Assembly: GCA_030539395.1 (NCBI GenBank)
Contig: JAUNSC010000021.1
Span: 1-58,914, forward strand
Length of the DNA stretch: 58,914 bases
Direction: 5' to 3'
DNA from: Eubacteriales bacterium
GTDB lineage: Bacteria; Bacillota; Clostridia; Lachnospirales; Lachnospiraceae
The notes under the pieces were generated by a model. It did no database searches and was not told the origin of the DNA. It saw nothing but the letters and a program-made list of their open reading frames with translations. Below, piece after piece: positions 1-58,914 of this stretch (position 1 is the stretch's first letter; each line of letters opens with the position of its first letter). Made by a program: the position numbers and the translations under genes.

Positions 1-200
1 CTGAAGCTTCTGTCTGCATATACAGTGATAACTACCGGGATGATCAGATCGCCCTTATCGGCTGTCCTTGCGTTAAACTCCTTTGTAAACTGAACAATAT
101 TAACACCATGCTGTCCAAGTGCCGGACCAACAGGTGGTGCTGGTGTTGCTTTACCAGCAGGAATCTGTAATTTAATATAACCTGTTACTTTCTTTGCCAT
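1..200 (-). CDS. rplK: Ribosomal protein L11, N-terminal part (truncated by window edge)
   Basis: The first 66 codons of L11 read leftward from an ATG at 198-200; the rest lies beyond the window edge. The translation begins [18 protein letters not shown] and contains the L11 signature [14 protein letters not shown], which is the N-terminal domain that binds the GTPase-associated region of 23S rRNA. It lies just downstream of nusG, as in most Firmicutes (rpmG-secE-nusG-rplK-rplA), and is preceded by an AAGGAGGTG ribosome binding site. The identification is essentially certain; only completeness is unknown. Confidence 0.97.
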
Positions 201-275
201 AATAAGGCACCTCCTTGTGGTATTGTCGGGGGATTTCCCTCCCACTGTCTAACCGCCTGCGAATTGACGGATGAC

Positions 276-791
276 TTACATTTTTTCAACTTCTGCGAAA
301 CTTATTTCTACCGGTGTTTCGCGACCGAACAGCTCAACGTTGATCGTTACGATCTGCTTGCTTTCATTGATTGTCTGTACGACACCAACGGTGTCCTTCC
401 AGATGCCGCCGATAACATTCACGGTATCTCCAACCTCGAAATCAACCTTAACGCTTTCAGCCTGAATTCCCAAAGGTCTCATCTCTGCTTCAGTAAGCGG
501 TACAGGCTTCGACCCCGGTCCTACAAATCCTGTAACACCTCTTGTGTTTCTTACAACATACCAGGTGTCATCATTCATTACCATGTTGAGAAGAACATAT
601 CCCGGAAACATCTTTTTCTGAACTGTTTTCGAAACACCGTTTTTCACTTCCACAACATCCTGCAGAGGCACACGCACCTCCAGGATCTGATCTTCCAGAT
701 GTCTGTTTTCTATTGTTTTTTCAATATTAGCCTTGACCTTATTCTCATAACCTGAGTAGGTATGCACTACATACCAATTTGCTTCTGACAT
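276..791 (-). CDS. nusG: Transcription termination/antitermination protein NusG
   Basis: 171 residues, the usual length for NusG. The N-terminal NGN domain starts with NWYVVHTYSGYENKV and includes the PGYVLLNM and NTRGVTGFVG segments that contact RNA polymerase; the C-terminal KOW domain is visible as FEVGDTVNVIGGIWKDT, ending near residue 170. NusG increases elongation and couples RNA polymerase to ribosomes or Rho. It follows secE by 15 bases and precedes rplK, so the three are cotranscribed. No oddities. Confidence 0.97.
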   Translation of the reverse strand: MSEANWYVVHTYSGYENKVKANIEKTIENRHLEDQILEVRVPLQDVVEVKNGVSKTVQKKMFPGYVLLNMVMNDDTWYVVRNTRGVTGFVGPGSKPVPLTEAEMRPLGIQAESVKVDFEVGDTVNVIGGIWKDTVGVVQTINESKQIVTINVELFGRETPVEISFAEVEKM

Positions 792-806
792 ATGATCACC
801 TTGTCC

Positions 807-1013
807 TTACTTAATCAAGAAATCGATTCCGTACTGCATAATCGTATCTACAATTGAAATGATAACTCCAAGTATCACGGAAACAACAATCACCGCGGTC
901 GTCTGCTTTGTGAGATCTTTTTTATCGGGCCAGATAATTTTACGGAACTCTGCTTTCAAGCCGTCTGTCCAGCTTGTTTTTCCAGCATTGTTCTTTTTGC
1001 TAACTTCTCCCAT
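807..1013 (-). CDS. secE: Preprotein translocase subunit SecE
   Basis: 68 residues, typical of the short single-span Gram-positive SecE. A cytoplasmic amphipathic part with the conserved AEFRKIIWPDKKDLTKQT segment (the WP motif of SecE) is followed by one membrane helix around residues 39-62. SecE clamps the SecY channel in the cytoplasmic membrane. It sits between rpmG and nusG in the standard order; the start has a GGAGAACGAT-type ribosome binding site. Confidence 0.95.
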   Translation of the reverse strand: MGEVSKKNNAGKTSWTDGLKAEFRKIIWPDKKDLTKQTTAVIVVSVILGVIISIVDTIMQYGIDFLIK

Positions 1014-1040
1014 ATCGTTCTCCTTTCACATACGCCGTGA

Positions 1041-1190
1041 CTATTTTGTTTCTTTGTGCAGTGTGTGTTTCTTGCAGAATCTGCAGTATTTCTGGGTTTC
1101 CATTCTGTCAGGATGATTCTTTTTGTCTTTTGTCGTATTGTAATTTCGCTGTTTACATTCCGTACATGCCAATGTGATTCTTGTGCGCAC
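1041..1190 (-). CDS. rpmG: Ribosomal protein L33
   Basis: 49 residues, the standard L33 length. It starts at a GTG at 1188-1190, seven bases after GAGGTGG, giving (M)[16 protein letters not shown] and then a second Cys pair CRFCKKH. The two pairs, CTEC and CRFC, form the zinc-binding type of L33. The reading frame is hidden inside a longer open frame, so the GTG start was chosen by the ribosome binding site and by alignment to known L33 N termini. It is first in the operon with secE, nusG and rplK. Confidence 0.93.
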
Positions 1191-1261
1191 AACTTCCACC
1201 TCGCTCTCAAACTTATTTTGTGCCGCCTCTGTTCTCTACCAAACATCAGCGATTTTAGGCA

Positions 1262-1314
1262 TAAAAAAAAGACCTGCTTCCATACGCCTGTTCATTCTAA
1301 CACAGGTGTATGGA
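1262..1314 (-). terminator. Rho-independent terminator after the CmpB-like gene
   Basis: On the minus strand an 11-bp stem (arms at 1281-1291 and 1302-1312, one G-T pair) is followed eight bases later by a run of eight T (1263-1270). It is placed 18 bases after the stop of the CmpB-like gene. The rather long gap between stem and T-run makes it weaker than a textbook terminator. The stem sequence overlaps the rpmG promoter. Confidence 0.6.
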
Positions 1315-1323
1315 GCACGTCAA
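1294..1323 (-). promoter_or_regulatory. Promoter of the rpmG-secE-nusG-rplK operon
   Basis: Minus-strand TTGACG at 1318-1323 and TAGAAT at 1294-1299 with 18 bases between them and a TG one base before the -10 (extended -10). Transcription would start near 1287, about 95 bases upstream of the rpmG GTG. It overlaps the hairpin that ends the upstream operon, so the initiated RNA lacks the complete stem. Confidence 0.65.
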
Positions 1324-1331
1324 GTTATTTT

Positions 1332-2654
1332 TTAAGATGGTTTGGGTACAGCTTTGCCGCGTTCTTTCAGTCCCTTGGCTTTTGGATAAATCCTCTTCAT
1401 CACAGCATCATCAAAATGATCATCTATCACTTCCTGCCAGGCATATTTTGCCGGTATGCCGTCCTGGCGTTCCTGATATCGTGAAAGCGCAATTCCCGAA
1501 ATCACGATATTGACTGTCATAAAAATAACCAGGATCCATGTCAATATTTTTCCTGCAAGCATAGGTATTTTCTCTATCAGGTTCGAAATCCTGACATATA
1601 TAACCCTGAACCAGATTACAGAAGCGATCCCCCAGAAAAAGCAATACAGCAGATTTATCCGTCCCATCAGGTTAAAGGGAACTTTACTGTAATCCCAGAA
1701 AATCGTCCCAAAAACAATTTCTGTAAATACACTGCAAAAATATTCAAATGATCCGCCCAAAACCGTCCCTACCACAAAAAGAAAACTGTCCGAACGGTTT
1801 CTGTGCTGGTACAGAAGAAGTGTAAACATGGCTATGCCGATTCCCCAAACCAGACTGAACGGTCCCCAGACCACACTGCTGCGGCTCATCCACCATCCCA
1901 GCGTGATCCTGCAGAATACGGTTTCCACCAGGTCGCCTATCAGCGCCCCCGCAAGAAAAAGCCAGAACACTTTATAAAATCCGCATCCCTGGGCAAAAAT
2001 CTCGCTTTTTTGTTTTACCGTATCTCCCTTTTCTTCATAGACCGGATGGGCTTTAGTAATTCTGTTCTCTATGCTGTTAAAAATCCTTTCCCGTACAGCC
2101 GCTGTAAACTGAGCTATCATACGGTTGGATTCCCTGTATTTTTCCACCTTCTCCTTATCTCCGGACAAGGCCGCATCCGTACCAAGGAGATCCACAATCG
2201 TCAATCCCGCAAGAATCCACAGAACCGGTGTCCGTATCATCCCCGGGCATGCATCATACAAACGCAGAAAAATATCATTCAGCCATTTGATTTCTATTAC
2301 GCCGAGAATCCCCCATAACAGAGAATGGCTCAGACAAATATATCCGTCAAAATTGAATTTTTTACCCGAGTAATCCCACCAGCGTGCATGATAACGTGCT
2401 TCCAGCAATTTTCCCGCAATAAGTTCCATCACTGTAGTGTAGATCAGGCTCCCCAGAAACAGAAAAAAACCATTATACTTTAATCCCGGAAGTGCCATTG
2501 TCAGCAGAACAGATGCCGAACCATATATCATACAGAGCGGTCCGTTCAAAAAACCCCTGTTTACAATCTTTTTCCACTTAAATGCTGCCGCACATGTTTC
2601 CAATATCCATCCTATAGCGGAATACACAAAAAATAAATAAATTAATCTCATCAT
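1332..2654 (-). CDS. CmpB-type putative ABC transporter permease, tandemly duplicated
   Basis: 440-residue multi-pass membrane protein. It resembles the ABC_trans_CmpB family (PF06541), common in clostridia and of unproven transport function. Two copies of the same fold are visible: residues about 1-170 and 225-400. Both have a conserved segment of the form WDYS...FN..G.I.L....WG (ARWWDYSGKKFNFDGYICL and IFWDYSKVPFNLMGRINLL) and an acidic residue in the first helix (ILETCAA, LVETVFC). The charged linker around residues 170-220 is cytoplasmic-looking. The start codon overlaps the stop of the RluA gene by four bases (ATGA type), so it is translationally coupled. No ATPase gene is adjacent, so transport is only suggested by family name. 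Confidence 0.75.
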   Translation of the reverse strand: MMRLIYLFFVYSAIGWILETCAAAFKWKKIVNRGFLNGPLCMIYGSASVLLTMALPGLKYNGFFLFLGSLIYTTVMELIAGKLLEARYHARWWDYSGKKFNFDGYICLSHSLLWGILGVIEIKWLNDIFLRLYDACPGMIRTPVLWILAGLTIVDLLGTDAALSGDKEKVEKYRESNRMIAQFTAAVRERIFNSIENRITKAHPVYEEKGDTVKQKSEIFAQGCGFYKVFWLFLAGALIGDLVETVFCRITLGWWMSRSSVVWGPFSLVWGIGIAMFTLLLYQHRNRSDSFLFVVGTVLGGSFEYFCSVFTEIVFGTIFWDYSKVPFNLMGRINLLYCFFWGIASVIWFRVIYVRISNLIEKIPMLAGKILTWILVIFMTVNIVISGIALSRYQERQDGIPAKYAWQEVIDDHFDDAVMKRIYPKAKGLKERGKAVPKPS

Positions 2655-3529
2655 AATTGTTCTTTCAGTCTGTCCTCTGTAACTTGTATCCTGTCATGTG
2701 AAAATGGCTGTAAAAATTCTGCTTTATATGCACACAGAGCAGTCTGCGTTTTGCCTCTCACTCCATTGCCATAAAGAGGATCACCTGCAAGAGGATGACC
2801 CGCCCATTCCATATGGACACGTATCTGATGCGTTCTTCCTGTCTCAAGCCTCAATCTCACTTTACCGCCCTTTATTGCCAGATAATGTGTCACTGCTCTT
2901 TTTCCATCCGGGTCAATACACATCTTACCCGGATAATCCCTGCATTTTCCTATGGGCATATCGATGGTTTGTTCTGTCTCATATTCCTCCGGCGCAAAAC
3001 TGCCTTCACACACTGCCAGATATTCTTTTTGAAATATCCCCTGCTCTTTCTGCGCCCACAGCCTTGCCGCCGCTATCCTGTTCTTTGCAAAGACCAGAAC
3101 GCCACTGGTATCTTTATCAAGACGGCCGATACTGCGAATCTGCACCATCTCATTTTTCTTCCGGAAATATGCCGTCAGATAATTAGAAATAGAATCCTCT
3201 TTATGACATCCCACCGGATGCACTACGATACCTGCCGGCTTCCATATGCAGATTACGTCTTCATCTTCATATAAGATATCCAGATCACCTTCTACCGGCA
3301 CCAGCTTTTCCTCTGCATCCCGGGAATTTTTTATTAAAACTTCCAGAAGATCGCCTTCTTTTAAAAGACAGGTCACCCGCTCCTGACAGCCATTTACCCG
3401 CAATGCATTCTCCTGGTATTTCAGTCTGCGAATCTGCGCTTTCGTAAGTTCCATTTCTGTTTTCAGGTAATCTCCCAGTCTTCTCCCGGCATCTTTCGCA
3501 GATATCTCTTTTGAAATCAACTTCTCCAT
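2651..3529 (-). CDS. RluA-family RNA pseudouridine synthase
   Basis: 292 residues. An S4-like RNA-binding domain covers residues about 10-75 (KAQIRRLKYQENALRVNG), followed by the RluA catalytic domain. The catalytic aspartate lies in IGRLDKDTSGVLVFAKN and the C-terminal LETGRTHQIRVHMEWAGHPLAGDPLYG is the family signature. It isomerises uridines in rRNA or tRNA; the exact target (RluC, RluD or other) cannot be assigned from sequence alone. It abuts the NUDIX gene by one base and overlaps the CmpB-like gene. A second RluA paralogue lies at 47.7-48.6 kb. Confidence 0.93.
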   Translation of the reverse strand: MEKLISKEISAKDAGRRLGDYLKTEMELTKAQIRRLKYQENALRVNGCQERVTCLLKEGDLLEVLIKNSRDAEEKLVPVEGDLDILYEDEDVICIWKPAGIVVHPVGCHKEDSISNYLTAYFRKKNEMVQIRSIGRLDKDTSGVLVFAKNRIAAARLWAQKEQGIFQKEYLAVCEGSFAPEEYETEQTIDMPIGKCRDYPGKMCIDPDGKRAVTHYLAIKGGKVRLRLETGRTHQIRVHMEWAGHPLAGDPLYGNGVRGKTQTALCAYKAEFLQPFSHDRIQVTEDRLKEQL

Positions 3530-4090
3530 CTATGATGCTCCGTTTTCTAACGCAGTTTCTTTTACCATCAAAAGTTCTTCCATATAAATACAATGAGGAA
3601 TCCGGTTTTCTCTCACATTCTGTTCACACTCTTCAAAATCGAACCATCTCACATCCGAGATTTCTTCCTTCTGGAGACAAAAATCCCTTTCCTCACGGTC
3701 CAGCCATAAAATATATACATTGCTGACCTGATTATCATGAAAATGCTTTCCATGAAACTCTTTTTCAAAGGTAAATTTTCTCTGTCCGCAGCAGATAAGC
3801 TGCTGCACACCGACTTTCACGCCCAGTTCTTCCTCCAGTTCCCTCAATGCAGACGAGACAAAGTCTACTCCTGCCGGAATATGTCCCGCGCTTGAAATAT
3901 CAAAACAGCCCGGATAAGAATCCTTTTCCGCACTCCGTTTCTGCAGCAAAACCTGGAGACGTTTTTCTTTATACCGCACAATCCATACATGAGACGTTCT
4001 GTGCCTGATTCCCTTTTCATGGGCCATATCTCGTTCCACTCTCTCTCCCGTTGGAACGCCCAATTCATCTACCACATCCAGAATTTCCAT
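3530..4090 (-). CDS. NUDIX hydrolase, isopentenyl-diphosphate-isomerase-like group
   Basis: 186 residues. The N terminus MEILDVVDELGVPTGE and the HRTSHVWIV segment are typical of the YfcD/IDI-like NUDIX proteins that usually hydrolyse nucleoside diphosphate derivatives. The NUDIX box spans about residues 69-91, GHIPAG-V-DFVSSAL-RELEEELGV. The REXXEE metal-binding core is intact, but the first Glu of GX5E is replaced by Val. It is in a tight operon with the downstream RluA gene (no gap). Substrate unknown. True IDI is less likely because the active-site Cys motif of type 1 IDI is not apparent. Confidence 0.88.
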   Translation of the reverse strand: MEILDVVDELGVPTGERVERDMAHEKGIRHRTSHVWIVRYKEKRLQVLLQKRSAEKDSYPGCFDISSAGHIPAGVDFVSSALRELEEELGVKVGVQQLICCGQRKFTFEKEFHGKHFHDNQVSNVYILWLDREERDFCLQKEEISDVRWFDFEECEQNVRENRIPHCIYMEELLMVKETALENGAS

Positions 4091-4125
4091 CTTATGCCTT
4101 CTTTCTCACAGCCATGTCAGGCTGC

Positions 4126-4857
4126 TCACCCAACCAAATCCCGCACCAGTATCAATATTATGATATGTGCGGGATAAAAAACATAAAAGAACCATTTTGA
4201 AAAAGTTCTTCCTCTTTTTCCTCTCCGGCCATTGTAAAAATTCATAATGACAATGCCTGACAAAACAATTCCCACACTCGACAAAGCTGCCCTGATCAGG
4301 GCCTGACACACCGGCAGATACGAATTATAATTAAAAAAAGCAAACATCAGCGCTGATACACCATATGACATCGCCATTTTTCTCCTGTCCCAATATCCGT
4401 CGCTCCTGCTCCACATAAACAAAAGTGTAAATACAGCCGCAAATAACGGCCAGTCACAAAATACTGTAGTAAATACCAGAAGTGCTGTCAAAATACGTCT
4501 GATCCGGATATTTCTCATCGTTTCCTGAACATACAAAATCAAAAAACAAATAAATAATGTAAACAACATATTCAACTGCTGCATGCCAAATGCAAAAACA
4601 TAGGGAATCTGCGAAATCACTGCAAAGGCTAACAGTCTCATACCATATTTCTGTCTGGACCGGGTATATCCATACCCTTCCACCAGAAAATAGACCATTG
4701 TAATAGCAGTAAAATATCCAATGTATTCAAAAACTAAATAAAGCATCGTTCCCGGCTCCATAAAAACATGAGCTGTATGATTCATCAGCATTGCTGCCGC
4801 GGCCAGATATTTTATCGCATCCCTGTTTAACGGTCTGCTCTTTTCCATATTACTCAC
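4126..4857 (-). CDS. TraX-family membrane protein
   Basis: 243 residues with about seven hydrophobic segments. It begins LNRDAIKYLAAAAMLMNHTAHVF and ends with FYVFYPAHIIILILVRDLV; both the N-terminal K-x-[IL]-A-x-x-x-M-x-x-[DN]-H segment and the YPAH(L/I) motif are marks of the TraX family (PF05857). In the F plasmid TraX acetylates pilin, but chromosomal Firmicute copies are not tied to conjugation and no transfer genes lie here. Its start overlaps the end of the upstream ProX-like gene by eight bases. Confidence 0.82.
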   Translation of the reverse strand: MSNMEKSRPLNRDAIKYLAAAAMLMNHTAHVFMEPGTMLYLVFEYIGYFTAITMVYFLVEGYGYTRSRQKYGMRLLAFAVISQIPYVFAFGMQQLNMLFTLFICFLILYVQETMRNIRIRRILTALLVFTTVFCDWPLFAAVFTLLFMWSRSDGYWDRRKMAMSYGVSALMFAFFNYNSYLPVCQALIRAALSSVGIVLSGIVIMNFYNGRRGKRGRTFSKWFFYVFYPAHIIILILVRDLVG

Positions 4858-5392
4858 CTGTGAGATGTACCACTGTATAGTCGTGATGAACCGCTTTCAG
4901 AAATTTTTCGAAAACATCTTTTGTCTTCAATTTCAGACTGGATGTATTTACACAGGGATGGCATCCCAGATATTCCCCTTTTAAAACATCCTCATCTACC
5001 AGAAGGCGGACATGGTTTTCTGTATCATTCATAAGTCCCATAATACTGACCGCACCCGGATGGATGTCAAGATATTCCACCATCTTCTCTTCCGGTGCGA
5101 AGGACAGCCGGGCGCTTCCTATCTGAGGCGGAATTTCTTTCGTTTTAAACGGCTTATCTCCGGGCATCATCAGCAAATAAAAATCTGTCTTCTGCCTGTT
5201 GCACAAAAAGAGATTTTTGCAGATCAGCACTTCCAGGATCTTATCAATTTCATTACATGCTTCCATTGTATCGGCAGGTCCATGGTCTGTTCTCTGATAT
5301 GGTATGCCAAGCCTGTCCAGCAAATCATAAGTTCTTATTTCCCTCTCCTGTCTGCCCGACACATTTTCGGGACGTCCGCTATATAATTCCAT
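4850..5392 (-). CDS. YbaK/ProX-type aminoacyl-tRNA deacylase (prolyl-tRNA editing domain protein)
   Basis: 180 residues. This is a stand-alone editing domain of the PrdX/ProX kind, which clears mischarged Ala-tRNA(Pro). Landmarks are the N-terminal RTDHGPADTMEACNEIDK, the KNLFLCNRQKTDFYLLMM segment carrying the conserved Lys, and GSARLSFAPEEKM followed by PGAVSIMGLMND. It overlaps the TraX-like gene by eight bases and lies 14 bases after the acetyltransferase gene, within the same operon. YbaK-like deacylases with other tRNA specificity are the main alternative. Confidence 0.88.
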   Translation of the reverse strand: MELYSGRPENVSGRQEREIRTYDLLDRLGIPYQRTDHGPADTMEACNEIDKILEVLICKNLFLCNRQKTDFYLLMMPGDKPFKTKEIPPQIGSARLSFAPEEKMVEYLDIHPGAVSIMGLMNDTENHVRLLVDEDVLKGEYLGCHPCVNTSSLKLKTKDVFEKFLKAVHHDYTVVHLTGE

Positions 5393-5406
5393 TCTTTCAC
5401 CCTCCT

Positions 5407-5955
5407 TCAGCCCACTTTTCTCACAAGTTTTCTATCCGGATACACCGTATCATAAATATCCTGATACTCTGCCCAGGTCAGTTCGCTGTCATATACCAGT
5501 ACTTCCATCTCCACACCAACCAGTTCTACCAGATACTCCATACATCTCATACCGTTTTTCAGATAAAATTCTTTCCTGCGTATACGCTGCTCATGATTTT
5601 CCGCCTGAATATTTGTATTCTCAATCTCCAGTATAAACCGTTTTCCTCTGCTGCGCTCCTGCATCATGCGAAGAGCTGCCGAGCCTATGCCTCCTCCCCG
5701 TCTGTTTCCTGCCACAGCAAAGTAATCCAGCAAAACAATATCTTTATGCAGTATTGTAATAGCCAGTCCATAAAATTTGCCGTCTGCATCTTCGAGGGAC
5801 AAAATCTCAGTGATACCTTCCTTCTGCTTTTCAATGATTAATTCAAAGGGTTTGCGCTCCTCTTTTGGGAATGCTTCAAAATACAGCCTCTGTATCTGTT
5901 CCAACTGTTTATCTGTCTCAGCTTTTTTCCAAAATAATGTCTTTGTCTGTTCCAT
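5407..5955 (-). CDS. GNAT-family N-acetyltransferase
   Basis: 182 residues with a recognisable GNAT core. The acetyl-CoA-binding segment is AVAGNRRGGGIGSAALRMM (Q/RxxGxG/A type), with ILLDYFAV before it and FYLKNGMRCMEYLVEL after it. The substrate cannot be predicted. It is the first gene of the leftward operon that runs down to the CmpB-like gene, with a promoter at 5987-6015 and an AAGAGG ribosome binding site. Confidence 0.85.
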   Translation of the reverse strand: MEQTKTLFWKKAETDKQLEQIQRLYFEAFPKEERKPFELIIEKQKEGITEILSLEDADGKFYGLAITILHKDIVLLDYFAVAGNRRGGGIGSAALRMMQERSRGKRFILEIENTNIQAENHEQRIRRKEFYLKNGMRCMEYLVELVGVEMEVLVYDSELTWAEYQDIYDTVYPDRKLVRKVG

Positions 5956-5986
5956 TTTAATTACCTCTTATTTGCAAATCTTTTCT

Positions 5987-6015
5987 ATTGTAGCATAAAA
6001 CCGTTATATATGCAA
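5987..6015 (-). promoter_or_regulatory. Promoter of the GNAT-to-CmpB operon
   Basis: Minus-strand TTGCAT at 6010-6015 and TACAAT at 5987-5992 with 17 bases between. The predicted start is about 25 bases upstream of the acetyltransferase ATG. Confidence 0.65.
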
Positions 6016-6028
6016 AACACAACTGCGA

Positions 6029-6056
6029 AAAGTCCTCCGTCATTTCGGAGGACTTT
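6029..6056 (-). terminator. Terminator after gltD
   Basis: Perfect 11-bp stem with arms at 6029-6039 and 6046-6056, a six-base loop and T's inside and after the descending arm on the minus strand (ACTTTTCGC). It lies 55 bases beyond the gltD stop and just upstream of the promoter for the next operon. Confidence 0.75.
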
Positions 6057-6110
6057 CCAATTTCACACTATTTTGTTTAAAACATCACCTGTATTTCAGC
6101 ATGCTTTCTC

Positions 6111-7595
6111 CTACAGATTTGTATAACCCATCAGGGATTCATCCACTGCTTTGGCCGCTTCGCGTCCTTCACGGATTGCCCATACCACCAGAGACTGGCC
6201 CCGGTGCATATCTCCTGCGGTAAATACGCCCGGAACACTGGTCTGATACCCGCCCGGCTGCGTTGCCACGTTCGTGCGCCCATCCACTTCTACTTTGAAC
6301 GCATCTGTCACATATTTCTGTGAACCGAGGAATCCTGCCGCGATCAGCACCAGATCCACATCCACTATTTCTTCGCTGCCTTCCACCGGAACCATCATCA
6401 TGCGTCCTGTTTTCTCATCTTTTTTGCTTTGCAGTTTCACCAGTTTTGCCTGGCAGACCTCTCCCTTTTTGTTGGCAATAAATTCTGTGACTGTCGTCTG
6501 GTAAACCCGCGGATCATGGCCGAATACGGCAATCGCTTCTTCCTGACCATAATCAGTCTTGCAGACTCTGGGCCACTGGGGCCACGGATTGTTTGCTGCA
6601 CGCTCATCCGGGGCTTTCGGCATCATCTCAAGCTGCAGCACACTTTCCGCACCCAGGCGAACAGACGTTCCCACACAGTCATTTCCGGTATCACCGCCGC
6701 CGATGACCATTACCTTTTTCCCCTTTGCCGGGATAAATTTCTTATCTTCAAAATTAGAATCCAGCAGACTCTTAGTAGTGGCTTTCAGGAAATCTACCGC
6801 AAAATAGATTCCTTTTGCCTCTCTTCCCGGCACTTTGATATCACGGGGATTGGAGGCTCCGCAGCAAAGCACAACTCTGTCAAACTCTTTCAGCAATTCC
6901 TCTGCTTTTATATCCTCGCCTATATTTACATTTGTCTTAAATTCAATGCCCTCTGCTTCCATCACTTCCAGACGGCGGTCAATAATCTGTTTCTCCAGCT
7001 TCATGTTCGGAATACCGTAGCGCAGAAGTCCGCCGATGCGGTCATTTCTCTCAAATACAGTTACCGAATGTCCGCGCATGTTAAGCTGCATGGCTGTGGC
7101 AAGCCCGGAAGGCCCGCTTCCCACAACTGCCACCTTTTTGCCGGTACGTACTTTAGGCGGATCAGGTTTTACAAGGCCCATAGCAAACGCATTTTCAATG
7201 ATTGCTCTCTCATTTTCCTTTGTACTGACCGGTTCTCCGTTTAAATTGCAGGTACATGCTTTTTCGCAAAGTGCCGGACATACACGGGATGTAAATTCCG
7301 GAAAACAATGGGTTTTCATAAGTCGTGCATAGGCCTGCTCCCAGTTTCCTGTATATACCAGATCGTTCCATTCCGGCACGAGATTCTGAAGCGGACAGCC
7401 CGATGCCATACCTCCGATCATCATGCCCGCCTGACAGAAGGGTACGCCGCAGGCCATACATCTGGCAGCCTGCTGACGCTGTTTTTCTCTGGAGAGCGGC
7501 GTATGGAATTCATTAAAATTCTTGATTCGCTGCCCGGGCAGGGCCGCTTCAGCCGTCTCTCTTTCATATTCCATAAATCCTGTTGGCTTTCCCAT
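6111..7595 (-). CDS. gltD: Glutamate synthase (NADPH) small subunit
   Basis: 494 residues, normal for GltD. The N terminus carries the Fe-S cysteines ([21 protein letters not shown], then [11 protein letters not shown]). An FAD site follows ([15 protein letters not shown], near residue 155), then the NADPH site [11 protein letters not shown] near 300, and a C-terminal FAD segment [19 protein letters not shown]. It passes electrons from NADPH to GltB for making glutamate from glutamine and 2-oxoglutarate. It starts 12 bases after gltB ends, so the two are one operon, closed by the hairpin at 6029-6056. Confidence 0.96.
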
Positions 7596-7607
7596 CTTCG
7601 TCGCCTC

Positions 7608-10600
7608 CTAACCTTTCTTAATCGCATTGAACGCTTCTATCTGCGCCTGTTCACTGCTGAGTCCTTTTTCTTCCATCTGCACAATAGCGTTCATCATCTT
7701 CTTATAATCGTTCGGAATGATCTTCTTAAATTTCGGCAGATATTCCTCAAAATGTTCCAGTATCTCCTTGCCCTTTTCAGAGTTTGTATAAGCCACATGG
7801 TCTTTGATCATGTTTTTCAGTTCTTCCACATCATACTTGCTGCTCAATTTTTCAATGGAAACCATACTCTTGTTGACCTTCTTATAAAGATCGCTGGCTT
7901 CATCGAGAACATATGCAATTCCACCGCTCATGCCGGCTGCAAAGTTTTTGCCGGTCTTGCCGAGAATGACTGCACGGCCGCCGGTCATATATTCACAGCC
8001 ATGTTCTCCAACACCTTCCACGACCGCTACAGCGCCGGAGTTTCGTACGCAGAAACGTTCTCCTGCCACACCGTTGATATAGGCACTTCCGCTTGTTGCG
8101 CCGTAAAGAGCCACATTACCTACAATGATGTTCTCATCCTGTTTATAAGTGATACCTTTAGGCGGATATACAATCAACTTTCCGCCGGAAAGTCCTTTTC
8201 CAAAGTAGTCGTTGGAGTCACCTACCAGCTCCAGAGTCAGTCCCTTCGGAATAAATGCGCCAAAACTCTGTCCGCCCGCACCATTACATTTTACAGTAAA
8301 GGTATCTTCATCCAGACCATCCTGATACATCTTTGTGATTTCCGAGCCAAAAATTGTACCGAATGTACGGTCAACGTTGCTGACATCCACCTCTATGCTG
8401 CGCTTCTGTTTCTTTTCCAGCGCACTCTTTAATTTCTTCACCAGAATTTTTTCATCGGCTGTCTTCTCCAACTGGAAGTCATAAACCTGCTGCGGATCGA
8501 ATGTACATTTTTGTCCCTCATACGGATTATTCAGGATCGCACTTAAGTCCACGCGGCCGGCTTTTTCTTTGTAGAAGCCCTCTCCCTTTTTGAGCAGGTC
8601 ACTTCTTCCCACCAGTTCATCCACTGTGCGCACACCCAGTTTAGCCATGTACTCACGCAGTTCCTGAGCAATAAATTTCATAAAGTTTTCCACATATTCC
8701 GGTTTTCCTCTAAAACGTTTGCGCAGCTCAGGATTTTGTGTAGCCACGCCCACCGGACATGTATCCAGATTACATACCCGCATCATGACACAGCCCATGG
8801 TTACAAGGGGAGCTGTGGCAAATCCAAACTCTTCCGCACCCAGAATTGCCGCAATTGCTACGTCACGTCCGCTCATCAGCTTTCCGTCTGTCTCAATTCT
8901 CACTTTATTTCTCAGGCCGTTCATCATCAGGGTCTGGTGGGTTTCTGCCAGACCAAGTTCCCACGGAAGGCCTGCATTATGAATAGAACTTCTGGGGGCT
9001 GCGCCTGTACCGCCGTCATATCCGGAAATCAAAATAACCTGTGCTCCGGCCTTTGCCACACCGGCTGCAACGGTTCCGACACCGGCTTCTGACACCAGTT
9101 TTACGGAAATCCTTGCATCTTTATTTGAATTCTTCAAATCATAGATCAGCTGCGCCAAATCCTCAATAGAATAAATATCATGATGAGGCGGCGGAGAGAT
9201 CAGACTCACACCCGGGGTTGAATGTCTTGTCTTTGCGATCCACGGATATACCTTTCCGCCCGGCAGATGTCCTCCCTCGCCCGGTTTTGCGCCCTGAGCC
9301 ATCTTAATCTGAAGCTCTTTTGCACTTACCAGATATTTGCTGGTTACACCAAATCGTCCGGATGCCACCTGCTTAATTGCAGAACTGCGGTCATCTTTTG
9401 TTCCTGCTGTTGCCAGACGTTCGTCACTTTCGCCGCCCTCACCGGAGTTCGATTTTCCGTGAAGGTGATTCATGGCGATTGCCAGTGTCTCATGGGCTTC
9501 CTGAGAAATAGAGCCATAAGACATGGCACCTGTCTTAAATCTTGTCACGATAGATTCCACCGGTTCCACTTCTTCAACAGGAACGCCTTCTTCCGGATAA
9601 TTGAAATCCATCAGGCTGCGCAGATATCCGGACTCCTCCCTGTTAACGCGGGCAGTATATTCCTTGAACATCTGATAATTTCCCTGTTTTGTGGATTCCT
9701 GAAGCAAATGGATCGTAAGCGGATTATAGCGGTGTTCCTCACCCTGACTTCTGGATTTGTGACGTCCGATGCTGTTCAGTGTCAGATCTGTTTTCAATCC
9801 CAACGGATCAAAAGCCTGATTGTGAAGCGCCTCCGCATCATTTTCAATATCTTTCAGCGTAATACCGCCGACACGACTTACTGTATTGGTAAAATATTTA
9901 TCTATCACATCTTTGCTGATTCCGATTGCCTCAAAAATCTGAGATCCCTGATAAGACTGGATCGTAGAAATACCCATCTTAGAAGCGATCTTTACGATTC
10001 CGTGCAGTACAGCATTATTGTAATCATTGACTGCAGCATAATAATCCTTTTCAATCATCTTCGTGTCAATCAGCTGACGAATCGTCTCCTGAGCCAGATA
10101 AGGATTTACCGCACAGGCACCGTATCCCAAAAGTGTTGCAAAATGATGTACTTCTCTTGGTTCACCGGATTCCAGCACAATTGCAAGAGATGTTCTCTTC
10201 TTTGTCTTTACCAGATACTGGTGTACCGCAGAAACTGCCAGCAGGGATGGGATTGCCACATGGTTCTCATCCACGCCGCGGTCTGTTAAAACCAAAATGT
10301 TGGCACCGTCACGGTGGGCTTTGTCTACTTCTACAAAAAGTCTCTCAATAGCACGTTCTATGCTGGTACTCTTATAATAAAGAATCGGTACTTCTGCAAC
10401 TTTAAATCCTTCCACCTTCATATGCTTAATCTTCAGCATATCCGTATTGGTCAGGATTGGATTGTTAACCTTCAGCACTTTACAGTTCTCCGGTTTCTCC
10501 TCCAGCAGATTTCCGTCCTCTCCCACATAAACCGTGGTGGATGTAACAATTTCTTCACGGATAGCATCAATAGGCGGATTTGTAACCTGAGCAAACAGCT

Positions 10601-12155
10601 GCTTAAAATAATTGAAAAGCGGCTGGTGCTCATCAGACAATACCGCGAGCGGTGTATCTATACCCATAGATGCGATTCCCTCCGCACCATTTAATGCCAT
10701 ATTGCGAATAGAGGTGCGGTATTCTTCAAATGTATAGCCAAAGGCCTTCTGCAGTCTGGCACGTTCATCATCAGAATACTCCGGCACGCGCACGTTTGGA
10801 ATCTTAAGATCAGCAAGTTTTACAAGATTGGAATCCAGCCATTCACCATAAGGTTCCCTGGATGCATAATATTCTTTCAATTCTTCATCATCAATAATCC
10901 TGCCCTCTACTGTATCGATCAGCAGCATCTTGCCCGGATGAAGGCGTTCCTTCATTACAATTTTTTCAGGAGCGATATCCAGTACGCCTACCTCTGAAGA
11001 AAGGATCATATATCCGTCATTCGTGATATAATATCTGGAAGGGCGAAGGCCGTTCCGGTCAAGTACGGCTCCCACCATATCACCGTCGCTGAACATAATA
11101 GAGGCAGGTCCGTCCCACGGCTCCATCATGGTCGCATAATACTGGTAGAAATCCCGCTTATTCTGAGAAAGGTTTAAATTGTTTGCCCAGGGCTCCGGAA
11201 TCAAAATCATCATGGCAAGGGCCATATCCATGCCGCTCATGATCAGGAATTCCAGAGTATTATCAAGCATGGCGGAATCAGAGCCGGATGCATTGATCAC
11301 CGGAAGTACCTTATGCAGATCGTCTTTCAGGAATTCTGATTCCATAGTCTCTTCGCGTGCAAGCATCTTATCCGCATTTCCTCTGATGGTATTGATCTCA
11401 CCATTATGTACGATAAACCGGTTAGGATGAGCTCTCTCCCAGCTTGGATTTGTATTGGTACTGAATCTGGAATGCACAGTTGCAATGGCAGATTCATAAT
11501 CCGGGCTCTGCAGATCTTCAAAGAAGTTTCTCAGCTGTCCCACCAGAAACATGCCTTTATAAACGATGGTCCGGCTGGATAATGATACTACATATGTATT
11601 TTCATTACTCTGCTCAAATTCACGTCTTGCCACGTAAAGTCTTCTGTCAAATTCAAGACCTTTTTTCACATCTGCCGGCTTTTTCACAAATGCCTGCATG
11701 ATATACGGCATTTTGTCAAGAGCTTTCTGTCCCAGAATAGACGGTACAGTCGGCACTGTTCTCCAGCCCAGGAATTCCAGATCTTCCTTTTCCAGAATAA
11801 CCTCAAACATTTTCATTGCCTGTTTTCTTTTCAGTTCATCCTGCGGAAAGAAAAACTGTCCGATTCCGTATTCTCTTTCCCCACCAATAGAAATGCCGAG
11901 GGATTTACAGGTTTTAGAAAAGAATTTGTGTGAAATCTGTAAAAGGATTCCTACACCATCCCCTGTTTTTCCCTCGGCGTCTTTGCCGGCTCTATGTTCA
12001 AGATTTTCTACAATTTTCAAGGCATTCTCAACCGTTTCCCTGGTTTTCTTTCCCTTGATGTTCACAACTGCTCCGATACCGCAGTTATCATGCTCAAATT
12101 CCTGCCTGTACAAACCGGGAATCTGAGGTGCTCTCTGCATACATGCATTTTCCAT
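7608..12155 (-). CDS. gltB: Glutamate synthase large subunit
   Basis: 1515 residues from the preferred ATG at 12153-12155, which has AAGGAAG seven bases upstream; an in-frame ATG 60 bases further up has no good ribosome binding site. The class II amidotransferase domain starts at Cys25 (EHDNCGIG) after a short propeptide. The central and FMN-binding synthase domains follow (GGTGAAPRSSIHNAGLPWE). The 3Fe-4S cluster Cys lie in CVMMRVCNLDTCPVG, and the C-terminal beta-helix holds repeats of the form GG.(A/L)(V/I). With GltD it forms the main ammonia-assimilation enzyme beside glutamine synthetase. The leader holds a strong promoter and paired direct repeats. Confidence 0.96.
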   Translation of the reverse strand: MENACMQRAPQIPGLYRQEFEHDNCGIGAVVNIKGKKTRETVENALKIVENLEHRAGKDAEGKTGDGVGILLQISHKFFSKTCKSLGISIGGEREYGIGQFFFPQDELKRKQAMKMFEVILEKEDLEFLGWRTVPTVPSILGQKALDKMPYIMQAFVKKPADVKKGLEFDRRLYVARREFEQSNENTYVVSLSSRTIVYKGMFLVGQLRNFFEDLQSPDYESAIATVHSRFSTNTNPSWERAHPNRFIVHNGEINTIRGNADKMLAREETMESEFLKDDLHKVLPVINASGSDSAMLDNTLEFLIMSGMDMALAMMILIPEPWANNLNLSQNKRDFYQYYATMMEPWDGPASIMFSDGDMVGAVLDRNGLRPSRYYITNDGYMILSSEVGVLDIAPEKIVMKERLHPGKMLLIDTVEGRIIDDEELKEYYASREPYGEWLDSNLVKLADLKIPNVRVPEYSDDERARLQKAFGYTFEEYRTSIRNMALNGAEGIASMGIDTPLAVLSDEHQPLFNYFKQLFAQVTNPPIDAIREEIVTSTTVYVGEDGNLLEEKPENCKVLKVNNPILTNTDMLKIKHMKVEGFKVAEVPILYYKSTSIERAIERLFVEVDKAHRDGANILVLTDRGVDENHVAIPSLLAVSAVHQYLVKTKKRTSLAIVLESGEPREVHHFATLLGYGACAVNPYLAQETIRQLIDTKMIEKDYYAAVNDYNNAVLHGIVKIASKMGISTIQSYQGSQIFEAIGISKDVIDKYFTNTVSRVGGITLKDIENDAEALHNQAFDPLGLKTDLTLNSIGRHKSRSQGEEHRYNPLTIHLLQESTKQGNYQMFKEYTARVNREESGYLRSLMDFNYPEEGVPVEEVEPVESIVTRFKTGAMSYGSISQEAHETLAIAMNHLHGKSNSGEGGESDERLATAGTKDDRSSAIKQVASGRFGVTSKYLVSAKELQIKMAQGAKPGEGGHLPGGKVYPWIAKTRHSTPGVSLISPPPHHDIYSIEDLAQLIYDLKNSNKDARISVKLVSEAGVGTVAAGVAKAGAQVILISGYDGGTGAAPRSSIHNAGLPWELGLAETHQTLMMNGLRNKVRIETDGKLMSGRDVAIAAILGAEEFGFATAPLVTMGCVMMRVCNLDTCPVGVATQNPELRKRFRGKPEYVENFMKFIAQELREYMAKLGVRTVDELVGRSDLLKKGEGFYKEKAGRVDLSAILNNPYEGQKCTFDPQQVYDFQLEKTADEKILVKKLKSALEKKQKRSIEVDVSNVDRTFGTIFGSEITKMYQDGLDEDTFTVKCNGAGGQSFGAFIPKGLTLELVGDSNDYFGKGLSGGKLIVYPPKGITYKQDENIIVGNVALYGATSGSAYINGVAGERFCVRNSGAVAVVEGVGEHGCEYMTGGRAVILGKTGKNFAAGMSGGIAYVLDEASDLYKKVNKSMVSIEKLSSKYDVEELKNMIKDHVAYTNSEKGKEILEHFEEYLPKFKKIIPNDYKKMMNAIVQMEEKGLSSEQAQIEAFNAIKKG

Positions 12156-12269
12156 AGCACTCTTCCTTTCTTCTCGGTAATCCGCTGTTTCTTTCCGGAT
12201 ATTTACCTTTTTCATAAATTCAATTCATTTTACGAATCGAACTATTTTCTATCATTTTCTTTCTGCATC

Positions 12270-12298
12270 ATAATACACCCACTTTTCCAAATTGTAAA
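12270..12298 (-). promoter_or_regulatory. Promoter of gltBD
   Basis: Minus-strand TTTACA at 12293-12298 and TATTAT at 12270-12275, spacing exactly 17 with a TG before the -10. The start would fall about 110 bases upstream of the gltB ATG. Confidence 0.75.
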
Positions 12299-12322
12299 TA
12301 GGGAATTTTTAAAAAATTGTCA

Positions 12323-12347
12323 GATAATTTGACGATTTGATAATTTG
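12323..12347. repeat. Paired direct repeats upstream of the gltB promoter
   Basis: The nonamer GATAATTTG occurs at 12323-12331 and again at 12339-12347, a 16-bp period, about 25 bases upstream of the -35 box. The position and spacing suit an activator binding site, for example a LysR-type regulator such as those controlling gltAB elsewhere. That role is inference; no regulator gene is adjacent. Confidence 0.4.
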
Positions 12348-12400
12348 TTTGAAAATTGTATTGAAAATCGACAAGTTTTTCTTAATTGTTTCTGTCCTGG

Positions 12401-12438
12401 TAAAAAAACAGCAGGAAAAAACCCCTGTCTTTCCTGCC
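12401..12438 (-). terminator. Terminator after maf
   Basis: Eight-bp stem (arms 12411-12418 and 12430-12437) followed on the minus strand by TGTTTTTTTA. It begins eight bases past the maf stop codon. Confidence 0.85.
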
Positions 12439-12445
12439 ATATTTT

Positions 12446-12997
12446 TTAAAAATTTTTCAATTCCTGATAGACTCTCCCGATTGGAAGGCCCACCACATTA
12501 TAATAATCTCCACAGATACCTTTAATATATGCAGCAAAGCTTCCCTGAATGCCATAGGCTCCGGCTTTATCAAGGGGATCCCCGCTCTGTACGTAATCTT
12601 CTATTTCCTCCTCAGTCATGGGATACACCGCAACATCCGTCTTTTCGTGAAAGGAATGTATCTTATCACTCCGCATTAAGGTCACACCAGTATATACCTG
12701 ATGTGTTCTTCCCTGTAAAGTCCGAAGCATTTGGCGGGCATCTTCTTTATCCTCCGGTTTACCCAAAACCCGGTTATCCAGAACTACAATCGTATCAGCG
12801 CCCAAAACTGTGTGCCCCGGATATTTTCTTGCCACCAATTCTGATTTACGCCATGACAATTCTTCTACAATTTCTCCCGGCTCACTTTTTGTTATAATTT
12901 CTTCGGCATCACTGACAAGAACTTCAAACGGGATTCCCGCCTGCTCAAGAAGCTCCTTTCTCCTGGGAGACCCGGAAGCCAAAATTATCTTTTCCAT
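12446..12997 (-). CDS. maf: Maf-family nucleoside triphosphate pyrophosphatase
   Basis: 183 residues, the usual Maf length. Signature elements: ILASGSPRRKELLEQAGI at the N terminus, the conserved SWRKSE and VLGADTIVV with the catalytic Asp, then LGKPEDKEDARQML and DKAGAYGIQG near the C terminus. Maf proteins hydrolyse dTTP/UTP or modified nucleotides and have been linked to septum control. It is a single gene with its own terminator; the leader is divergent from the 60-residue peptide gene. Confidence 0.93.
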   Translation of the reverse strand: MEKIILASGSPRRKELLEQAGIPFEVLVSDAEEIITKSEPGEIVEELSWRKSELVARKYPGHTVLGADTIVVLDNRVLGKPEDKEDARQMLRTLQGRTHQVYTGVTLMRSDKIHSFHEKTDVAVYPMTEEEIEDYVQSGDPLDKAGAYGIQGSFAAYIKGICGDYYNVVGLPIGRVYQELKNF

Positions 12998-13124
12998 CTA
13001 TATGCGTTCTCCGTTTTCTCTATTTTTTACGGCAAAAGCCATTTCTGAACAGTATAACGTTCCAATACATATTTTTCAACCCGTCCGGGCATACTTTTTC
13101 CAGAATCAGAAAGGAGATGTTTTC

Positions 13125-13307
13125 ATGAACAAGGAACAAAACTGTCACCGCACAAAAAATAAACAGACTTCTAAAACAGAAAATCTGCATGTAGAATCTG
13201 AATATGATGACGGAAATATTCCCGAAATCGATTATAACGGTTTTTCACCGGCTGAGCCGCTCCCCGAAAGCAGCCGTCCCCGTAAAGACGGCCCTGGCGG
13301 TAATTAA
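13125..13307 (+). CDS. Small hydrophilic protein of unknown function, C terminus DGPGGN
   Basis: 60 residues with a strong AAAGGAG ribosome binding site eight bases before the ATG, which separates it from the longer open frame that runs in from upstream. The sequence is polar and Asn/Lys/Glu-rich, has an acidic middle (ESEYDDGNIPEIDY) and ends RPRKDGPGGN. There is no signal peptide, membrane helix or Cys pair (one Cys only). I do not recognise the family. The hairpin at 13330-13363 follows the stop. The good ribosome binding site and compositional bias support it as a real gene. Confidence 0.65.
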   Translation: MNKEQNCHRTKNKQTSKTENLHVESEYDDGNIPEIDYNGFSPAEPLPESSRPRKDGPGGN

Positions 13308-13325
13308 AAGAATTCTCTCATACAG

Positions 13326-13363
13326 AAAACCCCGTGAAGGCTGCGATGTGAGTCTTCACAGGG
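13326..13363 (-). terminator. Hairpin terminator between the small gene and flavodoxin
   Basis: Stem formed by CCCCGTGAAG (13330-13339) and CTTCACAGGG (13354-13363) with one mismatch. On the minus strand it is followed by TTTT (13326-13329), so it best fits as the end of the flavodoxin transcript. It may also slow plus-strand transcripts of the small gene. Confidence 0.5.
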
Positions 13364-13392
13364 CTACTCCATGATTGCTTTACCTGCAATAT

Positions 13393-13815
13393 TTAAACTA
13401 ATGCTGCTCCCAATTTCCTGCAGTTTTCTGTTGCATCATCATCAGGCATTTCACAGCAGATTACACTGTCACACGCAAGAACTGCTCCTGCCTCTTTAAT
13501 GTCGCTTTCCCAATTGCGCATCCATTCGCCGTCTCCCCACCCGTATGAACCGAAAAGTGCAATTTTTTTGCCGTCAAGAGAACCTCTGCAATCATCGTAC
13601 ATCGGCTGGAACTCTGTTTCCTCCAACACTTCGTCTCCCATTGCCGGGCATCCAAATGCAACAGCATCAAAGTCCGCCATCTTTCCTGCATTAAAATCGG
13701 TACTTTCAAACAGGGATACTTCCGCCCCTTTTTCTTTCGCCCCATCCGCTACTGCATTTGCCATAGCCTCTGTATTACCTGTACCGCTAAAATATACTAC
13801 TGCAATTTTACTCAT
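13393..13815 (-). CDS. Flavodoxin
   Basis: 140 residues, a short-chain flavodoxin. The FMN phosphate loop is VVYFSGTGNTEAMA at the N terminus; the isoalloxazine-flanking loops are GCPAMGDEVLEE and FGSYGWGDGEWM. It is a soluble one-electron carrier that replaces ferredoxin when iron is short. It starts 50 bases after the DUF3793 gene, and both would be read from the leader that contains two GTTAGTT-type palindromes. Confidence 0.93.
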   Translation of the reverse strand: MSKIAVVYFSGTGNTEAMANAVADGAKEKGAEVSLFESTDFNAGKMADFDAVAFGCPAMGDEVLEETEFQPMYDDCRGSLDGKKIALFGSYGWGDGEWMRNWESDIKEAGAVLACDSVICCEMPDDDATENCRKLGAALV

Positions 13816-13865
13816 CTTTTAAATCCTCCTGCTTTATAATTTGTGCCTTTCCGGCATAATTTATA

Positions 13866-14417
13866 TCAAGCAGCCACTGTGAGCTGCAAGACACTCCTTC
13901 CCTGATTCCAGAGACGCATATATACTTCCTTGCATTTCCTGTACTTTGCAAATGTACGGATAGCCTCGCATTCATTACAATACACCTTCCAGCACCCGCA
14001 GCATTTACTGTTTCTGCCTGCATTCTCAATAAAACCTGTTACATCCCCCAACGGATAACTCAAAAACAGTCCAATCTCATGGGGAAACTCATCCCTGCAC
14101 TGCAGCCTGCTCTTTAATCGTTCCAGCGCATATGCAGGTTCGATTGATTCATAACCATATCCTTTCAGGAAATCCCTCACTCCTGGTTTCTCCAAATCAC
14201 GCTTCAGGTAATTCAGACGGCTGACATAAATCAGTGCCGTCCTGTTTCTTTTTCTCAGGATCAGAAGCGAAATTCCTTTTTCTTTTACACTCTGGTTCCA
14301 GAAATATACCTGGTTTTTTAATTCCTCTTCCGTCTCATATGCATAAGTAAAAAGATTTGCTGTTTTTATGGATGCTAATGTCGGCGAACAATGTTCTATT
14401 AAATATTTCTCCAGCAT
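13866..14417 (-). CDS. DUF3793 family protein
   Basis: 183 residues. It matches DUF3793 (PF12672), a family that is often next to flavodoxin in clostridia. It begins EKYLIEHCSPTLASIKTANLF and has conserved LRKRNRTALIYVSRL, FPHEIGLFLSYPLGDVTGF and the Cys cluster CCGCWKVYCNEC, which could bind a metal. The biochemical role is unknown. Cotranscription with flavodoxin and the operator-like sites upstream point to an iron-responsive function (inference). Confidence 0.85.
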   Translation of the reverse strand: MLEKYLIEHCSPTLASIKTANLFTYAYETEEELKNQVYFWNQSVKEKGISLLILRKRNRTALIYVSRLNYLKRDLEKPGVRDFLKGYGYESIEPAYALERLKSRLQCRDEFPHEIGLFLSYPLGDVTGFIENAGRNSKCCGCWKVYCNECEAIRTFAKYRKCKEVYMRLWNQGRSVLQLTVAA

Positions 14418-14492
14418 ACTTCCTCCTGTCTGATCGTGCCTGCATTTTTTGTTACGCTACTTAGTCTCTGCGCAAAACTGTGTTTTATTCTG

Positions 14493-14508
14493 GTTAGTTT
14501 TGGCTAAC
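14493..14508. promoter_or_regulatory. Operator-like palindrome 1 (GTTAG...CTAAC)
   Basis: GTTAGTTTTGGCTAAC: five-base perfect arms around a six-base centre, 75 bases upstream of the DUF3793 start. It resembles operators of DtxR/IdeR-type iron or manganese repressors (TTAG..TAACTAA type) in low-GC bacteria; this is recognition by eye, not a matrix search. Confidence 0.5.
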
Positions 14509-14558
14509 TATAAATCAAAAACAATGACGCATGAGAGGGATATGCGCCTGTTTTATTT

Positions 14559-14574
14559 GTTAGTTCAAACTAAC
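14559..14574. promoter_or_regulatory. Operator-like palindrome 2 (GTTAGTT-CA-AACTAAC)
   Basis: A perfect 7-bp inverted repeat with a two-base centre, between the DUF3793 gene and the end of the NUDIX gene at 14597. It shares the half-site GTTAGTT with palindrome 1, 66 bases away, suggesting one regulator binding twice upstream of the DUF3793-flavodoxin pair. Confidence 0.55.
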
Positions 14575-14596
14575 TTCTATTACTATATGATATATT

Positions 14597-15103
14597 CTAT
14601 AAAATGTCAAGCATGGAAATATCTTTTTTCCAGTCAAATTTTTTTCCATTTAAAGCTGCTGATACAAGCTTGTCCGATCCGTCATACACAAGCTTCAGTG
14701 AAAAGAATTTTCTTGTCATCTCCAGGAGACGGAAGAAAATCATGTCCCCCTCCCACAGGTTCAGTTTTCCCACATCCTTTTTATCGACCCACTCCAGGAT
14801 TCCTTCATCACATTCGACAGGTGTTCCCTCATAGCCATCTGCTGTAAACAGCGACATATATTCTGTAATTCCGTTTCCTGAGACAAAGGTGACGATACCG
14901 CGGTATTGATATGAGGTCAGTGTATAACCCGTCTCCTCCTTCACTTCCCGCAGCACGCACTCCTCCGGACTTTCTCCTTCTTCAAAATGCCCGCCGACAC
15001 CAATCCATTTATCCCTGTTTACATCATTTTTCTTTACCGTACGGTGAAGCATCAGATACTGATCATCTTTCTCAATATAACACAATGTACTGAATTCAAT
15101 CAT
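14597..15103 (-). CDS. NUDIX hydrolase, 8-oxo-dGTP diphosphatase-like (MutT type)
   Basis: 168 residues. The complete NUDIX box lies at about residues 38-59: G-HFEEG-E-SPEECVL-REVKEETG. The N-terminal strand FSTLCYIEKDDQYLMLHR and the GVGGHFEEGE context are typical of the MutT/8-oxo-dGTPase clade. It is probably a nucleotide-pool sanitiser, although substrate calls in this family are unreliable. The gene lies 84 bases downstream of the subtilase gene on the same strand; it may or may not belong to the peptide cluster transcript. Confidence 0.88.
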   Translation of the reverse strand: MIEFSTLCYIEKDDQYLMLHRTVKKNDVNRDKWIGVGGHFEEGESPEECVLREVKEETGYTLTSYQYRGIVTFVSGNGITEYMSLFTADGYEGTPVECDEGILEWVDKKDVGKLNLWEGDMIFFRLLEMTRKFFSLKLVYDGSDKLVSAALNGKKFDWKKDISMLDIL

Positions 15104-15187
15104 GACTGACCTCCTGTTTTTTCCCTGTTTGCTATTCAGATGATGATAAAGATTAAATTGAAAGTTATGTCCCGCGCGGTAATATCC

Positions 15188-16357
15188 TCATCTGAAATAT
15201 GAACAAATAAAGTCAAATGCCTGCCTGTACCAGCCATTTGCCCAATCTTCCCTTTTCACAAAAATGAATCTGTCCTGTTTTTCTTCTTTCCCATAATATT
15301 CTATCGTCTGCCTTTGTATTTCCAGCAGGCAATCGGCCTCTTTGAGCGGTTCTTTGTCTGAGCAAATCAAAAGCAGACCACATTCGTATTGATTTAATAT
15401 CTCAGAAATATCATTGCTGCAAATAATGTCTTTATCATTCCAGAATACACTGTGGGAATATTCTGGCAGCAGATTACTTAATCCTACTGCATAATAATCC
15501 TTTTTCTGCAATTCCTTAAGTAAAATATATGCCTGCTCACATATCTTTTTGCCTTTATCCGTATGCAAAATACCGGATGAGATCCGAATCCAGACTATCG
15601 GCACTTCTGTCAGAAGATCTTTTTGCAGAGATAATCTCTTTTTAAACCACACATCTGAATAAAATGCATCCAAAACCTCCAAATTCCGGCGTCTCTCCAG
15701 TATTTTCAAAATCTGCTTCTCATTTACCTTCCTATCCCTGTCAAATATGCCCCCGCCGGCAAAATATCCCGTCACTGCAGCGGCCTGATAACTGTTAGAA
15801 TATCCTATATACCTTCCATATGTTTGCAGCAGGCTGTCCGGTATCTCTAAATCACAGCATATTTCCCAGGCCCCTTTTGATTTCTGTACCAACCTCTGCC
15901 CGGATTTTGAAAATCCTGCACTGGAAACAGCCCATACGCCTGGCAATGCCGCAGGCAGGGAAATTCTCCCGGAATTACTTTTCGCCGCAACCAGACAGAT
16001 ACGGTCGGCTATCTCCCATATTACTTCCTCTAAAACTGCAAAATCATGCCACTGAGTCGTTCCAAGACTCATATGCGCAACGTCTACTTCATTCTGTATG
16101 CACCAGTATAATGCGGGAATAAGGTCATAAATATTTCCTTTATGGTCCGGCTTATGAATAATTTTAATACTCCCCATGCCGAGTCCGGCATTTGCAGACT
16201 GGATAATTTCTCCCACAACCGTTCCATGTGATCCTGCCGCAGCCGGCGTTTTCCTTTCCTGTACCTTCCTATCCTTACATTCCAGATCAAACTCTAACTT
16301 TTTGACATATAAAGCAGAATCTAAACAGATTCCATCATCAATGACCGCTATCTTCAT
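15188..16357 (-). CDS. S8 subtilisin-like serine protease of the peptide cluster
   Basis: 389 residues, no signal peptide, so probably cytoplasmic. The catalytic triad is visible: Asp7 in IAVIDDGI, His44 in GSHGTVVGE and Ser189 in SNSYQAAAVTG, with the oxyanion Asn at 128 (AAKSNSGR). The Ser loop lacks the usual GTSxAxP form. The protease domain ends near residue 210; the remaining ~180 residues show no motif I recognise. The gene overlaps the preceding ABC transporter gene by 20 bases, which ties it to the peptide cluster. The likely job is leader removal or trimming of the modified Cys-rich peptide; self-protection by degrading it is the alternative. Both are inference. Confidence 0.85.
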   Translation of the reverse strand: MKIAVIDDGICLDSALYVKKLEFDLECKDRKVQERKTPAAAGSHGTVVGEIIQSANAGLGMGSIKIIHKPDHKGNIYDLIPALYWCIQNEVDVAHMSLGTTQWHDFAVLEEVIWEIADRICLVAAKSNSGRISLPAALPGVWAVSSAGFSKSGQRLVQKSKGAWEICCDLEIPDSLLQTYGRYIGYSNSYQAAAVTGYFAGGGIFDRDRKVNEKQILKILERRRNLEVLDAFYSDVWFKKRLSLQKDLLTEVPIVWIRISSGILHTDKGKKICEQAYILLKELQKKDYYAVGLSNLLPEYSHSVFWNDKDIICSNDISEILNQYECGLLLICSDKEPLKEADCLLEIQRQTIEYYGKEEKQDRFIFVKREDWANGWYRQAFDFICSYFR

Positions 16358-18176
16358 CTTCTTCCCTCATAACGTATTTATCCGCCTGATAATGAAATAA
16401 CTGCCTGTACAAATCACAGGTTTTTAATAATTCATCATGTTTACCCGATGCACAGATACGCCCATTTTCCATAACCATAATCTTATCTGCCAGAAAGACA
16501 TTGGATAAGCGGTGTGAAACAAACAATAATGACTGATCCCGACATTCCTTTTGGAGCGTCTGGAACAGTTCATATTCTCCCCGCGGATCCAGCGCAGCGG
16601 TAGGCTCATCCAAAACGAGTACAGAAGCATCCCGGTAAAACATCCTGGCAAGTGCGACTTTTTGATTCTGTCCTCCCGATAGTTCCACCCCTTTATCGCT
16701 GTATGCTCTTGTCAAACAGGTATCTTCTCCCTGGGGAAAGATTTGTACCAGCTTATCCGCTCCAGCCATGCGCATTGCACGCTCCTGTCTTGCTTTTGCG
16801 TCTTCATCCGGCTTCCCTATCTGCGAAATCCTGATATTCTCCCGCAATGTAAAAGCAAAATTTGATGCATTTTGAAAAAAACAACTGAACTGGCTTCTAA
16901 GGCTTTCCACATTATACTCCTGCATCGGCAGGCCGTTAATTAAAATCTCGCCTTTGTCAGGTTCATAAAAATGAAGCAGAAGTTTCAGTATCGTTGATTT
17001 TCCCGCACCATTTTCCCCTACGATACACAGCTTCTTTCCAGCCGGCAAACGAAAACTCACATTTTTCAGAACATATTTCTCCGTGCCCGGGTAACAAAAG
17101 CTGACATCTTGAAACTCAATATCGACCGGCTTACTTAATATTCTATTTCCTGATCTGAGTTTTTTGCAGACAAACTTTCTGAAATCACTGAAATGATCAA
17201 TTTTCAGCTTTTTCTCATAGAGCGCCATAAATGCTGATACAACAATCTGTAATCCGCCTGCCATTTGGGCCAGCATCCCGCTGTAAAGCGTAAAATCACC
17301 AATTGTATTTTCCCCCGCCAGCACAGACATCCCTACATGGGCCAATGCTGCTGTCGACAAAAATTCCGGAAGAATAGACAATAGCAGATTCCAGGCAAGC
17401 CGTTTTTTTGCAACGGAACGCTTTTGAAAAAAGTAATCACGCCACAGACTCTGATACTTATTGATGAGATATTTTCCTATGTTATACAGGCGTACTTCCT
17501 GTGCATAAGCACGTTCTGTGGCAGTCCTGTAGAAATACTGCATCTGCCGTTCTTCTCTGACATGATCCAGCCCCCAAAGATAAACTTTCTTTGTAAAACT
17601 GTATTCCGAAACAGCTTCCGGCACATAAAGAATCAATATCACAACCGTATAAAGCGGTGCGATCCCCGTCAGGAAAAAGACACAGCTGCAGACAGAGATG
17701 CCATAACTGATAATGGATATTCCGTCATATACTGCTCCAAGTATGGAATATATATCCCGCTTTACTGCTTCGAATGCGTCATAATATGCGGGATTATCAA
17801 AATACTCCAGTTCCATCTCTACAGCAGTCCGGGCCATTTCACATTCAATATACCGCATTAGCAGATCCTGCTGCATTGCGCTGGCGTAAGTTTCAATCTG
17901 TACGGACAGGAGCCGCAAAAGATACAGGCATAATAGAAAAAACATATACATAAAAAACACACCTGAAGGTCCGGAAACCTGGTCCTCGTTTCCGAATAAG
18001 TCCAGGATTTTCTTTGTGTTCCACGCCGTCGCTACAGGAATCAGCGCCGTTATAATTCTGGAGGACAGTTGAAGACATGTATATGTTTTTGAAGCCAGCC
18101 ACGATAGTGTCATGCAATATTTGAAACTGTTCCATACCTGTCTCAATTTGTGTTTATCCGATATTTCTTTTGTCAT
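16338..18176 (-). CDS. ABC transporter, permease fused to ATPase (peptide exporter type)
   Basis: 612 residues. About six membrane helices occupy residues 20-320, followed by an ATPase domain with Walker A GENGAGKST, Q-loop CFFQNASNFAF, signature LSGGQNQKVALARMFY, Walker B VLVLDEPTAALD and the switch His in FVSHRLSN. There is no N-terminal C39 peptidase, so leader cleavage must be done by another enzyme; the neighbouring subtilase is the natural candidate. The gene lies 196 bases after the precursor gene, with a long-range inverted repeat between them. Probable role: export of the matured Cys-rich peptide. Confidence 0.88.
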   Translation of the reverse strand: MTKEISDKHKLRQVWNSFKYCMTLSWLASKTYTCLQLSSRIITALIPVATAWNTKKILDLFGNEDQVSGPSGVFFMYMFFLLCLYLLRLLSVQIETYASAMQQDLLMRYIECEMARTAVEMELEYFDNPAYYDAFEAVKRDIYSILGAVYDGISIISYGISVCSCVFFLTGIAPLYTVVILILYVPEAVSEYSFTKKVYLWGLDHVREERQMQYFYRTATERAYAQEVRLYNIGKYLINKYQSLWRDYFFQKRSVAKKRLAWNLLLSILPEFLSTAALAHVGMSVLAGENTIGDFTLYSGMLAQMAGGLQIVVSAFMALYEKKLKIDHFSDFRKFVCKKLRSGNRILSKPVDIEFQDVSFCYPGTEKYVLKNVSFRLPAGKKLCIVGENGAGKSTILKLLLHFYEPDKGEILINGLPMQEYNVESLRSQFSCFFQNASNFAFTLRENIRISQIGKPDEDAKARQERAMRMAGADKLVQIFPQGEDTCLTRAYSDKGVELSGGQNQKVALARMFYRDASVLVLDEPTAALDPRGEYELFQTLQKECRDQSLLFVSHRLSNVFLADKIMVMENGRICASGKHDELLKTCDLYRQLFHYQADKYVMREEDEDSGH

Positions 18177-18273
18177 ACAAACCTCTCAGACATCGGGCTT
18201 TGTCATTTTGCCCATAACCCGCCTTTCAATTGTTATATTAAGGCAGCTCCTGTATAAATCCTTATAAATTGGG

Positions 18274-18334
18274 CAGGCTTCCCGCCTTTGGTACATATCT
18301 CTGGTACAGCTATGCACAAAAACCAGGAAGCCTG
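18274..18334 (-). other. Long-range inverted repeat between precursor and exporter genes
   Basis: Perfect 9-bp arms CAGGCTTCC (18274-18282) and GGAAGCCTG (18326-18334) around a 43-base loop that can itself fold. No T-run follows on the minus strand, so it is not a simple terminator. A structure here could stabilise or process the precursor mRNA and keep exporter and protease expression lower; this is inference. Confidence 0.45.
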
Positions 18335-18372
18335 TGTAAGACTTTGAGGCAAACAGCCATACAGGCTATTTA

Positions 18373-18555
18373 TCAATAAGTCAGGCTGGCATTTATAGAA
18401 GCAATATTCCTGCCACTTGCAGAGTCACTTACGCGTACGAAATCTCTTGGAGAACTTGCGCAGCTACAACTGCCTGCCACACATTCGCAAGTGCAGGCAT
18501 ACAATTCCATTGTACTCTGTCTTAAATTTGACTGCTTCTTCAATGTCTTTTTCAT
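18373..18555 (-). CDS. Cys-rich RiPP precursor, CLI_3235 (TIGR04065)-like
   Basis: 60 residues with a strong AAAGGAGG ribosome binding site. A basic leader of about 18 residues (MKKTLKKQSNLRQSTMEL) precedes the core YACTCECVAGSCSCASS, with Cys at 21, 23, 25, 30 and 32 (CxCxCx4CxC). A Cys-free, Ser/Asn-rich tail runs to residue 60. The MKK...ME.YAC.C start and Cys pattern match what I know of CLI_3235-class bacteriocin precursors, whose maturase is CcpM. It is followed on the plus-coordinate side by the acyl-carrier-related gene 21 bases away. The product and modification are unknown; thioether or other Cys crosslinks would fit a radical SAM/SPASM enzyme. Confidence 0.85.
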   Translation of the reverse strand: MKKTLKKQSNLRQSTMELYACTCECVAGSCSCASSPRDFVRVSDSASGRNIASINASLTY

Positions 18556-18576
18556 ATTACGTTTCCTCCTTTCTCA

Positions 18577-18837
18577 CTATTTTACCAATTGAAGCAGATG
18601 CTCCAAAATATGGTTATATGTATCAAATGTCCCGCTGGTTATTACATTAGCCGGAACCTGAATCTGAAATGCTTCTTCTATTTTGAACAGCGCCGCTAAC
18701 AGTTCACGTGCATTCATTTTTACCCTGCCACCAAATAATTTTGCATCTCTTAATCCAGTTTCCGATTGAAAATCAATTCCTGTCATTTCCCAAAAAATCT
18801 CTGCCGCCTGATGATCTGCTTTTTCATACGTCCACAT
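18577..18837 (-). CDS. Peptide maturation system acyl carrier-related protein (TIGR04067-like)
   Basis: 86 residues, with GGAGG seven bases before the ATG. The second half, ARELLAALFKIEEAFQIQVP, resembles the helix II/III region of acyl carrier proteins. The sequence before it, LFGGRVKMNA, stands where the phosphopantetheine DSL motif would be expected, and no obvious DSL is present. The protein fits the small acyl-carrier-related member of the CLI_3235/CcpM gene set by size and position directly before the precursor. Whether it is ever modified is doubtful. A partner or scaffold role for the precursor is the simplest guess. Confidence 0.7.
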   Translation of the reverse strand: MWTYEKADHQAAEIFWEMTGIDFQSETGLRDAKLFGGRVKMNARELLAALFKIEEAFQIQVPANVITSGTFDTYNHILEHLLQLVK

Positions 18838-18858
18838 ACCAATACCTCCATCGCCATG

Positions 18859-19920
18859 TTAAGACAGGACATCCCGAATGAGAATCGCAGCCTTTTTTGC
18901 AGAGTCCTTATCCTGCATATTATAAATATTTCTGGGCTCATAAAAGTCTTTTTTTCTGTCTATATATTTTCTGTCTATAGATACAAGATGCCGCTTTCGC
19001 TTTTCAAAAAAATCCTGTGTGTCGGGCACAGCCGCAGCAATATGGCAGCATACGGTATGAAATCCCAGCCTGTGCGTCACATCTGATTTAATATCATCAT
19101 ATTCTCCGGAAAACTGGGGATTGTAGGCCATGCACATAACCGCGGCATCACAGGAGACGGCAAAAGAAATCTCATAGGCCAGTATGCCAAAATTATTATC
19201 ATCGATCTCATTAAACGGGAAAACTCCGCCCGGAATTCCCACTATGATTAAATCAGGGCGCTCCCTGCATTCTACCGCTTTTATAAAATGATTATATTTT
19301 ATTATCTTCTCTGATTCACTGTACCTGTTGCTGAACATAAAACCGGGAATAGAATACATCCCCAGCAGATCACTGTCCAGTCTGGAAGCGACAGAAGCGA
19401 CTTTGTATCCCATATCCATAAACTGCCTGCGAAGTGCTATTTGGACCGCCAGTTTATCTACGCCTGTTTCCAAGCCGTACACTGCCAAAACAGGTGTGTT
19501 TATTCTATGTATACAATATGGCCCGCTGCTTCGGACCTCCAGAGTCTGTCTGACCGGCGTAATGTTCTGCCCGTGAGGTATCATTTGAACGCTTTTATCA
19601 AAGGATATTGCATCATTATATCTTGTAAAAATTATTTTTTTACCCTTTGCAATTGCCTCTGACAGCCGCTCTTTCAATAGCGTTTCCGGTAAAGCATCTT
19701 TTTCATCATCCACAAACCATACCGCTGTACACTCCTCCAGAGCCCTGGAAAAATCGCTTAAAACAGTAAGATATTTTTCTCCGCATGCTATTTCCCCGCC
19801 TTCCAATCCCCATCCCTTCGGACTGACTAAAGCGGTAATCCTATTATTTCCTATTAAATCAGAGTTTAAAACATAAGGCTCATATGCCCTGCAATAGGGA
19901 TAAATCATTATTTCTTCCAA
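18859..19920 (-). CDS. Peptide maturation system protein, TIGR04066-like
   Basis: 353 residues. It starts at TTG (19920), eight bases after GGGAGG; an ATG four codons in (19908) is the alternative. The N terminus MIYPYCRAYEPYVLNSDLIG and the middle AVYGLETGVDKLAVQIALRR followed by RPDLIIVGIPGGVFPFNE recall the P-loop-less, nucleotide-binding-like fold of the TIGR04066 proteins found only beside CcpM maturases. No catalytic motif is evident. It lies 21 bases after the radical SAM gene and 21 before the acyl-carrier-related gene, so it belongs to the operon. Function unknown. Confidence 0.72.
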   Translation of the reverse strand: MEEIMIYPYCRAYEPYVLNSDLIGNNRITALVSPKGWGLEGGEIACGEKYLTVLSDFSRALEECTAVWFVDDEKDALPETLLKERLSEAIAKGKKIIFTRYNDAISFDKSVQMIPHGQNITPVRQTLEVRSSGPYCIHRINTPVLAVYGLETGVDKLAVQIALRRQFMDMGYKVASVASRLDSDLLGMYSIPGFMFSNRYSESEKIIKYNHFIKAVECRERPDLIIVGIPGGVFPFNEIDDNNFGILAYEISFAVSCDAAVMCMAYNPQFSGEYDDIKSDVTHRLGFHTVCCHIAAAVPDTQDFFEKRKRHLVSIDRKYIDRKKDFYEPRNIYNMQDKDSAKKAAILIRDVLS

Positions 19921-19941
19921 AATTATTGCCTCCCGGTTCCG

Positions 19942-21366
19942 TTAATCTAACTCATAATCGTAGCCTAATTCCCGCAATACAAGATAATCCTTCAGATTTT
20001 CTTCCGCGTTATACCGGCTGCTTCCACAGGCCTCTAATATTTTTTGTTCTGATATATTTTTCCCGTCATCCGCCTGAGCAACACAGATGCTGCAGAACAT
20101 ATAAGCCCAGCAATTCCTGCACCTGCCGGATGTCACCTTTTCAATATTAAGTATTTTCAGCGCCTTTTCCAAATCTATTCCCGTATCAATATGTCCCATA
20201 TATGCTGCCCGTGAACTTTCGCTTACCCTTTCGCACGGATACAGTTTTCCTTCAGCGGTAACAAAAAGTTTTCTGACTCCCGGCAGGCACGGACCTCCCC
20301 GATGGGATTTTTCAGGAACCTCGCTGCGGTTTACTCTCTCCAGCGCCGAACCGATTCTTTTAAATTCCCTAAAATGATTGCGCATAACCGGAGATATATC
20401 TTTTTCTTCTAAACGCCCCAGTTTCCATAACAATACTTTAAATTTTTCATATTCATATTCCAGAATAAAATTCCCAGCCGTTCTCATTTGTGTTTTTGCA
20501 TTTACAGGATTCACCAGAGTAGATGAAAATTCGGAATCTCTGACAATGTGATTTGATAACGTAAAATTCACCACTTCATTTAACGGATTCTCCGAATCAA
20601 GCACCGTATTAAAGCTGATATTTTTTTGAAAATAATCCGGATACTGTTTTTTCAGATTACTCAAATTTTTAAACAGCGTGTCAAAAGAACCTTTTTCTGA
20701 ATTCGCAAATTTACGGTGTCTGTTGTGGAAATTTTCCGGCCCGTCAAGACTTATAAGCAATGAAAAATCATTCCTGACCAGAAACTCATATTTTTCCTCC
20801 GTCAATAGGGTTCCGTTTGTAGTAAAGCTATAGCTGATCCGCTTTCCCTCTCCCGCATGTTTTGCATATTCAACACACTCTTTTATTAAATCAAAGGCAA
20901 GCAGCGGCTCTCCGCCATAAAAACTGATTGCCAGGGAAGTAACATCCCTTGAATGCATGACTGCATAATCAATTGCTTTTTTGGCAGTTTCCAATGACAT
21001 CTTTTTATTCGCATGCCCCCGGTTCTCGTAATTGCCCGAATATACGCAATATTCACACCGCAAATTACATTGCTGTGTGACCTGCAAAGTAATCTGTCCC
21101 AGATTGTGATTTATAAGGGACTCATAATATTCTGTCACCGGATTTTGTGAAACCTGAACGTGTTTATCCTTTAAATACCCCTTTTCTTTTAACCCATCTA
21201 TGCAGGCAGCTATTTGTGCTTTATTCTCCGCCCCTGCTTCACCATTTAAATAATGGTATACTTCTCCCGGGATTTCTAAAATCTCATTGCAATTCACATC
21301 ATAAATATAGTATCCCAATGGAGTTTTCAGCAGATGTATAAACGGTTTTTTTATTATCTCTTCCAT
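19942..21366 (-). CDS. ccpM: Radical SAM/SPASM Cys-rich peptide maturase (CcpM-like)
   Basis: 474 residues. Residues 1-70 form an RRE/PqqD-like region (TPLGYYIYDVNCNEILEI). The radical SAM cluster motif CxxxCxxC is at Cys100, Cys104, Cys107 (QQCNLRCEYCVYSG), followed by SFYGGEPLL. The C-terminal SPASM domain binds auxiliary Fe-S clusters through GPCLPG, LYPCERV and CRNCWAYMFCSIC. Such enzymes make thioether or carbon crosslinks in RiPP precursors. Its ribosome binding site (GGAAGGGTGAGG) is formed by the last codons and stop of the upstream FtsX permease gene, so the two are translationally coupled. Naming follows CcpM (TIGR04068); an HMM search would settle it. Confidence 0.85.
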   Translation of the reverse strand: MEEIIKKPFIHLLKTPLGYYIYDVNCNEILEIPGEVYHYLNGEAGAENKAQIAACIDGLKEKGYLKDKHVQVSQNPVTEYYESLINHNLGQITLQVTQQCNLRCEYCVYSGNYENRGHANKKMSLETAKKAIDYAVMHSRDVTSLAISFYGGEPLLAFDLIKECVEYAKHAGEGKRISYSFTTNGTLLTEEKYEFLVRNDFSLLISLDGPENFHNRHRKFANSEKGSFDTLFKNLSNLKKQYPDYFQKNISFNTVLDSENPLNEVVNFTLSNHIVRDSEFSSTLVNPVNAKTQMRTAGNFILEYEYEKFKVLLWKLGRLEEKDISPVMRNHFREFKRIGSALERVNRSEVPEKSHRGGPCLPGVRKLFVTAEGKLYPCERVSESSRAAYMGHIDTGIDLEKALKILNIEKVTSGRCRNCWAYMFCSICVAQADDGKNISEQKILEACGSSRYNAEENLKDYLVLRELGYDYELD

Positions 21367-21370
21367 GCCC

Positions 21371-23248
21371 TCACCCTTCCTTACGTTCAGAAAAAAGCTT
21401 CATGGGTTCATACTGCAGGCTCCTGTTCATTTTACGGGATGATATCCAGTAACCAAACAGGATTGCCAAAGCGGCGCAGCATACCCCTGTCAGCACAGAC
21501 ACGCTTACGGGATAACTCTCAGTCACCTCGTTCTCCAGTGTGACATCCTGCATCACACTGTAGGAGCGGTCATAGTAATTGCGGTCCAGACTCTTTGCAG
21601 AAATGTTCCGTGAGAGAAAGCTTCCGCTTATGGAACCCGCAATGCTTCCCAGAATTATCAGAATCATCAGTCCGGACAGAAGCGACCTCCTGCACTGCTT
21701 TTTCGTCATTCCCAGAGACCGTTCAATGGCTGTCCGCTCCTTCTGCTTTGTGATAAACAGGTTCGTAAAGAACAGGATCAATATAGCGGTCACGATCACT
21801 CCCACCGAAAGTACCATCAGGGACAGGTTTCTCATATTCCGAAGTCCGGCCTGCAGCTCTGTATATCCCATATCATAAAACGTAAACTCCAGTTCCGAAA
21901 TCCCCTGCTGATTCCATCTGGTCAAAAAGGTATCAATAGTTCCGTTTGGAATCTCAAAGGAAGTGTTCATATCCCTCATGGCGCCAAAAGCAACAATATT
22001 GCATTCGTCCCGATGCTCGATTGAGTTCACGGGCACCACCAGTTCCCCCTGCCCCATTGTCTGATTCGCCAAACTCGGCGTATCCACCACATCATAAATA
22101 CCAACCACCGTGTATTCACTCGCTTCAAAGGGTTCCAGCGTGCGGTTATCCGTCCCGGTAAGACTGAAATTACCACCACCGCCATAACGATTAAAATTCA
22201 CATATCCTGCCCGGTCAGCATTCGTATAATAAAGGCGCACCGTGATGGCATCTCCCAGCCCCAACTGATTATCCTGCATAAAATCCAGGGGTGCAAGACA
22301 TACCTTTTCCCCCGCCTGGTATTCCTCCTCACTGATGTCTCTTCCCTGGCAGATACGGGCAGTCCCATCATAGAAGGGAAGAATCAGCTTTGTCTTCTTT
22401 GTCCCTGTGACCGGCTGAGAATTTCTCATGTATCCCGGTTTATCTGCCACGGATAACATTCTTTTCCCGATTTCTGTCTCGTAAAAGTCCTCCGACACCT
22501 CAAAATACGTTTTTTCCACCTGAAGGGGGTCCGGTACCGCCGTCCCGTCCTGCTGATATAAAGTAAGCGAAATATCGTTTCCGGAATATTCATACGGAGA
22601 CTCCCCCGTATCACTTTTTGATTCCACCACAGCTCCATGGGGCCTCGCTGTGCTCATCCCCGCCGGGCCTATATATGCAACATAAGTTTTGTCCTTATAC
22701 ATCTTCTCCGGATCCGGATTTTCATGGTCACAGAACCACAGCTTCTGCCCTTCGTGAAAGAAACTGACTCCCTCTCCCAGTACCTTTCTGACCTCAATCT
22801 GTACGGCTTCCTCAGGCACACAATCCTCCAGAGGGGAAAACTCTATCACGCCGGTCGATCCCGGATTTGTGCCTGCTGCGCTCTCAGAAGGATGCACATA
22901 TTCCGGAGTATACGAACCGTAATAGGAGCGTTTTTCCGGCCCGGAAAGATAGTCCGCCCCCTCAAAGAGCAGTTCCGACACCGGTATATAACGGTCATAT
23001 TCTGACCGGTTCCATATCACATATTCTTTTCTTTCAGCGTCCCAGACAAGATTTCTGGAAATGGAAGAAGCCTTTTGTTTTACGGTAGCAATTGTCATGA
23101 ACTTATTTTCATAAGAGGCCATGGACTTCTTATTTACAAGCCACAGATTTGCCCCGAATGCCGTCAGAAATGCCGCAAGAACCAGCAAAATCAAAAACAG
23201 GATGGTCCGTACCGGCGTCCTCAGCATCTGCTTTAAACTGTTTTTCAT
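21371..23248 (-). CDS. FtsX/MacB-type ABC transporter permease
   Basis: 625 residues. One N-terminal membrane helix (residues about 12-34) is followed by a large extracytoplasmic domain (40-460). Three C-terminal helices form the FtsX core, with LSLMVLSVGVIVTAILILFF, the KQKERTAIERSLGMTKKQ coupling segment and a last helix near 590-610. MacB-like permeases move peptides or transmit mechanical force rather than importing solutes. The start overlaps the ATPase gene by four bases and the end is coupled to the maturase gene. It probably works with the ATPase and the permease at 24.1-25.3 kb in export of, or immunity to, the peptide (inference). Confidence 0.85.
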   Translation of the reverse strand: MKNSLKQMLRTPVRTILFLILLVLAAFLTAFGANLWLVNKKSMASYENKFMTIATVKQKASSISRNLVWDAERKEYVIWNRSEYDRYIPVSELLFEGADYLSGPEKRSYYGSYTPEYVHPSESAAGTNPGSTGVIEFSPLEDCVPEEAVQIEVRKVLGEGVSFFHEGQKLWFCDHENPDPEKMYKDKTYVAYIGPAGMSTARPHGAVVESKSDTGESPYEYSGNDISLTLYQQDGTAVPDPLQVEKTYFEVSEDFYETEIGKRMLSVADKPGYMRNSQPVTGTKKTKLILPFYDGTARICQGRDISEEEYQAGEKVCLAPLDFMQDNQLGLGDAITVRLYYTNADRAGYVNFNRYGGGGNFSLTGTDNRTLEPFEASEYTVVGIYDVVDTPSLANQTMGQGELVVPVNSIEHRDECNIVAFGAMRDMNTSFEIPNGTIDTFLTRWNQQGISELEFTFYDMGYTELQAGLRNMRNLSLMVLSVGVIVTAILILFFTNLFITKQKERTAIERSLGMTKKQCRRSLLSGLMILIILGSIAGSISGSFLSRNISAKSLDRNYYDRSYSVMQDVTLENEVTESYPVSVSVLTGVCCAALAILFGYWISSRKMNRSLQYEPMKLFSERKEG

Positions 23249-23925
23249 CTGCTCTCCTCCCCTGATAATACGCCGTCCGACATCCAGAAGACTACGTCAC
23301 TTTCTTTGGAAACATTTTCATTATGCGTCACAACAATCACCGCATAACCGTCTTCATGGGCCATTTTTTTCAGCAGCTTCACGATCACTTCTTCATTATG
23401 ACTGTCCAGATTTCCGGTAGGCTCATCTGCCAGGAGAATCTTTCCGCCGCATGCCATGGCACGGGCAATTGCCACCCTCTGCTGTTCGCCGCCGCTTAAC
23501 ATGCCCGGATATCTGGAACCCATCTCTTCTGAGATTCCCACTTTTGCAAGGAATTCCTTTGCCCGCTCTTTCGTCTGCTTTGCATCCATATGCTTTAACT
23601 GCATCGGCAGCATGACATTCTCTTTCACAGTCAGAAGCGGAAAAAGATGGAAAGCCTGATAAACAATGGCCGCCTGCTCCATCCGGTACCGGTCACGGTC
23701 AATGGTACGCATCTCCCTGCCTTCTATGTACAGATTTCCCTTCTCAGGTATGTCCAGCCCTGCCAGCAGTGAAAGAAAGGTACTTTTTCCGCTGCCGGAT
23801 TTTCCCATGATCGCATACATTTTTCCCGCTTCAAACGAGCAGGTAACATCCTTAAGCGCCTGTGTCTTCTGATATTTTGTCTGATAAACATAACTGACAT
23901 GCTGTGCCTCGATCATCTTTGTCAT
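23245..23925 (-). CDS. ABC transporter ATPase of the MacB/LolD type
   Basis: 226 residues from the ATG at 23923-23925, which has GGAAGGAGAAGG just upstream; the open frame continues up into a repeat element, but that extension is not coding. Walker A is GKSGSGKST, signature [14 protein letters not shown], Walker [13 protein letters not shown], and the switch His is in VVTHNE. It energises the flanking FtsX permeases. It overlaps the downstream permease by four bases. Confidence 0.92.
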   Translation of the reverse strand: MTKMIEAQHVSYVYQTKYQKTQALKDVTCSFEAGKMYAIMGKSGSGKSTFLSLLAGLDIPEKGNLYIEGREMRTIDRDRYRMEQAAIVYQAFHLFPLLTVKENVMLPMQLKHMDAKQTKERAKEFLAKVGISEEMGSRYPGMLSGGEQQRVAIARAMACGGKILLADEPTGNLDSHNEEVIVKLLKKMAHEDGYAVIVVTHNENVSKESDVVFWMSDGVLSGEESR

Positions 23926-24006
23926 ATCCTTCTCCTTCCTCATTTCCCACAGGGTTGTGAGCGCATTGCGCAAAGCGGTCTCTAAACCAGTTTTGACACC
24001 TGAATC

Positions 24007-24104
24007 AATTGATGTTGGGGTCAAAAGTATTTGACCCCATGATGCCTTCGGATTTTTCATGCAAGCATGAAAATCATGACCTTTTGACCCTGGTATCATC
24101 AATT
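24007..24104 (-). repeat. 98-bp repeat element with imperfect terminal inverted repeats
   Basis: The ends are AATTGATG (24007) and CATCAATT (to 24104), with GGGTCAAAAG-type arms just inside both. Inside are a perfect hairpin GGGGTCAAAAGTATTTGACC(CC) at 24017-24038 and a 20-bp near-palindrome TTTTCATGCAAGCATGAAAA at 24054-24073. It lies between two genes of one operon and resembles a MITE or REP-like dispersed element. Its left-hand strand reads through as an open frame containing MIPGSKGHDFHA. A degenerate relative is at 39.34 kb. The TGA in its end is the stop codon of the permease that precedes it. Confidence 0.65.
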
Positions 24105-25310
24105 TTGCATGAATAAAAGCTGCATTGCATTTCTTCTTCCCATCCTCCAGAGAGCTGCCGCACATCCAATCAGATAACTGACAAGAACGACCCCATTTAC
24201 CGTAAGCGCCACAGACAGGTTCCCTGCAAAAAGGAGAGCTGCCAGGCTGCCAGCCGCATTTCCCGCCAGCGCCAGGAAAAACTGCTCTGTCCAGAACATA
24301 CGGACCACTTCATGTGTATGCTGACCGATTGCCCTGAAAAGAGCAAATTCCCACTGCCTGCTGCTGCACAGCAGATAGCTTACCACATATCCGATAATCA
24401 GAACGACCGCACAGATAATGGGGAAAAAGGCATTTAATATATCAATAGATTGTCTCAGATGATTTGCAAAGGAAACGAACATCTCATCATCCACAGACAA
24501 TGCATTTCCGGTATAAGAGAACATGGAATCCGCTGACTGCTCCGCCATGCCTGCGGCCTTCATCTCCTCTTTGAATGCATCCAGATTCAGAGGGTCCGCC
24601 ACATAAAAGGAAGCAGAATTGGCTGTAAAAGGAACCTGCTTTCTGGATAAAATGTCTCTTACCGTCCCCAGAGGCAGGAGCATATCCGGATATATGCCGG
24701 CTGTTGCGGCAAACATCTCATCCATCGTTCCGATAATCTTAAATTCCTCTACGCCCATCATTTCGGACCGGATCTCATGGGTTGTATAAATATACCGGAT
24801 CAGATTCAGCGGAACCACATCTCCAATCTCCCACTCATTTTCCTTCATGGCAGATTCATCTACGATACAGACTCTTTCATCCGTACCAAAAAACTCTTTC
24901 TGTTCTTCTTCACTTAAACTTATATTATCTGCTTCCATACCCGGAACAGCCTCCACCCGGTTCACCCCCACCGGGAAATAAATTGTATGCGCCTTCCACT
25001 CCTCCATGGGAAAATCCTCTATGCCCGCCGCCAGCCAGTGGGAAAGAGACAGCTCTTTTACATAGACAGAGTTCTGCAGGACATCCACAATCTCCGCCGG
25101 AATGGCTATGTCATTATCGCTGCTGCCGCTGGCATCCGTCACCCTGCAAAATACCGGTATATTCTTTGAAAGGTCTTCAAGCTGCTGCCGGTAACTGCGG
25201 ATATTTTCAAAGTACAGATTTAAAAGGAGGACTAAAAAAATACTCACCCCCACAGTAACCATGCCTCTTCTCTTTTTTCTTTTCATGTTGCAAAGGATAT
25301 AGTGTAACAT
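24099..25310 (-). CDS. FtsX-type ABC transporter permease, C terminus set by a repeat
   Basis: 403 residues from the ATG at 25308-25310, seven bases after AGGAGG; a TTG nine codons upstream lacks a ribosome binding site. Helix 1 is at residues about 16-36 (GMVTVGVSIFLVLLLNLYF). An extracytoplasmic domain follows, then three helices from about 300 on, with the SRQWEFALFRAIGQHTHEV coupling segment. The last residues, AMQLLFMQN, run into the repeat element, whose TGA ends the protein. A few C-terminal residues may therefore have been lost or replaced. First gene of the block that continues into the ATPase, second permease and maturase. Confidence 0.82.
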   Translation of the reverse strand: MLHYILCNMKRKKRRGMVTVGVSIFLVLLLNLYFENIRSYRQQLEDLSKNIPVFCRVTDASGSSDNDIAIPAEIVDVLQNSVYVKELSLSHWLAAGIEDFPMEEWKAHTIYFPVGVNRVEAVPGMEADNISLSEEEQKEFFGTDERVCIVDESAMKENEWEIGDVVPLNLIRYIYTTHEIRSEMMGVEEFKIIGTMDEMFAATAGIYPDMLLPLGTVRDILSRKQVPFTANSASFYVADPLNLDAFKEEMKAAGMAEQSADSMFSYTGNALSVDDEMFVSFANHLRQSIDILNAFFPIICAVVLIIGYVVSYLLCSSRQWEFALFRAIGQHTHEVVRMFWTEQFFLALAGNAAGSLAALLFAGNLSVALTVNGVVLVSYLIGCAAALWRMGRRNAMQLLFMQN

Positions 25311-25599
25311 CCATTCCCCTCCTTGTTTTAACTGCAAAAATGTTCAGAAAAGTATAATGTCCGGTTCAGCAATTGTGTCCGATTAAGTAAATCCAAATTA
25401 AGTAAATCAGTTAATTTTATAAATTAATTTCTTTGATTGATTTTACCATAGATACTTATACTTTTCAACAATTTTTTGTGCAATCGGCTAATTTAAAATT
25501 CACATATTCCATTCAAAATACACATATCCATGAGACTGGACAAATTGGCTCAAATCTTTTATAGTTAAATCATTAATTCAACCAGAAAGGACCACAACC
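25311..25599. promoter_or_regulatory. Divergent AT-rich intergenic region
   Basis: AT-rich leader between the leftward peptide-cluster operon and the rightward ABC-class ATPase gene. A minus-strand TATACT lies at 25351-25356, about 40 bases above the permease ATG, without a good -35. Direct repeats TGTCCG (25359 and 25376, 17-bp period) and AAGTAAATC (two copies near 25385-25408) are visible. They could be regulator sites, but nothing proves it. No gene is seen here. Confidence 0.4.
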
Positions 25600-27333
25600 A
25601 TGAAATCATCCAGAGAACTTCAGGAGCTGCTGCGCAGTCTCAACCGCAAAAGCTATCCTGCATATAAAGCCCTTCGGGGCAGTTATCAGTTTAACGGCTA
25701 TGTATTATCCATTGACCACGTACAGGGTGATCCCTTTGCCTCGCCCTCTCACGTCAGCATCTGTGTTTTGCAAAAAGATGCAGCATTTCCCTCTTTTTGC
25801 ATGGAAAACAGACTGACTCGGGAAACTCTTGCCGATCATCTCAACCGTCAGTTTGAACAGCAGGTAACTCATTTCACCTTCCGGGCAAAGGGTTCCGGAA
25901 AAAGCGGCCTGATTTCCGTCAGCCACTGCGGTCAGGAAATCCTTTGCCGCACCGCCTGTGAAGTTACCGAAAAGGAAATCACAGCCCGCTTCTTTATTGG
26001 TTTTCCTGCCAACGGCCGGACCATCAATGCCCCTGAGCTTGAAAAAATCCTCTTTGAATTTCTTCCGGTCTGTGTCCAAAAAGCCTTTTATTACAAAAAT
26101 CTCAACGCAAAAGCGCTGGAACAGGCAATCTTTCTGGCAGAAGATCAGGATTATATCCGCCGCTATCTGAAAGATCATGATCTTGCCGCTTTTGTCGCGG
26201 ACGGATCTGTACTCCCAAGACAGAGCGGTGTCTCCTCAAAGCCCATGAGAGAAGCCGTTCCCTTTTCCTCGCCGGAAAGTCTGCGTATTTCCCTGGATCT
26301 GCCCCACAAAGGCCGCATCTGCGGCATGGCTGTCAAAACAGGCATCACTTTGATTGTGGGCGGCGGGTATCACGGAAAATCCACGCTTTTAAGTGCTCTT
26401 GAGCTGGGTGTATATAACCACATTGCGGGAGACGGAAGAGAGTATGTCATTACAGATGAAAGTGCCTTAAAACTCCGCTCGGAGGACGGTCGTTTTATTA
26501 AAGATGTGGATATTTCTCTTTTTATTAATGACCTGCCCAACAAAAAAGATACCCGCAGCTTTTGCACGGAAGATGCCAGCGGAAGCACTTCCCAGGCTGC
26601 AGGTATCATAGAGGGCATGGAAGCCAAAAGCCGCGTTTTTCTTCTGGATGAAGATACTTCGGCTACTAATTTTATGGTTCGGGATGCATTTATGCAGGAA
26701 GTGATCCGCCAGAATAAAGAACCGATCACTCCCTTCCTTGACCGCGCCCGTGATCTGTATAAAAAAGCAGGCATCTCCACCATACTGGTTGCCGGAAGCT
26801 CCGGAGCTTTTTTCCACATTGCAGATACCATTATCCAGATGGATAATTATCATCCGGTTGACATTACTGCAGAGACAAAATCACTGTGCAGAAAGTATCC
26901 GCTCTCTGATGCGGTTCCCGCCGCTTTTTGCATGCCGGCAGCCCACCGGATTATGACTAAATCCGCTTTGGGAGCACCCACTCGCAGAGATTACCATAGC
27001 GGACGCCCTGTTGCCGGAGAGCCGGAACGCCTTAAGGTAAAGGTTCACGGAAAAAGCGGTTTTGCCCTTGGAAAACAGGACGTGGATCTGCATTACGTGG
27101 AACAGCTCATTGATACGGAACAGACGGCTGCTCTGGGACTCATTTTAAAATATGCCGTGGAGCATCTGATTGACGGAAAACGCACGCTTTCCGAAATTGT
27201 GGATTATATTTCCGGACAATTGCACCAAAAGGGACTTTCCTTTTTCTCTGAAGGAGGACATATCCCGGGAGGATATGCCATCCCACGAACGCAGGAAATT
27301 TATTCCTGTTTTAACCGCTACCGCCGGATGTAA
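25600..27333 (+). CDS. Predicted ATPase of the ABC class (PF09818/COG3044)
   Basis: 577 residues with a good AGAAAGGACC ribosome binding site. An N-terminal specific domain (YKALRGSYQFNGYVLSIDHV) precedes an ABC-type ATPase. Its parts are the P-loop LIVGGGYHGKSTLLSALELG at about residues 250-269, the SGSTSQAAGIIEG segment in the signature position, the Walker B RVFLLDEDTSATNFM and a VAGSSGAF switch region. The family is soluble and single-chain, found widely in bacteria, with no established function. The gene stands alone, divergent from the peptide cluster and convergent with the sugar symporter. Confidence 0.9.
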   Translation: MKSSRELQELLRSLNRKSYPAYKALRGSYQFNGYVLSIDHVQGDPFASPSHVSICVLQKDAAFPSFCMENRLTRETLADHLNRQFEQQVTHFTFRAKGSGKSGLISVSHCGQEILCRTACEVTEKEITARFFIGFPANGRTINAPELEKILFEFLPVCVQKAFYYKNLNAKALEQAIFLAEDQDYIRRYLKDHDLAAFVADGSVLPRQSGVSSKPMREAVPFSSPESLRISLDLPHKGRICGMAVKTGITLIVGGGYHGKSTLLSALELGVYNHIAGDGREYVITDESALKLRSEDGRFIKDVDISLFINDLPNKKDTRSFCTEDASGSTSQAAGIIEGMEAKSRVFLLDEDTSATNFMVRDAFMQEVIRQNKEPITPFLDRARDLYKKAGISTILVAGSSGAFFHIADTIIQMDNYHPVDITAETKSLCRKYPLSDAVPAAFCMPAAHRIMTKSALGAPTRRDYHSGRPVAGEPERLKVKVHGKSGFALGKQDVDLHYVEQLIDTEQTAALGLILKYAVEHLIDGKRTLSEIVDYISGQLHQKGLSFFSEGGHIPGGYAIPRTQEIYSCFNRYRRM

Positions 27334-27373
27334 AACAGAGTGTACCCCGGTACATTTTGCGCAATGGGAGATT

Positions 27374-28735
27374 CTATTTCTTTTCTCCCAATATTCTGGT
27401 ATTTGTCTCTACACGTTTCCGGTCCAGCGGATACAGATATTTCAATGCCAGTGCTAAAATTGCAAATCCAACCGCCGGCACCAGACAGCTTAAATTAAAT
27501 ATGCCTCTTGTAACTGTGGGATCATAGGCGGTTTCTGCCGTATATCCTATAACGGAGAGAAGCAGTCCCGTTATACCCGCGGATGCCGCCTGCCCCAGTT
27601 TTCTGGCAAAAGAATACACGGAATAGATCGTTCCGTCACTGCGTTCTCCCGTCCTTACTTCCGTATCATCAATCACGTCTGTAATCATCGCCCAGCAAAT
27701 AAGCTGGAAAATCGCCAGTCCAAAATATGCCAGCGCATAGAGTATCACATACAGCCATGCATTGTGGGTCTGCGTCATCCATGCCACAAAGAAAACCACC
27801 GCTCCGAATATAGAGCCGTAAACTGCAAGTTCTTTTCTTCCCAGTTTAACCTGAAGCCCGACCACAAACGGGGAAAGTCCCAGCGTCACGATCAGTCCCA
27901 CCATGCCGGAGGCAGACTGGGCTGCCACATTTCTGAAATAGTTGGGATAAATATATGTTGTCATGGACTGCATTGTCAGCTGTACAAGCAGCATCAGGAT
28001 GGAACAGATGACAATACCCGTCAGTGCCCTGTTTTTTACCAGGTCTCTCATCAGATCCCCAAAATAAAATTTTTCTGTTTTCTGCGCAACCTTCACCCGT
28101 TCTGTCGTAAGGCGGTAACAAAGTGCATAGCAGATAACCGCACCGATGGAACATATCAGCGCTGCAACCATTGTTCTGGTTCCTGAAAGAATCTGGTTTC
28201 CGGCAGCATCCTGGTAGTAGACAATGAGCGGCAGTGCTACCCCGATAAGGCTTCCGGCCAGAGTTGCTCCGATGGTTCTCCAGCTTGAAAGCTGGGCTCT
28301 GTCTTTTGTATCGGCAGAAATCGCAGATGCCATAGAACCATATGGGATATTAATGCCTGTATAAAAAATACTCCCCCACAAAAGATAGGAAAAAAACATC
28401 CAGAAAATACGAAATCCCATAGGCATGTCCGCAAACCAGGATGCATACATCAAAAAAGACGCAATCGCTACCGGTGCGCTCATTCTGCGTATCCAGGGGA
28501 GAAATTTTCCTTTTCTTCCCGGCCTGCTCCTGTCCACGATCTGTCCCATTGTCACATCTGTAAATGCATCCAGAAAGCGTGCTGCCATCATCATTGTTCC
28601 CACCAGACCTACCGAAACACCCATGACATCCGAGTAAAACTTCATCAGCATAATACCGGAAAGAATAAATGTAAAATCATTTCCAAAATCACCGAACATA
28701 TATCCCAGCTTGTCTTTTATTCCAAAAGGTTTCAT
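27374..28735 (-). CDS. GPH-family sugar:cation symporter (MelB-like)
   Basis: 453 residues from the ATG at 28733-28735, chosen because GAGAGG is seven bases upstream and because GPH proteins begin MKPFGIKDKLGYMFGDFGND. Twelve membrane helices. The conserved Asp-rich loop DAFTDVTMGQIVDRSRPGRK after helix 2 carries the cation and sugar-binding acidic residues. It probably imports the glycoside that is cleaved by the divergent GH2 enzyme. The two share a 149-base intergenic region with an operator-like inverted repeat. Confidence 0.9.
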   Translation of the reverse strand: MKPFGIKDKLGYMFGDFGNDFTFILSGIMLMKFYSDVMGVSVGLVGTMMMAARFLDAFTDVTMGQIVDRSRPGRKGKFLPWIRRMSAPVAIASFLMYASWFADMPMGFRIFWMFFSYLLWGSIFYTGINIPYGSMASAISADTKDRAQLSSWRTIGATLAGSLIGVALPLIVYYQDAAGNQILSGTRTMVAALICSIGAVICYALCYRLTTERVKVAQKTEKFYFGDLMRDLVKNRALTGIVICSILMLLVQLTMQSMTTYIYPNYFRNVAAQSASGMVGLIVTLGLSPFVVGLQVKLGRKELAVYGSIFGAVVFFVAWMTQTHNAWLYVILYALAYFGLAIFQLICWAMITDVIDDTEVRTGERSDGTIYSVYSFARKLGQAASAGITGLLLSVIGYTAETAYDPTVTRGIFNLSCLVPAVGFAILALALKYLYPLDRKRVETNTRILGEKK

Positions 28736-28825
28736 TCGCATTCCTCTCTCGCCCGTCTTTTTTAAATATCTGACTTTTATCCTAACCACATTTTGCAATG
28801 TTATTCTACTTATGTCATACAATGC

Positions 28826-28855
28826 ATATTTTGCAGTCTGACTGGTGCAAAATAT
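28826..28855. promoter_or_regulatory. Operator-like inverted repeat before the GH2 gene
   Basis: Perfect 10-bp arms ATATTTTGCA (28826-28835) and TGCAAAATAT (28846-28855) with a 10-base centre, so the half-sites are two helical turns apart. A third TTTTGCA half-site occurs in the palindrome ACATTTTGCAATGT near 28789-28802. The site ends 29 bases before the GH2 ATG, where a bound protein would block transcription or act near the start site of both genes. No regulator gene is adjacent. Confidence 0.6.
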
Positions 28856-28884
28856 ATCTATAAGCAATATATAAGGAGGTATTT

Positions 28885-31164
28885 ATGAGAGAAATTATCA
28901 GTTTAAATGACAGCTGGAAATTTATACAAAAAGATGCAGGGCTTCCTGAATTTTTCCCCGCTGAGTGGGATGATGTGACACTGCCCCACACCTGGAATGC
29001 CATAGATGGGCATGACGGCAGCGGCAGTTATGACAGAGGCAGCTATTGGTACGCACGAAATTTTACCACCCCCGGACAGCCCCTTAAAAACGGCAGAGTA
29101 TATGTGGAAATTCCGGCGGCAGGCCAACAGGCTGCCGTGTACGTAAACGGTCAAAAAGCGGTATATCACGAAGGCGGATACTCTGCTTTCCGGGCAGATA
29201 TCACCGGTCTTTGCAAAGATACGGGCGATAATCTTCTTGTTGTTAACTGCAGTAATGAAAATAAGGACAGTGTCTATCCCCAGTCCGCAGATTTTACATT
29301 TTACGGCGGCCTGTACCGGGGAGTAAATCTAATCTGTGTGCCTGAAACTCATTTTGATCTGGATTATTATGGCGGGCCGGGGCTTAAAGTCACACCAGAA
29401 CCATGTGATGACGGCGGAGCATTTTTTGAATTAGAAGCATATGTGGTAAATTCTGATGAAAATTTTACCGTTCTGTATCAAATTACCGATGAAGACGGCA
29501 GGGAAGTGGCCTGTGCATGCCGCCCCGCTGATAATACAAAAGTTACCGTCCATGTTCCGAATGTAACACTATGGGATATCGACAATCCATATCTTTACAC
29601 TGTTACGGCCCTTCTTGAAAGGCGCAACGAATCCTGTGATGAAATCACGCTTAAAACCGGCGTGCGAAGTTTTTCCTGTCATCCGGACAGAGGCTTTATC
29701 CTCAATGGGAAGGAAACCCCTCTTCGGGGTGTCAGCCGCCATCAGGATATGTTATACAAGGGCAACGCACTGTCAAAGCAGGATCATTACAGAGATGCCA
29801 GACTCATTAAAGAGCTGGGCGCGAACACCATCCGTCTGGCACACTACCAGCACTCACAGGATTTTTACGATGCCTGCGATGAATCCGGTTTTATTGTCTG
29901 GGCGGAAATTCCTTTCATCTCCGTATTTAATAAAGACCCACAGGCACACCAGAACTGTATCACTCAGATGACCGAGCTTGTTGTCCAAAATTATCATCAT
30001 CCGTCCATCTGTTTCTGGGGTATCTCAAATGAAATCCTGATCGGGGGTATTTCTGACCGGCTGGTGGAAAATCATAAGGAACTGAATCAATTGGCGAAGG
30101 AACTGGACCCCACCCGCCTGACCACCATTGCCCACGTTTCCATGACGCCCCTGGAAAGCCCCCTGCACCACATCACAGATGTCATCAGCTGGAACCATTA
30201 TTTCGGCTGGTACGGGGGAAAAATGGAAGAAAACGGTCCCTGGCTGGATTCTTTCCACAAAAAATATCCGGATCTGTGTATCGGTCTTTCAGAGTACGGA
30301 TGCGAAGGCATCATCACCTACCATACAGATAATCCCCGCTGCAAAGATTACAGTGAAGAATATCAGGCTCTCTATCATGAGCACATGGCAAAAGTTCTGG
30401 CAGAACGTCCCTGGCTCTGGTCCAGCCACGTCTGGAATATGTTTGATTTTGGATGTGCTGCCAGGGATGAGGGCGGTGTCTCCGGAAGGAACAACAAAGG
30501 TCTGGTCACGATGGACCGAAAGACTAAAAAAGACAGTTACTACATCTATAAAGCCTGGTGGAATAAAGAACCGATGGTCCATATCGCCGGAAAACGCTAT
30601 GCCCAGCGTTCCGGTAATCCCGCTGAAATTAAAATTTATTCCAATCAGCCCTCTGTTGCGCTGTATGTAAACGGCGAAAAACTGGATGAAAAAACTCCGG
30701 TGGATAATATCTGCACTTTTTCTGTCACTCTGAAAGACGGCTTCAATACTATTTTAGCAGCAGCAGAAGGAGTCTCTGACGCCACCACCCTTGAAAAAGT
30801 GACTCGGGAACCTTCCATTTACACACTTCCCGAATTTGGTGACCGCATGGAAGGTGTAGCCAACTGGTTTAAATTAACCGGTGATCTGGATTTGAAAGCT
30901 CCCATGAAATTTCCGAAAGGAAAATATAACGTGAGGTTTACGATTGAAGAGCTTGCCAAATCTCCTGAGGCTCTTTCCGTCACATCCGAAGCAATCTTTC
31001 TTGCAACCGGCTTTAAATTAAGTCCGGGACATGGAATGTGGGATATGATGAAAGCTATGACTCCGGAATCTATGACCAGCCTTTCAGTCAGTACTATGCC
31101 GGAAGGATTTATAGAAAGCCTGAATACCAGGCTAAACAAAATAGACGTGATAAAACCGATTTAA
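28885..31164 (+). CDS. Glycoside hydrolase family 2 enzyme (beta-galactosidase/beta-glucuronidase type)
   Basis: 759 residues, no signal peptide, so cytoplasmic. The N-terminal jelly-roll sugar-binding domain starts LNDSWKF and contains LPHTWNAIDG. An Ig-like domain follows, then the TIM barrel with the acid/base Glu383 in FWGISNE and the nucleophile Glu470 in GLSEYGCEG. The C-terminal region after about residue 600 is Ig-like. Known GH2 activities include beta-galactosidase, beta-glucuronidase and beta-mannosidase; the motifs fit the first two best, but specificity is open. The ribosome binding site is AAGGAGG. Partner of the divergent GPH symporter. Confidence 0.9.
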   Translation: MREIISLNDSWKFIQKDAGLPEFFPAEWDDVTLPHTWNAIDGHDGSGSYDRGSYWYARNFTTPGQPLKNGRVYVEIPAAGQQAAVYVNGQKAVYHEGGYSAFRADITGLCKDTGDNLLVVNCSNENKDSVYPQSADFTFYGGLYRGVNLICVPETHFDLDYYGGPGLKVTPEPCDDGGAFFELEAYVVNSDENFTVLYQITDEDGREVACACRPADNTKVTVHVPNVTLWDIDNPYLYTVTALLERRNESCDEITLKTGVRSFSCHPDRGFILNGKETPLRGVSRHQDMLYKGNALSKQDHYRDARLIKELGANTIRLAHYQHSQDFYDACDESGFIVWAEIPFISVFNKDPQAHQNCITQMTELVVQNYHHPSICFWGISNEILIGGISDRLVENHKELNQLAKELDPTRLTTIAHVSMTPLESPLHHITDVISWNHYFGWYGGKMEENGPWLDSFHKKYPDLCIGLSEYGCEGIITYHTDNPRCKDYSEEYQALYHEHMAKVLAERPWLWSSHVWNMFDFGCAARDEGGVSGRNNKGLVTMDRKTKKDSYYIYKAWWNKEPMVHIAGKRYAQRSGNPAEIKIYSNQPSVALYVNGEKLDEKTPVDNICTFSVTLKDGFNTILAAAEGVSDATTLEKVTREPSIYTLPEFGDRMEGVANWFKLTGDLDLKAPMKFPKGKYNVRFTIEELAKSPEALSVTSEAIFLATGFKLSPGHGMWDMMKAMTPESMTSLSVSTMPEGFIESLNTRLNKIDVIKPI

Positions 31165-31174
31165 TAAAGAGCAG

Positions 31175-31218
31175 AAACCCGCTGTGAAATCCTCACAAAA
31201 GGATTTCACAGCGGGTTT
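31175..31218. terminator. Bidirectional terminator between GH2 and RND genes
   Basis: A perfect 19-bp stem (arms 31175-31193 and 31200-31218) with a six-base loop. T-rich tracts follow on both strands (ATTTCCTGTTT rightward, CTGCTCTTTATT leftward). It closes the GH2 transcript and the oppositely directed RND transcript. Confidence 0.88.
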
Positions 31219-31270
31219 ATTTCCTGTTTCGCCAAAGATCCATTTATCTCCCCATACTGCGCCAATAATC

Positions 31271-34200
31271 TTATATCTCTTCCTCTGTCATATCTTTCTT
31301 ACGGTTCAGTATATCATAAATACACGGCACTACAAACAGCGTCAGCAGCGTACCATAGACCAGACCGCCAACCGTTACGATTGCCATTGGCTGCACCATA
31401 TCGGCGCCCATACCCATACCGACTGCCATGGGAAGCAGGCCAAGGATTGTGGTAAGCGCTGTCATGATTACCGGACGAAGCCTTGTTCTTCCGGCTTCCA
31501 CAAGAGCTGCCTTCTTTTCCATACCCTCCCGGCGCAGCTGGTTCGTATAGTCAACCAGAACAATACCATTGTTTACAATGATACCCGAAAGCATTACAAA
31601 ACCAATCAGAGCGATTACGCTGACCGGACTGTCTGTCAGATACAGTCCGATGAATCCTCCGGTGAAAGCCAGTGGGATCGTAAACATTACGATAAACGGG
31701 GAGAGCAGCGACTGGAACTGGGCAACCATGATCAGATACATAAACGCCACTGCCAGAAGGAGCATCTTCAATACCTCTCCCATAGCCTCATTGATTGTCT
31801 CATCCTCACCTGCCATCTCCAGACTGTATCCCTTTGGAACTTCATAATCTTTTAACGCGTCTTCCACATCTGAAGATACCAGACCAATGTTATGGTCACT
31901 GTCAATTTCCGCTGTTACTGTCACATATCTCGTCTGGGCTTCACGGTTGATGGAAGAAAATCCTTCCGTATTCTGGAATTCCACCAGTTCGGCAATGGGA
32001 ACTTCCACATCCTTGCTTTCCTCATCCTTTCCGGTGATTGTAAGCTTCTTTATTTTATCCCTTGTCAGGGTTTCGTCCGTATCGCTTACCACCAGCACCG
32101 GATAATCTTTTGACAATGTGGAAAGCGTTGTTGCCGTGCTGGCATCCGCAAGCTTTTGCTGCAGGAACTGGTATACCTGAGCAGTGGTGAGCTGATAGCT
32201 CATTGCCTTATCCTTATCCACCACAAGACGCATCTCAAGAGTCTTCTCTTCGATTCCGTCAGATATATTCTGTGTTCCCTCTACACCAGACAGGATTTCT
32301 GCCACTTCACTCGCCATCTCTTTCAATTTGTCAAGTTCACGTCCTTTAATTTTGATGGAAATTCCCGTTCCGCCAAGGGCTGACATATCCATTGTGGAAG
32401 TTTCCACATTCAGATCACATCCCAGGTCTTCTGTTTTTGTCAGAATCTCTTTTACCAGCTCATCGTTTGTAATTGTCTTTTCTTCTGAAAGCAAAACATA
32501 TATGGAAACCTGCTCTGCAGACGCTTCCTGGTTCCCACCCATCAGGCTGGCCATCGTATTGCCTGCCGCCATGGCGCCCACATCTGTTACATCCTGGATT
32601 GCCATAATCCGTTCCATCACCTTATCAGACATTTCTCCTGTCTCTGCAAGTGTGCTTCCCTCCGGCATATTCAAGGTAACCGATACCTGGGTGCTCTCCA
32701 TTTCCGGCATAAATGCGGTTCCCTTTGATACAGCCAGTTTTGCTGATACCACAAGAAGTCCTACCGCCAACAGAAGAACCAGAAATTTGATTTTCAATGA
32801 CCAGCCAAGAAGCTTTGCATATGCATTCTGGATGGCATTAAAAATCCGCGCTTTTTTCTCCCTGGAATTTTTCAGCAGTCCCGCCCCCATCATGGGAACA
32901 AGCGTTAAGGCGATAACCAGACTGGCCAGCAGGGAATACGCAATAGTAAGACCCATATCCACAAAAAGCTGCCTTGTAATTCCTTCTGTAAACACAATCG
33001 GAGCAAATACACAGATAGTAGTCAGTGTAGACGCTGCTATCGCACCCGATACCTGTTTTGCACCTTCTACTGCAGCTTTTTTGGAAGATACTCCCTCGCC
33101 CCGCATCCGGTAGATATTTTCAATTACGACAATAGAGTTATCCACCAGCATACCGATTCCAAGAGCAAGACCCGAAAGAGAAATAATATTCAGGGTAATT
33201 CCGCTGAAATACATCAGCACGATTGCCGTCATAATGCTGATCGGGATGGAACACGCAATAACAAATGTGGAGCCGATGCTCTTCAGGAACAGCAGAAGCA
33301 CAATGATTGCCAGCCCTGCACCTGAGAGCATGTTCTGGATTACAGAATCCACCACAAGGTCAATATAAATTCCCTGATCCATCAGACTGACAATATGGAT
33401 ATTTCCGTTGATTTCTTCCAGCTCTGCAAATTTTTTCTTGATTTTATCTGATACTTCTCCCGTGGAATAACCCGACTGCTTCTGCATGGAAAATACAACG
33501 CCCGGGTTTCCATTTATCTTCGCATATACCTTATCGCTGTTATCCAGAATCACTACATCTGCCACATCAGAGAGACGCACAGGTTCCAGATCATCCATAT
33601 GCATATCCAAAATCACAAGGTCTTCGATTCCCTTTGTGTCTTCCAGCTTATTTCCCACACGTACCAGGAAATCAATCCCATCTTCTGTGACGTAGCCTGC
33701 CGGCATACTGAAATTCTGTGCTGCAAGAATTCCTTTTATCATATCAGCAGTGATAATTTTCGTTACATCAGCCTGTTCCATAGCGGCATCTTTCTGTTTC
33801 TCAATTTCCTCCAGTGCCGCATCAATCTCTTTCTGTCCGGAATTTAATTCCACCTTGCCGACTGCCATCTCGATGGTTGTTGTAATTTTGGCTTTGTTCA
33901 GTTCACCCACAGCTGCAGAAACCGTGCTCTGCCCGCTGGAAATCTTTTCCTTTGCCCCATCAAGCTGCGCTTTGGCAGTTTCAAGCTGAGTTCTCTGAGC
34001 AGCCAGTTCTGTTCTGCCTTTGTTTATACCTTCCAGCCCCGCTTCCAGTGTTGCCATCTGCCCGGAGGAAGCCTCAATCGCCTGATCAAGCTGGGTGATA
34101 TTTCCCTGGAGCTGCACCCGCTGGGCAACCAGATTCCCTTTTGCCGTATCAATACTGTTTATTAATGCCTGACCTGTTTTCGACAGATCCACACCCAGAT

Positions 34201-35758
34201 ATGCCAGGGCAGTCTGTGCTTCTACCTTTTTCAGCGTCCATTCCTCGAGCTGACCTGCCAGTATCTCCAGATCCGTAATCATCTTAATCTGTTCTATGGC
34301 AGCCTTAAACTCCGGATCTTCGGCAACCATCTCAGCAAATGTTTTATCCAACGTCTCAAGGGCCGCCTTTACTGCCGCATCAACAGCATTTTCTTCCTGA
34401 GCCGTCTGTGTAACCTCCGTCTCCACTGGCACGGCTGCCGATGTCTCTGCCTGAATCTGTACTTCCGGCTCAGGCGCTGCCTCCTGTACCTGCACTTCCG
34501 GCTGCGGCACTGCTTCCTGCACCGGTGCTTCCGATTCGGGCACAGTCTCCTGTCCCTGATCTGACGGTGCCTCTGTTCCCGCAGGCTGTCCTGCTTCTGC
34601 GGATTCATTTCCCTCTTCCGGCTGTTCCAGTTCCACAGACGGATTTCCGTCTGCCGGTGTCACTGTTTCCGCAGGCTGCTCTGCTTCTCCCGGCTGCGGC
34701 GTTTCTGTCAATTGCCCGATTGCATCCAGTACCAGCTGATACTGAGCCTGATAAGCCGCAAGAATTCCTTCAATATATGCAAGATTCGTCGGTGCGTTTT
34801 CCAGCTGGGAAATCCCATCCGAGAGCTGTGCAAGACCTGCCTCCGCCTGAGCTTTCTGTCCCGGCAGTGCGAGAAGCTGCTCTTTTCCGGCCTGTATCTC
34901 CTGCTCTTTAGCATTCAGTTCCTGTTCCGCAGTGCTCAGCTGCGCAAGTCCCGATTCCACCTTTGCAAGATTCTGGTCAATCTGTGCTGCCCCCGTGATC
35001 ATCTGATAATTTCCGGTATTTAGCTTACTGTCCGCCTCAGAAGTCTGATCAATCAACTGATTCTGCCCATTTTCCAGCTGCTGTTTCCCCGATTCCACCT
35101 CATCCTGGGCTTCCTCAAGTTCACTCTCAGCCTCGTCAAATTTCTTTTCTAACGCATCACGTATTTTTCTGTTGGCTTCTTTTATTTTGTCTTCGCGCAG
35201 AGTAACCTGCACCTGTTCTTCGATCGTACCGGATGTGCTGACAGATGCAACTCCCTCTATACTTTCCAGTTCCGGAAGGATTTCATTGTTCACCAGATCC
35301 GTCAGATCACTCTGGTTCATATCTCCGGCTTCCAATGCAGCTACCATTACCGGCAGCATATCAGGATTCAGCTTCATAATGATGGGACTGCCCACAGAAT
35401 CATCCCAATATCCTTCTATCTGATCCAGATTTTCTCTCATTTCAATCGTTACTGCATCCATATTTGCACTTTGAGAAAACTCCAGAATAACCATGGAAAT
35501 ATTTTCACTGGAAACAGAACTTACATTTTCAATATTACTAATAGTGGCCATGGACTGCTCCACCGGTCTCGTGACAATCGTTTCCACTTCTTCCGGGCTG
35601 GCTCCCGGATATGTTGTATAAACGATTGCATAAGGAAGCGTCATATCCGGCAATAAATCTGTCTGCATACTGGTAAATGACACGTATCCAAGAATAATGA
35701 TCAAAACAATACCCACAACTACTGTATACGGGCGCTTGACACTAAAACGCGGCAACAT
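31271..35758 (-). CDS. RND-family efflux permease with large coiled-coil/Pro-rich insertion
   Basis: 1495 residues; ordinary RND exporters have about 1030-1060. Helix 1 is at residues 12-30, and the first porter half runs to about 195. Residues ~200-660 are an insertion: a Gln/Glu/Ala/Leu-rich coiled coil (200-345), a Pro/Glu-rich linker with imperfect repeats such as VQEAVPQPEVQVQEAAPEPE (352-455), and a second coiled coil (460-660). The normal RND fold then resumes, with the AIVLMYFSG..LNIISLSGLALGIGMLVDNSIVVIENI segment in helix 4. The second half ends in LTTILGLLPMAVGMGMGADMVQPMAI. No MFP or outer-membrane partner is nearby. The gene has its own promoter. Proton-driven export of lipids or drugs is the family expectation. 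Confidence 0.9.
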   Translation of the reverse strand: MLPRFSVKRPYTVVVGIVLIIILGYVSFTSMQTDLLPDMTLPYAIVYTTYPGASPEEVETIVTRPVEQSMATISNIENVSSVSSENISMVILEFSQSANMDAVTIEMRENLDQIEGYWDDSVGSPIIMKLNPDMLPVMVAALEAGDMNQSDLTDLVNNEILPELESIEGVASVSTSGTIEEQVQVTLREDKIKEANRKIRDALEKKFDEAESELEEAQDEVESGKQQLENGQNQLIDQTSEADSKLNTGNYQMITGAAQIDQNLAKVESGLAQLSTAEQELNAKEQEIQAGKEQLLALPGQKAQAEAGLAQLSDGISQLENAPTNLAYIEGILAAYQAQYQLVLDAIGQLTETPQPGEAEQPAETVTPADGNPSVELEQPEEGNESAEAGQPAGTEAPSDQGQETVPESEAPVQEAVPQPEVQVQEAAPEPEVQIQAETSAAVPVETEVTQTAQEENAVDAAVKAALETLDKTFAEMVAEDPEFKAAIEQIKMITDLEILAGQLEEWTLKKVEAQTALAYLGVDLSKTGQALINSIDTAKGNLVAQRVQLQGNITQLDQAIEASSGQMATLEAGLEGINKGRTELAAQRTQLETAKAQLDGAKEKISSGQSTVSAAVGELNKAKITTTIEMAVGKVELNSGQKEIDAALEEIEKQKDAAMEQADVTKIITADMIKGILAAQNFSMPAGYVTEDGIDFLVRVGNKLEDTKGIEDLVILDMHMDDLEPVRLSDVADVVILDNSDKVYAKINGNPGVVFSMQKQSGYSTGEVSDKIKKKFAELEEINGNIHIVSLMDQGIYIDLVVDSVIQNMLSGAGLAIIVLLLFLKSIGSTFVIACSIPISIMTAIVLMYFSGITLNIISLSGLALGIGMLVDNSIVVIENIYRMRGEGVSSKKAAVEGAKQVSGAIAASTLTTICVFAPIVFTEGITRQLFVDMGLTIAYSLLASLVIALTLVPMMGAGLLKNSREKKARIFNAIQNAYAKLLGWSLKIKFLVLLLAVGLLVVSAKLAVSKGTAFMPEMESTQVSVTLNMPEGSTLAETGEMSDKVMERIMAIQDVTDVGAMAAGNTMASLMGGNQEASAEQVSIYVLLSEEKTITNDELVKEILTKTEDLGCDLNVETSTMDMSALGGTGISIKIKGRELDKLKEMASEVAEILSGVEGTQNISDGIEEKTLEMRLVVDKDKAMSYQLTTAQVYQFLQQKLADASTATTLSTLSKDYPVLVVSDTDETLTRDKIKKLTITGKDEESKDVEVPIAELVEFQNTEGFSSINREAQTRYVTVTAEIDSDHNIGLVSSDVEDALKDYEVPKGYSLEMAGEDETINEAMGEVLKMLLLAVAFMYLIMVAQFQSLLSPFIVMFTIPLAFTGGFIGLYLTDSPVSVIALIGFVMLSGIIVNNGIVLVDYTNQLRREGMEKKAALVEAGRTRLRPVIMTALTTILGLLPMAVGMGMGADMVQPMAIVTVGGLVYGTLLTLFVVPCIYDILNRKKDMTEEEI

Positions 35759-35824
35759 TTATGTATCCTCCCCTCTTATTCCCCATCATGCCTGCAAATT
35801 GCTGCATATTTTTTGATATCATAC

Positions 35825-35852
35825 ATTATAAACACATCCAAAAATACTTCAA
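35825..35852 (-). promoter_or_regulatory. Promoter of the RND gene
   Basis: Minus-strand TTGAAG at 35847-35852 and TATAAT at 35825-35830 with 16 bases between. It lies between the AEC transporter stop and the RND start, so the RND gene can be transcribed alone. Confidence 0.7.
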
Positions 35853-35883
35853 CAATATACGAAAAAGTTTATAAATATTTAAT

Positions 35884-36807
35884 TTATGCACACAATACGG
35901 CAATCAGCGGTATGGTTACAACCGAAAGAACCGTACTGAAAAAAATCCCTTTTGCTGCAAGCCTGGTGTCTCCGCCGTATTCAATGGAAAGCATTGTACA
36001 GTTGGTAGCTACCGGCATGGCAGCCATAACAATCATTATCCCCACGATCAGGGAAGATGCCATCGGAAGTATCTTAAAAATAACCATCATTGCAAGCGGT
36101 ATTACCGCAAGACGAAATACCGTAAAGATATAAATCCTCCATTCATCAAACAGCTCCTTCACCGGCATGGATGCAATCGTTGCCCCGAGAATCAGCATTG
36201 CCACGGGCGTTGTAAGATTCCCCAGATAACCAAAGGATGTCATCACAACCTGCGGAAGTCTGATCCGCGCAAAAAACATAATGATAGAAACTATTGCGGA
36301 TATGAACGACATGTTTATCAAAAGCTCAGGATTGAACCGAAATTCTCCTTTTCCTGAACTGATAAACAAAATCCCCACGGAATATACAAGTATATTAAAT
36401 ACCACGTTAAAGATGACAGCATATATCATTGCCTCGTCTCCAAAAATAGTTGTTATCACCGGATATCCCATAAATCCCACATTTGCAAACATAGACATAA
36501 ACAGGTATGTTCCCCGCTCCTGCTTTTTTACCCGGATCACATTAACAAACACAAGAGCCAAAAGAAAATACACCAGATAACTGAACAGCGAAATTCCAAA
36601 AACCTGCAGAACTTCCATATTTGATACAATCCCCTGATTTTCCACAAAAGATGTGATAATCTGTGCCGGAAGTGAGATATTAAGCACCATTTTTGTATAC
36701 CGCACCGTGGCTGCATCGTCGATCACCTTTACTTTATACATAATATATCCAATGATCATAATGATAAATAACGATACCATCTGGCTTACAACTGTTAAAA
36801 AATCCAT
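35884..36807 (-). CDS. AEC-family (auxin efflux carrier-like) transporter
   Basis: 307 residues from the ATG at 36805-36807, which follows AGGAAGG; an upstream in-frame start would overlap the helicase gene. About ten membrane helices. The first is SLFIIMIIGYIMYKVKVIDD, with the N-terminal MVLNISLPAQIITSF motif of bacterial AEC proteins (malate or other organic acid carriers). The C-terminal half contains the related LGATIASMPVKELFDEWR and MAAMPVATNCTMLSIEYGGD. Substrate unknown. It begins 19 bases after the helicase gene and is probably cotranscribed with it. Confidence 0.88.
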   Translation of the reverse strand: MDFLTVVSQMVSLFIIMIIGYIMYKVKVIDDAATVRYTKMVLNISLPAQIITSFVENQGIVSNMEVLQVFGISLFSYLVYFLLALVFVNVIRVKKQERGTYLFMSMFANVGFMGYPVITTIFGDEAMIYAVIFNVVFNILVYSVGILFISSGKGEFRFNPELLINMSFISAIVSIIMFFARIRLPQVVMTSFGYLGNLTTPVAMLILGATIASMPVKELFDEWRIYIFTVFRLAVIPLAMMVIFKILPMASSLIVGIMIVMAAMPVATNCTMLSIEYGGDTRLAAKGIFFSTVLSVVTIPLIAVLCA

Positions 36808-36826
36808 ACCTTTTTTCCTTCCTGTT

Positions 36827-39223
36827 CTATTCAAACCTTTTCCAGAACTGTTCTATTTTATTTCCTGCCGACTGCAGGCTGCATACTTCAAAATCTGCCC
36901 ATTCGCGTGGAAAAATACTTCGGTATCCGGCATTGCAAAATCTCTCATCCAGAAGAAGGATCACGCCCTTATCTTCATCCGTACGTATGACACGGCCCGC
37001 AGACTGCATCACCTTATTCATACCCGGATATTGATATGCGTAAGCAAACCCGTCCATATCTTTCCTGTCATAATATTTTTTCAAAATCTCCCGCTCATTA
37101 CATACCTGCGGCAGCCCGGTTCCCACAACCACTGCCCCAATAAGCTGCTCATGCTTTAAATCTATTCCTTCTCCGAAAATGCCGCCCATGACGCAAAAAC
37201 CTATCAGTGAACAATTATCTGCCCGGATATGTGAAAAATGTTCCAGAAATTCTTCTCTTTCCGCTTCCGTCATACGGCTGTTCTGAGAAATTACCTGAAT
37301 CTGCTCAGGTGCCTTCGTCTCAAAGATATCTCTGACTTCCTCCAGCATCTTATAGGACGGAAAAAACACCAGATAATTTCCTCTTTTGGCCTCGACCATC
37401 TTCCATATATAATCTGAAATTTTTTTATATTCCGCCATATTTCGTCTGGTATATCTGCTGCTCACATCATTTCCTACCAGAACCTTTTTCATCTCAGGGG
37501 AAAATGTAGACTGTGCATATACCGCATAATCTGTTTCCTTTCCGGAAAGCAGTTCCATATAATAGCGCACCGGCAGGAGTGTGGCCGAAAAGAACACCGC
37601 TGCACGGCCCCTGTCCAGACACTCTCCGATTTTTCCCGCCGTGTGGATACAAAATAATTTCACCTTGAATCTTCCGTCTGTCTCCTGCTCAGCGTATATC
37701 TCATAACTGTCATCCAGATCTTCATAAATATCCAAAAAATTTCTCACCTGAAAATAGAATTCCAGCACCTTTTTTCTCAGCAGAGCCGTGTCATCTCCTG
37801 CGGGACTTGCATGAAGCCTGTTAAGCGGTCCCTCCCTGTCCTCTAAAAGATTTTCCAACTGGGCGCTCACATTCATAAGTCCGATGATATACGATCCGAT
37901 ATCACGAAACAGTGTGTATCCCTCACACTCTCTCTTCCACTCCAGCATGATACGGTTACATTTCTCCAGGGCTCTTTCCGCTTTCTTACTCACAGGTTTC
38001 AAGAGTCGTTTTATCTCCAGAAAATCTTCCTTATACAGCGATGCGCTGTACATCTCTCTGCCCCGTTCCACAAGGTTGTGTGCCTCGTCAATCAGGAAAA
38101 TATGATCACCCTTTACACCATCCGAAAAAAAACGTTTCAGCTTCGCCTGGGGATCAAACACATAGTTATAATCACAAATTACCGCATCTGTCCAGAGAGA
38201 CAGATCCAGGGACATTTCAAAAGGACATACCTTCCATTTTTCTGCATGAGATAAAACAGTTTCCCGTGTATAATCTCCATGGGGAGTTGCAAGGAGCTCA
38301 AACACTGCATCATTAATTCTGTCGTAATGCCCCCTGGCATAAGGACATTTTTCCGGGTTGCAGTCCGGCTCTTCACAGAAGCAAAGCTTCTCCTTTGCAG
38401 TCAGGGTGATCACTTTATATTGCAGGCCATTCTGTTTTAACAGTGAAAACGCCTCCTGGGCCACCGTTCTGGTTATGGTTTTTGCCGTAAGATAAAATAT
38501 CTTCTCTCCCAGTCCCTGTCCTACCGCCTTTACTGCCGGGAAGACTGTAGAGATCGTTTTTCCCACCCCCGTAGGAGCCTGGATAAACAGCTTCTTTTCC
38601 CGCTCGATTGTCCGGTAAACCGCTCCTGCCAATGCTTTTTGCCCATCTCTGTAGGGATACGGAAAATTCACCTCAGCAATGGATGCCTGCCTGATTCTAC
38701 GCCACTTAATCTGAAAAGAAGCCCATTTCTGATACTGTTTCAAAACTTCAGAGAACCATTCTTGTAATTCCTCCAGTGTGTATTCCTGACGAAAACGGCG
38801 TATCTCTTCGGTATCCAGATTGGCATACGTCATCTGTACCCCGATTTTTTCCAGATTGTTCTGAGAAACATAAATACAGGCATAACATTTAGCCTGTGCC
38901 AGATGTACCGGTACAGGCTCTTCCATTCTGCCGATATCCCGGCAGACACCTTTTATCTCATCAATCCATGTATCCTCTTTTTCCGTAAAAATACCGTCCG
39001 CACGGCCTTCCACCACGACCAGATAGTCCTGGCAGTCTATCTCTTCTTTTAACTGTACTTCCGCACGATACGCTGCTCCCATCTGTCTCTGGATCTTCCG
39101 GTGAAGGCGGCTGCCCATCTGCATTGCCTCTTTATCAGCCATCATCCCCTGCCGGTTGTCAATATCGCCGCTTCTTAAAATAAATTCCACCAGATTGCGG
39201 ACAGAAATTTTAATGATTTCCAC
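36827..39223 (-). CDS. DinG/XPD-like DNA helicase with N-terminal PD-(D/E)XK nuclease
   Basis: 798 residues. It starts at GTG (39221-39223), seven bases after TAGGAG; longer in-frame starts lack a ribosome binding site. The N-terminal RecB/Cas4-like nuclease has RLHRKIQ, VVEGRADGIF and WIDEIKG (about residues 40-92). The helicase follows: Walker A APTGVGKT near 217, Fe-S cysteines CFCEEPDCNPEKC plus a later CPFE, DEAH box and QSAGRVIR motif VI. It is an ATP-dependent 5'-3' helicase/nuclease of repair type. Such fusions are common in Firmicutes. Confidence 0.92.
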   Translation of the reverse strand: MEIIKISVRNLVEFILRSGDIDNRQGMMADKEAMQMGSRLHRKIQRQMGAAYRAEVQLKEEIDCQDYLVVVEGRADGIFTEKEDTWIDEIKGVCRDIGRMEEPVPVHLAQAKCYACIYVSQNNLEKIGVQMTYANLDTEEIRRFRQEYTLEELQEWFSEVLKQYQKWASFQIKWRRIRQASIAEVNFPYPYRDGQKALAGAVYRTIEREKKLFIQAPTGVGKTISTVFPAVKAVGQGLGEKIFYLTAKTITRTVAQEAFSLLKQNGLQYKVITLTAKEKLCFCEEPDCNPEKCPYARGHYDRINDAVFELLATPHGDYTRETVLSHAEKWKVCPFEMSLDLSLWTDAVICDYNYVFDPQAKLKRFFSDGVKGDHIFLIDEAHNLVERGREMYSASLYKEDFLEIKRLLKPVSKKAERALEKCNRIMLEWKRECEGYTLFRDIGSYIIGLMNVSAQLENLLEDREGPLNRLHASPAGDDTALLRKKVLEFYFQVRNFLDIYEDLDDSYEIYAEQETDGRFKVKLFCIHTAGKIGECLDRGRAAVFFSATLLPVRYYMELLSGKETDYAVYAQSTFSPEMKKVLVGNDVSSRYTRRNMAEYKKISDYIWKMVEAKRGNYLVFFPSYKMLEEVRDIFETKAPEQIQVISQNSRMTEAEREEFLEHFSHIRADNCSLIGFCVMGGIFGEGIDLKHEQLIGAVVVGTGLPQVCNEREILKKYYDRKDMDGFAYAYQYPGMNKVMQSAGRVIRTDEDKGVILLLDERFCNAGYRSIFPREWADFEVCSLQSAGNKIEQFWKRFE

Positions 39224-39262
39224 CTGTATACTCCTATGACTTTTCTTGTCTAAAACGTATTT

Positions 39263-39291
39263 ATTATAGCTCAATCCAAAAATAATGTACA
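39263..39291 (-). promoter_or_regulatory. Promoter of the helicase gene
   Basis: Minus-strand TGTACA at 39286-39291 (weak -35) and TATAAT at 39263-39268 with 17 bases between, 40 bases upstream of the GTG start. Confidence 0.55.
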
Positions 39292-39337
39292 CCATTTTGT
39301 ATGCTGCCTCTTTTCAAAATGAAAATTTCTGTATAAA

Positions 39338-39385
39338 ATGATACCAGGAGCAAAGAGGCATGAATTCCATAAAAGCGCGAAATGC
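39338..39385 (+). repeat. Degenerate relative of the 98-bp repeat
   Basis: ATGATACCAGG followed by an AGCAAAGAGGCATGAATTCCA-like stretch (key blocks GCAAAGAGGCATGA and GCGCGAAATGC) matches the minus-strand order of the element at 24.0 kb (ATGATACCAGG, TCAAAAGGTCATGA, TTTTCATGC). When read as protein both give MIPGxKxHxFH. It ends about 58 bases before truA. Similarity is partial and judged by eye. Confidence 0.35.
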
Positions 39386-39442
39386 TCAGAGATCCATTAC
39401 AACATAAGGGATAAAATTATTGACTCAATCAGGAGTATCATT

Positions 39443-40174
39443 ATGAATTACCGCATGAAAATACAATATGACGGCACACGTTACAACGGATGGCAGCGTC
39501 AGCAATCCACTGATATGACAATCCAGGGAAAAATTGAAGATGTACTGTCGAAAATGGTCGAAAAACCTGTAGAAATCCACGGAGCCGGACGTACTGATGC
39601 CGGAGTACATGCCCGAGGACAGGTAGCAAATGTTCACCTTGACACCTCTATGTCCCCGGATGAAATCTGTACTTACCTGAACCGCTGGCTGCCCGATGAT
39701 ATTGGTATCCTTTCCGTGGAAAATGCACCGCAGCGTTTCCACAGCCGGTTAAACGCCGTCTCAAAACGCTATGATTATCGTATCTGCACAAATCCGGCTC
39801 TCCATGTATTTGACCGCAAATATTTGTATCCATTTGCAGAAAAACCGGATCTGAATACCATGAAAAAAGCCGCCGGATATCTGACCGGTGAACATGACTT
39901 TCAGGGATTCTGTGCGCGGAAAATGAAAAAATCTACGGTACGAAAGCTTACCTCTGTCACCTTTCACGAACTGCCCGGTGAATTATGTATTTCATATGAA
40001 GGGAATGGATTTCTTTATTATATGGTGCGGATCATGACGGGAACTCTTCTGGAAATCGGCACCGGAAAGCGTTCCCCTGAAAGTATTTTGACAATTTTCG
40101 ACACCAGAACACGTGAACAGGCCGGTTTTACCGCTCCTGCCCGCGGACTTACACTGATAGATATCCAGTATTAG
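39443..40174 (+). CDS. truA: tRNA pseudouridine(38-40) synthase
   Basis: 243 residues from the ATG at 39443, seven bases after AGGAG; the longer frame upstream is part of the repeat remnant. TruA hallmarks: KIQYDGTRYNGWQRQQS at the N terminus, the catalytic Asp in HGAGRTDAGVHARGQV, FHSRLNAVSKRYDYRI and the C-terminal FLYYMVRIMTGTLLEIG. It modifies uridines 38-40 of the anticodon arm. It is followed at 14 bases by the DUF2284 gene in the same direction. Confidence 0.95.
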   Translation: MNYRMKIQYDGTRYNGWQRQQSTDMTIQGKIEDVLSKMVEKPVEIHGAGRTDAGVHARGQVANVHLDTSMSPDEICTYLNRWLPDDIGILSVENAPQRFHSRLNAVSKRYDYRICTNPALHVFDRKYLYPFAEKPDLNTMKKAAGYLTGEHDFQGFCARKMKKSTVRKLTSVTFHELPGELCISYEGNGFLYYMVRIMTGTLLEIGTGKRSPESILTIFDTRTREQAGFTAPARGLTLIDIQY

Positions 40175-40188
40175 AAAAGGAGATTACC

Positions 40189-40731
40189 ATGGATAACGAA
40201 AAAATGATTATGATTGCTCTGGAAGAAGGTTTTGCAAATGCCGCTGTCATCTCTACCGATGAGCTGGTATTCCGTCCGGAATTCCGCATGTTCTGTGAAG
40301 ATAATGCCTGCGGAAACTATAACCGGAATTACGGCTGTCCTCCGGCATGCGGCTCTGTAAATGAGATGCGGGATCGTGTCCTGAAATATAAGAACGCCAT
40401 TGTATTCCAGTCAATGACGGAGATGGAGGATATTTTCAATTCTGCAGCCACCAAAGTATTAAAAAAGCAGCATACATCACGTACACTGCATGTTCTAAAA
40501 CAATATGAAAAAGAGGGACTGCCGCTGAACGGTCTTTCCATCATGGCAGGTCCGTGTAATTACTGTCCGGAATGTAAATTGATATCCGGCGAGCCATGCT
40601 GTTTTCCGAAAATGAGATTCTCCTGCCTGTCAGCCTATTGCATCGACTCAAATAAGCTTGCAGAAACCTGCGGCATGGAGCTTTCCTGGACAAACAATAT
40701 CGCCTCTTTTTTCAGCATTTACTGTTTTTAA
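40189..40731 (+). CDS. DUF2284 predicted metal-binding protein
   Basis: 180 residues, Cys-rich. It contains FRMFCEDNACGNYNRNYGCPPACG, then MAGPCNYCPECKLISGEPCCFP and SCLSAYCID, in the arrangement of DUF2284 (PF10050), thought to bind metal or an Fe-S cluster. No signal peptide. Function unknown. It has a strong AAAAGGAG ribosome binding site, follows truA closely, and its stop codon overlaps that of the converging DUF554 gene. Confidence 0.88.
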   Translation: MDNEKMIMIALEEGFANAAVISTDELVFRPEFRMFCEDNACGNYNRNYGCPPACGSVNEMRDRVLKYKNAIVFQSMTEMEDIFNSAATKVLKKQHTSRTLHVLKQYEKEGLPLNGLSIMAGPCNYCPECKLISGEPCCFPKMRFSCLSAYCIDSNKLAETCGMELSWTNNIASFFSIYCF

Positions 40732-41408
40732 AAGAAACTCTTTACAACAAAGAAAATGACCGGAACTGCAAGAGCCGGAAGCATATTTAAGCTCTTGCAG
40801 TCTTTTATTTTCAAAATGCCAAGACCTGACGCTGCAATCAATATCCCACCCACGATACAAAGCTCCGCAATCATTGCGTCCGAAAAGAAACTTCCTGACA
40901 AATATTTTGCCACAAGATAAATCATTCCCTGCCAGCAGAATAAAACCGGCGCCGCAAACACCATTCCAATCCCGTATGTAGAAGCAAGCACTGTAGATGT
41001 AACAAAATCAAGTGTGGCATTTGTAAACAAATATGTATGATCTCCATAAAGAGCGCTCATCACCGGGCCAAGGATTGAGAGGGAGCCTATACAGTACAGC
41101 AGGATTCCTGTGGAAAGTCCCTGACCGAGATTTGATTTTGAGTATTTGCCTACAAGTCCCTGAAATTTAGCATCGATATCCAAAACAGAACCAATCAGAC
41201 TTCCAAGTGCCAGGCTCACAATAAACAGTACCGGATACTGGCTTTTCGGCATATTGCTCACCACGGCGTTAATTCCCAGCATAGTTGCCGCCAGTCCCAT
41301 GGCATTATAAAGGGCAGTCTGGTATTTTTCTTTCACACCTTTTCTCAATGTGCTTCCCAGGACACTTCCTGCAATGATTGTTCCTGTATTTACAATTGTT
41401 CCTATCAT
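40728..41408 (-). CDS. DUF554 family membrane protein
   Basis: 226 residues, about seven helices. It begins MIGTIVNTGTIIAGSVLGSTL and contains FIVSLALGSLIGSVLDID and LGQGLSTGILLYCIGSLSILGP, the standard DUF554 (PF04474) features; some members are annotated as putative transporters (YdfK). Function unknown. Transcribed from the promoter at 41475-41503 with a leader hairpin; the stop codon overlaps the DUF2284 stop on the other strand. Confidence 0.9.
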   Translation of the reverse strand: MIGTIVNTGTIIAGSVLGSTLRKGVKEKYQTALYNAMGLAATMLGINAVVSNMPKSQYPVLFIVSLALGSLIGSVLDIDAKFQGLVGKYSKSNLGQGLSTGILLYCIGSLSILGPVMSALYGDHTYLFTNATLDFVTSTVLASTYGIGMVFAAPVLFCWQGMIYLVAKYLSGSFFSDAMIAELCIVGGILIAASGLGILKIKDCKSLNMLPALAVPVIFFVVKSFF

Positions 41409-41437
41409 CTTCTTATACTCTCCTGTTTTTAAATCAG

Positions 41438-41466
41438 GGCATATCTGTCATACAGACAGATACGCC
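41438..41466 (-). other. Hairpin in the DUF554 leader
   Basis: Eleven-bp stem with one G-T pair (arms 41438-41448 and 41456-41466) between the promoter and the DUF554 ATG. It follows the PTS gene stop, so it might also weaken readthrough from the PTS gene. No T-run follows, so it is not a clear terminator. Confidence 0.4.
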
Positions 41467-41474
41467 GCTTATTT

Positions 41475-41503
41475 ATTTTAATAGAAAGAACAGAGATTGA
41501 CAA
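41475..41503 (-). promoter_or_regulatory. Promoter of the DUF554 gene
   Basis: Minus-strand TTGTCA at 41498-41503 and TAAAAT at 41475-41480, 17 bases apart, in the gap just after the PTS gene. Confidence 0.6.
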
Positions 41504-41510
41504 TATCTTT

Positions 41511-43118
41511 TTATTTTTTTAGATTTTCCAGGTAATCTTCCAGATTAGATTTAATCACAGTTACTTTGGGACCGTAAATAATCTGGACACCATTTCCTTT
41601 ATGGATAACTCCTGCTGCGCCGGTAGATTTCAGCAGTTCATCATCTACCAGTTCAGAACTATAAACTGTACAGCGAAGTCTGGTTGCACAACAGTCCACA
41701 TCAGAAATATTTTCCACTCCTCCCAGTCCGATGCAGATACCTTCCGACACACCATCTGCATCTTCTCCACCGTCTGAAACTGCCCTTTGTTTTCTGGCAT
41801 CCACATCTTTTCTGTGGTATAACTTCACTTCTTCACTGTCATCGCGTCCCGGCGTTTTCAGATTCAGCCTTCTTATCAAAAAAGAAAACAGAAAATAATA
41901 TACAATAAAATAGACAATACCTGCAAATATAATACGGATCCAGTTGGTCTTTGCATTTCCCTGAAGGACTCCAAACAGGAACATATCAATTAATCCTCCT
42001 GAAAAAGTCATTCCCACGCCTACCTCTAAAATGTGCATCAGCATATACGAAAGTCCCGCAAAAACACAATGTATTCCATATAAAAGAGGTGCAACAAACA
42101 AAAATGTAAACTCCAGCGGTTCCGTAATACCTGTGAGCATAGATGTCAGCGCCGCCGAGAGCAAAAGTCCTCCTGCTGCTTTTCTTTTCGACCGATTTGC
42201 AGTTCTGTACATTGCAAGAGCTGCTCCCGGAAGTCCAAAAATCATCAGAGGGAATTTTCCTGCCATAAATCTGGTGGCAGACACTGCAAATTTTTGTACG
42301 GAAGGATCTGCCAGCTGTGCAAAGAAAATATTCTGTGCCCCCTCAACAGTCTGGCCCGCCACCACCATCGTACCTCCCACAGCCGTCTGCCAGAAGGGAA
42401 GGTAAAACACATGATGCAGCCCAAAGGGAATCAGAAGGCGCTCCATAAATCCGTATACCCATGTACCCGCATATCCGGAATTGAGCACCACATTTCCCAC
42501 GGCATATATTGCTCTCTGGATGGGCGGCCAGATATAGAACATCAATATCCCCACAGCTGTATAAACAAGAGCCGAAATGATCGGAACAAATCTTGTTCCT
42601 CCGAAAAAAGATAAAACCTGCGGAAGTTCTATTTTGTAGAAACGATTATGGAGAGCTGCCACACCTGTTCCTACAATAATTCCCCCGAATACTCCCATCT
42701 GCAGAGAAGTGATACCGCAGACAGAAGCCACAGCACCTGCCAGCATATTTTGTTCACCGCCATAAATTGTGATCATTGCGCTGATAGAAGCATGCATGAT
42801 AAAAAAAGCAATGGCGGCTGCCAAAGCTGCCACCTCTTTTTCTCTTTTTGCCATTCCAATAGCAACACCGATGGCAAAGATAATGGGAAGATTGGCAAAC
42901 ACAATATCGCCTGCATCACTCATCACTTCAAAAATTGCTGCAGGAACTGTTCCCGGGCCCAAAATCCGAAGCAGTCCATATGTCTCAAGCATGGTTTCAT
43001 TCGTAAAAGATCCCCCGATTCCCAGAAGAAGTCCCGCCACCGGTAAAATTGCTATAGGAAGCATAAAAGATCTTCCCACTCGCTGAAGCACACCAAATAC
43101 CCTATCTTTCATTTTCAT
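41511..43118 (-). CDS. PTS EIICB permease of the glucose/maltose/N-acetylglucosamine family
   Basis: 535 residues. The EIIC membrane domain (1-410) has the family segments MLPIAILPVAGLLLGIG, PFGLHHVFYLPFW and the substrate-binding GITEPLEFTFLF. The EIIB domain (about 455-530) holds the phosphorylated Cys in DVDCCATRLRCTV. No EIIA domain is present, so phosphate must come from an EIIA encoded elsewhere. Among relatives, MalX and PtsG are closest by layout; the exact sugar is not decided. The leader holds a long perfect hairpin. An HPr-like gene lies upstream on the same strand. Confidence 0.9.
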   Translation of the reverse strand: MKMKDRVFGVLQRVGRSFMLPIAILPVAGLLLGIGGSFTNETMLETYGLLRILGPGTVPAAIFEVMSDAGDIVFANLPIIFAIGVAIGMAKREKEVAALAAAIAFFIMHASISAMITIYGGEQNMLAGAVASVCGITSLQMGVFGGIIVGTGVAALHNRFYKIELPQVLSFFGGTRFVPIISALVYTAVGILMFYIWPPIQRAIYAVGNVVLNSGYAGTWVYGFMERLLIPFGLHHVFYLPFWQTAVGGTMVVAGQTVEGAQNIFFAQLADPSVQKFAVSATRFMAGKFPLMIFGLPGAALAMYRTANRSKRKAAGGLLLSAALTSMLTGITEPLEFTFLFVAPLLYGIHCVFAGLSYMLMHILEVGVGMTFSGGLIDMFLFGVLQGNAKTNWIRIIFAGIVYFIVYYFLFSFLIRRLNLKTPGRDDSEEVKLYHRKDVDARKQRAVSDGGEDADGVSEGICIGLGGVENISDVDCCATRLRCTVYSSELVDDELLKSTGAAGVIHKGNGVQIIYGPKVTVIKSNLEDYLENLKK

Positions 43119-43233
43119 TCTCCTTCACAAAAGATAGTATATTTTTCCCTGTTTTGCCGCAAATATACCACAAGAACAAAAGTGCTCTTCGCTCACCCTC
43201 GCATTCTTCTGCATTTGCATGCACATATATGTT

Positions 43234-43275
43234 TTTTATGATAGAGGAAAGTGAGAACTTTCCTCTATCATAAAA
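43234..43275 (-). other. 19-bp perfect inverted repeat in the PTS gene leader
   Basis: Arms 43234-43252 and 43257-43275 pair perfectly around a four-base loop; the arm starts TTTTATGATAGAGG. T's precede and A's follow the stem on both strands, so it is not a terminator. It overlaps the T-run of the HPr-like gene terminator at 43272-43302. It could be a cruciform/protein site, or an RNA element of the kind bound by antiterminators, though it does not match the RAT consensus I know. Confidence 0.6.
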
Positions 43276-43302
43276 GAATACCGCATGGATCACTCCATGC
43301 GG
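43272..43302 (-). terminator. Terminator after the HPr-like gene
   Basis: Nine-bp GC-rich stem (CCGCATGGA 43281-43289 with TCCATGCGG 43294-43302) followed on the minus strand by TATTCTTTTA. It begins about 27 bases after the HPr-like stop codon. Confidence 0.75.
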
Positions 43303-43328
43303 CCTGCCTTTTTATATTTAAACTGTCT

Positions 43329-43556
43329 CTACGCTGCAGCGTACTTATTCAAAACATTCTCAAACTGTGCATCTTTGCCGCCGTATTTCACCGTCAGCAC
43401 CTGGGATAAATCCAGACTTAATACACCCATAATGGATTTTGCGTCTATGCTGATGCGATTATAAAAAACATCAATATCAAAATCACATTTTTCGGCTGAA
43501 CTGACAAATTCTTTAACATCCTGAATCTGGCTAAGTTTGATTTTCTTTTCTGACAT
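43329..43556 (-). CDS. HPr-like protein lacking the phosphorylatable His
   Basis: 75 residues from the ATG at 43554-43556 (GAGAGG eight bases upstream). The C-terminal half matches HPr: IDAKSIMGVLSLDLSQVL carries the regulatory Ser (Ser41 here, Ser46 of HPr). The N-terminal GxHARPA segment with His15 is absent, replaced by SQIQDVKEFVSS. It therefore cannot pass phosphate from EI to sugar permeases, but may be phosphorylated on Ser, as is Crh of Bacillus. A regulatory role in catabolite control is an inference from this. It precedes the PTS EIICB gene with a terminator between, so they are separate transcripts. Confidence 0.82.
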   Translation of the reverse strand: MSEKKIKLSQIQDVKEFVSSAEKCDFDIDVFYNRISIDAKSIMGVLSLDLSQVLTVKYGGKDAQFENVLNKYAAA

Positions 43557-43591
43557 CACAGACACCTCTCTCATCATTTTTAATTTGCTAT

Positions 43592-43620
43592 AGTATGTCA
43601 CGCCCTCCGGCATTTGTCAA
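43592..43620 (-). promoter_or_regulatory. Promoter of the HPr-like gene
   Basis: Minus-strand TTGACA at 43615-43620 and CATACT at 43592-43597 with 17 bases between. It starts transcription about 30 bases upstream of the HPr-like ATG. Confidence 0.75.
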
Positions 43621-43775
43621 CATTTTTTACGAGATTCATGCCATATTTCGCAATCGATTTTATTGTCTATTTTTGCCATTTCCTTTTTTCTTTAAACACA
43701 TTTTTTTGTATTTTTTTTATTTTCTGTCGGATTACGCTCTCAGATCCATTTACATTTTTTGTCATTTTTTGCTTG

Positions 43776-44309
43776 TCAATCTGCCAAAAATCTTACTTTA
43801 TGACAATTTTTCAAAATTATTTTACTTACAACTACACCCAGTATCACACCAATCAAAATACCGGCCAGTACATCTGTAGGCCAATGCATGTACAGATACA
43901 ATCTTGAAAAAGCCACAAAAGCCGCTACTACTAAAGCAGCTGTTCCCCACCTCTTATTGTTCATATAAATAGACGTAGCCGTCACAAAACATGCCGCCGA
44001 ATGGCCTGACGGGAAAGAAAAATTATCAGGACTTTTAACAATTGTCTCTATTAAAGGATTCACCCAGCAGGGACGCTGCCTTGCCACCAGAGGTTTTAAA
44101 GTAATATTACATACAATGGCATTACAAAACAGCGCTGCCAGCACGCATATGCCGCATGTCCTTGTTTTTTTGGGAATCAGAAGTATCAGTCCAAGGGCAA
44201 TGCAGAAATACCCTTTATCTCCCAACATCGTCACGCTCTTAAAGAAAAAATCCAAAAACGGGGTCCGTATCCCCTGTATAGCATCCAGTATCGATAATTC
44301 CCACGCCAT
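43776..44309 (-). CDS. PAP2-family membrane phosphatase
   Basis: 177 residues from the ATG at 44307-44309, after AGGAGG; a longer frame exists but has no such site. About five helices. All three phosphatase motifs are present: KPLVARQRP, FPSGHSA and SRLYLYMHWPTDVLAG. Likely substrates are undecaprenyl diphosphate or phospholipid phosphates at the outer face of the membrane. It starts just left of the glyA promoter, on the opposite strand. Confidence 0.92.
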   Translation of the reverse strand: MAWELSILDAIQGIRTPFLDFFFKSVTMLGDKGYFCIALGLILLIPKKTRTCGICVLAALFCNAIVCNITLKPLVARQRPCWVNPLIETIVKSPDNFSFPSGHSAACFVTATSIYMNNKRWGTAALVVAAFVAFSRLYLYMHWPTDVLAGILIGVILGVVVSKIILKNCHKVRFLAD

Positions 44310-44513
44310 ACAAATTCCTCCTGCCTCTTTTATATACTTCAATACTGCAGTGCCAGCTCGAAAAACTGTCGTTTTCGCACTGCTCACTGGTTTTGCGCAC
44401 ATATTATATCATGTCCCCAAATTTCCTGTCAATGCGCCATGCTTTTCCAATTCAGCTCCAATTCATATACATATAGATGTGTGTTTCTCTCGCGGATATT
44501 TGTCTTTTTCATG

Positions 44514-44541
44514 TTGACATATTTAAAAAATATGGTATACT
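44514..44541 (+). promoter_or_regulatory. Promoter of glyA
   Basis: TTGACA at 44514-44519 and TATACT at 44536-44541, 16 bases apart, with a TG one base before the -10. A near-consensus promoter about 60 bases upstream of the glyA start. Confidence 0.85.
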
Positions 44542-44602
44542 ATGCAGGTGACATCTGAGAAAATATCATCAAAATTTACACGTAATCAGGAGGAAAATGT
44601 AC

Positions 44603-45841
44603 ATGTATTCTTTTGAAGAAATACAGAATGTGGACAATGAAATCGCAGAGGCGATCCAGGCAGAAATTGCCCGTCAGAATTCTCATATTGAGCTGATTGC
44701 ATCTGAAAACTGGGTCAGCAAAGCTGTTATGGCCGCTATGGGAAGCCCTCTGACCAACAAATATGCTGAAGGGTATCCCGGCAAACGCTACTATGGCGGA
44801 TGTGAATGCGTAGACGCAGTGGAAGAACTCGCAAAAAAACGTGCATGCGAATTGTTTGGATGTGAGTACGTTAATGTACAGCCTCATTCCGGTGCACAGG
44901 CTAATATGGCTGTACAATTTGCCATGTTGAAACCAGGCGATACTATAATGGGTATGAATCTTGCACACGGCGGTCATCTTTCTCATGGAAGCCCCGCTAA
45001 TTTCTCCGGCGCATATTTTAATGTGGTACCTTATGGTGTAAATGATGACGGAGTTATAGATTATGATCAGGTGCGTCAAATCGCACTGGAAACAAAGCCG
45101 AAAATGATCATTGCAGGGGCAAGTGCTTATGCAAGAATCATCGACTTCAAACGCTTCCGTGAAATAGCAGATGAAGCAGGCGCTTATCTTATGGTGGATA
45201 TCGCACATATTGCCGGCCTTGTTGCAGCAGGCCTTCATCCAAGCCCAATCCCCTATGCTCACGTAACAACCACTACAACACACAAGACCTTGAGAGGTCC
45301 CCGCGGCGGTATGATCATGAGCAGCAATGAAATCGCAAAACAATTCAACTTTAACAAAGCTGTTTTCCCTGGCATCCAGGGCGGCCCTCTGATGCACGTT
45401 ATCGCAGCAAAAGCTGTGTGCTTTAAAGAAGCTCTTCAGCCGGAATACAAAGAATATCAGACAAACCTGGTGAAAAATTCCAAAGCGCTTTGTGCCGGTC
45501 TCATAAAGAGGGGCATCAACATTGTATCCGGCGGCACGGACAATCATCTTATGCTGGTTGATCTTCGCGGTACAGGTATCACCGGAAAAGCCATGGAAAA
45601 GCTTCTGGATGATGCAAATATCACATGTAATAAAAACGCAATCCCCAACGATCCTGAATCACCCTTTGTTACAAGCGGTGTCCGTCTGGGAACTGCAGCC
45701 GTTACTTCCCGCGGTATGAATGAGGATGACATGGATAAGATTGCTGAAGCAATTTCTCTTATGATCCAGAATACCGGCAATAAAGAAAAAGCTGTTGCCA
45801 TCGTAAAAGAATTAACTGATAAATATCCGTTAAACGCATAG
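44603..45841 (+). CDS. glyA: Serine hydroxymethyltransferase
   Basis: 412 residues. ATG at 44603 is nine bases after AGGAGG; an ATG two codons earlier (44597) is only three bases from it and less likely. It converts serine and tetrahydrofolate to glycine and methylene-tetrahydrofolate in the cytoplasm. Landmarks: [49 protein letters not shown] and the PLP-binding lysine in [14 protein letters not shown]. It stands alone, with its own promoter and terminator. Confidence 0.96.
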
Positions 45842-45846
45842 TGTAA

Positions 45847-45889
45847 ACGGGCATCTGCAATTTTCTCTGCAGACGCCCGTATTTTATTT
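45847..45889 (+). terminator. Terminator after glyA
   Basis: Stem of ACGGGC and TCTGCA (45847-45859) with TGCAGA and GCCCGT (45868-45880), one A-C mismatch, followed by ATTTTATTT. Five bases past the glyA stop; it also faces the convergent DUF362 gene. Confidence 0.85.
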
Positions 45890-45900
45890 CCGCACCGCTT

Positions 45901-47064
45901 CTATCTTCCAATGTCCTTCACTTTGCGTTTTCCTGCGGTAATCGCATGCTGCGGGCACATCTCCTGACAACAGTAGCAGCGAATGCATTTGGCATAATCA
46001 TATATTGGCGGCATATCCTTTCCCTTTTTGAAATTAACCGCCTTTCCGGGCACCGGACAATGGTTTACGCAGATGCCGCATTTCACACAGCGCGTTTTAT
46101 CTATCACAGGTCTCTTGCTCAGCCGGGTCATGAAATCTGAATATCTGGATAAAAACGTCTTTTTCGTACCTTTGCGGTCCACGTCAAATTGGGGATTACC
46201 ATATTTCTTTTCCATCTGAGAAAAGCTGATTTTCCCCTCAGCTGTCTGTATTTCTATATCATCTGCATGATATGTGCCGATTCCCATTGCCATACCCTGA
46301 GTATTTGTGGGCACCAGCTCGGGGTCTAAATCCACCAAATGGCAAAACACCGTATCCAGCGCCACCGGATCAGTTGAAAACAACATCACTTTCATATCTG
46401 TCGGTGTCCCCGATCCCGGTCCGTTTCCTTCCATGGCCACAATTCCATCCATAATATGAAGCCCCGGTTTTATACATCTGTGTATATCTGCAAGCATTCT
46501 TGCGAATATACTGGCATTTGGATATTTTACATGACCTGCCGCTTTCCGGTATCCGCAGATAAAACCATACACATTTTTTACTGCACCTGTTATCCGCTCC
46601 AATGCATGAGTCTTCATTTTACAGAGACTGATCACCGCATCTGCCTCTGCCACTTCCCTGGTAAAATAGAATTCTTTTGCCGTTATCCCTTCTGCAAAAG
46701 AAACATGCACCTCCTCCGACATGTCGGCCATGGATGCTCCATATACTTCTCCCGAAATACCAAGTTTTCCGGCAGCCGACGCACTGCTTCCATGGCCGGG
46801 AGAATCACCGTATTTCACATGCATGCAGCCCGCTTCCTGCAGGATACGAAGCATTCCCTTTATAACAGATGGGTGGGTAGTAACCGCTCTGTCTGCATCT
46901 GCCGCTGATAAAAAATTCGGCTTCACAAGAATTTTTTCTTCCTTTTTTACAAATCTTTCTATGCCTCCCAGCATCTCTATACCCTGCTTCATTGCGCGGT
47001 AAACTTCTTCTTCATCATAACTGCTGCAGGGAATCAAAATAACTTTCGATTTTCCGTCGCCCAT
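45901..47064 (-). CDS. DUF362 protein with C-terminal 4Fe-4S ferredoxin domain
   Basis: 387 residues. The DUF362 domain fills residues 1-300 (ILVKPNFLSAADADRAVTTHP, HVKYGDSPGHGSS, DAVISLCKMKTHAL, LHIMDGIVAMEGNGPGSG). Two 4Fe-4S sites follow, CVKCGICVNHCP and CIRCYCCQEMCP. Cytoplasmic, probably an electron carrier or redox enzyme of unknown reaction. Convergent with glyA, divergent from the UPF0303 gene. Confidence 0.9.
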   Translation of the reverse strand: MGDGKSKVILIPCSSYDEEEVYRAMKQGIEMLGGIERFVKKEEKILVKPNFLSAADADRAVTTHPSVIKGMLRILQEAGCMHVKYGDSPGHGSSASAAGKLGISGEVYGASMADMSEEVHVSFAEGITAKEFYFTREVAEADAVISLCKMKTHALERITGAVKNVYGFICGYRKAAGHVKYPNASIFARMLADIHRCIKPGLHIMDGIVAMEGNGPGSGTPTDMKVMLFSTDPVALDTVFCHLVDLDPELVPTNTQGMAMGIGTYHADDIEIQTAEGKISFSQMEKKYGNPQFDVDRKGTKKTFLSRYSDFMTRLSKRPVIDKTRCVKCGICVNHCPVPGKAVNFKKGKDMPPIYDYAKCIRCYCCQEMCPQHAITAGKRKVKDIGR

Positions 47065-47083
47065 GTTTTCACCTAAGCCTCAC

Positions 47084-47112
47084 TTGTAATCTGAGTATCA
47101 AAATGATATAAT
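47084..47112 (+). promoter_or_regulatory. Promoter of the UPF0303 gene
   Basis: TTGTAA at 47084-47089 and TATAAT at 47107-47112 with 17 bases between, 59 bases upstream of the GTG start. Confidence 0.7.
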
Positions 47113-47171
47113 GCTATCATTAAAATACCATATAAACATCGCTTAGAACAAGCGGAAAAGGGGGAATTTTT

Positions 47172-47675
47172 GTGATTATTGATGAATTGATTGCTATGCT
47201 GGAAATGCAGGAAGAAATACTCCAGTTCACTCACTTCACAAATGAAGATGCCTGGGAACTTGGCAATATCATTGTATCTGAAATAAAAAAACGCCAGCTT
47301 TCTGTTGCTGTCACCATACGTCTTAACAACGGCTATACCGTATTCCGCTATGCCGCTAATGATACAAATCTGCAGAATGACCGCTGGATGGAACGAAAAT
47401 TTAATACAGTCCGTCAGTTGGAAAAGAGCAGCCTTCATGCCTGCCTCCTTCTTCAGAAAAATGAAAAGACCATGGCTGACTGGTTCCTGGATGAAAAGGA
47501 TTACGCTGCAGCCGGAGGCGGCTTCCCCATTCGTGTGGAAGAAGTCGGTGTAATCGGCGCGGTAATTGTCTCCGGCCTTCCTCATATGGCAGACCACGAT
47601 CTGGTAGTGAAATGCATCAGCCGCTATCTGCACATTGATGAAGTTCCGAGAATCCACGGAGATGTCCGTCTGTAA
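47172..47675 (+). CDS. UPF0303/HbpS-like heme-degrading domain protein
   Basis: 167 residues, GTG start six bases after GGGGGAA. It contains AVTIRLNNGYTVFRYAANDT, MERKFNTVRQLEKSS and the Gly-rich YAAAGGGFPIRVEEVGVIGAVIVSGLPH of the HbpS/DUF336-like fold, here of the UPF0303 (YBR137W) type. Members form ring oligomers; function is poorly known. No signal peptide, so cytoplasmic. A short single-gene unit. Confidence 0.88.
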   Translation: MIIDELIAMLEMQEEILQFTHFTNEDAWELGNIIVSEIKKRQLSVAVTIRLNNGYTVFRYAANDTNLQNDRWMERKFNTVRQLEKSSLHACLLLQKNEKTMADWFLDEKDYAAAGGGFPIRVEEVGVIGAVIVSGLPHMADHDLVVKCISRYLHIDEVPRIHGDVRL

Positions 47676-47686
47676 AAATCCCGCTT

Positions 47687-48574
47687 TTAAATTTCCTGTT
47701 CCATAAAAAATGACCAGGGCGGAGGAATCATAAACTCCATATCCGCTCCGGTTATGGGATGTTTAAATGCAAGCCGGTGAGAATGAAGTGCCTGATGGGA
47801 CATCAGCGTATAATCCGGATTGTACAGATAATCGCCCGTAAGAGGATAGCCAAGATATTTCATATGGACACGTATCTGATGGGTACGCCCTGTTTCCAGC
47901 TTCAGCGAAACCAGGGAGTACCCGTTTTTATATGTTAAAGTCTTATAGTGTGTAACAGCGTGCTCTCCGCGCTGAAAATCTACACACCGTTCCAGTACAG
48001 ACTCCTCCCGGCGCGCTATCGGTGCATCAATAATTCCTTCCGGTGGTGTCTGCCCGCACGCAATGGCCAGATATTCCCTCTGAATTGCCCGCCGTTTTAC
48101 CATATCAGAGAGAACAGCTCCGCTGAGCATATTTTTTGCCACAATTAAAAGTCCTGTTGTATCTCTGTCCAGACGGTTAATGCACCGATACACAAAAGCT
48201 TCACCCTGCTCCTGATAATAAGCCGCCAGCGCATTTGCCAAAGTATTATCAAAATTATTGATGGAGGGATGAATCGGCATATCCGCCGCTTTATTGATTA
48301 CCACAATATCCTCATCTTCATATACAATATGAAGAGGCATGGACACGGGTACAATATTTTCAGAAGATTTTTCTTCCACAATCGTGACTGTCAGTTCATC
48401 TCCTTTTTGCAGTATATGAGAGGGACGTACTTCTATTCCATTACATACGATACCGTTTTCCGTATTTTTCAAATGAGACAGGATGTGTCTCGAATATCCG
48501 CGTCTTCTGAGAAAAAATCCAATGTTATCCCTCTGTACTTCCTCTTCTATCCTGTAGCTGAGTACTCTCTTCAT
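47687..48574 (-). CDS. RluA-family RNA pseudouridine synthase (second copy)
   Basis: 295 residues. The N-terminal part has an S4-like segment (GYSRHILSHLKNTENGIVCNG). The catalytic Asp is in CINRLDRDTTGLLIVAKN, with the later LETGRTHQIRVHMKYLGYPLTGDYLYN. It differs clearly from the paralogue at 2.65-3.53 kb, so each probably has its own rRNA or tRNA target. Its start overlaps the tcdA stop by four bases. Confidence 0.93.
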   Translation of the reverse strand: MKRVLSYRIEEEVQRDNIGFFLRRRGYSRHILSHLKNTENGIVCNGIEVRPSHILQKGDELTVTIVEEKSSENIVPVSMPLHIVYEDEDIVVINKAADMPIHPSINNFDNTLANALAAYYQEQGEAFVYRCINRLDRDTTGLLIVAKNMLSGAVLSDMVKRRAIQREYLAIACGQTPPEGIIDAPIARREESVLERCVDFQRGEHAVTHYKTLTYKNGYSLVSLKLETGRTHQIRVHMKYLGYPLTGDYLYNPDYTLMSHQALHSHRLAFKHPITGADMEFMIPPPWSFFMEQEI

Positions 48575-49284
48575 GCCCGTTCACCCATAAGTTCTTTGAT
48601 CACTTCTCCTGCAATGATAAGTCCTGCCACAGAAGGTACGAATGCCATACTTCCGGGAAGCTGCCGGCGTTTTCCCTCTTCAATTTTCACCAGTGGGGCA
48701 AGCGGTTCTTCTTTGGAATAGACGACCTTTAAATGTTTAATATTTCTTTTTTTCAATTCTCTTCTCATTACCTTCGCCAGGGGACAAACCGATGTTTTAT
48801 AGATATCTGCCACCTCAAAAGCTGCCGGATCCATTTTGTTTCCCGCTCCCATAGAGCTGATAACAGGAACTCCCGCTCTGTCAGCCTGTATAATCAGTTC
48901 CAGTTTTCCCGTAACGGTATCAATAGCGTCTACCACATAATCATACTTTGTAAAATCAAATTGATCTGCTGTTTCCGGCATATAAAAAGTTTTATAGGTA
49001 TTCACTGCTGCATCCGGATTAATTTCCTGAACACGTCTTTTTGCCGCATCTACTTTATACTCTCCTATTGTTCTGGTTGTGGCAATGATCTGGCGGTTGA
49101 TATTACTGACGCTGACGATATCATTGTCTATCAGGTCAAGCGTCCCGATACCTGTTCTGGCCAGAGCTTCCACTACATAGCCGCCTACTCCCCCTACACC
49201 GAATACCGCCACACGTGCTGCTGCGAACCGCTCCATATTTTGTTTTCCAACGAGTAATTCTGTCCTGGAAAAACGTTCTGACAT
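48571..49284 (-). CDS. tcdA: tRNA threonylcarbamoyladenosine dehydratase (E1-like)
   Basis: 237 residues. An E1/ThiF-type ATP-binding domain: VAVFGVGGVGGYVVEALARTGIG, DNDIVSVSNINRQIIATTRTIG with the conserved Arg and Asp, YVVDAIDTVTGKLELI, and SSMGAGNKMDPAAFEVADIYKTSVCPLAK. It cyclises t6A37 of tRNA to ct6A using ATP. Coupled to the downstream RluA gene by an ATGA overlap, so RNA modification genes are clustered here. Confidence 0.93.
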   Translation of the reverse strand: MSERFSRTELLVGKQNMERFAAARVAVFGVGGVGGYVVEALARTGIGTLDLIDNDIVSVSNINRQIIATTRTIGEYKVDAAKRRVQEINPDAAVNTYKTFYMPETADQFDFTKYDYVVDAIDTVTGKLELIIQADRAGVPVISSMGAGNKMDPAAFEVADIYKTSVCPLAKVMRRELKKRNIKHLKVVYSKEEPLAPLVKIEEGKRRQLPGSMAFVPSVAGLIIAGEVIKELMGERA

Positions 49285-49322
49285 AAATATTCTCCTCCAT
49301 CCGTCACCGGATATATCCTTAT

Positions 49323-50126
49323 TTATAACATCTCATTCATGCTTCCCATACGGTAACCATTCAAATCCATGGTCACATAGGTAAATCCCGCTGCCTTTAA
49401 CTTCTCTGCCACCTCCAGACGCACGCTCTCCTGCATCAGTTTTCCAAACTCTTCCGGCAGCACCTCAATTCGTGCCATCATGCCGTGGATACGGACCCTG
49501 AATTGATGAAACCCCATCTTAAGAAGCAGTTCCTCTCCCTGCTCCACCATGGATAATTTTTCTTTTGTGATCATCTCACCATAGACAAATCTTGATGCCA
49601 GGCAGGCAAAAGAAGGCTTGTCCCATGTAGACAGTCCTATCTCTCTCGAAAGTTCACGGATTTCAGCCTTTGTAAGCCCTGCCTCACGCAGGGGACTTTT
49701 AATATCCAGCTCTGCAATGGCCTTAAGCCCCGGGCGGTAATCTCCCAGATCATCCACGTTAGATCCCTCCGCAACATATGCCGCACCGTTTTTAAGAGCA
49801 GCTGCTTTCATTCTCCCGAATAAATCTTTTTTGCAAAGATAACACCTGTTCCCGGGATTTTCCTTAAAGCCCGGAATGTCCAGTTCTTCGGATATACAGA
49901 ATATCTGGCGGATTCCTTCTTTTTTGCAGAATTCCTCCGCCTCTGCCGATTCTCTTTCCGGAAACCAGCATGACTTTGCAGTAATGGCAAAAGCCTTATC
50001 CCCCAGCACATCATGGGCAGCTTTCAGAAGAAAAGTAGAATCCACACCGCTTGAAAAAGCCACCGCCACACTTCCCATCTCTCTTAAATTTTCTTTTAAT
50101 ATTTCCAGTTTTTCATTATATTTCAT
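49323..50126 (-). CDS. larE: ATP-dependent sacrificial sulfur transferase LarE
   Basis: 267 residues, the LarE length. The PP-loop is AFSSGVDSTFLLKAA near residue 25. ENPGNRCYLCKKDLF, EGSNVDDLGDYRPG and KPSFACLASRFVYGE match the family; the Cys in FACLASR is at the position of the sulfur-donating Cys. LarE makes the nickel-pincer cofactor with LarB and LarC; neither is in this window. It reads in the same direction as tcdA, 38 bases away. Confidence 0.92.
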   Translation of the reverse strand: MKYNEKLEILKENLREMGSVAVAFSSGVDSTFLLKAAHDVLGDKAFAITAKSCWFPERESAEAEEFCKKEGIRQIFCISEELDIPGFKENPGNRCYLCKKDLFGRMKAAALKNGAAYVAEGSNVDDLGDYRPGLKAIAELDIKSPLREAGLTKAEIRELSREIGLSTWDKPSFACLASRFVYGEMITKEKLSMVEQGEELLLKMGFHQFRVRIHGMMARIEVLPEEFGKLMQESVRLEVAEKLKAAGFTYVTMDLNGYRMGSMNEML

Positions 50127-50182
50127 TTAATCATTCTCACTTTGTTATCATCATTCTATACTACAAGGTACACCATGACATG

Positions 50183-50210
50183 AAAAAAGTCCAGTGAATA
50201 CCGGACTTTT
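50183..50210 (-). terminator. Terminator after the ABC ATPase gene
   Basis: Eight-bp stem (arms 50183-50192 region AAAAGTCC and 50203-50210 GGACTTTT) with T's on the minus strand descending arm extended by TTTT. It ends the sigma/anti-sigma/ABC operon 16 bases past the ATPase stop. Confidence 0.85.
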
Positions 50211-50225
50211 GATTCCATATTTATT

Positions 50226-50903
50226 TTATCTGTTTACAAGCCGCTTTCCTTCCAGCCGTACTACCACATCTGCCACCTGAGCAAATTCCTGGGAATGAGT
50301 CACAACAATGACACACTTTCCTTCCTCATGGGCAAGGCGGATAAAAATATCCATGATTTCCTTTGCAGTATCAGCATCCAGATTGCCGGTCGGCTCATCC
50401 GCCAGGAGAATTTCTGCATTAGTAGAGATTGCTCTGGCTATCGCCACACGCTGCTGCTCACCGCCGGAAAGTCTGTTTACGTTCCGGTTAAAAAGCTCTT
50501 CTGACAGTCCCATCTTTTTAAGCAGTTCTCGGGCGCGTTCCTTCTTATCCGCAGCGGATACCCGGGCAATGTCCATAGCTGCCAGTACATTCTGAAGCGG
50601 CGTAAGATAATTCAGCAAATTGTAAGACTGAAAAATAATCCCCACATTCCGGTTCCGGTAGCGTCCTTCCCCTGTTTCCCGGATATCTCTTCCCTCAAAA
50701 AGCACTCTGCCTTTTGCAGGTGCATCAAGCGCACCGAGCAAAGACAGCGTTGTTGTTTTCCCAGAGCCGGACGAACCAAATATTGTATAGATTGTATGGG
50801 AGGCAAATTCATAGGTGGCATCCTGCAAAATTTCCACCGGGCCTGCCTTTGTCGTGTAACTGAAACTGACATTATCCAATTTAAGTACTGTATTCATTCC
50901 CAT
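50226..50903 (-). CDS. ABC transporter ATPase of the MacB/LolD type
   Basis: 225 residues. Walker [14 protein letters not shown], signature [14 protein letters not shown], Walker [13 protein letters not shown] and switch VVTHSQ. It is the last gene of the sigma-controlled cassette, 43 bases after the second FtsX permease. It would power the two permeases. Its close relative lies in the peptide cluster at 23.2-23.9 kb. Confidence 0.93.
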
Positions 50904-50946
50904 TCCCCTTTTCTGTGAGTCATTCTTCTAAATTTTTCCTGTTCTC

Positions 50947-52254
50947 TCACCCCATACGAAGCAGTTTTCCCGGCTGCATTCGAAATACAGACACAAGCGG
51001 TGCCGCCATTGACACCAGCGTAAAGAAAATTCCGCATCCCATCAAAGCAGCTATGGTCTTTAAATTAAGGCCGAAAGCCACGGCTCCGGTAAACGGAATA
51101 TTACCCATCATTAATCTTCCAAGCGGCTCCGTAACCAGGTTTCCTAAAAGTACGCTAAACACCAGCCCTGTTCCTATTGGAATCAACAGCTCCGCCAGAA
51201 ACTGAGCAATCAGCGCTCTGCGTTTTTCTCCCATAGAAAGAAGAATACCAATCTCTCTGACACGTTCCAGCATGGACCAGGATACCAGCAGACTGATGAT
51301 CAGTCCTGTCATCAACAAAACGCATAAGGTCACGGCGTCCCCTGTCTTTGCCGCATTTTTCAGAGCAGAAGAAGTAGTCAGGTAATGTATGCTGTCGCCT
51401 GCAAAAATTACATCCTCTCCCGACTCTTTCGCAATCTTTTTTGCTTCTTCAATAAATGCTTCCATATCATCCGGGTCATTCAGCCCGTACCGGCTCTCCA
51501 TAATGCCCGGATACAACTGCAGCGCCACATCTATCGGAGCATAGATGAAATTTGCACAGCTTCCGCTGTCACTGTATCCATGCCACGTTTTTCCGTCATG
51601 GACTCCTGCAAGTTCCAGCTCTATTCTTACATCATGGTCAAAATAAGACTGAAAATCTGCCTTTTCTCCCAGACGTATCTGATTATCAGAGGAAACCTTT
51701 CTGGACATGACCATAATGTACTGGCCTGCATCCTCTTCTGTGATGCCTCTTCCCTCTATAATCCTGGTCTCTCCGTTTCGGAAATCCCAGTAATCTGCCA
51801 GATTGCTGACACCCATGATCTGTACCCATCCCTCCCAGTATTCTCCCCAGTCCGGATCCATGATGGGTTCTTTCCATGAATCAGTTGCCATATACGCTGC
51901 CGTACCGCTCAGTGCCAGTCCGCGTATGCGCCGGCTGTATACATTAATGGCTGTCATATGGGAGACGTCCTTCACCTGCGGCAAAGCGGCTATCTTTTCC
52001 GCCAGCTCCGGTGAAAAATAATTATCCGGATCAACACTGTACCAGTCTCCCTGGCTCACCATCATATTCACATAAGCCGGTATCTCCTGCCGGGCCTGAG
52101 TAAGTGCTGTCCCGGCAGTCTGCTTCATTGACCATGCCGGAAGCAGCAAGGTACCCGCAGAGGCAATTGCCAAAAACAATAACAGATTCTTTTTCCAGCG
52201 AAATCCAAGACTCGCCAGACTTCGGTTCCACCAATTCATAGCATCCTCCTTCAC
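50947..52254 (-). CDS. FtsX-type ABC transporter permease
   Basis: 435 residues. Helix 1 is near residues 17-36 (NLLLFLAIASAGTLLLPAWS), a large extracytoplasmic domain follows to about 300, and three helices end the protein with the LERVREIGILLSMGEKRRALI coupling segment. Overlaps the upstream permease gene by four bases (ATGA). The MGEKR motif is shared with the neighbouring permease, so the two may form a heterodimer. Confidence 0.88.
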   Translation of the reverse strand: MKEDAMNWWNRSLASLGFRWKKNLLLFLAIASAGTLLLPAWSMKQTAGTALTQARQEIPAYVNMMVSQGDWYSVDPDNYFSPELAEKIAALPQVKDVSHMTAINVYSRRIRGLALSGTAAYMATDSWKEPIMDPDWGEYWEGWVQIMGVSNLADYWDFRNGETRIIEGRGITEEDAGQYIMVMSRKVSSDNQIRLGEKADFQSYFDHDVRIELELAGVHDGKTWHGYSDSGSCANFIYAPIDVALQLYPGIMESRYGLNDPDDMEAFIEEAKKIAKESGEDVIFAGDSIHYLTTSSALKNAAKTGDAVTLCVLLMTGLIISLLVSWSMLERVREIGILLSMGEKRRALIAQFLAELLIPIGTGLVFSVLLGNLVTEPLGRLMMGNIPFTGAVAFGLNLKTIAALMGCGIFFTLVSMAAPLVSVFRMQPGKLLRMG

Positions 52255-53720
52255 CTTTCCCCCGACAGCAAAATCCTGGACGGTTTCTCTTTCAGTACAA
52301 TCTGCATTTGAATCACCAGCGACAATATCATGATCATCAATCCTGCACCGCCGTACAGGGCAATGTCTCCCGCACTTTCCGAAATATACAGCTTCTCAGG
52401 CGCCCGGTACACTGTAAAATGTTCCCCAAGAAAATCGTTTCTCAGTTCAAACGCTCCGCTGCTCTCATAGCGGTTCACCTGATCCCGCTGTCCTTCCAGC
52501 TGGGCATTTATCTGTGCTCCGGAAGATTGGTCCAGCACCCTGCTGCTGACTGGTTCCACAAGTGCCATGGCAGATAATATTCCAATGACAACCGCCAAAA
52601 TCAGCGGAACCAGTTCCTCAATTAAAATCTGCATGGCAATGCGTCCTTTTTTCTCTCCCATCGCAAACACAATCCCCATCTCCCGGCGTTTTCCCCTGAG
52701 TATCCAGGCACACACCAGCAAAAGAATCACGTAGATGCCTGCGGCAATCATCACCGCCATAATACCCGTCACCCGGCTGATTCCCTCAAAGGGGGCACTG
52801 ATCTGCGCATACCAGTCTTCATCCCAGTAATAATCATAGTAATACTGCTTTCCCGCTTCAATGAATGTCTCACCCAGTTCCTCAGCCATATCTTTTTTAT
52901 ACGCTTCAAGCTGGCTTATATCATCCAGATAAACAAAAATCTGCTCAATAGGATAAGCGCTGCGGTCCAGATTTGTCAGAAGTTCTTCCGGCAGGAAGGA
53001 ATAGTTTGCCGGATGCTGCCAGAGCTGGCGGGCACTTAGCTTTTCCTGCTCCTCATTAGCCGGATAAGTAAAGATGCCCTGCACCGTCACTTCTTCTTCA
53101 AACTGAAGGGCCGTTGCGGAGGAAGAGCTGATAATGGTAATCCTGTCTCCCACATCCAACCCATTCATTTCTGCCATTACATCCGAAACCAGTATCACGT
53201 GTTTGTCCTCATCATTTTTTCTGATGGGTCTTCCTTTTATCAGATGATATCCTCCTCCTGCAAAAAGCGCATGATCGCTGCTGTTTGTCACCCCAAAGAA
53301 AGAACTCTGGTCATAAATGCCCCCATAATAAATTCCGCCGGTATCCAGCGCTTCTATCTCATTTACATATTCCAGATATTCTTCTTCATCTATGTAATAT
53401 GGCCTGAGTCCTTTCCAGCTCCCCTGTCCAACTGTAGTCACTAAATTATAGTCTCTCACCAGCGGATGACCAATCAATACATCCTTTTCATTTGTATAGA
53501 ATTTCCCGATACTTCCGAAAAAAGATCCCTGCACTTTTTTCTGTACCACCACAGAACTGCCCACCGTTTTTTTCATCTGGCTTACCTGATGACGCGCTGC
53601 CATGCTGATGGTCAGCACAAGAAAAAGAAGCGCAAATAATATACCTGCCAGAATTGCAAGCAATAAATTTTTCTTTTTATAAAACAAAAGACTTATAACT
53701 GCTCTTTTTACTGCTCCCAT
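52251..53720 (-). CDS. FtsX-type ABC transporter permease
   Basis: 489 residues. Helix 1 spans about 16-38 (NLLLAILAGILFALLFLVLT). The extracytoplasmic domain (40-310) contains an acidic/Tyr-rich stretch YYYDYYWDEDWYA. Coupling segment LRGKRREMGIVFAMGEKKGRI is followed by two helices, then a second extracytoplasmic loop (420-450) and a last helix. It lies 37 bases after the anti-sigma gene. Partner of the permease downstream. Confidence 0.88.
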   Translation of the reverse strand: MGAVKRAVISLLFYKKKNLLLAILAGILFALLFLVLTISMAARHQVSQMKKTVGSSVVVQKKVQGSFFGSIGKFYTNEKDVLIGHPLVRDYNLVTTVGQGSWKGLRPYYIDEEEYLEYVNEIEALDTGGIYYGGIYDQSSFFGVTNSSDHALFAGGGYHLIKGRPIRKNDEDKHVILVSDVMAEMNGLDVGDRITIISSSSATALQFEEEVTVQGIFTYPANEEQEKLSARQLWQHPANYSFLPEELLTNLDRSAYPIEQIFVYLDDISQLEAYKKDMAEELGETFIEAGKQYYYDYYWDEDWYAQISAPFEGISRVTGIMAVMIAAGIYVILLLVCAWILRGKRREMGIVFAMGEKKGRIAMQILIEELVPLILAVVIGILSAMALVEPVSSRVLDQSSGAQINAQLEGQRDQVNRYESSGAFELRNDFLGEHFTVYRAPEKLYISESAGDIALYGGAGLMIMILSLVIQMQIVLKEKPSRILLSGER

Positions 53721-53757
53721 AGCTCATTCCCCTCTTTTTTTGTTCAATGACTCCGCT

Positions 53758-54699
53758 TTATTCCAGCGTCTCCAAAATCTCTTCCATCTCTTTGATGCTT
53801 CCGGCACCGGTAAGCTCATATTCTATTCCATCATGAAAGATCAGCGCCTGATAACTGTTGGCCGGCACCAGAAGATATAAAGGCGAATCCCATTCTTTGC
53901 TCTCATAATACTGTCCGTCTTCTGACTGATAGAAATAAAAGTAAAACTTATCTATATCGCTTCTGGTAAACCGGTTGGAAAAAATATATGTCTCTATACC
54001 GTTCTCTGTCACATATTTTTTTATAAAGTACTCTCCGGCATCAATCCTTCCCTCACTGTCATAGCTCTCTATGTTTCCTCCGCATACGGTTGTTCTTAAT
54101 GTAAGAAGATTTTTCTGACCTTCACCGGGAAGATATTTTGTCAGAAGGATAGCCGGCTTTTCCGCCAGTTCGTCACAAATAACAAGAGTCGTTTCCGTCT
54201 CTCTTTCTTCTCCCGGAAACAATTCCAGCATCGACAATTTCAATTCCTGCTGTGCCTGCCGGCGCGTTTCATAACGTTTTTGGAGATAGTGATATTCTCC
54301 CACTTCATCTTCGACACGCACACTGGTATGATTTTTTATCCAGACATGTTCTATCTGACACAGTATTTTCTCCATATCATCGGGAATCTGATATTGTCTG
54401 CTTTTAAAAATAGCTCTTCCTAAAATATTGAGTCCTCTCCACTCCCAGATATCATTTTCCGGCCTGTCTCCTACATATAATTTAATCCCCACCCAGGAGT
54501 TCTGGGCCATAGAATGAATTCGGTTCCAGTTGGTGCCTGCCAATATTACAACAAACCCGGCCGCCACTGCTGCAAACTTTTTTTGCAGAGCCCTGTATTT
54601 TTTCCTGCTCTTTTGATCCGTCACACGGCAGAATATTTCTTCCTTCTCCTTTTCCGGAACAGCAAGCATCTCTATGGATTTTTTCAGTTTATCCTTCAT
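53758..54699 (-). CDS. Membrane-anchored anti-sigma-like protein
   Basis: 313 residues from the ATG at 54697-54699, nine bases after AGGAGG in the end of the sigma gene; a GTG two codons upstream is too close to that site. Cytoplasmic N terminus of about 40 residues, one membrane helix (AAVAAGFVVILAG), then about 250 extracytoplasmic residues. Overlap with the ECF sigma gene by 11 bases is typical of sigma/anti-sigma pairs. I do not recognise a named domain; the sensing role is inferred from position and topology. Confidence 0.72.
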   Translation of the reverse strand: MKDKLKKSIEMLAVPEKEKEEIFCRVTDQKSRKKYRALQKKFAAVAAGFVVILAGTNWNRIHSMAQNSWVGIKLYVGDRPENDIWEWRGLNILGRAIFKSRQYQIPDDMEKILCQIEHVWIKNHTSVRVEDEVGEYHYLQKRYETRRQAQQELKLSMLELFPGEERETETTLVICDELAEKPAILLTKYLPGEGQKNLLTLRTTVCGGNIESYDSEGRIDAGEYFIKKYVTENGIETYIFSNRFTRSDIDKFYFYFYQSEDGQYYESKEWDSPLYLLVPANSYQALIFHDGIEYELTGAGSIKEMEEILETLE

Positions 54700-55207
54700 A
54701 AACACCAGCCTCCTTTAACTTTTTTCCCAGAAGTTCCTTTCCCTTCGCCAATCTGGAACGAAGGGTGGACGGATTGATTTTCATCCATCTGCCAAGTTCT
54801 TCAATCGTATATTCTTCATAATAGTGAAAATAAATAAGTACACGGTATTTTTCAGGGAGTTCCAGAAGCGCTGAAAGAAAAAGCTTCTTCTCCTCCCTCT
54901 CTCTGATTTCTTCCTCCGAGGTCTGATTCTTTAGAATCTCATCCAATTCACACATATCCGTACGCCTGCGTCTCCACCAGTGATGCAGCTCATTTCTGCA
55001 CAAATTACTGGCCACCACCCGCAGCCACGCGTCCAGGTGATGCTCATCGGTAAAATCTGTCATCCGCTTTTGCATCAGTTTCATAAAAGTCTCCTGAACC
55101 ATATCCAGAGCCTCTTCCCTGTTTTTCATATATATCAGACAAACCCGGTAAACGCTGTCAAAATTTCTATCGTAAATTTCCCGGATTTTCTCTTCTTCCC
55201 AAACCAT
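54689..55207 (-). CDS. ECF-type RNA polymerase sigma factor
   Basis: 172 residues. Region 2 is MVQETFMKLMQKRM-like (AYLDMVQETF type), with DAWLRVVASNLCRNELHHWWRRR, and region 4 is LLELPEKYRVLIYFHYYEEYTIEELGRWMKINPSTLRSRLAKGK, a helix-turn-helix for -35 recognition. First gene of the operon sigma, anti-sigma, permease, permease, ATPase. It probably activates its own operon and is held at the membrane by the anti-sigma product. Confidence 0.92.
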   Translation of the reverse strand: MVWEEEKIREIYDRNFDSVYRVCLIYMKNREEALDMVQETFMKLMQKRMTDFTDEHHLDAWLRVVASNLCRNELHHWWRRRRTDMCELDEILKNQTSEEEIREREEKKLFLSALLELPEKYRVLIYFHYYEEYTIEELGRWMKINPSTLRSRLAKGKELLGKKLKEAGVYEG

Positions 55208-55244
55208 CTCTTTATCCTCCGGATGCCATTTCCCGCCGGTACGC

Positions 55245-55256
55245 CAATGTACATTG
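55245..55256. promoter_or_regulatory. 12-bp palindrome before the ECF sigma gene
   Basis: CAATGTACATTG, a perfect palindrome, centred about 43 bases upstream of the sigma ATG. It may be a dimeric regulator site; nothing else supports it. Confidence 0.3.
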
Positions 55257-55330
55257 ACACTTCAGGGCATTGTGATGGAGTTGATACAATACAGATGCAA
55301 GACCATCTGCAGCGCAGCAGCCCCATCACG

Positions 55331-55368
55331 AAAAAAGCAGTAGACAGGAAATTGATTTCCTATCTACT
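55331..55368 (-). terminator. Terminator-like hairpin in the leader of the sigma operon
   Basis: A 14-bp stem (arms 55339-55352 and 55355-55368, one G-T type mismatch) followed on the minus strand by GCTTTTTT. It is 190 bases past the stop of the membrane-protein gene at 55560, so it either ends that transcript or acts as an attenuator in front of the sigma gene. Otherwise the 352-base gap 55208-55559 shows only AT-rich sequence without a gene. Confidence 0.75.
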
Positions 55369-55559
55369 ACTATAACAATTGATACCGGAAGTTTGTCCAA
55401 TTTTTTTATTGAATGCAGAGGATTTTCTCTAATCTATATATTTTTTGCTCACCTATTCACGCAGCCATATTCCCTCATTAATTAATTGGATGGACTCTAT
55501 TTTTTCAATTCTTCTATAATAGAAACATACTGTTTCCAAGTAAATTCATTCTCATGTTA

Positions 55560-56339
55560 TTATGCTTTTAATAACACTATTTGTATCCTTTCATCCCTTT
55601 CTTTTTTGATTATTTCTGATGCTTTACCTCTACTCATATTATTTATCGTAAATTCATCTATATGTTTAATCATATACTCTAAAATTGCTACCTCAACCTC
55701 AATATATTCGCTAGCTTTATTAACTGAATCTAACGGATAATTTTTCATTCCTTTCAAAAGCATATTATAAACTTCATAACTTCGTGTATTTCTCTTGCGT
55801 ATTCTTTTAAATAACAAATAATATATTCTTGATTTTTTGAATTTTGTAATCAATCCCAAATAGACCATATAAATTGCCAATATAAGCGTCTCAATCATTC
55901 CATAAATAAAACACATTTTGCATATATTTTGACTATAATTATTTGTAATAACACTTCCTATCGATAATAAGATATTTATAATCATTAGCAAAAGCATATA
56001 CAACATACAATCCAAAGCATTAAAATGTCTTAAGACTTTCCACTTAAATAATATACTTTGATATGTAACTCCGAACACTCTTTCTTTTCCATCTGGTAAA
56101 ATAAGCTGCATTATTGTTATTGACAGTAACGAGATAGATGTTTGTGTTGAAACCATATTTATTATAGATAATTGGCTTAATTTTTCTATTGGTATTTTTC
56201 CCAAGATAGTCAAACCTGAGATTATCCCCACTGCAATACACATTTGAATTACAAATAAAAATATATTTTTTACGCTAAATACTGGTTTCTTTTCTATTCT
56301 TCTTTCAATATCAATATCTTCTTGACTCTTTACAAACAT
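55560..56339 (-). CDS. Multi-pass membrane protein of unknown function
   Basis: 259 residues, not recognised. Four likely helices: residues about 26-50, 60-82, 105-128 and 138-162. A hydrophilic, basic-acidic C-terminal part of about 95 residues (RSYEVYNMLLKGMKNYPLD, then SRGKASEIIKKERDERI) is probably cytoplasmic. It is AT-rich with Ile/Lys/Asn-rich codon use unlike its neighbours, a sign of transfer. It lies 51 bases after a similar-style gene and forms a two-gene unit with it. Confidence 0.75.
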   Translation of the reverse strand: MFVKSQEDIDIERRIEKKPVFSVKNIFLFVIQMCIAVGIISGLTILGKIPIEKLSQLSIINMVSTQTSISLLSITIMQLILPDGKERVFGVTYQSILFKWKVLRHFNALDCMLYMLLLMIINILLSIGSVITNNYSQNICKMCFIYGMIETLILAIYMVYLGLITKFKKSRIYYLLFKRIRKRNTRSYEVYNMLLKGMKNYPLDSVNKASEYIEVEVAILEYMIKHIDEFTINNMSRGKASEIIKKERDERIQIVLLKA

Positions 56340-56390
56340 ATTTCTCCTTTTATATTCTACAAGTAAATTGATTTATCTCACACATTGTAT

Positions 56391-57251
56391 CTATAGCCAT
56401 CTTTCCACATCCTCTGAAATCTCTTTAAAAAGTGCATTATCCGCATCTATATCACTTTTTCCATTTGGCCAGCATTTACCAATTTTCTGTTGCTCTTCTT
56501 TTTTCTTAATCAACAAAAACTTTATAATAAGATCTTTGTAACTCTCCCCTTTAGAATAATGAACAAAAAACCACAGTAAAAAAAGAGTTATGGCCGAACC
56601 TGCTATTATGTACACTAATATTGGCACTCCACTAATACGAATCTTCCAAAAAACAAGACTATTGTCTAATTTCTTTTTATTAGCCACATATTGACATATC
56701 TGTAAAACATAGAAAATCATAATAACACTTGCGCAGGCATAATAAGAGCCCAACTGTGAGCCAACACTAAAAAATGTACTTTTACTACGGCTATCTCTAA
56801 TTCTTTTTTTTACCTTTTTCAGCATACTATTTCTTGATTCCCAGTGAATTGGACAATCATCGTAACTCTCATGAAATACAACAAGATACGCCGAGGCCTT
56901 CCTGACACCAAGCCAATAATTTGTTGCACACATATATGATGGTAAGATAAATAAAAGCGGAAGAAGTTTACTTAAAAAATGCACATTTGCAGAAAGTGTA
57001 AATACAAAAGTTGTTCCAACTGCTATATACATCATATTTCTTACATCCTGCATCTTATCCATATAATTAACAAGTTCCTCGCGCATCATATTATATTCTT
57101 TAATCCAATCTGGCTTATATTTTTCATTAACCTGATCAAAATCTGAAAATTCTGCAGTCATATCTTTCCGAATGCCAGATGAATCCATATCATCTTTCTT
57201 TAATTGTACAGCACTTTGTTTCCCTCCTAATTTGTTCTTATTTCTTCCCAT
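56391..57251 (-). CDS. Multi-pass membrane protein of unknown function
   Basis: 286 residues, not recognised. A hydrophilic N terminus of about 70 residues with a coiled-coil-prone stretch (MMREELVNYMDKMQDVRNM) is followed by two helices (72-111). A basic cytoplasmic loop (KKVKKRIRDSRSKST, about 140-160) precedes two more helices (170-195, 205-232) and a charged tail. The layout of paired helices around a soluble segment recalls membrane effectors of defence systems, but no motif supports that. AT-rich like its partner downstream. Confidence 0.75.
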   Translation of the reverse strand: MGRNKNKLGGKQSAVQLKKDDMDSSGIRKDMTAEFSDFDQVNEKYKPDWIKEYNMMREELVNYMDKMQDVRNMMYIAVGTTFVFTLSANVHFLSKLLPLLFILPSYMCATNYWLGVRKASAYLVVFHESYDDCPIHWESRNSMLKKVKKRIRDSRSKSTFFSVGSQLGSYYACASVIMIFYVLQICQYVANKKKLDNSLVFWKIRISGVPILVYIIAGSAITLFLLWFFVHYSKGESYKDLIIKFLLIKKKEEQQKIGKCWPNGKSDIDADNALFKEISEDVERWL

Positions 57252-57648
57252 TTTTCGCCTTCTTTCTCGCTTTAATATATTTAAACCTCGTTCCTTAAAA
57301 TTAGTACCCCATTATTTAATATATATTAATTTATTTAAATAATATCTCTATTTTAAAAATAAATCTACTATTTATTTAATATTTTATATATTTTCATAAT
57401 GATTCACGCACACCAATCGAATACCATTTGCATACAATCACTCGCTGCCCTATACTCTATTTTAAGCTGTATTTTTTCACCCACTTTCTTACAAAAATCG
57501 TAAAAAATAAAGCATACCAGATAAATCTCTACCTAATATGCCTTTAAACATTCAATAAAACAGCTTTATACATTCTGTCTGTGTACCTGCAATGCGCCAA
57601 ATAGAAACTATTTCTCGCAACTATGCAACACGAAATGCAACACACAGT
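57252..57648. other. AT-rich non-coding gap between the island and the tRNA
   Basis: No gene is seen. The sequence is very AT-rich to about 57400. Near its right end the decamer-like ATGCAACAC occurs twice (about 57623-57631 and 57634-57642 region), just before the tRNA terminator. Such short repeats could mark an old integration junction at the tRNA 3' side; that is inference. Confidence 0.4.
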
Positions 57649-57678
57649 AAAAAAGAGCCTTATTTTAAAGGCTCTTTT
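57649..57678 (-). terminator. Terminator of the tRNA-Thr gene
   Basis: Perfect 10-bp stem (AAAAGAGCCT 57651-57660 with AGGCTCTTTT 57669-57678) and a T-run of six on the minus strand. It starts three bases past the tRNA 3' end. Confidence 0.85.
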
Positions 57679-57680
57679 CA

Positions 57681-57753
57681 AGCTGCTGACGGGACTCGGA
57701 CCCGTGACCTCCTCACTACCAATGAGGTGCGCTACCACCTGTGCCACATCAGC
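57681..57753 (-). tRNA. tRNA-Thr (anticodon GGT)
   Basis: 73 bases by hand folding, no encoded CCA. Acceptor arms GCTGATG and CAGCAGC (one A-G mismatch), D arm GCAC...GCGC (one A-C mismatch), anticodon stem CCTCA/TGAGG with loop TTGGTAG giving GGT, and T arm ACGGG/CCCGT. The T-loop is TCCGAGT, where TTCGANT is expected, so the conserved position 55 is C. A near-consensus promoter and a terminator flank it, arguing that it is expressed. tRNAscan would score the mismatches. Confidence 0.8.
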
Positions 57754-57793
57754 ATCTTGTGTTTTTTGCTTGTTCTATCCTCAAGCCTTAGTT

Positions 57794-57822
57794 ATATTAT
57801 CACGAGTTATCTCTTTTGTCAA
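57794..57822 (-). promoter_or_regulatory. Promoter of the tRNA-Thr gene
   Basis: Minus-strand TTGACA at 57817-57822 and TAATAT at 57794-57799 with 17 bases between, about 40 bases upstream of the mature tRNA 5' end. Confidence 0.85.
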
Positions 57823-57926
57823 CAATATTTTTAAAAATTTTTTCAAGGCTCAGAAAACGGTCAGAAAACCGGTAACACCGCCATATTCCCCTACATAATG
57901 TAAAGTAAAAAACATGAGGTATCTTT

Positions 57927-58793
57927 ATGGCTATTTCTGATTTTGACCAGCAGATGATGAATCCTGAAAACAATACCCCTTCTGCCGCCGCAGATTCCAT
58001 GTCCTCTGCTCATTTATCCGATGCTGATTATGAGCAGGAGTCTCCTGCTGCCCTGGAACGCAGCTTTCCGGCCTTTCCAGACAGCGGGGAATTCTCTTTT
58101 CCAACGGCTCCGGCCTTTCCTTCCTGTCTAAACTGTCCTGTAACTGCCGGCTATGGGCAGGTAAGATTTTTAAATGCCGCTTCCAATCGGCTTACTGTCA
58201 ATATTTCCGTTGACAATATAACTTATGCTGCGAACTCCCGTTTTGGTACAATCACCAGTTATGACCGCATTCCGGACGGTTTCCATACCATAACCGTAAG
58301 AAGCGCCTCCGGCCCCCGCAGCATCCTGGCTCAGCAGACCATTCCTTTTTCAGCCGGCGAGAAATATACCGTGGTTCTTGTGGACTCCGCTCAGGGCGGT
58401 TTAAATCTGATTCAGGTGGCCGACACAGGCTGCAGCAACATCGGATACAACACAGGCTGCTACCGTGCTGCGAATATGGCATACAGCGGATCCAATTTCG
58501 ATATTATGCTCTACAGCCATGACGCCCTGTTCCGAAACGTAGGATTTAGGGAAGTTACCGCCTATAAGCAGGCCATGGCAGGCTCCTACCAGTTCTATGT
58601 CACCAACTCCAGCCAGTTTACAGTCATCCGGGAACTTCCGGTACTGGTTATCGGCGCCCTAATCAATGGAACCGCCTCAAACAAACCACTGGTATCCTAT
58701 CAGTTGGATATCTCTGCCGGGGCCAGATATACCTCCTACTTAATCGGAAATCCCTGGGATATGAATTTCCGGATTCTTACTGTAGAAGACTGA
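57927..58793 (+). CDS. DUF4397 domain-containing protein
   Basis: 288 residues with a GAGG ribosome binding site seven bases before the ATG. Residues 1-70 are polar, Ser/Pro/Ala-rich and probably disordered. Two DUF4397-like beta domains (PF14344) follow: one from GYGQVRFLNAASNRLTVNIS with YDRIPDGFHTITVRSA, and a second from AANMAYSGSNFDIMLYSHD. There is no signal peptide, LPXTG or clear export signal. The family is common in Firmicutes with unknown function. Two Cys pairs (SCLNC, and GCSN..GC) may bind metal or form disulfides. Confidence 0.85.
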   Translation: MAISDFDQQMMNPENNTPSAAADSMSSAHLSDADYEQESPAALERSFPAFPDSGEFSFPTAPAFPSCLNCPVTAGYGQVRFLNAASNRLTVNISVDNITYAANSRFGTITSYDRIPDGFHTITVRSASGPRSILAQQTIPFSAGEKYTVVLVDSAQGGLNLIQVADTGCSNIGYNTGCYRAANMAYSGSNFDIMLYSHDALFRNVGFREVTAYKQAMAGSYQFYVTNSSQFTVIRELPVLVIGALINGTASNKPLVSYQLDISAGARYTSYLIGNPWDMNFRILTVED

Positions 58794-58812
58794 CAGAGGC
58801 AGCATCTTAAGT

Positions 58813-58914
58813 TTACTGCATCTGGTCAAAACAGTCTCTCAGTATCCGGCAGGAGTTTCCCATCTGCTCCAGCTCTTCCTCGGTCAAAGAAAGCTGCAGC
58901 ACTCTCTGAACACC
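58813..58914 (-). CDS. L-lactate dehydrogenase, C-terminal end (truncated by window edge)
   Basis: The last 33 codons of a leftward gene, GVQRVLQLSLTEEELEQMG... ending FDQMQ. The form G(V/I)xxVL.(L/I).L(T/S)xEE(E)xxxxxS...L(K/R) is the usual end of L-lactate (or malate) dehydrogenases. Only this fragment is visible, so the call rests on a short match; convergent with the DUF4397 gene. Confidence 0.5.
   Translation of the reverse strand, partial: GVQRVLQLSLTEEELEQMGNSCRILRDCFDQMQ

Follow-up and report, generated by a model that had tools for sequence, protein, structure and literature searches.

The window, by which we mean the whole analysed stretch of 58,914 nucleotides, carries on its minus strand a complete CcpM gene set, which is a further member of the already known CLI_3235/CcpM class. 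We consider it reasonably probable that nine genes make and export a CLI_3235-type nested-hairpin peptide, with a handover by helper proteins and with immunity from a transporter trio (Table 1). From their spacing, the nine genes (25337 to 15188) appear to form one operon with a shared transcript. In the proposed mechanism, the leader would be bound by CcpM, whose radical SAM chemistry would join the five Cys sulphurs of the N-terminal CxCxC...CxC strand to the Cys-free C-terminal tail, so that the product would be a nested hairpin like the type I sactipeptides. The TIGR04066 protein and the serine-less TIGR04069 protein may form a maturation and handover complex common to CcpM and the protease, and the protease would join it by means of the TIGR04066-like domain at its C-terminus. 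Next, the subtilase would cut off the leader, still in the cytoplasm, and the ABC protein, which lacks a peptidase domain, would export the peptide, following the logic of QhpD/QhpE/QhpF. Self-immunity is probably conferred by the FtsX/LolD-type trio. The gene set itself has been described before, from Roseburia intestinalis in 2015 (PMC4573289) and for SacP23 in 2023 (PMC10731318). New here are the scaling of Cys number with tail length in the precursors, the predicted fold of TIGR04066, the homology of the subtilase C-terminal domain with TIGR04066, a CcpM-TIGR04066 fusion and the loss of the acyl-carrier serine in TIGR04069. No earlier report of the scaling, of an assignment of TIGR04066 to DUF1611 or of a TIGR04066-like domain on the protease was found in the literature searched, in which few subscription papers were within reach.

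Table 1. Genes of the CcpM locus, in order of window position.
Gene product	Position	Strand	Properties
Subtilase	15188-16357	minus	389 aa; protease domain 1-233, C-terminal domain about 253-389
ABC exporter	16338-18176	minus	612 aa; C39 peptidase domain not detected
Precursor peptide	18373-18555	minus	60 aa, 5 Cys; held-out family model 33.3 bits
TIGR04069-type pseudo acyl-carrier protein	18577-18837	minus	86 aa; TIGR04069 63.4 bits, E 2e-17, cut-off 70
TIGR04066 protein	18859-19920	minus	353 aa as listed from TTG; 266.5 bits, cut-off 200
CcpM radical SAM/SPASM maturase	19942-21366	minus	474 aa; TIGR04068 590.6 bits, cut-off 500
FtsX-like permease	21371-23248	minus	625 aa; Pfam FtsX C-terminal 43.5 bits
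LolD/MacB-type ABC ATPase	23245-24165	minus	LolD model 201.7 bits, below equivalog cut-off 307.75; Pfam ABC_tran
FtsX/MacB-like permease	24099-25337	minus	412 aa, TTG start; Pfam FtsX 31.2 bits, cut-off 25.5

The identity of the six-gene set and its completeness by gene content are certain. All of the six genes lie on the minus strand with tight spacing, as a preliminary description of this DNA had it. The radical SAM/SPASM enzyme and the TIGR04066-like protein named there are confirmed by scores above the curated cut-offs, and Pfam gave no C39 domain in the ABC exporter at E up to 1, in agreement with an exporter lacking a peptidase domain. The small acyl-carrier-related protein was correctly recognised; its model, however, is TIGR04069, outside the range TIGR04065-TIGR04068 proposed for a search, and its score falls just below the cut-off. 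The set had been taken to end at 21366. Instead, three overlapping genes continue upstream on the same strand, the last of them ending 4 nt before ccpM, and this FtsX/LolD-type trio had been missed. The assignment to the CcpM/CLI_3235 class, formerly made from family knowledge, now draws on two models above curated cut-offs, on detection of the precursor by a held-out model and on conserved neighbourhoods, although the precursor and the TIGR04069 protein score below their cut-offs.

The match of TIGR04068 to CcpM reaches the N-terminus, starting from residue 9. A CxxxCxxC motif (C100, C104, C107) and seven C-terminal SPASM-type Cys (C360, C378, C416, C419, C425, C428, C447) were invariant in 19 of 19 aligned CcpM, while the Pfam SPASM score was 15.6, below 21.5. 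Pfam gave no PqqD-type (RRE) match in CcpM at E up to 1. The enzyme matched the models of sactipeptide maturases (RumMC, lachnocin) and of ranthipeptide maturases (PapB, 207 bits; SCIFF, 147 bits) alike, each below cut-off, as was its match to QhpD (168.0 bits). Therefore, alpha and non-alpha thioethers are not separable by score.

The CcpM set is an accessory and patchy trait. CcpM was found at E 1e-100 or better in 16 of 397 Lachnospiraceae genomes, its own included (13 above the cut-off), and within the genus in its own genome only, of eight. The comparison of gene order with other genomes, which the preliminary description had suggested, revealed conserved CcpM neighbourhoods. The 78 loci compared came from the best 80 of 568 confirmed matches in named genomes and are thus a sample of the closest; with added CcpM regions, the matches listed gave 105 CcpM ORFs, 94 of them distinct and 87 scoring at least 400. 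They belong to Lachnospiraceae, of which Roseburia is a member, to Paenibacillus and to records labelled as several other phyla. The following counts hold for those listed loci that had enough flanking sequence, with subtilases counted by the N-terminal domain alone. The TIGR04066 gene was directly downstream of ccpM (within 150 nt) or fused to it in 82 of 83 loci. In the exception (L037), a stop lies inside ccpM and TIGR04066 follows about 1.6 kb on. A TIGR04069-like gene was present within 3 kb of ccpM in 65 of 66 loci, and that of the window is at the usual place after TIGR04066. A precursor was present within 4.5 kb in 63 of 66 loci. Within 8 kb, a subtilase was detected in 34 of 51 loci and an exporter likewise in 34 (each thus not found in 17), with both in 31.

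In the precursor of the window, the leader would be about residues 1-20; a Cys segment at 21-32 with five Cys and a Cys-free tail of 28 residues follow. TIGR04065 scored it with 14.3 bits (E 0.035), below the cut-off of 26. Seven CcpM-linked precursors were scored with the same model: four passed (27.1 to 43.1), those of loci L045 and L101 failed with 16.8 and 10.2, and that of L049 gave no match. A family model was trained on 91 precursors without the window sequence. It ranked the precursor first among 664 window ORFs, with 33.3 bits and E 1.8e-9 (next E 0.2), which indicates more than a chance match; a small leak exists in this model in that its members were chosen while the window sequence was in the pool. 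In 79 precursors from the matches listed, the leaders have a Lys-rich start and then a TVEAYA-like motif (in loose form in 53 of 79). The Cys occupy the front part of the core, where a spacing of two residues is the commonest (217 of 343 gaps). The tails are rich in Ser, Asn, Thr, Ala, Gly and Tyr.

In 76 precursors from the matches listed, with near-copies removed and the window left out, tail length correlated with the number of clustered Cys (rho 0.80) and with the length of the Cys segment (rho 0.84). The slope was 4.0 tail residues per Cys. On the CcpM tree, independent contrasts gave r 0.78 for Cys number and tail length (67 contrasts; 0 of 20000 sign permutations) and r 0.64 without the five strongest. 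For comparison, ORFs of these loci that have Cys clusters but are not precursors gave rho 0.04 (n = 66). Leader length ran weakly in the opposite direction (rho -0.33; contrasts -0.22), and therefore the scaling does not reflect general growth of the peptide. The negative correlation also shows that other length trends exist beside this one. The window precursor, with five Cys and 28 tail residues, is at the median of the 21 five-Cys precursors. What scales is the length of two segments, which does not tell the residues that pair. Such scaling is predicted by a hairpin whose tail reaches back along the Cys strand, while short-range links do not require it. Nested hairpins are formed by type I sactipeptides, according to the available part of a published account (PMC8172795). 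We therefore propose with moderate confidence, from sequence, that the CLI_3235-type product may be a nested hairpin with N-terminal Cys donors and C-terminal tail acceptors. The scaling provides the CLI_3235 family with a testable topology.

The predicted model of TIGR04066 has, over the whole chain, the fold of the DUF1611/DgcN proteins 2obn, 2g0t and 7xrj. A profile-profile comparison gave strong similarity to DUF1611 over 249 columns, the DUF1611 profile being built from five sequences with N-terminal extensions cut from two. In the matches listed the P-loop is eroded, with Lys kept in 60 of 84 sequences and the Gly before it in 6 of 84. With Pfam PF07755 (DUF1611) the window protein gave no match at E up to 1, and a sequence search against solved structures gave nothing significant (best E 0.35). 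For TIGR04066 we thus predict a DUF1611/DgcN fold in which the P-loop has eroded. None of 146 genomes of the order had a DUF1611 protein at E 1e-20; one was present in 2 of 15 CcpM-bearing genomes and in 4 of 198 in one phylum, one genome standing in both counts.

The lead to the subtilase was that an iterated subtilase profile drew in TIGR04066 proteins. Comparison by hhalign established homology between the C-terminal domain of the subtilase and TIGR04066 (97.5%, E 7.9e-12, 143 columns), and the value was still 97.5% without the window sequence. The 12 short-tailed subtilases of the window's kind alone gave a weaker value (82.5%, E 9.9e-6). As controls, 50 shuffles reached 0.5%, and none of six other comparisons exceeded 1.2%. 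To DUF1611 the C-terminal domain shows no direct match (2.4%). The structure matches of the subtilase model all fall on the protease domain, residues 1-233. The subtilase would act as a cytoplasmic leader peptidase. A fusion protein of 726 aa at locus L097 contains CcpM (11-469) and then most of TIGR04066 (441-721, 140 bits, below the cut-off of 200). It occurs in one genome only, and an assembly error is possible. In the TIGR04069-like proteins from the matches listed, the column of the phosphopantetheine Ser holds Ser in 6 of 81, Pro in 33 and Ala in 27, with Ala in the window, so that the acyl-carrier Ser is missing in 75 of 81. The column was located with seven serine-bearing ACP-like proteins of the same loci, picked by eye and set aside from the count. 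TIGR04069 is a pseudo-ACP and probably serves as a binding module. TIGR04066 may be an accessory factor of maturation. The fold, the protease domain and the fusion give a concrete, though tentative, hypothesis for two helpers found near almost every cluster examined.

The three genes upstream of ccpM overlap one another, and the 23245-24165 ATPase gene overlaps both of its neighbours. The listed ORF start of this ATPase is possibly upstream of the true start. The permease gene 24099-25337 would be the first gene of the operon. Relatives of the three proteins adjoin CcpM at L045 and L049, which have the two highest-identity CcpM among the matches listed. The scores were 207 bits at L045 and 262 bits at L049 for the permease 24099-25337, and 481 and 397 bits for the permease 21371-23248; LolD-like ATPases stand beside CcpM in both. 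All three are thus kept, in other gene orders. When every pair of an FtsX-like and a LolD-like match within 9 kb is accepted, which is a loose test, such genes occur near CcpM in 8 of 87 loci from the matches listed, and both permeases are clearly alike only in L045 and L049. The thurincin H cluster, too, has a three-component ABC transporter according to the available part of one account (PMC8172795). The trio is probably a transporter for self-immunity, and we treat it as a candidate.

The closest CcpM among the matches listed, with 56% identity, is that of L045 (Lachnospiraceae bacterium MAG JAAUZW010000019.1), followed by L049 with 48%. L045 has the same nine gene types as the window, trio included, but in a different gene order, and its LolD-like gene is in two ORFs in the assembly. 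The cluster of Roseburia intestinalis L1-82 has the same five accessory gene types as the window; no precursor or immunity gene was recognised in it, as far as the available text goes (PMC4573289), whereas the window has a recognised precursor. In the qhp system of QHNDH, the available text describes a radical SAM thioether maker (qhpD), a cytoplasmic subtilisin-like leader protease (qhpE) and an efflux ABC transporter (qhpF) (PMC7876137). The window resembles it in the order of thioether maker, protease and then export. However, the window proteins are below the curated cut-offs of QhpD (168.0 versus 453) and QhpE (77.9 versus 165), in QHNDH the substrate that receives the Cys to Asp/Glu links is an enzyme subunit, and the qhp genes that the text names include neither TIGR04066 nor TIGR04069 (PMC7876137).

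SacP23 is the one isolated product of the CcpM family found in the literature searched. Its cluster from Paenibacillus polymyxa #23 (TIGR04068, TIGR04066, TIGR04069, subtilase and ABC) was expressed in B. subtilis, and the product inhibits several Gram-positive bacteria (PMC10731318). The window shares these five gene types, and the SacP23 precursor is a 61-aa member of the CLI_3235 family. SacP23 differs by an ECF sigma gene, a gene of unknown function and seven Cys (by the L130 sequence), the window by five Cys, a different gene order and the trio, which is not among the eight genes listed for SacP23 in the available text (PMC10731318). The L130 precursor, from the genus of L058, has the published SacP23 length, core mass 4455.8 and pI 7.73, and this agreement ties SacP23 to the CLI_3235 family by sequence. 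The L058 precursor is a near relative of SacP23, not SacP23. According to the same text, the mass was 3404 against 4455 predicted, the N-terminus was blocked to Edman degradation, and the cross-link pattern and exact mature peptide were left undetermined by the authors in 2023 (PMC10731318). The preliminary description had regarded the product class as not well characterised. The known gene set and the expressed, active SacP23 lower this claim of novelty; the part on cross-links and mature peptide stands.

Short-range chemistry has to be weighed against the hairpin. CcpM may link each Cys to a nearby beta or gamma carbon through a thioether, as in ranthipeptides, with the tail as a follower or trimmed. 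Ranthipeptides of the PapB and SCIFF kind have an Asp, Glu or Thr acceptor at a fixed offset near the Cys. The below-cut-off resemblance of CcpM to PapB, SCIFF maturase and QhpD is compatible with this, and so is the SacP23 mass, about 1 kDa under the predicted core, which indicates that part of the predicted peptide is lost. However, the 15 strongest residue-offset enrichments after Cys in the 79 listed precursors include Pro, Gly, Ser and Ala as well as one Trp offset, but neither Asp nor Glu nor Thr; acceptors of another kind are possible. Moreover, a dispensable tail is not expected to track Cys number, as it does after tree correction. We regard short-range links as possible, if rather unlikely. 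For TIGR04066, the SacP23 authors proposed immunity, and their B. subtilis host survived with the cluster, which lists no such trio, while the base strain was sensitive to purified SacP23 (PMC10731318); the trio, then an unrelated transporter, is missing from most listed CcpM loci by the test used. Against this, TIGR04066 adjoins ccpM almost without exception and is fused to it in L097, the leader peptidase carries a homologous domain, the fold predicted for TIGR04066 matches DUF1611 proteins, and the available text lists no transmembrane helix in the SacP23 homologue (PMC10731318). The trio is also present in the window and in the two loci with the closest listed CcpM. The immunity role therefore seems improbable to us, and the shared domain, the fusion and the near-constant adjacency would tentatively favour a role of TIGR04066 in maturation.

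By analogy with SacP23, the product probably acts as an antibacterial on Gram-positive neighbours. A signalling or metal-binding Cys peptide is an unlikely alternative, for which it speaks that activity was found for one member only in the literature searched and that a survey, in its available part, calls the antimicrobial activity of TIGR03973 ranthipeptides, a model other than the window's, not well characterised (PMC13289728). The inhibition by SacP23, the accompanying three-gene transporter with its possible immunity role and the patchy distribution in family and genus, as expected for bacteriocins, argue for the antibacterial product. That the six genes are a degraded or chance collection is hardly credible: the TIGR04065 and TIGR04069 scores are below cut-offs, but the frames are all open, the catalytic motifs are kept, the spacing is tight and the held-out model ranks the precursor first.

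Another role for the helpers is conceivable, yet we hold it for quite unlikely. TIGR04066, if derived from the fold of the DgcN-type N-acetyltransferases, and TIGR04069 would together be an acylation and handover machine that takes the peptide from CcpM, docks on the protease C-domain and caps the cut N-terminus. It would fit the blocked N-terminus of SacP23 and the genes for an AMP-binding enzyme and true ACPs that adjoin CcpM in some relatives. If so, the product would represent a new subclass, N-capped nested-hairpin thioether peptides. A mass fit of SacP23 with the L130 precursor, allowing 0 to 7 losses of 2 H with or without acetyl, was non-discriminating, since 11 sub-fragments fit m/z 3404 within 1 Da. 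One of them, 20-51 with two losses, has the first Cys as its first residue; we draw no conclusion from it.

An empty-site comparison gave no clean insertion site. Both flanking genes (ATPase 25600-27333 and DUF3793 13866-14417) are present in four congeners. In three of these the two genes are on separate contigs, and in the fourth about 318 kb lie between them. A promoter scan gave 23 sites against 22.7 expected and a terminator scan 12 against 8.4 (sd 2.8), and no weight is put on either. Rfam at gathering scores identified one tRNA in the window.

In six CcpM or CcpM-like loci from other genomes, the gene of an acyl carrier protein (ACP) bearing the phosphopantetheine serine is located just upstream of that of the radical SAM/SPASM maturase CcpM. 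The ACP matched the PP-binding model in both of the loci tested (L087 and L118). It is flanked by two genes encoding proteins of approximately 440–490 and 410–440 aa, respectively, except that the contig of L119 begins at the ACP. The first flanking protein proved to be an AMP-binding enzyme in all three loci tested (L087, L118, and L122). Against the same model, the second one scored above the cut-off in L122 and weakly in L087 and L118, and no match was obtained when that of L109 was tested. The helper protein TIGR04066 is absent from three of the six loci (L118, L119, and L122). The ACP-bearing loci possibly represent an acylated variant of the peptide system.

Positions of features in the CcpM loci (L), in the own genome outside the window (G000) and in the window
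Feature	Position	Remark
ACP and flanking genes	L087:6876-9865	
ACP and flanking genes	L109:7053-10004	
ACP and flanking genes	L071:6976-10008	
ACP and flanking genes	L118:7136-9981	
ACP and flanking genes	L122:1431-4285	
ACP region	L119:233-1748	contig begins at ACP
CcpM-TIGR04066 fusion	L097:9995-12175	single open frame
Radical SAM protein	G000:C62:13300-14355	TIGR04068, 142 bits
PF09818 'ABC class' ATPase	25600-27333	directly upstream of operon, divergent
RND (AcrB-type) transporter	31271-35758	1495 aa; inferred Lachnospiraceae genome
33-bp tandem repeat	34450-34558	in transporter insert
tRNA	57681-57753	in A+T-rich end

The fused protein lacks the N-terminal part of TIGR04066. In several genomes, two or three CcpM-TIGR04066 units with differing precursors lie inside about 25 kb (L046, L064/L065, L073, L084, L035, L036, and L027-L028). 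A second radical SAM protein of the own genome, encoded away from the window, scored below the TIGR04068 cut-off.

A relative of the ATPase beside the operon was found in 9 of the 20 genomes searched, the own genome included. The RND transporter contains an extended Gln-, Glu-, and Pro-rich insertion, within which the tandem repeat and raised G+C are both located. The final 3 kb profiled (55001-58000) is A+T-rich and differs from the remainder, with a G+C of 0.31–0.34 per kb.
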